DNA of 29,741 bases from a virus: the IMG/VR virus record IMGVR_UViG_3300042861_000896, positions 1-29,741 of that record; one strand, 5' to 3'. How positions within the stretch are numbered: the first letter of the stretch is position 1; the number at the start of each line of letters is the position of its first letter. Under the pieces are notes generated by a model. The model saw nothing but the letters and a program-made list of their open reading frames with translations. It made no database searches and was not told the DNA's origin. The translations under genes and the position numbers were made by a program. This document shows positions 1-29,741 of this stretch, in pieces.

Positions 1-2108
1 TTTTGTTTAGCTTCTTGTTTAGCAAGCTCTACTCCAATATTCTTCATTCTCTTTCCATTATATATATCTGCTACTTTCATAAGGTCTGGATCATTAAATT
101 GTGATGCCACATTTTTATTCATTAGTAAATTACCAAGCACTACACCAGTAGTTTCTGGTTCTCCTGTTTCAGGATTTATCTCTCCACCAGCTTCCATTTC
201 AAACATTGGTTCTCCTCTTTCTACTTCTACAGGATTCTCACCATATGTAATACCAATACCTGTTTGACCATTTCCATCAGAGTCAGTGTGTGACTGTCCT
301 CTAAATAAAACTGTTTCACCAGAACCTGGCATATAAGGATTGTGTGACATAGTTTCAGCTCCTCCACCCCAATGAGTTTCAAGTTGTCCACCCATAGCAT
401 ATGTTTGCATAGCTCTTTCACTTGGAGGTGTGTATGATTTTAAATGTCCACCAGCTCTAAACTTATTAGCATAATCAGCAAAGTCTTCTGCAGTGTGATC
501 ACCAAACATTGTAATTAATTGTGGATTGTATTCAGGGTTCATATATCCACCATATTCATAGCTAGGAATATCACCACCGTTTCTTACATATCTATTATGT
601 GTTTCTTGTAATCCTTGGAATCCTGAATTAAGAGACATAGCTTTTGTATAGGCTTTAGTTCTATCTTGAGCCTTTTTCATTTCTCTTGGATTTGTATCTA
701 ATAAGTTTCCAGCTATACCACCAACAAATTCTCCAACTGCTCCACCTATTGGTCCAAAAATACTTCCTATTGCTTTACCAGCAGTTCCTCCAATTTTTCC
801 ACCAGCATTTTGTCCACCCATTGCTGCTTGTCCTACTCCTGTAGCAGTACTTCCAATAGCTCCCCATGGAGTTCCACCAGAACCACCTTTCATACTACCT
901 ACTCCACCAGCTGTAGATCCAGAGAATCCACTCCCTTTACCAGCCATTGAGTTTTGCCATCTCTGCCATCCAGTCTCACCATCTTGTGCACGATGTAAAT
1001 AACCACCGTGTCTAAAGTCTTTTAATTGATTAGGATTTTGTAATGGTTCATAACCACCATCTGTATAGATGTCATATCCATTACTATATATGTTTTGTAT
1101 CTCTGTAGGATTACCTCCTATCATAGATCCATTTTGAGCTCTATGAATTGCTCCACCATTTCTAACAAGTGGATTTGTACCTACACCATATATAGGAAAG
1201 AACTCTTCTCCTGTGTTTTGTATATCTTCTGGACGAACATATCTTCTTTTAGATTCTTCTTCTCTAGTTCCAGAAGCAACCATAGCAACCTCAGCAACTT
1301 TTGCATCTCTCTGTGCATTTTTTTTTGCACGCTCTTCAGCATTCAATGCATCAATACCTTGAGCAATACCAACTAGAGGTCCACCTAATATATCTAATCC
1401 TTTAGCTACTTTAGTGAAACCACTTTCTGATGGTGTTTCTCCTTGACGAAGATCATCAGCACCAGTGATTTGTTGATCTTGATTTATTTGATATTTCTGA
1501 TCTGCCTCTTGTTGTTTTCTCATTTGTCTTTTTGACAAATTAGGTTGCAATCCAGATAAGTCTGGTTCTTCATTATCAATAGCCATTGGAGGCTTTGGAA
1601 ATCTTTGATTCACTCCCATTGTAGTTGTGTCTACAGTTGTATTGTTAAACCAGTTAGGTGTAGTGTATCCTGAATACGCTCTTGGAACATCACTTCCATA
1701 TCTACTCATAGCAAGATCAGACATATCCATTCCTTCAGCATCTGCACCACTACCACCAAACATTTTAAATATGTTACCCATCATATTGCCCATTCCTCCA
1801 CCACCAGACTCACCACCTTCAGAAGCAGCAGCTTGTGCAGCAGCAGCATCAGCTGCAGCTTTATCTCTTTCTGCTTGAGTTGATCCAGTGATTAACTTAT
1901 CATTCTCATCATATAATTCTTGTAAATTAACATATGATGCTGGTTTAGATACAAATTGTTTAGGAGAAGCTCCACCTATAAGTGTACCTATCTGAGCTTT
2001 CTTAAAAGCTTTACCATGTACTTTCATGAATGCTTCTTCTGAAGGATATTTCTTGTAGAACTCCTTTTCAGATTTAACTCCTGCAATTTTTAAGATTTCT
2101 GATTTCAT
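1..2108 (-). CDS. Giant virion cargo/ejection-type protein, 3' end outside window
   Basis: Frame is open from ATG at 2108 to the window edge (702 codons, no stop), so the C-terminus is missing. Start MKSEILKIAGVKSEKEFYKK is followed by an Ala/Gly-rich stretch at about residues 85-110. About residues 430-470 form a Gly-rich, GxxxG-like hydrophobic segment (motifs GGKIGGTAGKAIG and GPIGGAVGEFVGGIAG) that could insert in a membrane. Short motifs of the form GGxL..AQDG recur (NGGAIHRAQNG, HGGYLHRAQDG, MGGQLETHWGGG), as in the 1228-residue neighbour. It begins one base after that gene's TAA, which implies translational coupling. In crAss-like phages, very large Gly-rich proteins after the nozzle gene are packaged in the head and ejected with DNA; I infer the same role. 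No enzymatic motif was recognised. Confident it is coding, less so on role. Confidence 0.75.
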   Translation of the reverse strand, partial: MKSEILKIAGVKSEKEFYKKYPSEEAFMKVHGKAFKKAQIGTLIGGASPKQFVSKPASYVNLQELYDENDKLITGSTQAERDKAAADAAAAQAAASEGGESGGGGMGNMMGNIFKMFGGSGADAEGMDMSDLAMSRYGSDVPRAYSGYTTPNWFNNTTVDTTTMGVNQRFPKPPMAIDNEEPDLSGLQPNLSKRQMRKQQEADQKYQINQDQQITGADDLRQGETPSESGFTKVAKGLDILGGPLVGIAQGIDALNAEERAKKNAQRDAKVAEVAMVASGTREEESKRRYVRPEDIQNTGEEFFPIYGVGTNPLVRNGGAIHRAQNGSMIGGNPTEIQNIYSNGYDIYTDGGYEPLQNPNQLKDFRHGGYLHRAQDGETGWQRWQNSMAGKGSGFSGSTAGGVGSMKGGSGGTPWGAIGSTATGVGQAAMGGQNAGGKIGGTAGKAIGSIFGPIGGAVGEFVGGIAGNLLDTNPREMKKAQDRTKAYTKAMSLNSGFQGLQETHNRYVRNGGDIPSYEYGGYMNPEYNPQLITMFGDHTAEDFADYANKFRAGGHLKSYTPPSERAMQTYAMGGQLETHWGGGAETMSHNPYMPGSGETVLFRGQSHTDSDGNGQTGIGITYGENPVEVERGEPMFEMEAGGEINPETGEPETTGVVLGNLLMNKNVASQFNDPDLMKVADIYNGKRMKNIGVELAKQEAKQ

Positions 2109-2109
2109 A

Positions 2110-5100
2110 TTAATTATATTTATCTAACCAGCCTCCTGGTTGTTTGGTGTTATAGTTTGTAAAGTTAGTTAGATTATCTAAGTTAACCAAACCTTTTTGT
2201 TCTTGTCTTAATCCGTTCTTAGCTATAGGAAACTCTGTAACAGATTCTCCATCAAATTCATATTCTTCTTCTGGATACATCATCTGTACATCTCCAGTAT
2301 CTGATACTCCTAATACAGGATAAGGTACTCCTTGCATTGTTATTTGGTTACTGCCTATCTCTGTTATCTCTCCTGGATGAGCCCATTGTCCCATATCATC
2401 TTTGATAACTCCTCCATCTTTTTGTATTGGTCTATCTGTAATAGGAGTTTCTCCATAATAGAACTGTTGTTGAGAAGTATTTGGATTAGAAATTATATTA
2501 CCTTCAGAATCTAAAAATTTAGTATTTTGTAATTCTTTTGCTTCTCTATATTGTGGACCCATTACATTTCTAAATACTTCCTCTTCTCTACTTATACTAG
2601 GTTCTCCAATTCTAGAAATATATGGTCTTAGTTCTTTTTCTAATGCAGAATCAATTGGTGATGATTGAATCATATTATTCCTAGGAATAATTGGAAGAGG
2701 TCCTTCAAAATAGTTTCTTCCAGGAAGATCTAATTGTTTATATCCTTGCCACCAATGAGGTTTATCTCCATAAACATTTATATTAGAACCTGGAATTTCA
2801 GTCATAACTCTACCAGTTTCAGGATCTATAACTCTATGTGCATAATGTCTTCCACCAATAACGTCACCTGTTACAGGATTCACTTGTCCTCTTTTAAATG
2901 TAGGAAGTGATGTTTCAAATATAACACCACCTTCTTCAGGTAAATAAGTTAAGTCAGCATATCCTTTTTGAAAAGATGGAAAAGAAGTGGGTCTTGCTTG
3001 CATTCTATCTAAAAATGTTGGATTCTCAGGTAGAATTCTTTGACTTCTTAATACACCTGTATTATTAAAATCTTCAAGAGCATCTAATCCTGCTACTCTA
3101 TATGATTTATTTATATCATTTAATCTTTCTGCATTAGGATTTAATCTATATGCATTAGATAACAATCCTTCTTCTGTACCCAACAGTCTTCCTGCAGTTC
3201 TAAATCCAGCACCTATTAATGGAGCAGCTTCAAATCCTAACATTAAAGGATCACCAAGTAATCTAGCTGACATTGGAATATCTGCACTTTGTCCTGAAGC
3301 AATATCTCCAAAAGATTTATTACCATATATTCCTTCAACAGGAATTGTTAAAGGTTCTAATGTTCCTAATGTTGTATCAATATTAGAAAGAATAGGATTT
3401 TCTATAAGATCTTGTTTTTCTTTTGTAGAGAAGTAACCGCTAGTTTGTTTTAAATCATTAATAGCTCCTGGACCCATTACAAGACTACCTAGTCCTATTA
3501 ATCCTTTTCTCCATTTATTAAAATCTGTTGCATCATTGTATTGTGCGTTAGCTTCATATGCTCTTTCAAAATTAGGACTCTTTGCATTCTCAGCTTGAAT
3601 TCTATCTATGTATGCACCACGTTTCTCACCTTTAGCTTGTGGATGTGTTTTAACATATTCATCAAATGCTAATTTATTTATATAATCTTCATACTCTTGT
3701 TTTCTATATTCAGGAAGATTATCAATAGTTTGTCCCATGTTTTTTTCAAAGTTACCTAGATATCTTTGAGCATAGTCTTCCCATGTATTTTGTTTTTTTA
3801 ATTTACCACGTAATGCACCAAACTCTGTAGGTTTACCTTGGATAACAACATCTTCTAAAACACCACCTTGTATAGTAGGTTCACTTATTTCTTGTCCATC
3901 TTGTGCTACATCATATTTATTTAACCATCCACCATTCTTACTAATAGTCTTAGGTTGATAATCTAATCCCTCTTGATAGTATTTCATCTCTTGACCATTC
4001 TGTGCAGAAGCATCTGTTACATCAGTTTGGTTTCTACGTGGTCCTTTACTTGGTGCTCCTACTCTTGCATATGTAAATCCTACAGCTCCTGGAATAGAAC
4101 CACCCATTGCATATTCTTGTAATCCTTTATATATAGTACTCATTGGAGCTACATCTTTATAATGCTCTGCAAAATATTGTGCTTCTTCAGGAGAGTTAAA
4201 TCTAATTGCTTCTCTACTTCTAGTATTAGGATTTACTAATCTTAATTCATCTCCACCAAAATCTTGTAATAATGGTACAGCATAATTATCCATAGATCCC
4301 ATATAATGCGTTCCTATTCCTTCAGGAGTCATTCCTGTTTTAGGCATAGCTTGTGACATTCTTTTAATAGCAGGGTTACCAAAAGCATTACCCATTCCTA
4401 TTTTAGATTTCATCATTCCACGCATTGCAATATCATATTCAGAAAGTTCAGTACCATCTTGTGCTTGAGGAACATAGTTAACTGGATAGACATATCCACC
4501 CATTTGATATTGTGGGATTATCTCTACACTATCTCCTTTGTCTTTTCCACCACCTGTTGTATACCAATCTTTCTTGTCAACCCAATAATCCATATCCTCT
4601 GGAGAAGTTATATAACCTTGTTCTTTACTTCCAGCATGTTTCCAAATATATTTCCAATCTTTAACAGGTGTTACTTGTGGACGTAGTTCTGGAAGATTAG
4701 TATCTAATTCTAAACCATCACTTACTAATCCTTTTAATTGAAGGTTGTTTGCTACTGGTGTTATAGGTTTTCTATCTTGTGGTTTATCTTCATATATAGG
4801 TTTTTCAGTTTGTTTAGTTTTAGTAGGTTTATTTTTATCTAAATAACTTTTTGGTACACCATCTGTTCCATATTTTTTGACTCTTAATTTCTTTTCTTCA
4901 TCTGTAAGCATATCCCAAGGTTTAACAGATAAAGGATCATATCTATAAAGATTTACAGCTGAACCACTTGGTGGCATAAAACGTTCTAATTTTTTTTGAT
5001 CTTCCTCATACTTTTTAAGTTGTTTTTCTGTAGGATTTGGATATTTTTCATAAAACTCTGCTTCTTTAATTCCTTGTATAGTTTCATAAGAAACTAATTC

Positions 5101-5796
5101 TTTTGGTATTATTCTAGTATCTATGACTGTTGTAGGAGCCATAGGATCAATTATGTTAGGTAAATTATCTTTAGTTGCATATCTAGTACCTTTAGTTAAT
5201 CTTATATGTTCTGCCAATGCATCTAGATTAGCTTTTTTTGGATCCATATTTGGATACATATTTTTTAACAAACTATAATCTCTTTTCTGCATAGATTGTT
5301 CTTTATATGTTTTTCTAGATTCTTTATCAACATCTTTCATTTCTGCTTCAAGAGCTTTTGAAGATAAATTATTAACAGGATATATTTCTCTTTTAGGATA
5401 CCACCCTTTCTTTTTTAAATTATTATAATAAGCATCTATCTTTAAAGATCTATTATATATATCAAGACTATCAGCTCTTGTAGCTTTACCAGTTTGAGCT
5501 ATAGGAATTTCTCCACCATCTTCAAACTGTCCACCCCATGCAGGAGAATAGTTTCTTCCACTAGTGTCATTACCCATACCAACAAATCCTTCTGGTAAAG
5601 ATACAGAAGCATCATTATAGTTCTCTTGGTGTTCTTGCATTGTTCCACCATCAGCATATTGATCTAGCCAACCACCATTCTTCATGTTGTTAGAATTATC
5701 TCTACCACACTCATGACATATGTACATATCTTTCTTACTAGAATCAGATTTGTTCCAGGACCAACCGCATGTGCACTTTACTTTACCACTACTCAT
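2110..5796 (-). CDS. Giant virion cargo protein with N-terminal zinc-ribbon-like motif
   Basis: 1228 residues. The N-terminus has C8-x-C10 and C27-x2-C30, a short zinc-ribbon-like set, followed at once by NGGWLDQYADGG. Variants of this GGWL/AQDG motif recur through the protein (SKNGGWLNKYDVAQDG, EDGGEIPIAQTG, QKDGGVIKDD) and it ends in GGWLDKYN. Residues 568-579 read IPGAVGFTYARV, nearly the N-terminus of the major capsid protein. Roughly residues 780-900 contain hydrophobic Gly/Ala-rich stretches. About 895-1010 looks globular (YRVAGLDALEDF at its start), faintly like ADP-ribosyltransferase folds but without a convincing catalytic set. ATG overlaps the upstream TAA as TAATG. Position after the nozzle genes and composition fit a head-packaged cargo or ejection protein of crAss-like phages. 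Function is inference. Confidence 0.75.
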   Translation of the reverse strand: MSSGKVKCTCGWSWNKSDSSKKDMYICHECGRDNSNNMKNGGWLDQYADGGTMQEHQENYNDASVSLPEGFVGMGNDTSGRNYSPAWGGQFEDGGEIPIAQTGKATRADSLDIYNRSLKIDAYYNNLKKKGWYPKREIYPVNNLSSKALEAEMKDVDKESRKTYKEQSMQKRDYSLLKNMYPNMDPKKANLDALAEHIRLTKGTRYATKDNLPNIIDPMAPTTVIDTRIIPKELVSYETIQGIKEAEFYEKYPNPTEKQLKKYEEDQKKLERFMPPSGSAVNLYRYDPLSVKPWDMLTDEEKKLRVKKYGTDGVPKSYLDKNKPTKTKQTEKPIYEDKPQDRKPITPVANNLQLKGLVSDGLELDTNLPELRPQVTPVKDWKYIWKHAGSKEQGYITSPEDMDYWVDKKDWYTTGGGKDKGDSVEIIPQYQMGGYVYPVNYVPQAQDGTELSEYDIAMRGMMKSKIGMGNAFGNPAIKRMSQAMPKTGMTPEGIGTHYMGSMDNYAVPLLQDFGGDELRLVNPNTRSREAIRFNSPEEAQYFAEHYKDVAPMSTIYKGLQEYAMGGSIPGAVGFTYARVGAPSKGPRRNQTDVTDASAQNGQEMKYYQEGLDYQPKTISKNGGWLNKYDVAQDGQEISEPTIQGGVLEDVVIQGKPTEFGALRGKLKKQNTWEDYAQRYLGNFEKNMGQTIDNLPEYRKQEYEDYINKLAFDEYVKTHPQAKGEKRGAYIDRIQAENAKSPNFERAYEANAQYNDATDFNKWRKGLIGLGSLVMGPGAINDLKQTSGYFSTKEKQDLIENPILSNIDTTLGTLEPLTIPVEGIYGNKSFGDIASGQSADIPMSARLLGDPLMLGFEAAPLIGAGFRTAGRLLGTEEGLLSNAYRLNPNAERLNDINKSYRVAGLDALEDFNNTGVLRSQRILPENPTFLDRMQARPTSFPSFQKGYADLTYLPEEGGVIFETSLPTFKRGQVNPVTGDVIGGRHYAHRVIDPETGRVMTEIPGSNINVYGDKPHWWQGYKQLDLPGRNYFEGPLPIIPRNNMIQSSPIDSALEKELRPYISRIGEPSISREEEVFRNVMGPQYREAKELQNTKFLDSEGNIISNPNTSQQQFYYGETPITDRPIQKDGGVIKDDMGQWAHPGEITEIGSNQITMQGVPYPVLGVSDTGDVQMMYPEEEYEFDGESVTEFPIAKNGLRQEQKGLVNLDNLTNFTNYNTKQPGGWLDKYN

Positions 5797-6662
5797 TACT
5801 TGTAAGATATTTGACTTGGTGCAATAATGAATTGACTAACCAAGTGAGTTGTTGATGTGTTATCTAATATATGTCTTATCTTAGCATCCTTAGCTCTTAT
5901 TGTAGCTTTCTTGAAACTTCTAAGTCCATAGTCCATATTAGCTTGATTAACCACTTTATCAATTGATAAACTCTCACAAGTTGTATTGAACAATGGAACT
6001 TGAGAACTCTTCTCTAAAGCCCAGAATGTATTATACTGATAGAAGTTATCACTCTTAGTGTAAGTGATTGTTTTACTATCAGTATTGAATATAGGATATT
6101 GATTGTAAGCTTGTAAATTATTTAATGGTTTAGCTACTAATTCTAATATACCAGAACTCTGTTGTCCATTATATATAATAGCTTTATTAAACCATTTATC
6201 ATTTGTTTCTATTCTTGTGTTAATACTATATACACCATCAGGTATAGAAAGATATTCATATGCCTTAGTATAATCCATTACGTTCTGTAATAGCTCATCT
6301 TGGAATTTATATGCAAATGGATACTCAATAATATATGGTTCTATGTTTCCATAGAATGTATTATAGTTTTGTACATTAAGAGAGTGTGCCCATACACATC
6401 CTGTATTAATTTGCACTAAACTTATATTTGCAAAGTCTGATACAGTTATCTCTTCAACATTAACACTCTTTTCTGCTTTACATTTACCAGTAGATTTAAT
6501 AGTGATGATTGTAACATCATTATCTACAATATAACTAATTCCTTTTACAAGATCTCTTTTAGGTACGTTCTCAGCTATTATATTTCCAAATTGGTCATAG
6601 ATAGTGAAGGGTCCTGCACTAGGTCCTGATTCTTTTAATTTTATGGCTATAGTCTTTGACAT
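5796..6662 (-). CDS. Tail nozzle C-terminal-domain-like protein with N-terminal GPF module
   Basis: A longer start at 6677 (MEFVN...) overlaps the upstream gene by 14 bases. I chose the ATG at 6662, one base after the upstream TAA (TAATATG), because MSKTIAIKLKESGPSAGPF then aligns with the N-termini of the two paralogous modules at 16734 and 17297; this gives 288 residues. Residues 1-70 are that module (GPF..Y...STGKC). The remainder, with ITYTKSDNFYQYNTFW and QANMDYGLRSFKKATIRAKD, resembles, from memory, the C-terminal end of the very large nozzle/muzzle-type proteins of crAss-like phages. In those it is continuous with the propeller chain; here it is a separate gene directly behind the nozzle gene. 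It likely assembles with the 1798-residue protein. Role is inference from this resemblance and adjacency. Confidence 0.6.
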   Translation of the reverse strand: MSKTIAIKLKESGPSAGPFTIYDQFGNIIAENVPKRDLVKGISYIVDNDVTIITIKSTGKCKAEKSVNVEEITVSDFANISLVQINTGCVWAHSLNVQNYNTFYGNIEPYIIEYPFAYKFQDELLQNVMDYTKAYEYLSIPDGVYSINTRIETNDKWFNKAIIYNGQQSSGILELVAKPLNNLQAYNQYPIFNTDSKTITYTKSDNFYQYNTFWALEKSSQVPLFNTTCESLSIDKVVNQANMDYGLRSFKKATIRAKDAKIRHILDNTSTTHLVSQFIIAPSQISYK

Positions 6663-6663
6663 A

Positions 6664-9600
6664 TTAACAAATTCCATTATTAGTTAATGTTACATCTGCT
6701 GGTGTACTTGGACAACATCTAGCACAGAAAGTTACTGATGAAGGTCCTCCTCCTGCAAGTCCAACGTTTATACTTGCTGGTGTTCCTGTACAATCTGTAT
6801 AAGTTACTGCCACTACACCCACTGTAGATTTAATAGCAGTGTATGAAATACAAGGTGTTACAGTGGTAGTGGTTGTGCTAGTTGGGAAACATTGTTCCAT
6901 ACTAACAATTATTCCACCTACTACTTCATAAACTGTTCCAGTGCTTGAACTCTCATCTGTGAAATACCATCCATCAGGAATCACTGAACAATCTGTTTCA
7001 TAATTAGGACCTGCATAAATTGTAGATCCAAGAGAAAGAGTTGAATAACTTCCTACTATAGTAATCACTACAGTGTTTGGTGGAATAGTATTTAAATAAG
7101 TCATTGCATTACAAGCATCTAGTTGACTACCTGTTGACTCAACTCCTATAGGAATTGATGTTATATTATATCCAATAGCAAAATCATTTTGATTTAGATT
7201 TTCAGGTCTTACACAAGGTGGAGGTGCTGGTCCCACTGTAATCACACCAGTACCATCTAATGCACAATAAGTAAATCTAATAGTTCCTGCTAATTCACAA
7301 TCATATGGAGATATTGTTGTTGTTGTTGTACTTGTTCTAAAAGTATTCGATGTTGTTGTAGTTGTTGTTGTTGGTCCATCTGGAACTATTGGTCCAGCAA
7401 CAAAATCAAAATCATCACAGCATCCATTGATTCCTGAATAGAAGAAATTATTTTCACCCATATAGAAATTAGGAATATAACTATGAAAAGAAATCCAACT
7501 TTGTGTATTGAAATTATATGATGCTGTCCAAGACTTATCACAGAAGTATTCTGGATCTTTTAAACTCACAACGGTTCTAATTGGTGAACTACCAACTACA
7601 GGTGTTTCTACATAGAATTCTTTTGTATCATAATCATACTTAACATCAGGAGTAAGAGGAATATAATCAAGTTTAGTTATTATGATTCTCTCATATCTAT
7701 TATCATATACACCATGTAATCCAACACCATTGAAATTATTATCTGTATCAACTCCTGGAATAGTAACCATCTTACCATTCACCATAACAGTTTTACTTGG
7801 GAAGTATGTTAATATTTCAAATGATAAATGGTTTGTAAAGAAGTTGTTCATACCTGAAGCAAACGATGTAAGATCTTTAGCTCCTTCACCTGTAAGTAAA
7901 AAGATCTGTCCTCTCTTAGCATCTACAGTAACTTGTCCTTGAGGGATTTTTAATAAGAACTTATTCTGACTTCCTACATATCCAAGATCTGTTTCAGCAA
8001 AATCTACAGGAGGTGAACTTCTAAATAAAGAAGGATTACCTAAATAAGCAGCTTGTGGATTACTTGTATCAATTGTAAGTAATGTGTTATACAATAAAGA
8101 TTTGTTCTCAAACCTAGCTAGAATAGCTTTGTTTTGAATACCATCTAATGATATAAGATTTCCATAGTTTTGAGGAAAGTCAAAATATGAAACTGCTCTA
8201 TATGTTAACCAGCTATTAATTCTATTATCAGAATCTATGTTTTGAGAATCTGAATAGATTGTTCTAAATGGATAGTATGTAAAACAGAAATCCTTTCTCC
8301 AGTCAGCTGGTAAATGTGTAAACACATTTTCTTTATTCTGTTTTGAATATGTTACATTGTAGTTGTACGTATTATCAAATGCAATAGATACATAATCTTC
8401 TTGTACCCAATCATCAGGAATACTTGTGCTTACGTGTGGCCAGAAATCACCTTCTCTATTATTGAATGCTTGTCTAAGATCTGTATTGTAAGAACTCTCA
8501 CAATAGAAGTTAGGAATACCATATGCAAACAAATAGAAATATCCATTATAATATGTTCTATCAGGATTATCTTGAGCAGGGTAACTAGGAGTTGATGTTG
8601 GTCCAGGTTCTTGACTGTTAGGACAATCAAAGTTATGAGCTTTGTATGAAATAACACTTGATAAAGTACCTATAGTTGGTACTGTATAATCTGCAAGAAT
8701 AGATCTAGCAGAGTGCCAGTATTTTGGATAGGCTATGTTACCAATCTCATCATAGAATATGTCACTATCATCAGGAGCATTAACTCTGTTATCAATAAAG
8801 AATGGTAGCTTTGTTTTGAATGTGAATCTAGAAATAAATGTATCTCCACCAAACACTACATCATTTCCTGATGTTGTTGAGTTAATAGATGATTGATATC
8901 CTGTATCCACTGTACTATATGTATATATTTGTCCCCATTGATTTGGAATTATATTCTTCAATGAAGCATAATAAGATACAACACTAATGTCTTGTTCTTT
9001 AGCTGGTTTAGCACATGCACCAGTTTCACCAATAGTAATTCTAGATTTTTCTGTAACAATAGGAACTCCTCCTACAATCATACTAGGACTATTACTTGGT
9101 AATGGTAATGGTGGTACTGCTGTAACACCATCTTCTCTAACATCTATTGTTTTTAAATAAACAGATGATTCTCTTCTGTAATTATTAATAGGAGCATTTT
9201 TTAATCCATCAGGAGTCATGATAGTATCACCAACAGACTGAACACCAGGAATAAGATATCTGTATATATCAAGCATTCTTTGTTTGATACCTTGTACACC
9301 ATTAACTGTAATGTTATTACCTATACCTGCACTATAATTATAATCAGCTATTGAGTTATATGAATATGCATAGTTTCTTCTTGTAATACCATTAATATAA
9401 ATAGTTAAATAAGATTGGTATACAGTGAACATTGCTGTTGCACTAAATCCATATCCTAAACCTCCTATTACTTGTGAACTAGTTAAAGCATCTATCTGAG
9501 CTTCTTTTGTAAGAAGTTTATATTTAGCATTACTTCTCACTTCAACAAAGTGACCAAGTCCTTTACCAAACATTACATTCTCAAGCTTTAATACATCACC

Positions 9601-12060
9601 TAAGAATGGTTGTCCAAATGATGTTTCAGGAGAATTAAATATTTGTCTATATGCTAGTTCTGGTTTAGTAGATATGCCAGTTTGAGGAAGTTCTTTTGTA
9701 CAAGCATCCACTCTAACTGCATTATTAAAAGTGATAACCTCATTTCCTGCAGCATCTCCACCTGATATATTAACAGGAGGTTGTGAGGGAGGTCCTGATA
9801 AACAATTTAAAAGATAAGTTGCTCCACCAAAAATTCCTCCAGCTACCCATTGTTCTTTATATCCTTCTACAGGATCTGTCCATGCTGCTCTATATCCAGC
9901 TTTTCCAGTTCCAATATCAGTTGTACCAACAGCAACACGATACACATCATAATTAGATGGTCCTACATTCACCTTTGTTCCAGGAGTAGCTGTTTCATTT
10001 CCTCCTTGATTAGTACTCATTCTATTGAATGGTCCAGGTCCTTGTGGTATAGGTCTACTAATAGAACATAATACTTGTCTACCTAATGTAGTGTATTTTA
10101 TTCTATCTAATTTATTAGTATTACAATCAGTATATTCAACCTCTGCGTAAGTAGGAATACCTGTTAGAGGTAGATTAAATTGTAATATATCAATATTCCA
10201 TGGTTTACATATATCCTGCCAAGCATTGTTTGTTTCGTTTAGGAATGGATCATCACCAACCACTTCATTATATGGATAGTTTGGATAGTAGTAGTATTGT
10301 CCTTCTCTTTCATAAGAGTTAACATTACGAAGAATTCCTTTAGCTACAATAGATTTATTTGTACCTCTATTACCTCTAATGATTTTAAATCCTGCTATTT
10401 CGCTTTTCTCATCATCAGTTAGATTAGAATTGTATATTAGGTTTGATATCTGCCCTTTGTCTATTTTAAGACCAATAGGAAATACAGCATCATTACCCAT
10501 CACCATTGATGTAGCACTTGTAAATATTTTTGACTCAGTTACAGGAGAAACTAATACATCTGGAAACTTATGATGTCTTATTTTTTTACCTGCTAAGTCA
10601 CCCCATACATCTACATTACAAGGGTATTCTTCTATAGATTCCCAATAAGCCATTTGACCATATTGCCAAGGTCCTTTATAACCAGGATCTGTAGAATAAC
10701 CTGGAGAAAATCCAGTTACAGAAGCTGTGTTATATATTTTCCAATAAGGACTATAGTTTGTACCTGGTTCAGGATTACCTATGAAGTCAGCACTTGTATC
10801 AGGAATATTTGGTTGAGACCACTCGTTCCAGTTTTGTTCTCTACCAGGAATATGGAAACCATCTGTTTGTTTTCCATTCTTTAATAAAAACACTATTTCA
10901 AATGCATACACCTCATCACGTAGATACCCACGTAAGTTTGTAGCATTCAATTCATCAGCATAGTTTTCTGTAGCAGGGATTCTATATGTTTCCCATTCAA
11001 CAGTTATTTGATTAGCTATTGATTGATAGTTAAGTCTACTAATAGATGTAAGATTATCCCATACAAGAATGTCTTGTACAGAGGTAACATCTTGAGCTAT
11101 CTCGTAATAAGGAAACTTTTCAAATATATCATTGATAGATAATTGTATTGAAGTTTGATCACTTCCAGTGTATGTAACTTGATCAGTAGGTTGTTCAATA
11201 AAATATGTACCTACCAACTCTACAGATGTACCATTATTAATTGTTTTGATTACAGCTAAGTTGTAGTATTGAAACTGTCCTGTAGTATCAAGATCTTTTA
11301 TATCTACAATAATAGATTTATTAACATTAGTATTGAAATTAACTGTTGTTAATTGCTCATCTATTATAGGTGTAGGATTGGTAACTGAGTAATACGATGT
11401 ATAACCATTACCTGCAGCATCAGAATACTGTATAGCAAATTGATAAGTTCCTGATATAAGTTCTCCTCCATTTCTCACTTCATTAATTGAAAGTTGAGGA
11501 ATAGTGAAATTAGGTTGTATTTTAATTTGATTACAATCTAGTTGGTCTGTATATATAGGATTACAAAGATCTGAACCAGATTGTAGTAAGTAAGGAATAT
11601 TATTTAAATCTAAATATCTTCTTGCATTAAGTCCATCTGTCCAATATATTTCTATAGTACAATTAGTTATCTTATGTACCACTTTATGTATTGGGTGATT
11701 TAAATTAAAATTTAAACATGGAGCATTAACTAATGTGTGATAGATACAATCACCATTATCCATATATCCTATCTCTGAATCACCACTTATTGGATTGTGA
11801 AGAAAATATATATGTTTGTTTTTTTCATTAATGAAATGAGTACCAATCAATAAATAAGACTTTGGAAAAGTAACACACAGGTCATTACCTAACTCGTTCT
11901 GATAGTTAATTATATTACCATCAAAATTCTCAACATTAGCATTTAATGCATACGTTAGTGACCCCTGTTTAACTTGATTGATAGAACTATCTAAGTTTAA
12001 TCCAGTGGTTGCACTATTTAAATTTGGAGTTATATTACTCTTTGATTGTTCTTCAGCCAT
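6664..12060 (-). CDS. Giant tail nozzle (muzzle)-type protein with Thr-linked C-terminal modules
   Basis: 1798 residues, the largest gene in the window. The N-terminal 1550 residues are beta-rich with repeated aromatic/Gly strands (KHIYFLHNP, IEIYWTDGLNARRYLDL, TYQFAIQYSDAAGNGYTS) as in propeller-like tail nozzle proteins (T7 gp12 or P22 gp10 type, 'muzzle' in crAss-like phages). After SFHSYIPNFYMGENNFFYSG a Thr/Ser linker starts (about 1563-1585), then a module ending DGWYFTDES...GGIIVSMEQC (to about 1724), a second Thr linker, and a final Cys module with VTYTDCTG. Those two modules have relatives in the 361-, 636- and 275-residue proteins of the display region. The following gene looks like the missing end of the nozzle fold. 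It sits five bases after a ring-type protein gene, the usual neighbourhood of the nozzle gene. Nozzle assignment is from order and fold character. Confidence 0.65.
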   Translation of the reverse strand: MAEEQSKSNITPNLNSATTGLNLDSSINQVKQGSLTYALNANVENFDGNIINYQNELGNDLCVTFPKSYLLIGTHFINEKNKHIYFLHNPISGDSEIGYMDNGDCIYHTLVNAPCLNFNLNHPIHKVVHKITNCTIEIYWTDGLNARRYLDLNNIPYLLQSGSDLCNPIYTDQLDCNQIKIQPNFTIPQLSINEVRNGGELISGTYQFAIQYSDAAGNGYTSYYSVTNPTPIIDEQLTTVNFNTNVNKSIIVDIKDLDTTGQFQYYNLAVIKTINNGTSVELVGTYFIEQPTDQVTYTGSDQTSIQLSINDIFEKFPYYEIAQDVTSVQDILVWDNLTSISRLNYQSIANQITVEWETYRIPATENYADELNATNLRGYLRDEVYAFEIVFLLKNGKQTDGFHIPGREQNWNEWSQPNIPDTSADFIGNPEPGTNYSPYWKIYNTASVTGFSPGYSTDPGYKGPWQYGQMAYWESIEEYPCNVDVWGDLAGKKIRHHKFPDVLVSPVTESKIFTSATSMVMGNDAVFPIGLKIDKGQISNLIYNSNLTDDEKSEIAGFKIIRGNRGTNKSIVAKGILRNVNSYEREGQYYYYPNYPYNEVVGDDPFLNETNNAWQDICKPWNIDILQFNLPLTGIPTYAEVEYTDCNTNKLDRIKYTTLGRQVLCSISRPIPQGPGPFNRMSTNQGGNETATPGTKVNVGPSNYDVYRVAVGTTDIGTGKAGYRAAWTDPVEGYKEQWVAGGIFGGATYLLNCLSGPPSQPPVNISGGDAAGNEVITFNNAVRVDACTKELPQTGISTKPELAYRQIFNSPETSFGQPFLGDVLKLENVMFGKGLGHFVEVRSNAKYKLLTKEAQIDALTSSQVIGGLGYGFSATAMFTVYQSYLTIYINGITRRNYAYSYNSIADYNYSAGIGNNITVNGVQGIKQRMLDIYRYLIPGVQSVGDTIMTPDGLKNAPINNYRRESSVYLKTIDVREDGVTAVPPLPLPSNSPSMIVGGVPIVTEKSRITIGETGACAKPAKEQDISVVSYYASLKNIIPNQWGQIYTYSTVDTGYQSSINSTTSGNDVVFGGDTFISRFTFKTKLPFFIDNRVNAPDDSDIFYDEIGNIAYPKYWHSARSILADYTVPTIGTLSSVISYKAHNFDCPNSQEPGPTSTPSYPAQDNPDRTYYNGYFYLFAYGIPNFYCESSYNTDLRQAFNNREGDFWPHVSTSIPDDWVQEDYVSIAFDNTYNYNVTYSKQNKENVFTHLPADWRKDFCFTYYPFRTIYSDSQNIDSDNRINSWLTYRAVSYFDFPQNYGNLISLDGIQNKAILARFENKSLLYNTLLTIDTSNPQAAYLGNPSLFRSSPPVDFAETDLGYVGSQNKFLLKIPQGQVTVDAKRGQIFLLTGEGAKDLTSFASGMNNFFTNHLSFEILTYFPSKTVMVNGKMVTIPGVDTDNNFNGVGLHGVYDNRYERIIITKLDYIPLTPDVKYDYDTKEFYVETPVVGSSPIRTVVSLKDPEYFCDKSWTASYNFNTQSWISFHSYIPNFYMGENNFFYSGINGCCDDFDFVAGPIVPDGPTTTTTTTSNTFRTSTTTTTISPYDCELAGTIRFTYCALDGTGVITVGPAPPPCVRPENLNQNDFAIGYNITSIPIGVESTGSQLDACNAMTYLNTIPPNTVVITIVGSYSTLSLGSTIYAGPNYETDCSVIPDGWYFTDESSSTGTVYEVVGGIIVSMEQCFPTSTTTTTVTPCISYTAIKSTVGVVAVTYTDCTGTPASINVGLAGGGPSSVTFCARCCPSTPADVTLTNNGIC

Positions 12061-12065
12061 GAGTA

Positions 12066-13040
12066 TTAATTATTACGTCTTCTACCATATCTGTTAGTAC
12101 GGTTAGGAAGTTCATACATATTAAATCTATTAAGATCATTTTTGATTCTTCTTTGCTTCTCCCAAGGAGATTGCTTCTTCATTTCAATCTCAGCCATGAT
12201 ATAAGCTTCTTCATACATCTGTTTGTAATATACTAACTTCTGTTGTAATTGATTGAAAGTTTCATCATTAGTTTGATTAGTAAGCATCTCAAACACTTTA
12301 AACTTAATGAATGCTTCTACATATTCTCTAATACGATAGTTATCAGGAATCATTTGATTACCTATCTCATCGTATTCTGTAGCATAGAACAATAAGTGTA
12401 CAACACCATTTCTGAAATTAGTTACAAACTTATTATCTCTAATATCAAAGCTATCATAACTAGCAGCACCAGGAGTGAATTCATGAATAGGAGGAGCTTC
12501 AGCATAGAAGTCCCAATTGTTTGTATATTCCACTCCACAGTTTTGTCTTGCAGATATATTACCAGGCTTAAGTAAATACTCGTGAGTAAATCCTCTAGCT
12601 ACAGTGTTATTTGTTTTATATACAGCTTGAACTAATTGTGGCATACATGTACCATTACAAGCTGGATCTTGACAACCAGGTTGAGTACAAGGAGTTCCTC
12701 CAATAGTTAATGGAGACACTTGAATAGTGGTAGCATTAGCTGCTTGAGAATAGAATGAATTAGCTGTCTGATATGGATACCCTGCCACTTCTGTACACAT
12801 CCAAGCTTCTCTTACAGCATAAAAGTTATCAGGAAGTCTAGCTTGGAAGTCTTCTATAAATAAAACTTCTTCACTTATTACAAAGGTAGTTCTTCCTAAC
12901 TTCTTAAGACACTTGTCTAAGTAGGTAGGAAACAAAAGATCATCCACTGCACCAGTATCAAAATAAGATTTTAATTCTTCTTTAACTGTTGAATAGACAG
13001 GCTCTGGGGATACGAAATTATATTTATAGTAGTACGACAT
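12066..13040 (-). CDS. Neck/ring-type structural protein (tail adaptor)
   Basis: 324 residues starting MSYYYKYNFVSPEPVYSTVKE. The N-terminal half has DDLLFPTYLDKCLKKLGR followed by FQARLPDNFYAVREAWM, the pattern I associate with the conserved ring/adaptor protein of crAss-like phages, analogous in role to T7 gp11 or P22 gp4. A Cys-rich insertion (CTQPGCQDPACNGTCMPQ, about residues 117-134) could bind metal or form disulfides. The C-terminus is a helical, basic tail (KKQSPWEKQRRIKNDLNR; ends NRYGRRRNN). It lies between two other small neck-type genes and the nozzle gene, with gaps of 3 and 5 bases, so it belongs to one translation unit that builds the neck. Exact ring identity cannot be fixed by reading. 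Confidence 0.6.
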   Translation of the reverse strand: MSYYYKYNFVSPEPVYSTVKEELKSYFDTGAVDDLLFPTYLDKCLKKLGRTTFVISEEVLFIEDFQARLPDNFYAVREAWMCTEVAGYPYQTANSFYSQAANATTIQVSPLTIGGTPCTQPGCQDPACNGTCMPQLVQAVYKTNNTVARGFTHEYLLKPGNISARQNCGVEYTNNWDFYAEAPPIHEFTPGAASYDSFDIRDNKFVTNFRNGVVHLLFYATEYDEIGNQMIPDNYRIREYVEAFIKFKVFEMLTNQTNDETFNQLQQKLVYYKQMYEEAYIMAEIEMKKQSPWEKQRRIKNDLNRFNMYELPNRTNRYGRRRNN

Positions 13041-13043
13041 AAT

Positions 13044-13523
13044 TTATTTTTTCCATTCGTTATAGATATATTGATACTTGTCGTTGGTCTTTAAGTAGTG
13101 TGATAATAATCGTGAGGTTAATCTAGAAGGTTTAAAATACCAAAGGTCAAAATTTTTAAAGCGTGCAGTTTGCTTAAACCACATCCAACCAAAGAAATAA
13201 CCTTCTGTATGATAATTAAAGTTATATATAACCTTTCCTTTCTCTTTAGTCTTCTGCCAGTCGATCGGTAAGTTGACAAACTCTTTACCATCTACGTTGT
13301 TTTTTAGTTTCCTTCTTTTCTTTTTATTGATTGAGAACTCTCCAAATCCAAAAGGTAGTTTTACTCTTTCACCTGTTTCTAATATGTATTCTTTAAAAGA
13401 TTCATTGTATGTATATAATACATTTCTCCATTCATCATAAGTAAGTTTAATAGATGGATGTTTTTTGCAGAAATTATTATAACTGTCCTTACTAGAACTT
13501 CTCCAATCAATCTTTGTTCTCAT
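13044..13523 (-). CDS. Small conserved crAss-like protein of the neck cluster, function unknown
   Basis: 159 residues, basic and aromatic, with no signal peptide or membrane segment. Distinctive motifs are KLPFGFGEFSINKKKRR, FVNLPIDWQKTKEKGK, FNYHTEGYFFGWMWFKQ and WYFKPSRLTSRLLSHYLK. I remember close relatives as a conserved small gene near the ring proteins in crAss-like genomes but know no assigned function. Its ATG overlaps the upstream gene's TAA (TAATG), so it is coupled to the 242-residue protein. The high charge and Lys/Arg clusters would suit contact with DNA or with an acidic structural partner. A structural or assembly role is suggested only by position. Confidence 0.55.
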   Translation of the reverse strand: MRTKIDWRSSSKDSYNNFCKKHPSIKLTYDEWRNVLYTYNESFKEYILETGERVKLPFGFGEFSINKKKRRKLKNNVDGKEFVNLPIDWQKTKEKGKVIYNFNYHTEGYFFGWMWFKQTARFKNFDLWYFKPSRLTSRLLSHYLKTNDKYQYIYNEWKK

Positions 13524-14251
13524 TAATTAGTTGGTTTTGAGTTTGGTGCTTGTCCATCTATTCCTTCTTGACTAGTATCAGTTTTCAAATTGAAATACGT
13601 AGATAGTAGCTTTTGAGATGTAAGTTGTAGCGTTTGTTGTTCTAAGTATCCAGGAAGAGGAAACTCTTTATCTAATGGATTCTTACATAGTTCTTCAGTA
13701 GTATATTCTGGAGTTCCACATCCACATTCTGGATACATAATTTCATTCTCCACATCTTCTTCAAATAATGCTACAAATCTAATTGATTTAAGCAATGGAT
13801 TGTTTACATATAGATATCCATTAGATATCCAATAGTATTCTTCATTCTTGATTATAGGAAGTTTTAATAGATTTATATATCTATTAACTGTGATTTCTTT
13901 TAACTTCTTTCCTGTACCACCTAATGCATTAATAGAATAAACTCCTTGTATTACATATTGGTAATTACCTTCTGATATACGTGGGAGTTTAAGTTTTGTT
14001 CTAGCAACACTACACTCATCTACATAGTTACAACATTCAGAGATAGGTACTTCTATCATCTCTAAACAAGGAATAGTAGTGAATAGTGTATCAGTTGCCC
14101 AAAGTTTTCTTAGATTGGTTTCTCTTTTAATTAGCATTAAAGCATTGTTTCTTATCTCAGATGCGATTGCTCTATCTGTAATAAGACTGTCTGTAGAAAG
14201 TATCTTGTGGACACTTCTAACATCTGATACTAATTTTCTTAATGTTGCCAT
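13523..14251 (-). CDS. Neck/ring-type structural protein, crAss-like
   Basis: 242 residues starting MATLRKLVSDVRSVHKILS. The N-terminus is helical (about 1-50) and is followed by a beta-rich core with ECCNYVDECSVARTKLKLP and YQYVIQGVYSINALGGTGKKL, then YWISNGYLYVNNPLLKSIRF. A Cys pair follows in PECGCGTPEYTTEELC. This arrangement (helices, then a beta sandwich that ends in an acidic tail) is what I would expect for a ring or head-tail adaptor subunit. The gene sits two bases after the metallophosphoesterase stop and overlaps the next start by one base. The assignment rests on neighbourhood and general resemblance, with no specific family motif recognised. Confidence 0.5.
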   Translation of the reverse strand: MATLRKLVSDVRSVHKILSTDSLITDRAIASEIRNNALMLIKRETNLRKLWATDTLFTTIPCLEMIEVPISECCNYVDECSVARTKLKLPRISEGNYQYVIQGVYSINALGGTGKKLKEITVNRYINLLKLPIIKNEEYYWISNGYLYVNNPLLKSIRFVALFEEDVENEIMYPECGCGTPEYTTEELCKNPLDKEFPLPGYLEQQTLQLTSQKLLSTYFNLKTDTSQEGIDGQAPNSKPTN

Positions 14252-14253
14252 AA

Positions 14254-15468
14254 TTATATTCGAGTTTCAAACTCTGCTATTTTACCTAGATTAAGATCAT
14301 AGACTAAAGCAAGAGCAGCACGTACTGAGTGTACGAAGTTATTATCTAAGTGCCATCTGTCTGTACCAGACAAGCTAGGCATTTGTTGTATTCTTACTCC
14401 CTTTACCTCTTTAGCCATATAGTGATGTTTATCACCTGTATGTACCTCTCTATAAACAGCATCACCAAACTGATGACTATATTTAGGATGTGTTGCAAAT
14501 AACAATGGTAAGTCTTCTAACTTACAATTACCATGGTGCCATCCAATAAATGTATTTCCTAATGTTAATCCTTTAACAACTGAATGTTCTCTTGTAAACT
14601 CTACATCTTTTGCATCACTGAAATAAACATCTAATGCATGTGCTAAGTAAAAAGATTTAGTTCTGTCATGATTACCTTGTACTAAGACTACGTGCACAGT
14701 GCTAGAATGTTGTCTCAACATATTGATTGTATCTACAAGAAGAGCAAACCCCACTTCATATTCATCAGCATAATCCATTATAGTGTCCTGTGGAGTACCA
14801 TTTGTAGTTTGATGTTGATAGTTATCAGTGTGGAAGAAATCGTTCGATATAGGAAGCACTACAGTGTTTATATTGTAATTAGCTTCCACTTTTTCAATCA
14901 AAGACTGAGCCACATTAAAATATCTTAAAGCTCTAGTTGTTGGATCATTATCACCATCTACAGTTTTCTTAGCTAAATGATAATCAGATATAGATATTTC
15001 TACATCTACATAATCTTTATTACCAGTAAGTTTTGTTTTGGTAATTGATACATTATTTGGTTTGTAGTTTTGTAAAAACTTAGCAAAGTCCTCAGGTGAG
15101 TAATCTTTTGCTTCTTTCTTCTTAGAGAAGACTGAGGAAGTGAACTTCCCACTTGGTAACATCTTAGACCAGTAGTTTGTTATAACATACTTATCTAGGT
15201 TTATCTTATGTAGCTTAGCTAGTTCAATATCATCTTTAGGTTCAAAGTCTGTGACTATTGTACTTTCTATTGTACCTCTCTCAACATTTACTTTGCGTTC
15301 TCCTGTGTAGTTTGTTAATACAGGTTCTGTATCTTTTTCTTTAAGCTCCTTCATGAGCTCATTGACCTCAAATTCACTTATTCCTAGTTTCTCAGCATAG
15401 AATTTTTTACTTTTCTTCTGACTTAATAACTCTTCTAATCGGTGTAACAAGCTTTGATTTTCAGACAT
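14254..15468 (-). CDS. Calcineurin-like metallophosphoesterase with N-terminal helix-turn-helix-like segment
   Basis: 404 residues. The metallophosphoesterase motifs occur in order: D162-x-H164 (ISDYH), N209-D210 (PISNDFFH), G265-N-H-D268 (QGNHDRTK), H311/H312 (GWHHGN), and H343...H348-H349 (HTGDKHH), in place of the usual GHxH. These residues normally bind two metal ions for phosphoester cleavage. About residues 21-42 (KKFYAEKLGISEFEVNELMK) look like a helix-turn-helix, so a nucleic acid substrate is plausible. It opens the second transcription unit behind a terminator and promoter and is the only clear enzyme in this structural block. It may act on DNA during packaging or maturation, or on nucleotides in the host; I cannot tell which. 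A five-codon ATG...TGA frame at 15461-15478 overlaps its start. Confidence 0.8.
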   Translation of the reverse strand: MSENQSLLHRLEELLSQKKSKKFYAEKLGISEFEVNELMKELKEKDTEPVLTNYTGERKVNVERGTIESTIVTDFEPKDDIELAKLHKINLDKYVITNYWSKMLPSGKFTSSVFSKKKEAKDYSPEDFAKFLQNYKPNNVSITKTKLTGNKDYVDVEISISDYHLAKKTVDGDNDPTTRALRYFNVAQSLIEKVEANYNINTVVLPISNDFFHTDNYQHQTTNGTPQDTIMDYADEYEVGFALLVDTINMLRQHSSTVHVVLVQGNHDRTKSFYLAHALDVYFSDAKDVEFTREHSVVKGLTLGNTFIGWHHGNCKLEDLPLLFATHPKYSHQFGDAVYREVHTGDKHHYMAKEVKGVRIQQMPSLSGTDRWHLDNNFVHSVRAALALVYDLNLGKIAEFETRI

Positions 15469-15497
15469 ATGTACTCATGTTAGTTAAAAAAATATTG

Positions 15498-15530
15498 TAA
15501 AGATAAACAATTGTTTTTATATATTCCAAA
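15498..15530 (-). promoter_or_regulatory. Bacteroidota-type promoter before the metallophosphoesterase gene
   Basis: On the minus strand TTTG (15530-15527) and TATCTTTA (15505-15498) are separated by 21 bases. This matches the Bacteroidota primary sigma pattern TTTG-N19-21-TAnnTTTG except for the last base. It lies about 30 bases upstream of the ATG and just after a terminator, which is where a second-unit promoter is needed. Confidence 0.45.
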
Positions 15531-15555
15531 TAATTTTAGTTAGAGATAGAATTAT

Positions 15556-15576
15556 TTATAACTAAATTAGTTATAA
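15556..15576. promoter_or_regulatory. Perfect 10-base palindrome, possible operator
   Basis: TTATAACTAA-A-TTAGTTATAA is a perfect inverted repeat with a one-base centre. Two more TTAGTTA copies lie at 15480-15486 and 15536-15542. The palindrome sits about 26 bases upstream of the -33-like box, and overlaps the tail of the terminator by three bases. Protein-binding site is an inference. Confidence 0.35.
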
Positions 15577-15608
15577 AACAAAAACTCCCCAAGAAAAATC
15601 TTGAGGAG
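15574..15608 (-). terminator. Intrinsic terminator ending the display-gene unit
   Basis: On the minus strand CTCCTCAAGA (15608-15599), a four-base loop and TCTTGGGGAG form a ten-pair stem with one G-T pair, followed by TTTTTGTTTT. It lies 40 bases after the stop of the 361-residue display protein. Confidence 0.75.
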
Positions 15609-15648
15609 AAAGCATAGAAAACCAACAAACTATGATTTTTTTTTATTG

Positions 15649-16734
15649 TTAGCATATAGTATAGTCTGCAAGTTGAATTACTCCATTAATATTAACTCTA
15701 GCACTATAAGTAATTCCAGATGTAAGTAGTTTAAAATGATAGAAGTCTCCATCACCTGGAAGTACTGTTGTCATTGCAGCATCTAAATATATAACATCTC
15801 CTGCATTAGGTGCTCCTGTACCACTTATCCAACAAGATGTAGGCATTGATAATGGACAAGCATCACCTGGATCAGATGTTGCTGAAATAATACCTTCTTC
15901 TATACATGGTCCACCAATTGTAATTGTTCCTGTTCCACAAGTAATTTGAGGAATTACACTTACACTAGGTCCAAATAATACACAAGTAGTAAATAGTGAT
16001 CCTGTAGGAATTACATAATCTATACGCTGAGTTCCATTACATTCTGTATATGATATTCTAACACCACTTGGCTGATCTATACATTCAGTAGCAGGATCAA
16101 ACGTTACATTATAACATCCTACTAAAGAATCTATACAAATTGAATTATAAAGAATTACATCAACACCTGCAGTACCAATTGCAGAACCTTCTAATGCACA
16201 GAAAAGATAAGTCTCAACTCCAACAAGTTCATAAGATTGTGGATCTCCATTACAATCAATATAACCAACCTCTCCAGTTCCACCATCTAAAGTTGCTTGA
16301 TAAGTTACACATGCTAGTGTAGTAGTGGTAGTAGTAGTAGTTGGTGCTATTGTAGTAGTACTAGTAGATGTAGATGTAGATGTACTAGTAGATGTGCTTG
16401 TAGATGTAGATGTGCTTGTAGAAGTACTTGTACTGGTTGATGTAGAAGTACTTGTACTAGTAGAAGATGTAGTTGATGTGCTACTACTACTTGTTGTGGT
16501 AGTTGTAGGAATTAAATTGATATTTATATCAATATAATTTGTACATCTTCCTGTAGATTTCACTCTAATTATAGTTGTACCTTCAGGAACTACTATTGAT
16601 GTATAACCAGCGGTTAAAGCAGCTGCAGATATACCTGTTTCAAATGGTGTCACATACCCACCTACATTTGAATAAAGATCAAAAGGACCAGCATCCCCAC
16701 CAGGTGGTATAATTAATGTTATTAATGCTATCAT
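15649..16734 (-). CDS. Modular virion display protein with 64-residue Thr/Ser linker
   Basis: 361 residues. Residues 1-75 are a 'GPF' module (AGPFDLYSN...VKSTGRCTNYIDI), paralogous to the N-termini of the 181-residue protein and of the nozzle-end protein. Residues 76-139 are an almost pure Ser/Thr tract, largely alternating ST. Two small Cys modules follow (CVTYQ...GYIDCNG and CYNVTF...SYTECNG), then a C-terminal module (about 280-361) with ACPLSMPTSCW...GDFYHFKLL...RVNINGVIQ, related to modules in the 1798-, 636- and 275-residue proteins. There is no signal peptide or membrane segment. It is the last gene before a terminator. The likely role is an exposed fibre or decoration that binds host or environmental surfaces, with the N-module as virion anchor; this is inferred from architecture. 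Confidence 0.65.
   Translation of the reverse strand: MIALITLIIPPGGDAGPFDLYSNVGGYVTPFETGISAAALTAGYTSIVVPEGTTIIRVKSTGRCTNYIDININLIPTTTTTSSSSTSTTSSTSTSTSTSTSTSTSTSTSTSTSTSTSTSTSTSTSTTTIAPTTTTTTTTLACVTYQATLDGGTGEVGYIDCNGDPQSYELVGVETYLFCALEGSAIGTAGVDVILYNSICIDSLVGCYNVTFDPATECIDQPSGVRISYTECNGTQRIDYVIPTGSLFTTCVLFGPSVSVIPQITCGTGTITIGGPCIEEGIISATSDPGDACPLSMPTSCWISGTGAPNAGDVIYLDAAMTTVLPGDGDFYHFKLLTSGITYSARVNINGVIQLADYTIC
16318..16509 (-). repeat. Ser/Thr-coding minisatellite in the 361-residue gene
   Basis: About 190 bases of degenerate ACT/AGT/TCA/TCT-type codons encoding an ST-alternating linker, with short near-repeats such as GTAGATGTAGATGTACTAGTAG on the plus strand. Length variation by slippage or recombination is expected. 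Confidence 0.8.
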
Positions 16735-16751
16735 TTTATTATTTATTTATA

Positions 16752-17297
16752 TTAAGGTAGAGTTGTTGTTGTAGTAGTTGTAGGTGCTACAGTCGTTGTT
16801 GTTGTAGTACTTGGAGCAATAGTCGTTGTAGTGCTTGTTGTACAAATTCCTATAATAGACATAGGTTCACTACTAACTGTTACAGCTAATCCACAAAGAG
16901 TGTATGTACAAGATGGACTGAAACATGTATCACTAACTGTTTGTACAATTCCATCACAATCTATATACTCTGCTGTAAATGTAGTGGTGTAAGGATCACT
17001 TTGGAATTCATAGCAAGTATTAGCAATAGTAGTAGTTGAGGTTGTTGTACTACTTGTACTACTAGTTGTAGTGGTAAGTGAGTATAATGGTATATCAATA
17101 AAATTAGTACAATCGCCTGTTGATCTAACTCTAACTATTGTTGTATAATCAGGAACAAGTGCAGAAGGATATCCTGCAAGTAATGATGCTTTAGAAACAC
17201 CTGTTTCAAATGCTGATGTATATGCATCAAGATTTGAAAAAAGATCGAATGGACCTGTATCAGCTCCAGCCAAAGTTAATGTTATTAATACTGTCAT
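16752..17297 (-). CDS. Modular virion display protein with C-terminal Thr tail
   Basis: 181 residues. Residues 1-74 are a GPF module (TGPFDLFSN...VRSTGDCTNFIDI), clearly paralogous to that of the next gene, with conserved FETG and a Cys before NFIDI. A Thr/Ser linker (75-93) leads to one small Cys module (CYEFQ...EYIDCDG...CGL, about 95-152), and the protein ends in a Thr tail (153-181, closing TTTTTTTLP) with nothing behind it. Either the tail itself is functional or a distal module has been lost. Seventeen bases separate it from the next gene, which has the same N-module, so the pair looks like a tandem duplication followed by divergence. Probably a virion surface protein. Confidence 0.6.
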   Translation of the reverse strand: MTVLITLTLAGADTGPFDLFSNLDAYTSAFETGVSKASLLAGYPSALVPDYTTIVRVRSTGDCTNFIDIPLYSLTTTTSSTSSTTTSTTTIANTCYEFQSDPYTTTFTAEYIDCDGIVQTVSDTCFSPSCTYTLCGLAVTVSSEPMSIIGICTTSTTTTIAPSTTTTTTVAPTTTTTTTLP

Positions 17298-17312
17298 ATT
17301 ATTGGTTTTAAA

Positions 17313-17996
17313 TTAAATTGAACAAAGAGTAAATAAAGGATTAGTAATCCCATTATTGTTATCTGCTACTATTGATTGTGCACATATAGTTACCATAGTT
17401 CCACTATCTGGAATAATCAATTCTTGAAAAACACCTTCACAATTTATATAATCAACTACATGATATGTTCCTGGATTAAATATTGGAGGATAAACCTCTA
17501 CTGAATTACATAATGGAGGAGGAATAAAACTAGTAGTAGATGTAGTGGTAGGAGCAACTGTAGTAGTAGTAGATGTAGTGGTACTTGTTGATGTGCTAGT
17601 AGAAGTAGTTGTACTAGTAGATGTACTCGTAGAAGTACTAGTTGATGTGCTAGTACTAGTCGATGTACTACTAGAACTAGTAGTGGTTGTTGTAGGATCT
17701 GGAAGCTGATTAGCATTTCCAGTAAAATCACATATAGGACAACATATCTCTAACTGATTATATATATTTTCTATATCCTCTCCTATAATCATTAAATCTT
17801 CAGTGATGTTCATTACATCTTCTGTAAGTGTATCTACATTAGCTTGAGCAGTACATATAATAGCGTCAAACTTAGCAAGGATTGTATTTAATCCATCACA
17901 TGTATCCACATCTGTACAAGGAAGTGGAGTGCCATCATATGTGACAGCACTCGTTCCATGTATTGTTGTATTATTTACTTGAGAGCAATTTCCCAT
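17313..17996 (-). CDS. Modular virion fibre-like protein: coiled-coil anchor, ST linker, Cys module
   Basis: 227 residues. Residues 1-100 contain VTYDGTPLPCTDVDTCDGLN followed by a heptad-like stretch (about 35-83) rich in I, L, V, D and T, and CCPICD. The same layout opens the 636-residue protein (IVYDGPALSCTTAEPCDTLN...DVCCNV), so both share an N-terminal oligomerisation or attachment domain. Residues 101-157 are a Ser/Thr linker. The C-terminus is one small Cys module (LCNSVEVY...VDYINCEG...TICAQ). A trimeric, slender fibre is plausible from a short coiled coil plus stiff linker and small head, but no fold was verified. Confidence 0.6.
   Translation of the reverse strand: MGNCSQVNNTTIHGTSAVTYDGTPLPCTDVDTCDGLNTILAKFDAIICTAQANVDTLTEDVMNITEDLMIIGEDIENIYNQLEICCPICDFTGNANQLPDPTTTTTSSSSTSTSTSTSTSTSTSTSTSTTTSTSTSTSTTTSTTTTVAPTTTSTTSFIPPPLCNSVEVYPPIFNPGTYHVVDYINCEGVFQELIIPDSGTMVTICAQSIVADNNNGITNPLFTLCSI
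17526..17696 (-). repeat. Ser/Thr-coding minisatellite in the 227-residue gene
   Basis: About 170 bases of degenerate Ser/Thr codons, very similar in texture to the tract at 16318-16509 and able to recombine with it. Confidence 0.75.
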
Positions 17997-18014
17997 TTTT
18001 ATTGATTTTTAAAA

Positions 18015-19925
18015 TTAAATAGGTGCAACAGTTGTAGTGGTTGTTGTTGTAATTGCACAATCTCCTTTTACTGAACAATCTGAATATAGAATAGTGTATG
18101 TGCTATCTATAGAAGGTAAGTATATAGGTACATTGTTTTTATAATAAAACATTTGTATAGTTGGTATTGATGATACTTTAATACACCAACTTTCACTCTC
18201 TGCTACAGATGTATATGTACGATCTATCTCTGAATCATCACATCCACTATCTTTTGTAGTTCTTAAATAAACTGCCCCATTAGTTATACCAGGTGTAGTG
18301 TTTCCTGTAGCGTCATCTAAATCTGTTTGAGCTATAGTAACATTCATACATGTACAACTATAAGGATAAGCTGTTGTAGTGGTAGTAGTTGTAGGTACAC
18401 CTGTTGTAGTGGTGGTTGTACTTGAACTACTTGTAGAACTAGTAGTTGTAGTTGTTATATCACCACAATTTGTAATACTTACAATATATCCATCTACAAT
18501 TTCTGTTATTTCACAAGTCTCATGATCTGTAATGTAGAAACCATCAGCTAGTAAATCACAATTAGTTCCTGTTCCAGCGTAAACAAGTTGGCCAATAGCA
18601 AAAATAATACTTTGTCCAAATAGAGAAGTTTCAGCAGGTGCAAGTGGTAAACCATTTATATAAGCACATGCATTACATGCATCCGTTAATGAATCAGTAT
18701 AATTTACAACTCCTGAACCATCATCATACGAATTAAAATATTCTACAGTTATTAATCCTTCTGGTCTACATCCTGAATAAGGAGTAGTGGTTGATGTTGT
18801 AGTAGGTGCAATAGTTGTAGATGTAGAAGTTGTTGTGCTACTAGAACTAGTTGTAGTAGTTGTACCTCCACAATCTCCTTCTGAAGTAATAATTCCTAAA
18901 GAAATAGTAGGGAAAGTTTCTGAACAAAATAAATAAGGATTGTCAAAATCTCCAGCTGGTTGAGTTATTATTACGTGAGTATCACCTTCTCCACCACATT
19001 CATCCCATTCTATAGTCACTACAGTTTCTGGATCTATACCTGTAAGATTCCAACTATATTGTGTACAAGGAAATGCAGTGGTTGTTGTTGTAGTGGTAAC
19101 AGGACATTCTCCATCAATACAATTTGCTCCTATTGTAATAGTAACATTAGGACTACTAGCCTCTCCTTCAGATCCACAATAGCTTATAATCTCACCAGAA
19201 AGTATTTCAATTGGTCTACTATAACTACCATCACAATCTCTATAAGATATAATATGACTTACAAGACCTTCATTATTGAAAGTTAAACACTCACAAGGAC
19301 TTGCTGTTGTAGTAGTAGTGGTTGTAGGAACTATAGTAGTTGTTGTACTAGTTGTACCACAAGGACCGTTTGGTGTCACAATAACAGTTCCAGGAACAGT
19401 TAAAGGACTATCTGTTTCAACACAAATATTTGTTTCTCCTGGCAATAATACAATAGCTTCTGGTTCTCCTGTAATACAATCAGTAATGATTATAGCTACT
19501 GGATCTTCTCCTGTATTATCTAATGAGAAGCTTTCACAAAGAACTGGTGCAGCAGTGGTAGTACTAGTTGTAGTAACATTGCAACAAACATCTAATTGAT
19601 TGTTTATATTAATTATATCACCATTAATAGTTATTATCTGTGTAGTGATATTGTCAACCTGAACAGTTAATACATTAATCTGTGTTAATAGATTACATAT
19701 AATCTCATCAATCTTTTGTAATATCACATTAAGTGTATCACATGGTTCAGCAGTCGTACATGATAATGCAGGACCATCATAAACAATAGTGCTAGAAGCA
19801 GTTAAATTAGTACTACATGGATTGTCGTTACAACCACCATTAGTGATTGTAGAACTACATCCGCAAGGAGTATTTAAAACTACGTCTGTACAGCAAGGAT
19901 TTACTGGTAAATATGGATATGACAT
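18015..19925 (-). CDS. Large multi-module virion display protein with five modules and six Thr tracts
   Basis: 636 residues. Residues 1-117 are a Cys-rich anchor with a heptad-like segment (about 64-111), homologous to the N-terminus of the 227-residue protein. Then come modules separated by Thr/Ser tracts at 118-126, 191-208, 277-284, 355-382 and 491-518: small Cys modules at 129-190, 211-276 and 287-354 (for example CECLTF...SYRDCDG...YCG); a larger module at 386-490 (ACNACAYIN...GFYITDHE...GYIVSITNC), closely like the one in the nozzle protein; and a unique module at 523-625 with EIDRTYTSVAES. It ends in a Thr tail (TTTTTTTVAPI). It follows the tail-collar protein by 12 bases. An elongated surface fibre or decoration is the likely role. 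Confidence 0.6.
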   Translation of the reverse strand: MSYPYLPVNPCCTDVVLNTPCGCSSTITNGGCNDNPCSTNLTASSTIVYDGPALSCTTAEPCDTLNVILQKIDEIICNLLTQINVLTVQVDNITTQIITINGDIININNQLDVCCNVTTTSTTTAAPVLCESFSLDNTGEDPVAIIITDCITGEPEAIVLLPGETNICVETDSPLTVPGTVIVTPNGPCGTTSTTTTIVPTTTTTTTASPCECLTFNNEGLVSHIISYRDCDGSYSRPIEILSGEIISYCGSEGEASSPNVTITIGANCIDGECPVTTTTTTTAFPCTQYSWNLTGIDPETVVTIEWDECGGEGDTHVIITQPAGDFDNPYLFCSETFPTISLGIITSEGDCGGTTTTTSSSSTTTSTSTTIAPTTTSTTTPYSGCRPEGLITVEYFNSYDDGSGVVNYTDSLTDACNACAYINGLPLAPAETSLFGQSIIFAIGQLVYAGTGTNCDLLADGFYITDHETCEITEIVDGYIVSITNCGDITTTTTSSTSSSSTTTTTTGVPTTTTTTTAYPYSCTCMNVTIAQTDLDDATGNTTPGITNGAVYLRTTKDSGCDDSEIDRTYTSVAESESWCIKVSSIPTIQMFYYKNNVPIYLPSIDSTYTILYSDCSVKGDCAITTTTTTTVAPI

Positions 19926-19937
19926 GTTGTTGATTTA

Positions 19938-21050
19938 TTAAGGTCTGTATTGAATATAGTAACAACCTAATCCAGGTTGAAAGTTTGGATGTGATTCTCC
20001 TCCTCCTTGTGATGCTATTGTGAATGTTGTAGCTGCTGTTAATGTAACATTCTCAGCAAGTAAAGGTCCACCTGCATTAACTACTGTAACAAATCCATCA
20101 GATCCATTAGGTGTACGTGTAAATGAAGTTGATGTAAATCCTGGATTATTAGGAGTTATAGTATGTGTATGTGGATTAGGAGATATAGCAGTAGTAGCTG
20201 TACTACCAGGGTGAGCATGTGCAGGCATTTGTCCCACTGTTAATGTAACACCATTTGTACCTAATGGAACATTTAATGTGTAATTAGGATTACCAAGTGC
20301 TGGATCAACTTGAGGAGAATATGCACTACCACCAGGAACAGCTGTAACACCTACAGGAACTCTACCTCTTAAATCAGGAGTTCCATTTATTCCATTACAT
20401 AGATATATATTTACCCAATCACCAAGTCCTACTCCTGTACTAGAGAAATTACTCAATGGTCCAAAATATGGAACAACAGAATAAGGAACCATTCTATTAC
20501 TAATTAAATCATTAGTAGATGAATGTGTAGCTAAATAGTTAGCAATATAATTGTCTAACTCAACTCCATTACTTGAATAATTTGTTTGAAGATCTAGAGA
20601 AAGAGCTACTAAATTAACTTCTACTTGACATAACTTATTTATAACAGCTTGTACAATAGCATGTGTATCTGAAGATGATGTAACACCTGTCAAACACCCA
20701 ATTGAATAATCAGCATTTAATGTAGCAAGTGTAGCATCAATAGCATCTACTTGTTCTTGAAGATCACAAGCAGCTTCTATTAAAGCTTTTGATATATCTA
20801 CAATAGATAAGTCTTTACATGTAGGAAGATATTTATTTACAAGTTCACATACATCTATACCAGCTAGATCAATCTTCACTCCTGTACCATCTAATGTAGA
20901 TGTAAGGAATGTAATTAATGCTTGTTCTACAAAAGATAAGGAATCACCTGTTTGGATTCCTAGGACAGGAACATCTATTCCTGTATATTTAACACATCTG
21001 TCAGAGACAATCTCTGTACATCCGTTATAACAATTTGAGCAATTAGACAT
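19938..21050 (-). CDS. Phage tail-collar domain protein (receptor-binding candidate)
   Basis: 370 residues. The N-terminus is Cys-rich (MSNCSNCYNGCTE) followed by a helical segment (about 83-170) likely to trimerise. The C-terminal half is a typical tail-collar/'microcystin-dependent protein' domain: GDWVNIYLCNGINGTPDLRG at 211-230, RVPVG, QMPAHAH at 274-280, an HTHTI segment at 294-298, and HPNFQPGLGCYYIQYRP at the extreme C-terminus. In T4-like fibres, HxH pairs of this sort hold metal ions along the shaft, so metal-stabilised trimers are plausible. The rest of the neighbourhood is display proteins, so this is the best candidate for a classical receptor-contact fibre tip. Confidence 0.8.
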   Translation of the reverse strand: MSNCSNCYNGCTEIVSDRCVKYTGIDVPVLGIQTGDSLSFVEQALITFLTSTLDGTGVKIDLAGIDVCELVNKYLPTCKDLSIVDISKALIEAACDLQEQVDAIDATLATLNADYSIGCLTGVTSSSDTHAIVQAVINKLCQVEVNLVALSLDLQTNYSSNGVELDNYIANYLATHSSTNDLISNRMVPYSVVPYFGPLSNFSSTGVGLGDWVNIYLCNGINGTPDLRGRVPVGVTAVPGGSAYSPQVDPALGNPNYTLNVPLGTNGVTLTVGQMPAHAHPGSTATTAISPNPHTHTITPNNPGFTSTSFTRTPNGSDGFVTVVNAGGPLLAENVTLTAATTFTIASQGGGESHPNFQPGLGCYYIQYRP

Positions 21051-21071
21051 ATTATTTTATTTTTAAAAGAT

Positions 21072-21899
21072 TTAACAAGTTGGAAAAGATATAATAACAC
21101 CATTTGTTACACGAACTACTTGCCATGATCCTGGTGTTCCAGGAATATTAATTGCAAACCATCCATCAGCAGTAGCTCTAAAACAACCTGCTTCTTGTAT
21201 AAATAGTTGAGAGCCTATTGTAGGATTTGGAGTGTCCCACCAAGCTATTGTTACCCCATTAACAAAACATGTACCAGCATTTAAACAACTTACTGCTGCA
21301 CATGCTGTAGGTAAAGAAACTGTAAAATTAGAACCACCACCAGTATTTAGATTTTGACCTAAATTAATATTATAAGGATGAAATGGTGAACAAGTTGTTG
21401 TTGTTGTTGTAGTTGGTCCTGAAGTGGTAGTACTTGTTGTAGTAGAAGTTGAAGAACTGGTACTAGTAGTTGTACTAGTAGAACTAGAGCTAGTAGTTGT
21501 GCTTGTAGAACTAGAACTAGTAGTTGTTGTACTAGGTGCAATTGTACTTGTACTAGTAGTTGTAGGATTTGGTACAATTGTAATATCACAAGGATCCTCT
21601 AAACAACGTTCTGGTTCATTACACTTACTAACACATCCTACTGTTAAACGTATCACTCTACTAGCAATCATCTGAACAGAGTACTCATGTACGTAATTAG
21701 GATTACAATACTTATGAGTTAGTATTCTTCTGTATGTTATTAGCTGAAGAATTTCACCAGCAGGTATAGGTTTGTTCAACATATATGAAATATTGTTGTA
21801 CAAATTATTACCAAGCTCTGCTAACTTGCAATCTATTTTTTTAAGTAAAGAAGGAATGTTAGCACATTCTGGGCAATTTGTTAGTCTTGGTGATAACAT
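21072..21899 (-). CDS. Conserved structural anchor with Ser/Thr linker and C-terminal display domain
   Basis: 275 residues. Residues 1-110 have CPECANIPSLLKKIDCKLAE and LGNNLYNNISYMLN, then Cys-rich CVSKCNEPERCLEDPC; I recognise this as a conserved small structural domain of crAss-like phages that normally stands alone. Here it is extended by a Ser/Thr linker (112-169) and a C-terminal module of about 105 residues with SLPTACAAVSCLNAG, ATADGWFAI and VTNGVIISFPTC, related to the C-terminal module of the 361-residue protein and to those in the 636- and 1798-residue proteins. The design suggests a virion-bound foot that presents a surface module. Linker DNA at 21393-21566 is repetitive. Confidence 0.6.
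   Translation of the reverse strand: MLSPRLTNCPECANIPSLLKKIDCKLAELGNNLYNNISYMLNKPIPAGEILQLITYRRILTHKYCNPNYVHEYSVQMIASRVIRLTVGCVSKCNEPERCLEDPCDITIVPNPTTTSTSTIAPSTTTTSSSSTSTTTSSSSTSTTTSTSSSTSTTTSTTTSGPTTTTTTTCSPFHPYNINLGQNLNTGGGSNFTVSLPTACAAVSCLNAGTCFVNGVTIAWWDTPNPTIGSQLFIQEAGCFRATADGWFAINIPGTPGSWQVVRVTNGVIISFPTC
21393..21566 (-). repeat. Ser/Thr-coding minisatellite in the 275-residue gene
   Basis: Degenerate Thr/Ser codon tract of about 170 bases, with a locally repeated TAGTTGTACTAGTAGAACTA-like unit on the plus strand encoding alternating SSSSTSTTT blocks. Confidence 0.75.
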
Positions 21900-21903
21900 A
21901 ATA

Positions 21904-21999
21904 TTATTTATTTACTTTAGAAGCGCAGTTGCCACATAGTCCATCTCTCAATTGACATCCACACCCCACATTAGCTCCACATGAATTACATTGTGCCAT
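21904..21999 (-). CDS. 31-residue Cys-rich microprotein, zinc-knuckle-like
   Basis: ATG at 21999 lies two bases after the TAA of the 187-residue gene; the frame ends in TAA at 21904, four bases before the 275-residue gene. The peptide starts MAQCNSCGANVGCGCQL and ends CGNCASKVNK: C4-x2-C7, C13-x-C15 and C22-x2-C25, six Cys in 31 residues. That spacing suits a single zinc site or a disulfide-knotted peptide. It exactly fills the gap between two structural genes, has the same kind of A/T leader and TAA stop, and so is very likely translated. Its function is unknown; a small cementing or folding factor for the Cys-rich neighbours is one guess. Confidence 0.6.
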   Translation of the reverse strand: MAQCNSCGANVGCGCQLRDGLCGNCASKVNK

Positions 22000-22001
22000 A
22001 A

Positions 22002-22565
22002 TTAATAAAAGTTTATTAAGTAGTTGTTACCTGAACAACCACAGTTGGTTCTTAAAAAGTGATTTAACATATTATCTGCTTGAGCATATAATGTGTTTGA
22101 TTCGTATTCTGCACAGTTGTTAGCTGCTGCAATCGCTCCTTGAATAAAGAAGTTGATTGTGTTTAATTGCACACTAGATTGTGTTTTAAGTGCTCTATCA
22201 CACTCCATCATATTTAATTGTAAAAACGCATTGTCAAACTTCTCTTGAAGTCTGTCAACACGTAGTATTGTTTTCTCTACATAGTTTGCGTATGCAGGAG
22301 CAACTGAGTATCTTAGTCTATACACTCCATCAGGAAGAGGTTGATTACAACCCACTTCTGTTATCCCTAAATTAGATGATGTAAATACATTGGTTTCATT
22401 AGGAACAAAAGGTAATATCTTGGTTCCAAATCCTGGTATTTCAATCTCAATAGATGGTGCAGAAACCACTGGAGGATTGGTAGGATATACAGATGCGTCT
22501 GTAACACCAAGTGTAAGTACACTATAAGTAGGAACTACTAATATATCTAATTGTAAGTTTGCCAT
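22002..22565 (-). CDS. Conserved virion structural protein with beta N-domain and helical Cys C-domain
   Basis: 187 residues. Residues 1-105 look like an immunoglobulin-like beta domain (LQLDILVVPTYSVLTLGVTD, LPDGVYRLRYSVAPAYANYV). Residues 105-187 are helical (RVDRLQEKFDNAFLQLNMME) and end with NCGCSGNNYLINFY. From memory, proteins of this two-part layout lie between capsid and tail genes in crAss-like phages, with no firm role known to me. There is no Thr linker. It follows an 88-base gap containing a long hairpin, so it may be transcribed or processed separately from the gene before it. Confidence 0.55.
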   Translation of the reverse strand: MANLQLDILVVPTYSVLTLGVTDASVYPTNPPVVSAPSIEIEIPGFGTKILPFVPNETNVFTSSNLGITEVGCNQPLPDGVYRLRYSVAPAYANYVEKTILRVDRLQEKFDNAFLQLNMMECDRALKTQSSVQLNTINFFIQGAIAAANNCAEYESNTLYAQADNMLNHFLRTNCGCSGNNYLINFY

Positions 22566-22582
22566 GTTGTTTTTAAATAAAT

Positions 22583-22621
22583 ATGCCAGAGGAATATGAG
22601 TTATCCTCTTTCCCCTGGCAT
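22583..22621 (-). other. Two-part hairpin behind the 389-residue gene
   Basis: ATGCCAG (22583-22589) pairs with CTGGCAT (22615-22621), and AGAGGA (22588-22593) can pair with TCCTCT (22604-22609) inside. On the minus strand the hairpin is followed by ATTTATTT, a weak U-tract. It may act as a partial terminator or an mRNA 3'-end stabiliser. Confidence 0.4.
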
Positions 22622-22653
22622 AGGTTATTATTAATTTTTACTCTTCTTTATTC

Positions 22654-23823
22654 TTAAGGAATGTTTGTAGAAGTAGTAGTTGTTGTTGATGCAGGAGCAC
22701 TAGAAGTAGTTGTTGTAGTTGTGATACAAGGAATTCCTTGATCTACTACAGCACCTAAACCAGCAACTAAAATTGCTTCAAATGCAGAAGTTAAGTTACT
22801 TCCTCCATTAGGAACAGCAAGAATCACAGTAGAGTCTTCCATGATGTAATCACCCCATTGGTACTCAGATTTGTTATACTCGTTGAATTTAATGTAGAAC
22901 GTGTTGTAAGTTTCACCATCAGATACCCAAGATTCGAAGTTCTCGTTGTATCCATTCATTCTGTATAAGTGTTTCAAGTAACCTGCTTGGTAGCTGTAGA
23001 AGTTTTTCTCTAATTGAGCAATCTCTGCAGATGTACCAGTAGGATAAGAAGCACGTTGAGTGATGATAGGAGTAGCAACCTCATTACAAACATCAGCAAC
23101 GATAAAGTCAGCAGTAGTAGCTGGACCAGCATATACAAATGTTCTGAAAGATAGTCTATCATATTCAAATGGGAACGCTGCGATATCACAAGGTTGACCA
23201 TATTTAGTTAATGGTTTTCCTGTAATACGTAAGATTGTACCACCTACATTTTCAAATGTAAAGAATGTGTTGAAACTAATGTTATCAGGGTTGTTACCTG
23301 GAGCTTGTTGTCTCAATTTAGCAATCAATAAGTCGATGATAGTGTTATCACTTACATCAGCACATGGATTGTCATCACAGTTACAACATGGAGCTTGAAT
23401 AGTTACTGAACGAGTGAAACCATTGAAATACAATGTATCAATGTAAGAAGAGTGAGCACGTAAAGTTAACGTGATGCTTTCTCCACATTGTACAGTGAAA
23501 TTAGTTACATCAGTAATTTGGTTAGCAGCAGTTGGACAAGCAGAAACTTTGTACCATTCTGTTACGTTTGAATTACAACCAGATCCAGAAGGACATCCTT
23601 TGATCTTGTCAGATCTTTTAGAGCCTTGTAAATAAGTGTTTATTCTACCTTGAGCTATGTAGAAATAAGGAGAAGCAGCAATATTTGCAGCAGTAGCTAC
23701 AGAATAATCGCTTTTAAAAATTCCCACATCACCTTGAGCAAGGTTTTGTGTTGAGCCAGAGCTAGGGACAGCAGTTTGCCCTACTGGAACCACGAATAAC
23801 GTGGTTAATGAAAAATCAGCCAT
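22654..23823 (-). CDS. Abundant-type virion structural protein with C-terminal Thr tail
   Basis: 389 residues. The N-terminus (FSLTTLFVVPVGQTAVPSSG, about 3-22) opens a beta-rich domain; Cys clusters follow (CPSGSGCNSN and APCCNCDDNPC). The middle has DNTIIDLLIAKLRQQ and FFTFENVGGTILRITGKPLT, and the C-terminal domain has FYSYQAGYLKHLYRM and YNEYNKSEYQWGDYIMED-like aromatic strands. The last 23 residues are a Thr/Ser tail (ITTTTTTSSAPASTTTTT) with no module after it. It follows the capsid cluster and is separated from the next gene by a hairpin. A head-surface auxiliary or decoration protein is a reasonable guess; a tail role cannot be excluded. Confidence 0.5.
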   Translation of the reverse strand: MADFSLTTLFVVPVGQTAVPSSGSTQNLAQGDVGIFKSDYSVATAANIAASPYFYIAQGRINTYLQGSKRSDKIKGCPSGSGCNSNVTEWYKVSACPTAANQITDVTNFTVQCGESITLTLRAHSSYIDTLYFNGFTRSVTIQAPCCNCDDNPCADVSDNTIIDLLIAKLRQQAPGNNPDNISFNTFFTFENVGGTILRITGKPLTKYGQPCDIAAFPFEYDRLSFRTFVYAGPATTADFIVADVCNEVATPIITQRASYPTGTSAEIAQLEKNFYSYQAGYLKHLYRMNGYNENFESWVSDGETYNTFYIKFNEYNKSEYQWGDYIMEDSTVILAVPNGGSNLTSAFEAILVAGLGAVVDQGIPCITTTTTTSSAPASTTTTTSTNIP

Positions 23824-23851
23824 TTTTAATTTATTTAAATGTTAATAAAGT

Positions 23852-24583
23852 TTATTCGTTTGTTTGTATTCTGAACTGAGCACTTTGTACTGCTGCAGCA
23901 TTTTCAGTATACATTGCTAGATTTTGTACTGTCAAGTCTAACAGTTCATCCTCTAAATATAATTCAAGTTCACAATCTTGATCAAATGATGGAGTTCCAT
24001 CTAACATTATATATCCTGTTTTGTTTATATACACTGGATATCTCATGTACATCATGTAAACTTTAGTTGGTGTAAATGTACCATCTGTAAAGTAACTTAT
24101 TTCATCTGATGACAAAGAGTTGAATGTTTCTTGGTATTCAAAACTTGGTCTATAATGATCATTGTTTAATATAAACTGAAGATCACCATGTTTAGCAAGA
24201 TCTCGATTAATCCAAATCTTTCTATCTTTACATCTACCTTTATCTGCCAACAAATATGAATCTATGTAGAACATATATTGTGGCTTAAGCTCATGTACAT
24301 ATGTACACCATTGATTCAATTCAACATTCTTTAACGTAAGATCTAAAGGCTGATGATTGTAATTCATTATAAGACTTTGTAAGTCTTCATAACGTTTCTT
24401 AAATGAATCTTGACCTAACTGACTAGCAGTACTAATACCATCAATCTTTTGCTTTATCAACTTGATCTGAGCCTCATTAAGAGCTAATATCTTGTCTTCT
24501 AACTGAATTTGTTGATGTGCATTAGTTGATAGTTTATTTAGTTTTTGATCAATCTTGTATAATAAACTATCTACTGGTATCAT
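23852..24583 (-). CDS. Conserved crAss-like structural protein with N-terminal coiled coil
   Basis: 243 residues. About residues 1-75 are helical and heptad-like (LYKIDQKLNKLSTNAHQQ, IKLIKQKIDG). The rest is mixed, with ELKPQYMFYIDSYLLADKG and DRKIWINRDLAKHGDLQF, then YFTDGTFTPTKVYMMYMRYP, a strand-rich region likely to be an adaptor or neck fold. It lies 27 bases after the capsid-proximal 322-residue gene. I remember homologues in the same place in crAss-like phages, without an assigned function. Cys and Thr are unremarkable here, unlike the downstream display genes. Confidence 0.5.
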   Translation of the reverse strand: MIPVDSLLYKIDQKLNKLSTNAHQQIQLEDKILALNEAQIKLIKQKIDGISTASQLGQDSFKKRYEDLQSLIMNYNHQPLDLTLKNVELNQWCTYVHELKPQYMFYIDSYLLADKGRCKDRKIWINRDLAKHGDLQFILNNDHYRPSFEYQETFNSLSSDEISYFTDGTFTPTKVYMMYMRYPVYINKTGYIMLDGTPSFDQDCELELYLEDELLDLTVQNLAMYTENAAAVQSAQFRIQTNE

Positions 24584-24610
24584 ATTCTTTTATATTTTTA
24601 AACTAGCCCC

Positions 24611-25579
24611 TTATACAGAAGCTAGTTTTTTAGTTTTCAATTTGCCTTCTAATGTTAGTAACTCATCTTGGTTATCATCATCAGCTAGGAATTTAATTAA
24701 ATCTTCTTCATCTTTAGCTATTTCATATTCACCTTCATAAACCTTGCCATTTGGCTTGATTCTATAAACTGAATGTGCTACAGCTTGTTTTACTAAATCT
24801 TTAATATGGAGTAAACTTTCTTTCATGTCAGCAAATCTATTGAACACTTCAACTGGACTCAATCCTGAATACTTACCATTCTTGAATTCTGTTTGTTTCA
24901 ATACATTATCTACTAAGTTGTATACCACTTCTTCTTTTGAATCTTCTGATACTGGAAGTCCTAAAAGTCTTGCAACTTTACGTTTCTTCTCAGGAGTCAT
25001 TGAATCAAACTTAACAATCGCTTTGTTAATCAATTGTTTTTTCTTGAAGATCACTGCATTTTCTATCTCATCATCTACCACATAAAACTGTGTATCTGCT
25101 GGATATTCTCCTCTTTCCCATGCTTGGTAAGAAGATGCAATTGTTGGATGTACTCTCAACCATGAAAAGGCTATTTCTTGGAAAGCATTTGATAAATCAA
25201 AATAGTTATCACCATCTAACAGTTTAACTGCTTGTACGTGTGTTTGATCATCTGGAGATAATGACAATCCATAGTTCCAGAATTTAGAACGTGGTCCTAA
25301 ATCAATATCACCTATTTCATTTTCAAGTCTTGTTTTAAGAGCAGTTACTCTTTCGATTTCAAGTTCTCTTTCAGTTGGATCTTGAATTCTTTTGATGTAA
25401 GTAGCATCTGGATCTAATCCTGTTCTATACTTTCCATCCAATTCTTTATAAGGATATTTAAATACTCCTGTTCCAGGAATTCTTGTAAATCCTTTCTGTG
25501 ATAATCCACTATCCATAGTTTGTAATTGAGAATTGTTATATTCTCTCTTAATAGTAGAAATTTTGCCTGTTTTACCCAT
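24611..25579 (-). CDS. Conserved capsid-neighbour structural protein, crAss-like
   Basis: 322 residues starting MGKTGKISTIKREYNNSQLQ. Features are GFTRIPGTGVFKYPYKELDG with a following GLDPDATYIKR, a charged helix (ERELEIERVTALKTRLENE), then PDDQTHVQAVKLLDGDNYF and FSWLRVHPTIASSYQAWERG, and a Lys/Glu-rich helical C-terminal region with an acidic patch (AKDEEDLIKFLADDDNQDE). In crAss-like genomes the gene immediately after the major capsid gene encodes a conserved virion protein of about this size; I assign it on that basis. The leader is A/T-rich, after the structured element. Confidence 0.55.
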   Translation of the reverse strand: MGKTGKISTIKREYNNSQLQTMDSGLSQKGFTRIPGTGVFKYPYKELDGKYRTGLDPDATYIKRIQDPTERELEIERVTALKTRLENEIGDIDLGPRSKFWNYGLSLSPDDQTHVQAVKLLDGDNYFDLSNAFQEIAFSWLRVHPTIASSYQAWERGEYPADTQFYVVDDEIENAVIFKKKQLINKAIVKFDSMTPEKKRKVARLLGLPVSEDSKEEVVYNLVDNVLKQTEFKNGKYSGLSPVEVFNRFADMKESLLHIKDLVKQAVAHSVYRIKPNGKVYEGEYEIAKDEEDLIKFLADDDNQDELLTLEGKLKTKKLASV

Positions 25580-25615
25580 AATGTAGTTATTTAATAATGT
25601 TTGGTTTAATTAGTA

Positions 25616-25760
25616 GAGTGTCCCCATTGAAGGGAATGCGACTGGGAAACCCAATCCATCACTCTGACACTTAGTTACGTTGCTATGCAAGAGGCTTGAC
25701 TAAGTAGGGTTGAGAATCATCCCCTCTGGGAGGGAGAGGAGGTGAGGGGACTCATCTCGG
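25616..25760 (-). ncRNA. GC-rich structured element between capsid gene and next gene
   Basis: By my count 73 of the 140 bases 25621-25760 are G or C, against a strongly AT-rich background. On the minus strand possible helices are: TCCCC (25750-25746) with GGGGA (25625-25621), extendable by GAG (25753-25751) with CUC (25618-25616); alternatively TCCCCTC (25750-25744) with GAGGGGA (25726-25720); AACCC with GGGTT; ACTTAGT (25705-25699) with ACTAAGT (25675-25669), enclosing TTGC-ATA-GCAA; and TTCCC with GGGGA. It has no ORF of note and no U-tract. It could be an mRNA-stabilising or attenuating structure, a host-type palindromic repeat, or a small RNA. Confidence 0.4.
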
Positions 25761-25770
25761 AATTTTATTA

Positions 25771-27333
25771 TTAGAATTGTGGGATTTCCTCGATCAACAC
25801 AGTTCTAGAAAGATCTTCAATAAATACATCACATCTGTCTTTCATCCAGATTTCGTATCCTGGGAATTTGTTAGCAGAACTCATACCTTGAGATTTAGCA
25901 AAACCTAAGTGGTGACGAGTACCATCAATATAACCCCATGTCATAGAAGGAGCACCTTTCATACGTACTTCTCTAATGTTGTTTACCATAGATCCATCAG
26001 ACATTGGAGAAACATCAAACACCATAAATACTGGAGTAGATTTTTTGTTTTGTCCAAACTCTAAGTTAGTTTGTGGTAAATCTAATTCTTTTAAGTGAAT
26101 CAATTCAACACGTCCAGTCTCACGAGTTACCATTGCATCAAATGCAAAGTTGTAAGTGATGTGTTGTCCTTCACCTTGCATATATCTGTTTCCAGAATCA
26201 GCCATGAAAGTTAATCCAGAGTTTAATGCATCTGTTTTAAGAGCTTGTTGGAACACGTCAAAACCAGCCTCATTAGTATACATTTTAACACTTCTATCTT
26301 TCACATCCACTCTTCTGTAGAATAAATCTCCAAATACAGAACGGATTAAGTTAGCAGAGAATTCACCTCTGTTGTATTGTACTAAGTTACCATTGTTTCT
26401 CATTCTGTGGTATACACCAGCAGATGTTCTTTTCAATTCTTGTTTAGAACCATTAGTTTTAACTGTACCTGGTTTAGCCCAGATCATACGTTTAACTTTT
26501 AATTCTAACATAGATTTACGCATCCAGAACTCAATAAACGGTTCCCATTTAACATCATTACGAGTTAAAGGTAATTGGTTTCTTCTTTGTGGAGCATACA
26601 CTAAAATATCAAGAGGTTTTCCAGAAGAATCTCTCATCATTTTATCATCAGCCCACTCAGTGATTTTGTGCTCATATCCATATGCTGATCCTAAAGATTC
26701 GAACATAGTGATTTGCTCACCTAATCTTGGAAGACCTAATAAGTCTTGATCAAACTCACCAATAGCAGCATCAACTAATTCTAGTTCTACACCATATTGT
26801 AAGAAGATAGGGTTTACGAAATCAACAATTGGATTGTCAGTTACTAATGTAAATGTGTACAAGAATCCCATGTTCCAAGGCACTGGATCTTTGATTACGT
26901 AGAATCTAGGACCATACTGACGAGTACCTACAGAAACGATAGCGTTTTTAGAGAACTCATTAGTATCTAATACTAAAGAAAATTCTTGACCATCGATACC
27001 TGTTTTACCAGCTGCGATTAAATCTTGCGTAGAAGCAGGAATGTCAATAATTTTTGGGAATTTGTAAGGAACAGCGATTTGCCATTTCCAAGCATCACTA
27101 TTATTATCGATGTAATAAGGTGTGCTTTTGTTGATCATGTCTAAGAAGTCATTACTGTACAAAGAGCTCTGAGTATATAAAGAGATAATCTTTTTATCAT
27201 AATCAGCTGGCTCAGTAGAGTGAAAAGACTCCAAGTGATTTGAGTCAGTAAGTTTTCCAACAGCACGTTTGTCCATAGACGCTACACGAGCATAAGTAAA
27301 ACCTGTTAACCCTGGGATTGTTTGAATTGCCAT
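25771..27333 (-). CDS. Major capsid protein, crAss-like HK97 fold
   Basis: 520 residues, a typical length for crAss-like major capsid proteins. The start MAIQTIPGLTGFTYARVASM matches my memory of that family. The later segments DAWKWQIAVPYKFPKIIDIP, EFIEFWMRKSMLELKVKRM-type helix, GVYHRMRNNGNLVQYNRGEF and MTWGYIDGTRHHLGFAKSQG also fit. It lies between a scaffold-like gene and conserved capsid-neighbour genes, the expected order. The A/T leader lacks a Shine-Dalgarno sequence. Residues 6-17 recur inside the 1228-residue cargo protein. A structured GC-rich element follows its stop. No separate prohead protease gene is visible in the window. Confidence 0.8.
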   Translation of the reverse strand: MAIQTIPGLTGFTYARVASMDKRAVGKLTDSNHLESFHSTEPADYDKKIISLYTQSSLYSNDFLDMINKSTPYYIDNNSDAWKWQIAVPYKFPKIIDIPASTQDLIAAGKTGIDGQEFSLVLDTNEFSKNAIVSVGTRQYGPRFYVIKDPVPWNMGFLYTFTLVTDNPIVDFVNPIFLQYGVELELVDAAIGEFDQDLLGLPRLGEQITMFESLGSAYGYEHKITEWADDKMMRDSSGKPLDILVYAPQRRNQLPLTRNDVKWEPFIEFWMRKSMLELKVKRMIWAKPGTVKTNGSKQELKRTSAGVYHRMRNNGNLVQYNRGEFSANLIRSVFGDLFYRRVDVKDRSVKMYTNEAGFDVFQQALKTDALNSGLTFMADSGNRYMQGEGQHITYNFAFDAMVTRETGRVELIHLKELDLPQTNLEFGQNKKSTPVFMVFDVSPMSDGSMVNNIREVRMKGAPSMTWGYIDGTRHHLGFAKSQGMSSANKFPGYEIWMKDRCDVFIEDLSRTVLIEEIPQF

Positions 27334-27369
27334 TGTTATTCGTTTTTGTTAATTATTAATTTATTTTTG

Positions 27370-28638
27370 TTATAAGAACCATGAATTAGGTTTAGCTCCT
27401 GAACCGTTTGCTCCAGATGACTTTTGTTTAGTCACTTGTCTTGCAACTTCTCCGAACAATTGGTTAGACTGTTTAGTCACACCTGTTCTTTGTATAGTTG
27501 ATAATGTAGGATCTTTCTCTAACATTTTCATAAGAAGCCCTAATTTAACTTTCATTGCATGGTTCTCTGGTCTCTTCATATCCAGGATAGCACGATCAAA
27601 GTCTGTTAGTGTTTCTCCTGTAGGAGTTTTCCACTTGTCAACTAATAAGAAGTCTTGTAGTTCTGTTGCTAATTTTGGATTGATAGGAATCCCATCAAAC
27701 TCTTTTGCTTTAACCTTCTCTTGCAAGATGGTTTGTACGTTGTCTATATATTGATTTCTGATTTGAGCTTTTTGTCTTAACTCAGCTTCAGATTTCTGTT
27801 CTAGTTGTTGTAGCTTAGCTGCTTCTTTTTTAACCAACACTTTGTGGTGTTTAGTAGCTACGCTTTCAAGATCACCATAGTTTTGAAGTCTTTCAATTTC
27901 TGTATCTATGTCTTCAGGATCAAATCCTTGATCAGCTAAAGCTTGTTTCATTATTTTCATCTGATTGTTCTCATCATTAAGATCCATCTCAGCGAAATTA
28001 ACTATCTGATTGTATGTACCAAAATACTCCTTAGGATTAACTCCCTTTACAAATATGGCATCAAACGCTTCTTGGTAATCTTCTCCAAATTGTGAGATGA
28101 AGTTTTGTACCATTTCAGAGGCACCTTTCTTCTTCTCATTATTAAATCTTTCTAAGAATTCTTCTGCTGTAGATACAGGTTGTGGATCTTCATCATCATC
28201 ATTGGTGAATACACCTAATTTATAAAGATCATTTGCAAGAGCAGTGAATTGTGTACCTTGTGGTTCATCATCATCTGCATCACTGTCATCAGCAGTAGCT
28301 TCTGGAGCTTTTGCAGATTTTGTTGGAGCAGGTGTATCATCATCCTCATCTTCATCATCACTTAAGAAATCAGCAATCATAGATTGTCCTTCTGCTTTCT
28401 CTTCGTCTGTTTTACCATCAACGCTTTTAGGAGGAACAATATCCTTACCTTTTTTCACTGCTGGTGCTTCAGGAGCATCAGGAGCATCAGCGTCTTTAAT
28501 AATAGGTGTAACATCTTCTGGATTAGATGTTGATGTCTCAGGGGAAAACAAGTCATTTAATAGTTCTTGATTACCCATTCCCATGTCCATAGTATCCTGG
28601 ATACTAAAGTTACCCATAGTTTCTAAATTATCAGCCAT
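27370..28638 (-). CDS. Scaffolding-like acidic helical protein
   Basis: 422 residues between portal and major capsid genes, the classical scaffold position. The N-terminal 150 residues are Asp/Glu/Pro/Ala-rich and probably disordered (DFLSDDEDEDDDTPAPTKSA, ATADDSDADDDEPQGTQ). The rest is helical with strong coiled-coil character (KHHKVLVKKEAAKLQQLEQK, EAELRQKAQIRNQYIDNVQ). The C-terminus is basic and Gly/Ser-rich, ending NSWFL. An acidic, helical protein with a basic C-terminus is typical of internal scaffolds, whose C-terminus binds the capsid protein. A promoter-like element is seen upstream. Assignment is by position and composition. Confidence 0.65.
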   Translation of the reverse strand: MADNLETMGNFSIQDTMDMGMGNQELLNDLFSPETSTSNPEDVTPIIKDADAPDAPEAPAVKKGKDIVPPKSVDGKTDEEKAEGQSMIADFLSDDEDEDDDTPAPTKSAKAPEATADDSDADDDEPQGTQFTALANDLYKLGVFTNDDDEDPQPVSTAEEFLERFNNEKKKGASEMVQNFISQFGEDYQEAFDAIFVKGVNPKEYFGTYNQIVNFAEMDLNDENNQMKIMKQALADQGFDPEDIDTEIERLQNYGDLESVATKHHKVLVKKEAAKLQQLEQKSEAELRQKAQIRNQYIDNVQTILQEKVKAKEFDGIPINPKLATELQDFLLVDKWKTPTGETLTDFDRAILDMKRPENHAMKVKLGLLMKMLEKDPTLSTIQRTGVTKQSNQLFGEVARQVTKQKSSGANGSGAKPNSWFL

Positions 28639-28671
28639 ATGTAGTTGTATTTATGTTTGGTTTTATTTATG

Positions 28672-28702
28672 TAAAAGTATAACAACACTATTTAATATCA
28701 AA
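28672..28702 (-). promoter_or_regulatory. Bacteroidota-type promoter before the scaffold-like gene
   Basis: On the minus strand TTTG (28702-28699) and TACTTTTA (28679-28672) are separated by 19 bases, matching TTTG-N19-TAnnTTTG except for the final base. It lies in the 144-base gap between portal and scaffold genes, about 35 bases before the ATG. Confidence 0.4.
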
Positions 28703-28755
28703 GTGTTATTGGTTCATCTGATCCAATTTTCCAGATAATATAGCATTAATATGTT

Positions 28756-28784
28756 TTGCCCCTCCTAAGAGAGGCAATTTTTTT
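28756..28784 (+). terminator. Intrinsic-terminator-like hairpin, plus-strand orientation
   Basis: TTGCCCCTC, a CTAA loop and GAGAGGCAA form a stem of eight pairs with one mismatch (28756-28777), followed on the plus strand by seven T (28778-28784). On the minus (gene) strand the stem is preceded by A7 and followed by AAAACATATT, so it lacks the U-tract for the portal transcript. It overlaps the portal stop. Confidence 0.45.
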
Positions 28785-29741
28785 AACCTTTTTTGTTATT
28801 TCTGCCCTTAGCATTCTCTTTAGCCACTGCTAAATCGTTTGCCATATTCTCTCTTTGCACTTGCAGTTTCTCTTTCTCTATGGACATTTTATCAGACGCT
28901 TGTTTGTTCTTAGCTTGAATATCAGCCATCTTTAATCCATAGTCTTTAGCAGCTTTATTTTCTTCAGCATTTAACTTACTGATTTCCAATACATCAGGAA
29001 CAGCATTAGCATTAACATCTTCACTTGCCACATTACCAAATCCTGTAGCTTGAATAATAGCAATCTTCTCTTTAGATAGTCTATCAAGTTCTTTTTGGTA
29101 ATTATCATTAGTTTGTTGCTCTTGTGCCAATTGAGCAGCTTGTTGTAATGTAGCTTGAGCTTGTTCTTGTTGTTGTTGTAATTGTTGTTGCTGTAACTGA
29201 TTAGCTTGTTCTTGTTGAGCAACTTGTCTATCTCTAAGATCTTTGAATGTTTTCTTAAGCTCTCTTTGAGACTTAGAGCTATAAAGTTCCACTACATCAT
29301 AAAGCGTGCCACCATTTTGAATAATAGCTTGAGAAAGTTGTCTAAGCTCATTAAACATCTGAGTATCTTCTGGTCTGTTAGTTAAGAACACTTTTAAGTC
29401 TCTGAATTTAAGATCTGATCCATTCACTTGTACAAATGCAGATTCTCCTTCAGATGTAATGTATGAAAGTGTAGATTGTGGTTTAGAGCTCTCTACGTAT
29501 AATGCAGCATCTATAATAGCTTGGTATAATTGTCCCATTACATACTCGTGTGCAACGAATAGAGGCTCTGTTTGGGAATAACTTTGTTGCATAGCAGTGT
29601 TAGTACCTGTAGCACTTTCTGATGCTGATATAGACCCCATACGTTGTTTAGACATACCTACAAGTTCCCAACACTCAGCTTTCATTTGTTGAGCTAGTGT
29701 ATATCTAGATTGTATCTCTTGCGTACGTGTAAGATCAAGAG
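28783..29741 (-). CDS. Portal protein, C-terminal 318 residues (5' part outside window)
   Basis: The frame is open to the window edge; an internal ATG at 29685 is not the true start, because the upstream codons continue in frame (LDLTRTQEIQSRYTLAQQ). The visible region has ECWELVGMSKQRMGSISASE and ESATGTNTAMQQSYSQTEPL, then MGQLYQAIIDAALYVESSKP, the helical wing/crown character of a crAss-like portal. A Gln-rich coiled coil (about residues 145-215 of the visible part; QLQQQQLQQQQEQAQATLQQ) and a charged helix (ISKLNAEENKAAKDYGLKMA) form the C-terminal barrel-like end, closing in KGRNNKKG-type basic residues. Upstream position relative to scaffold and capsid supports the call. The DNA-conducting dodecamer role is known for the family. 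Confidence 0.75.
   Translation of the reverse strand, partial: LDLTRTQEIQSRYTLAQQMKAECWELVGMSKQRMGSISASESATGTNTAMQQSYSQTEPLFVAHEYVMGQLYQAIIDAALYVESSKPQSTLSYITSEGESAFVQVNGSDLKFRDLKVFLTNRPEDTQMFNELRQLSQAIIQNGGTLYDVVELYSSKSQRELKKTFKDLRDRQVAQQEQANQLQQQQLQQQQEQAQATLQQAAQLAQEQQTNDNYQKELDRLSKEKIAIIQATGFGNVASEDVNANAVPDVLEISKLNAEENKAAKDYGLKMADIQAKNKQASDKMSIEKEKLQVQRENMANDLAVAKENAKGRNNKKG

Follow-up and report, generated by a model that had tools for sequence, protein, structure and literature searches.

In phage P22, the C-terminus of the scaffold protein binds the N-terminal arm of the coat protein, and on maturation this arm refolds into the next subunit (PMC9965877). In encapsulins, an N-terminal helix forms part of the pocket for the cargo peptide (PMC8346489). 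Given these precedents, a cargo peptide that resembles a capsid arm could dock on the scaffold or on the shell. A fixed cassette of about 46 residues, surrounded in its protein by freely changing inserts, is a concrete and testable candidate for the signal that sorts crassvirus proteins into head versus tail storage zones. The presence of such a conserved, docking-like cassette in a hypervariable and probably injected protein of environmental crAss-like phages is the solid result of this analysis, to which mimicry of the arm of the major capsid protein (MCP) is an attractive but unproven extension.

The window analysed is a whole IMG/VR virus record of 29,741 bases and represents a genome fragment. 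Judged by sequence, it is a Crassvirales structural block comprising capsid, portal, ring proteins 1 and 2 and muzzle: the MCP matches the Crass_capsid family, the ring proteins and muzzle stand in crassvirus order, and the gene order as a whole matches gp31-gp46 of crAss001. The main genes all lie on the minus strand, in the order portal end, scaffold-like ORF, MCP, ring proteins 1 and 2, muzzle, 293-aa gene, 1228-aa cargo-like ORF and C1-like ORF. The features are as follows:

28783..29739, minus strand: portal protein, C-terminal part, cut by the window end (phrog_6547 portal, E 1.8e-30)
27370..28638, minus strand: acidic scaffold-like protein between portal and MCP (sequence and gene order; position of crAss001 gp31)
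25771..27333, minus strand: MCP, 520 aa (Pfam Crass_capsid PF23898, E 3.2e-27)
27283..27318, minus strand: MCP N-terminal arm peptide IPGLTGFTYARV, residues 6-17 of the 520-aa MCP (translation)
13523..14251, minus strand: ring protein 2 (Pfam CrAss_Ring_2, E 5.6e-20)
12066..13040, minus strand: ring protein 1 (Pfam CrAss_Ring_1, E 1.8e-10)
6664..12060, minus strand: muzzle protein, 1798 aa (Pfam crAss_MUZ, E 5.6e-33)
5796..6677, minus strand: 293-aa gene between muzzle and cargo (phrog_15100)
2110..5796, minus strand: modular cargo-like protein, 1228 aa (translation; module census of 80 relatives; alignment A5)
3964..4116, minus strand: whole cassette, about AMGGSIPGAVGFTYARVGAPSKGPRRNQTDVTDASAQNGQEM (profile A1; end coordinates approximate)
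4060..4095, minus strand: cargo core peptide IPGAVGFTYARV, residues 568-579 of the 1228-aa ORF 2110-5796 (translation)
3..2108, minus strand: cargo C1-like protein, cut by the window end (gene order; position of crAss001 gp45)

The MCP also matches PHROG 11589 (major head protein, E 1.9e-32) and, by hhalign, gp32 of crAss001 (E 1.7e-9). The ORF at 27370..28638 matches phrog_16294, a PHROG without assigned function, and its sequence and gene order suggest a scaffold role. Homologues of the 293-aa gene, 53-57% identical, occupy the same place in four cassette-less genomes (four relatives examined). The C1-like protein gives a weak hhalign match to gp45, and its relative in genome G110 carries a gp45-like segment (E 9e-10). 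The Rfam search returned no match, and PDB sequence searches with the MCP, the cargo protein and C1 returned no useful one. Beside the ring protein genes, positions 14254-15468 encode a protein of 404 aa that contains a metallophosphoesterase-like stretch of the GNHD type (VVLVQGNHDRT) and has no Pfam match at E 0.01; between 15649 and 21899, several tail-region proteins have long linkers rich in threonine and serine, whose coding DNA consists of short imperfect repeats. The genome contigs offered one lead to a host, a single binned contig in a Tissierellales MAG, which was not accepted as identifying it.

The cargo-like protein has an N-terminal zinc-ribbon-like motif (CxCGWSW..CHxCG), an SPAWGGQF module and the IPG cassette, after which come an MKYYQEGLDY module, a variable insert, a GQWAHPGEITEI..YPVLGVSD module and an FTNYN..GGWLDKYN C-terminus. 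Among 80 non-redundant relatives, 258-2069 aa long, the modules always follow one order (zinc-ribbon-like start, SPAWGG, IPG cassette, YYQEG, HPGE, YPVLG and FTNY/GGWL end) and the inserts between them vary in length and content. This hypervariability is found between phages whose MCPs are mostly >90% identical. The window copy has no Pfam or PHROG match (Pfam even at E 1) and no recognised effector domain; exchangeable effector domains of the kind found in polyvalent proteins occur in its relatives only, LysM and Amidase_2 in one (L170) and ART-PolyVal in another among the 42 proteins scanned. HExxH-like stretches are present in the insert of a further relative (L408). The design is of the polyvalent type with an exchangeable payload, presumably located in the virion, as gene position and modules suggest, and probably injected. 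The protein is not classed as C1, there being no PHROG, Pfam or meaningful PDB match to establish homology with gp45. In G110, a C1-like protein (L405:7126-10344) has the GQ..HPG.IT.I..PVLGVSD module of the window cargo protein beside its segment resembling crAss001 gp45 (E 9e-10), which suggests module exchange between neighbouring cargo genes.

The cassette comprises about 46 residues with a 12-residue peptide as its core, and profile A1 (46 positions) matches it at 73-99 bits, normally in a single copy per genome. Its position ranges from residue 47 to residue 879 in proteins of 258-2069 aa, with the other modules in unchanged order. The mean column identity of alignment A5 (42 cargo proteins) is 9%, and within the cassette P, G, G, Y, A, R, P, G, T, S and A are invariant in these 42 proteins, the core reading PG..G..YAR. 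Because the pattern used to collect the cargo proteins required only P, G (or a close residue), G and Y, the A, the R and the later invariant positions are the unbiased part of this result. The core occurs in 55 DNA versions, and other cassette types read SLPGASGMMY[SAG]R, GHMYAR, GNMYAR or, with an internal deletion, LPSAFVR. One search yielded 49 MCP-bearing records, and profile A1 detects the arm (at profile columns 10-24) in all 49 and the cargo cassette in 45; the other four, being fragments, break off 16-22 kb beyond the MCP, close to the expected place of the cargo gene. In the records examined that bear the cassette and in which an MCP was found, every MCP is at least 93% identical to that of the window. 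A preliminary description of this DNA had proposed a search for the motif in the virion proteins of relatives, and profile A1 matches the MCP and the cargo protein only. The same description had named absence of the motif from both proteins in close relatives as grounds for refutation; both sites are kept, and the peptides are nearly always retained among the 80 MCP relatives collected first (94-100% identity) and among 55 cargo relatives. Since one conserved cassette per genome is the least variable part of a hypervariable modular protein, a dedicated function is supported, most plausibly docking or loading into the particle.

In the window, IPGAVGFTYARV and IPGLTGFTYARV are identical at 10 of 12 residues, and translation bears out both this match and the two positions as originally described. 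The same codon is used at 4 of the 10 residues common to the peptides. Across 100 genomes, codon identity is 0.405 within versus 0.383 between genomes; thus the likeness is not a recent DNA copy, in agreement with the preliminary description. DNA duplication or gene conversion is rejected, codon identity being at background. The ungapped score of the MCP and cargo proteins of the window is 60, and shuffled cargo gives 37.6 +/- 3.9 (Gumbel p 3.5e-4, or p ~0.007 after allowing for 20 partner proteins); theirs is the best-scoring pair of window proteins when threonine/serine-rich linkers are set aside. The arm scores 59 against the cargo protein, and shuffled arms score 33 +/- 3.8. The peptide was not found in the literature.

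The MCP motif exists in 43 DNA versions, with heavily varied synonymous sites, that encode about five peptides. The arm peptide shows few substitutions in MCPs down to 77% identity, those of 77-92% having the close variants VPGLTGFQYGRV, IPGLTGFNYARV, IPGVTGFKYARV and LPGATGFTYARV, and it is replaced at about 40%, where a sister clade, known only from fragments ending before the cargo gene, has the different arm GFPKRYVVGETSS. On a tree of 112 MCP genes, the MCP-like F-type cassette is basal and widespread across the clade, with GMMY, GHMY and GNMY as derived types; 17 genomes of the GMMY type form a single clade, and a few others are scattered. The cassette-less genomes lie mostly near the root, one of them (L304 of G110) on a long branch of uncertain place; in G110, G113, G119 and G125 the MCP motif is present and the cargo region has no cassette. 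Because the F-type is basal and the cassette-less genomes are near the root, the MCP motif appears to be the older of the two, with the likeness best in the ancestral form, and it probably predates the cassette. An AlphaFold model (pLDDT 45, and 25-31 in the arm) was too poor to place the arm. More widely, arms differ strongly between crAss-like lineages (L291 to L295) although the GKFTDSNH-type segment that follows is kept, and the arm seems to evolve by replacement.

The signal was originally proposed to act at the protein level and to be common to shell and cargo. The first part holds; the peptide is kept in both proteins of close relatives and is, in the cargo protein, the core of a strongly constrained module. 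The second part is weaker: the two peptides do not co-vary, the cassette drifts and some genomes with the MCP motif are without it. These latter observations may suggest that arm and cassette are conserved independently for unrelated roles, the one as a capsid lattice contact and the other in cargo docking, folding or a tail-barrel contact, an explanation that is held at less than even probability and ranks close behind the docking-cassette reading. The window pair, at 10 of 12, is the single best case among 100 genomes, in which a cassette shares 5-10 of 12 residues with its own MCP, usually 8-9, falling to 5-6 in the GMMY clade. In 97 related loci, comparison of the whole MCP with other ORFs gives peak scores of 44 +/- 3.2, which by chance reach at least 50 in 6 of them and never 60, and the median score of arm against own cassette is 48; for a whole-MCP search, this median and the usual 8-9 of 12 are not remarkable. 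Cassettes match their own MCP at 7.63 of 12 positions and the MCPs of other genomes at 7.62 (357 of 1000 permutations as high), a comparison of low power because the MCP motif hardly varies. Cassettes drift as far as SLPGASGMMYSR, with changes at positions 5, 7 and 8, while the MCP remains IPGLTGFTYARV, and the MCP motif of the four genomes named above occurs without any cassette. No arm/cargo match was found in crAss001, Leptolyngbya phage Lbo-JY46, G104 or the partial G105. What weighs against coincidence is that, conditioned on the arm, the median of 48 lies about 7 sd above background (arm against other ORFs 30 +/- 2.4, maximum 36). In addition, all 6 invariant core positions of the cassette coincide with matched positions, and the ancestral cassette type is the most MCP-like.

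The profile-profile match of A6 and A1 (hhalign, probability 91%) speaks for a common signal; it ends after 15 columns, and longer homology between MCP and cassette is rejected. So short a likeness agrees with coincidence and tells against an ancient copy, in which a duplicated coding sequence for the MCP arm would have seeded the cassette and then drifted, with or without a remaining common function. The greater age of the MCP motif and the basal place of the F-type would suit such an origin; however, codon identity is at background and the synonymous sites are saturated, and the copy is judged improbable. A maturation-protease site in both proteins, also raised in the preliminary description, is less probable still. 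The probable presence of both proteins in the virion and the shortness of the peptide would be compatible with cleavage; however, Peptidase_S78 (PF04586), the one protease family searched for, is absent from 27 near-complete genomes in which controls were found, and a cleavage site is therefore unsupported. Moreover, the ORF between portal and MCP is scaffold-like and not a protease, and the words protease and cleav- are absent from the main text of the crAss001 structure paper.

The reading tentatively preferred here, likewise at less than even probability, is that the peptide belongs to a docking cassette, possibly an imitation of the capsid arm, in a modular protein that is probably virion-borne and injected. 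Contact with the scaffold or with the shell, or an address for packaging, is accordingly the possible function that is favoured. The backbone modules of the cargo protein would stay while its inserts change, and the cassette would most likely tether or load the protein into the assembling head. Since the cassette is kept while all around it changes, its contact appears to be required of every carrier. The core PGxxGxxYAR may dock at the inner-surface site into which the N-terminal arm of the MCP fits, and arm and cassette would then have a partner in common. The coat-binding end of the scaffold-like protein (27370-28638), itself a candidate common partner, could provide this site, or a neighbouring MCP could. 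A bolder and more doubtful proposal is that imitation of its own capsid N-terminal arm lets a crAss-like phage load a hypervariable injected protein, the cassette acting at arm- or scaffold-binding sites of the procapsid as a general address label for exchangeable effector domains. As a sorting signal, the cassette would also help to recognise, in environmental genomes, the variable effectors that phages deliver; should the arm likeness prove functional, phages would have a counterpart to the targeting peptides of encapsulins.

Cargo proteins C1 (gp45) and C2 (gp46) of crAss001 (PMC10172136) are, like the window protein, modular, GG-rich and encoded in the neighbourhood after the muzzle gene, and a module of the window protein is joined to a gp45-like segment in one polypeptide of the relative G110. 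However, 2110-5796 lies as an additional gene between those for muzzle and C1 and has no gp45 match of its own, and crAss001 has neither the cassette nor an arm match. Polyvalent phage proteins (Pfam ART-PolyVal context) resemble the cargo family in being large and multi-domain with exchangeable inserts, whereas the window copy has no recognised effector domain and ART-PolyVal, or LysM with Amidase_2, is met in single relatives. To our knowledge, a fixed backbone with a conserved cassette has not been described for polyvalent proteins, and we know of no P22 cargo with an arm-like peptide. In the P22 procapsid, the N-arm of the HK97-fold coat protein is itself the scaffold contact (PMC9965877), whereas the partner of the cassette is presumed here. 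Encapsulin targeting peptides (PMC8346489) are, like the cassette, short conserved peptides on variable cargo, and the encapsulin shell likewise has the HK97 fold with its N-terminus as part of the cargo site. The cassette, a putative docking peptide, differs from them in being internal rather than terminal and in resembling the arm of its own shell.

Follow-up and report, generated by a model that had tools for sequence, protein, structure and literature searches.

A shared set of small domains, probably exchangeable, on fibre-type and muzzle proteins of a crAss-like phage

Introduction

The usual picture of phage host range involves one or two receptor-binding proteins. That such proteins are modular and that tail fibres are mosaics of domains has been described (Smug et al. 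2023, PMC10684548); this modularity is thus already known, and the display system proposed here is a variation on it. As in those proteins, fresh shuffling is concentrated in (here presumed) host-contact proteins, the N-terminus is constant and the C-terminus variable, and the combination of a conserved N-terminal anchor with exchangeable C-terminal domains, a criterion for receptor-binding proteins, is met. In contrast to them, a single pool supplies six or more anchor genes of one virion, the tail muzzle gene among them; the modules are tiny Cys-containing units on Thr/Ser tracts; and turnover is seen between genomes at least 98% identical in core genes.

In the virion of phi-crAss001, gp21 and gp29 are head fibres, gp22 the tail fibre and gp44 the muzzle (PMC10172136). 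There, too, two head-fibre types and the tail fibres are separately decorated; however, the N-terminal anchors of the fibre genes described below (types c and d, and that of protein p275) have no sequence match to gp21, gp22 or gp29, and the phi-crAss001 muzzle is a single gene for which no linker cargo has been described. The tail fibres of zeta crAss-like phages diversified by diversity-generating retroelements (DGRs; PMC12386605) are also alike in having variable C-terminal lectin-like heads, some of them on Ig-like spacers.

Results and discussion

Phage identity and layout of the locus

The window, that is, the whole 29,741-nucleotide stretch analysed (IMG/VR record IMGVR_UViG_3300042861_000896, positions 1 to 29,741), is part of a crAss-like phage, as indicated by profile matches to the major capsid protein (MCP), ring proteins and muzzle. 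Proteins are named here by their length in residues. The MCP, p520, matched crAss001 gp32 at 2e-170 and also phrog_11589; in the tail block, matches were obtained for R2 (gp40, 3e-51), R1 (gp43, 2e-30) and the muzzle (PF25731, 6e-33), and the match of the R4/R5-like p243 was weak (1e-3). The MCP, R1, R2, the IHF-like gp42 and the muzzle are homologous to their phi-crAss001 counterparts. Several hundred close relatives of the phage exist in IMG/VR, and all relatives compared are metagenome contigs. Regarding the host, a lone MAG contig in a genome collection bears the label Tissierellales; this is probably a binning error and therefore provides no evidence on the host.

All genes and modules of the proposed display system in the window are on the minus strand. 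Its features are as follows (E-values are from profile searches).

5796..6677, minus: p293, module c fused to the muzzle C-terminal part (aa 94-291)
6459..6656, minus: p293 module c, aa 8-73 (4e-28)
6664..12060, minus: p1798, first part of the split crassvirus muzzle (aa 1-1544), then tract, b, a (crAss_MUZ, 6e-33)
7306..7377, minus: p1798 Thr tracts of the muzzle tail, aa 1562-1585
6889..7134, minus: p1798 module b, aa 1643-1724 (1e-26; structure model)
6667..6855, minus: p1798 module a, aa 1736-1798 (2e-15; structure model)
15649..16734, minus: p361 fibre gene; c anchor, 65-aa Thr/Ser tract, a, a, b
16519..16734, minus: p361 module c (GPF, predicted Ig-like), aa 1-72 (9e-29)
16318..16512, minus: p361 Thr/Ser tract with DNA repeats, aa 75-139
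16135..16311, minus: p361 module a, aa 142-200 (4e-11)
15904..16116, minus: p361 module a, aa 207-277 (6e-9)
15673..15891, minus: p361 module b, divergent, aa 282-354 (1e-8 with relatives; fails window-only test)
16752..17297, minus: p181 fibre gene; c anchor, tract, a, tract
17085..17297, minus: p181 module c, aa 1-71 (2e-32)
16842..17018, minus: p181 module a, aa 94-152 (3e-6)
17313..17996, minus: p227 fibre gene; d anchor, 56-aa tract, a
17721..17981, minus: p227 anchor d, aa 6-92 (3e-35)
17529..17696, minus: p227 Thr/Ser tract, aa 101-156
17340..17510, minus: p227 module a, aa 163-219 (profile)
18015..19925, minus: p636 fibre gene; d anchor, a, a, a, b, m3
19560..19823, minus: p636 anchor d, aa 35-122 (2e-34)
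19359..19538, minus: p636 module a, aa 130-189; proximal, conserved position (profile)
19119..19298, minus: p636 module a, aa 210-269; proximal, conserved position (profile)
18870..19070, minus: p636 module a, aa 286-352 (8e-8)
18465..18698, minus: p636 module b, aa 410-487 (3e-22)
18051..18371, minus: p636 module m3, aa 519-625
19938..21050, minus: p370; third d-type N-terminus (8e-10), tail-fibre-like C-terminus (phrog_8763, 2e-14), no Thr tract
21072..21899, minus: p275; own N-terminal anchor (aa 1-111), 58-aa tract, module b
21075..21323, minus: p275 module b, aa 193-275 (5e-13)
22654..23823, minus: p389 structural protein; C-terminal 20-aa Thr/Ser tract, no module beyond

Module families in the window

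The preliminary description, made from sequence alone, had proposed at least four reused families (a to d) joined by Thr/Ser tracts as a mix-and-match kit of binding heads on stalks. Profile comparison of the segments recovered these families copy for copy in the proteins named, and their homology is shown: eight copies of a (three in p636, two in p361, one each in p181, p227 and p1798), four of b (p1798, p636, p361 and p275, the p361 copy only through profiles from relatives) and three of c (p361, p181 and p293). The claim of d in p227 and p636 held but was incomplete, the copy in p370 having been missed, and p293, the carrier of c described as a nozzle-end protein, corresponds to the C-terminal portion of a muzzle that is split. 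A fifth family absent from the original list, m3, occurs in relatives on p636 and p181.

Profile i-Evalues of the window copies ranged from 3e-6 to 3e-35, and reversed proteins searched with identical profiles gave no match below 1e-3. Because the iterated profiles had taken in the window copies, leave-one-out recognition within the window against 2000 shuffles was counted as the independent test; it covered a, b and c and left out d. All 2000 shuffles were beaten by 7/8 copies of a, 3/4 of b and 3/3 of c. The p181 copy of a was outscored by 1/2000 shuffles, and the p361 copy of b was unrecognisable from the other window copies alone (1628/2000 shuffles scored as well), so that its recognition depends on the profiles from relatives (1e-8). 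Modules a, b and c matched no Pfam or PHROG family, and the Thr/Ser proteins of the window gave only low-complexity matches in these two collections.

Module exchange among relatives

The prediction that modules move between genes while anchors stay put was examined in related genomes with a positive result, and the mix-and-match interpretation is supported with limits, exchange being graded along the protein. N-terminal anchors hold their order in relatives, and C-terminal cargo varies, with 27 distinct module strings on p275, 41 on p636, 24 on p227, 18 on p181 and 21 on p361. Sharing across genes is shown by the 16 of 35 cargo families found on at least two anchors; a, b and the lectin-like FISUMP family each occur on all six. 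There were 158 cross-anchor module pairs (at least 55% identity over at least 45 aa) and 63 cross-anchor DNA matches at 80% identity or more. As an example, module a of p227 in the window is 74% identical in protein and 85% in DNA to a module on p361 of relative L104.

Rapid change between near-identical genomes is likewise shown, as the heads differ between genomes whose flanking core genes and several of whose anchors are 99-100% identical in DNA. Between relatives L135 and L137, identity is 99-100% in p187, p404, p242 and the anchors of p275 and p636, yet the cargo differs: a 167-aa head with 97% protein identity lies on p636 in L135 and on p227 in L137, the DNA being 94% identical over 593 nt from the tract to the stop codon. 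Similarly, p227 of L158 and p361 of L159 share 92% over 359 nt from the anchor/linker boundary to the stop codon. Among nine close pairs (at least 98% DNA identity in core genes), cargo differed in 7/9 on p275, 5/9 on p636 and 7/9 on p227.

Old duplication within the genome followed by vertical descent, with paralogues fixed in their own genes and no exchange between anchors, could account for the finding that 571/674 module copies, and all 12 copies examined in the window, have their nearest relative on the same anchor; the other 103/674 have it on another anchor gene. These counts indicate that exchange between genes is a minority event. However, the head shared by L135 and L137 with 99% identical core genes and the 63 cross-anchor DNA matches contradict this explanation unless every cited pair is an assembly chimera, and we consider it very improbable. 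Anchor changes required by the tree of the FISUMP-type family numbered 12 at the least, compared with a shuffled mean of 28.7, which we read as inheritance plus repeated transfer.

The swaps might instead be artefacts of short-read metagenome assembly, in which the repetitive Thr/Ser tracts led to anchors being linked to heads that do not belong to them. Every relative is a metagenome contig and the tract DNA is tandemly repetitive, and chimeras between co-occurring strains are not excluded in each single case. Against this, in the 100 cross-anchor cases that could be tested, no exact copy of the upstream tract at another place in the same locus exceeded 23 nt, which is under common assembly k-mer sizes; 60/103 tracts were no longer than 60 nt; and the same anchor-module pairing recurred in several non-identical contigs. 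An artefact is hence hardly credible as a general explanation. Breakpoints fell in tracts in 428/552 cases against 266 expected, but low-complexity DNA aligns to itself, so this enrichment is biased and tract ends are poor markers.

Diversification by a DGR acting on lectin-fold targets was also considered. DGRs have been reported for zeta and epsilon crAss-like phages. Relatives carry Fib_succ_major (FISUMP, PF09603) and Lcl_C (PF07603, formerly DUF1566), described as DGR targets (PMC4159848), as terminal cargo; neither is present in the window. Against this explanation, no RVT_1-type reverse transcriptase was matched in any of 16 genomes of 103-119 kb by a search that does find the annotated crAssE-Sib enzyme, and, unlike in the zeta fibres, the variation consists of whole-module replacement and not of point hypermutation. 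A DGR origin is therefore very unlikely.

Spacers, heads and anchors

Swapping is least in proximal modules and greatest in distal ones: on p636, it affected 2/144 modules at positions 1-2 and 19/120 at position 3 or beyond. This bears on a further explanation, in which a and b are stalk-extending spacers (disulfide-stabilised beta units, like the Ig repeats of other phages) and binding is left to other domains at the terminus, if to any. In its favour, p636 relatives mostly carry a at position 1 (50/62 proteins) and position 2 (46/57), where anchor change almost never occurs; b is the usual second module of the muzzle tail (59/72), the third being variable; and essentially every a copy has four cysteines, as in a rigid spacer. 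Against it, many proteins have a or b as their outermost module, in the window p227, p181 (where only a tract follows), p275 and the muzzle, and a is the exchanged unit in many cross-anchor cases. We lean slightly against this explanation as a whole.

That the modules are binding heads, as originally suggested, is inferred from relatives, in which the same stalks bear lectin-like, propeller and other domains; the cargo there includes Fib_succ_major (20/87 proteins), Lcl_C, propeller and collagen domains. Module c, listed among the surface modules, is mostly an anchor-side N-terminal domain instead. A joint model of b and a was of good quality (pLDDT 92.5) despite slightly imperfect input (in alignment A2 the first Cys of a-only rows was set on the last Cys of b). 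Foldseek comparison of this model gave no significant match in the PDB and a single match below E 1e-3 in BFVD, to an uncultured phage protein; as a and b lack a significant match to a solved structure, their function has no structural support. The p293 model reached a pLDDT of 55.6 overall and about 90 within c, and c resembled Ig domains only weakly in Foldseek (E 0.13, prob 0.8-0.9). No significant match was obtained when p293, p1798 and a relative with a lectin-type head were compared by sequence with the PDB.

In BLAST searches against cultured phages, matches of anchors c and d were insignificant, and neither a p636 relative nor a relative of the p361 cargo was found in these phages. Profiles did match anchor d, both to the Lbo-JY46 tail fibre and to phi17:2 gp048, which carries the annotation virion structural protein. 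The p275 and c anchors had no match linking them to virion proteins, except for c on the muzzle half p293. Anchors without a recognised module occur in some genomes (48/98 for p275, 43/82 for p181), indicating that cargo is not essential everywhere.

Proposed display system

The data are best explained by an exchangeable display system, which we consider likely, in which anchors keep their order and shared C-terminal domains are replaced, lost or swapped between genes. At least five adjacent genes (encoding 275, 636, 227, 181 and 361 aa) and the muzzle would each supply a conserved N-terminal virion part, and the Thr/Ser-rich linker behind it would bear one or more small, independently folding domains from a common pool. 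The exchanged segment would commonly start where anchor and linker meet, or at another linker, and extend as far as the following linker or the stop codon. Exchange would most likely proceed through recombination between co-infecting relatives, a pathway that is inferred. Distal domains would most likely bind glycans or other cell-surface structures, and we propose that, if so, shuffling changes or widens the adherence of the virion; module a in proximal positions and module b of the muzzle may be more spacer-like. Thus, a domain set shared by at least six virion proteins probably lets the phage alter its adhesion targets, although binding and position on the particle are inferred, without binding or virion data for this clade.

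One domain pool would then be dealt over several virion sites in an abundant crAss-like group, the deal differing between near-identical strains. Such genomes offer a natural data set on the virion parts for which a match to the host is required, the speed of head turnover and the means by which phages lacking retroelements keep pace with changing surfaces, and modules a, b and c could serve as useful small disulfide-stabilised domains.

A split, decorated muzzle

The muzzle is split into p1798-type and p293-type proteins in 82/82 loci with both parts, the first half carrying cargo and module c opening the second. It is one continuous gene in three cultivated relatives (phages listed: crAss001, Lbo-JY46, phi17:2 and crAssE-Sib). 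The split is a lineage trait and no ground for excluding the phage from Crassvirales, and suggests that a central tail machine can tolerate breakage and decoration. A bolder reading, to which we give slightly less than even odds, is that part of a fibre gene pair, running from linker and heads through stop and start to the c domain, entered the muzzle gene within one loop and cut an essential tail-tip protein into two co-assembling chains. The tip would thereby have joined the head-swapping regime of the five fibre genes, and the clade would vary up to six display sites combinatorially by recombination, with no retroelement. The muzzle features at 6667-7377 and 5805-6656 lie outside positions 15649-21899, the coordinates given with the preliminary description. 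Searches with module b returned mostly muzzles of the phage's own clade, judging by contigs.

Module inventory and gene order

All main genes of this 29.7-kb virus-record fragment are carried on the minus strand. Profile matches named the portal C-terminus, the major capsid protein (MCP) and a crassvirus muzzle (PF25731, 6e-33), and iterated profiles against phi-crAss001 identified homologues of R2 (gp40), R1 (gp43) and the IHF-like gp42. Proteins are designated by their length in amino acids.

Order of the main genes (minus strand)
First half: portal, p422, MCP (p520), p322, p243, p389, p187, p275, p370, p636
Continued from p636: p227, p181, p361, p404, R2 (p242), p159, R1 (p324), muzzle p1798, p293

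The preliminary description had proposed four module families with stated copy numbers, and these held as written: profiles recovered eight copies of Cys module a, four of Cys module b, three of the N-terminal GPF module c and two of the coiled-coil anchor d, with no match below 1e-3 in reversed proteins. Because the iterated profiles already contained the window copies, a leave-one-out test was added for each a, b and c copy, in which a profile from the remaining window copies scored the left-out copy against 2000 shuffles of itself. Only two copies failed to outscore every shuffle: one of the 2000 scored above the p181 copy of a, and the p361 copy of b was recognised solely with the help of relatives' sequences. 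Anchor d was subjected to the profile test only, and a third copy was found in p370 (8e-10). A further family, m3, lies at the C-terminal end of p636; relatives carry it on p636 and p181. Essentially every copy of a has four cysteines, and copies of b have two or three; that these form disulfides is inferred. In a joint b+a model (pLDDT 92.5), module a is predicted as an all-beta unit of ~60 aa and b as a helix plus strands, neither with a significant PDB match, and the predicted structure of c weakly resembles Ig.

Exchange of modules between constant anchors

In relatives, the succession of anchors (the conserved N-terminal parts) is nearly constant, with widely different protein lengths. 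When proteins were divided behind the anchor and at each Thr/Ser tract, and occurrence in at least two proteins was required, 35 cargo families resulted, of which 16 were found on at least two anchors and 8 on at least three. Families a, b and m0 were present on all six anchors, muzzle included; m0 takes in Fib_succ_major-type heads but was built by single linkage and is possibly a mix of two related groups. Distinct module strings numbered 27 for p275, 41 for p636, 24 for p227, 18 for p181, 21 for p361 and 19 for the muzzle. For 103 of 674 module copies, the nearest relative (at another locus, identity 97% or less) was on a different anchor. All 12 window copies had theirs in the same gene; the p227 copy of a shares 74% protein and 85% DNA identity with a p361 module in a relative (L104). 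The proposed layout held, and the suggested test, that modules swap between genes while anchors stay, came out as predicted. The picture needs correction in that exchange is graded, with proximal modules stable and distal ones mobile: p636 modules 1-2 almost never cross anchors (2/144, vs 19/120 at later positions), and on the muzzle the first two modules are steady and the third variable. A further correction is that modules c and d are mainly anchor-side domains.

Among near-identical loci (only nine pairs, sharing at least 98% of their DNA sequence across the core genes p187 and p404), module strings differed in 7/9 pairs for p275, 5/9 for p636 and 7/9 for p227. The clearest case is L135 vs L137, whose sequences agree to 99-100% in p187, p404, p242 and the anchors of p275 and p636; p275 measures 375 aa in the former and 806 aa in the latter, and a 167-aa head (97% protein, 94% DNA identity) is on p636 in L135 and on p227 in L137. 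Several transfers begin at the anchor/linker boundary and extend through to the stop codon. A tree of the lectin-like family, quickly built and with some weak branches, required at least 12 anchor changes vs 28.7 under shuffled labels, which we read as inheritance in the main plus repeated transfer.

Assembly error could produce apparent swaps, since repetitive tracts may mislead an assembler. This explanation was rejected: for the 100 cross-anchor cases that could be tested, no exact match longer than 23 nt links the tract to the rest of its own locus, and tracts were 60 nt or shorter in 60 of 103 cases. Diversification by a retroelement was likewise rejected as the source of variation, as no RVT_1 domain was found in the 16 genomes searched, whereas the identical search recovered the reverse transcriptase of crAssE-Sib, whose record has an annotated TR/VR pair.

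As a separate observation, p370 (window 19938-21050, minus strand) shows only 70-76% DNA identity within the pairs L135/L137, L120/L138 and L158/L159, against 97-99% for p187, the p636 anchor and p404; p370 therefore changes quickly too, and has no Thr tract.

The split muzzle

The muzzle is one gene in Lbo-JY46, phi17:2 and crAssE-Sib. Profile searches mapped p1798 aa 1-1544 and then p293 aa 94-291 consecutively onto these three proteins, where the junction is continuous and formed by a short loop running TGI/TGV to LWSH/VWSH. The muzzle is in two genes in the window and in 82/82 loci with both parts visible, chosen largely by p293 similarity and not all independent. In these loci, gene one is extended, as a rule by a tract with modules behind it, and gene two starts with module c; in 4/82 the two halves are separated by an extra gene, which is c-type in the two cases inspected. 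The simplest reading, which remains an inference, is insertion of a stretch resembling those between adjacent fibre genes, which would comprise linker, heads, stop, start and c.

Features of two individual muzzles were also noted. An ORF resembling by eye a GIY-YIG endonuclease (L241 4786-5325) directly precedes a muzzle gene with almost no cargo behind its tract; endonucleases of this type can drive local recombination. In phi17:2 gp043, ~340 extra residues (about aa 1752-2092) lie between the p1798- and p293-matching parts, shortly ahead of the position of the split; a Pfam search with them gave no family.

Putative function and virion placement

Fib_succ_major was found on 20/87 anchored proteins of relatives, and Lcl_C, propeller or collagen domains on others. 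Fib_succ_major and DUF1566 (Lcl_C) are reported to be retroelement targets with potential for ligand binding (PMC4159848). The earlier notion of binding heads on stiff stalks is unproven as to both binding and stiffness.

Anchor d was found in two annotated proteins: phi17:2 gp048, listed as a virion structural protein, and the tail fibre of Lbo-JY46. In phi-crAss001, tail fibre gp22 is docked on the collar and the head is decorated by two fibre types (PMC10172136); the c, d and p275 anchors show no sequence match to gp22 or the head fibres. On these grounds d probably sits on the tail, and p293 links c to the muzzle.

Modular receptor-binding proteins are an already known kind (PMC10684548); for a shared pool on at least six anchors together with a split, decorated muzzle, no earlier report was found in the open-licence literature searched.

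Relatives and other genes of the region

At least 598 MCP relatives were present in IMG/VR, the best 80 with 94-100% identity, and relatives' contigs reached 103-119 kb. Judged by muzzle and MCP, Lbo-JY46 (L244, PP438436.1) is the closest named relative, with the cyanobacterium Leptolyngbya boryana as recorded host; Flavobacterium and Cellulophaga are hosts of other muzzle relatives.

Additional features
Window 14254-15468, minus strand: p404, well conserved, between fibre genes and ring protein R2; no match in a Pfam search; homologue in Lbo-JY46 (2e-108)
L019 10233-10667, L023 7343-7789, L025 11885-12331: ~145-aa ORF with seven cysteines, which some relatives carry inserted between MCP and p322; absent from the window
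Window 22654-23823, minus strand: p389, structural protein with a C-terminal Thr/Ser tract (aa 367-386) and no module after it; tract-terminated at the same place in the relatives inspected, and likened to an empty linker
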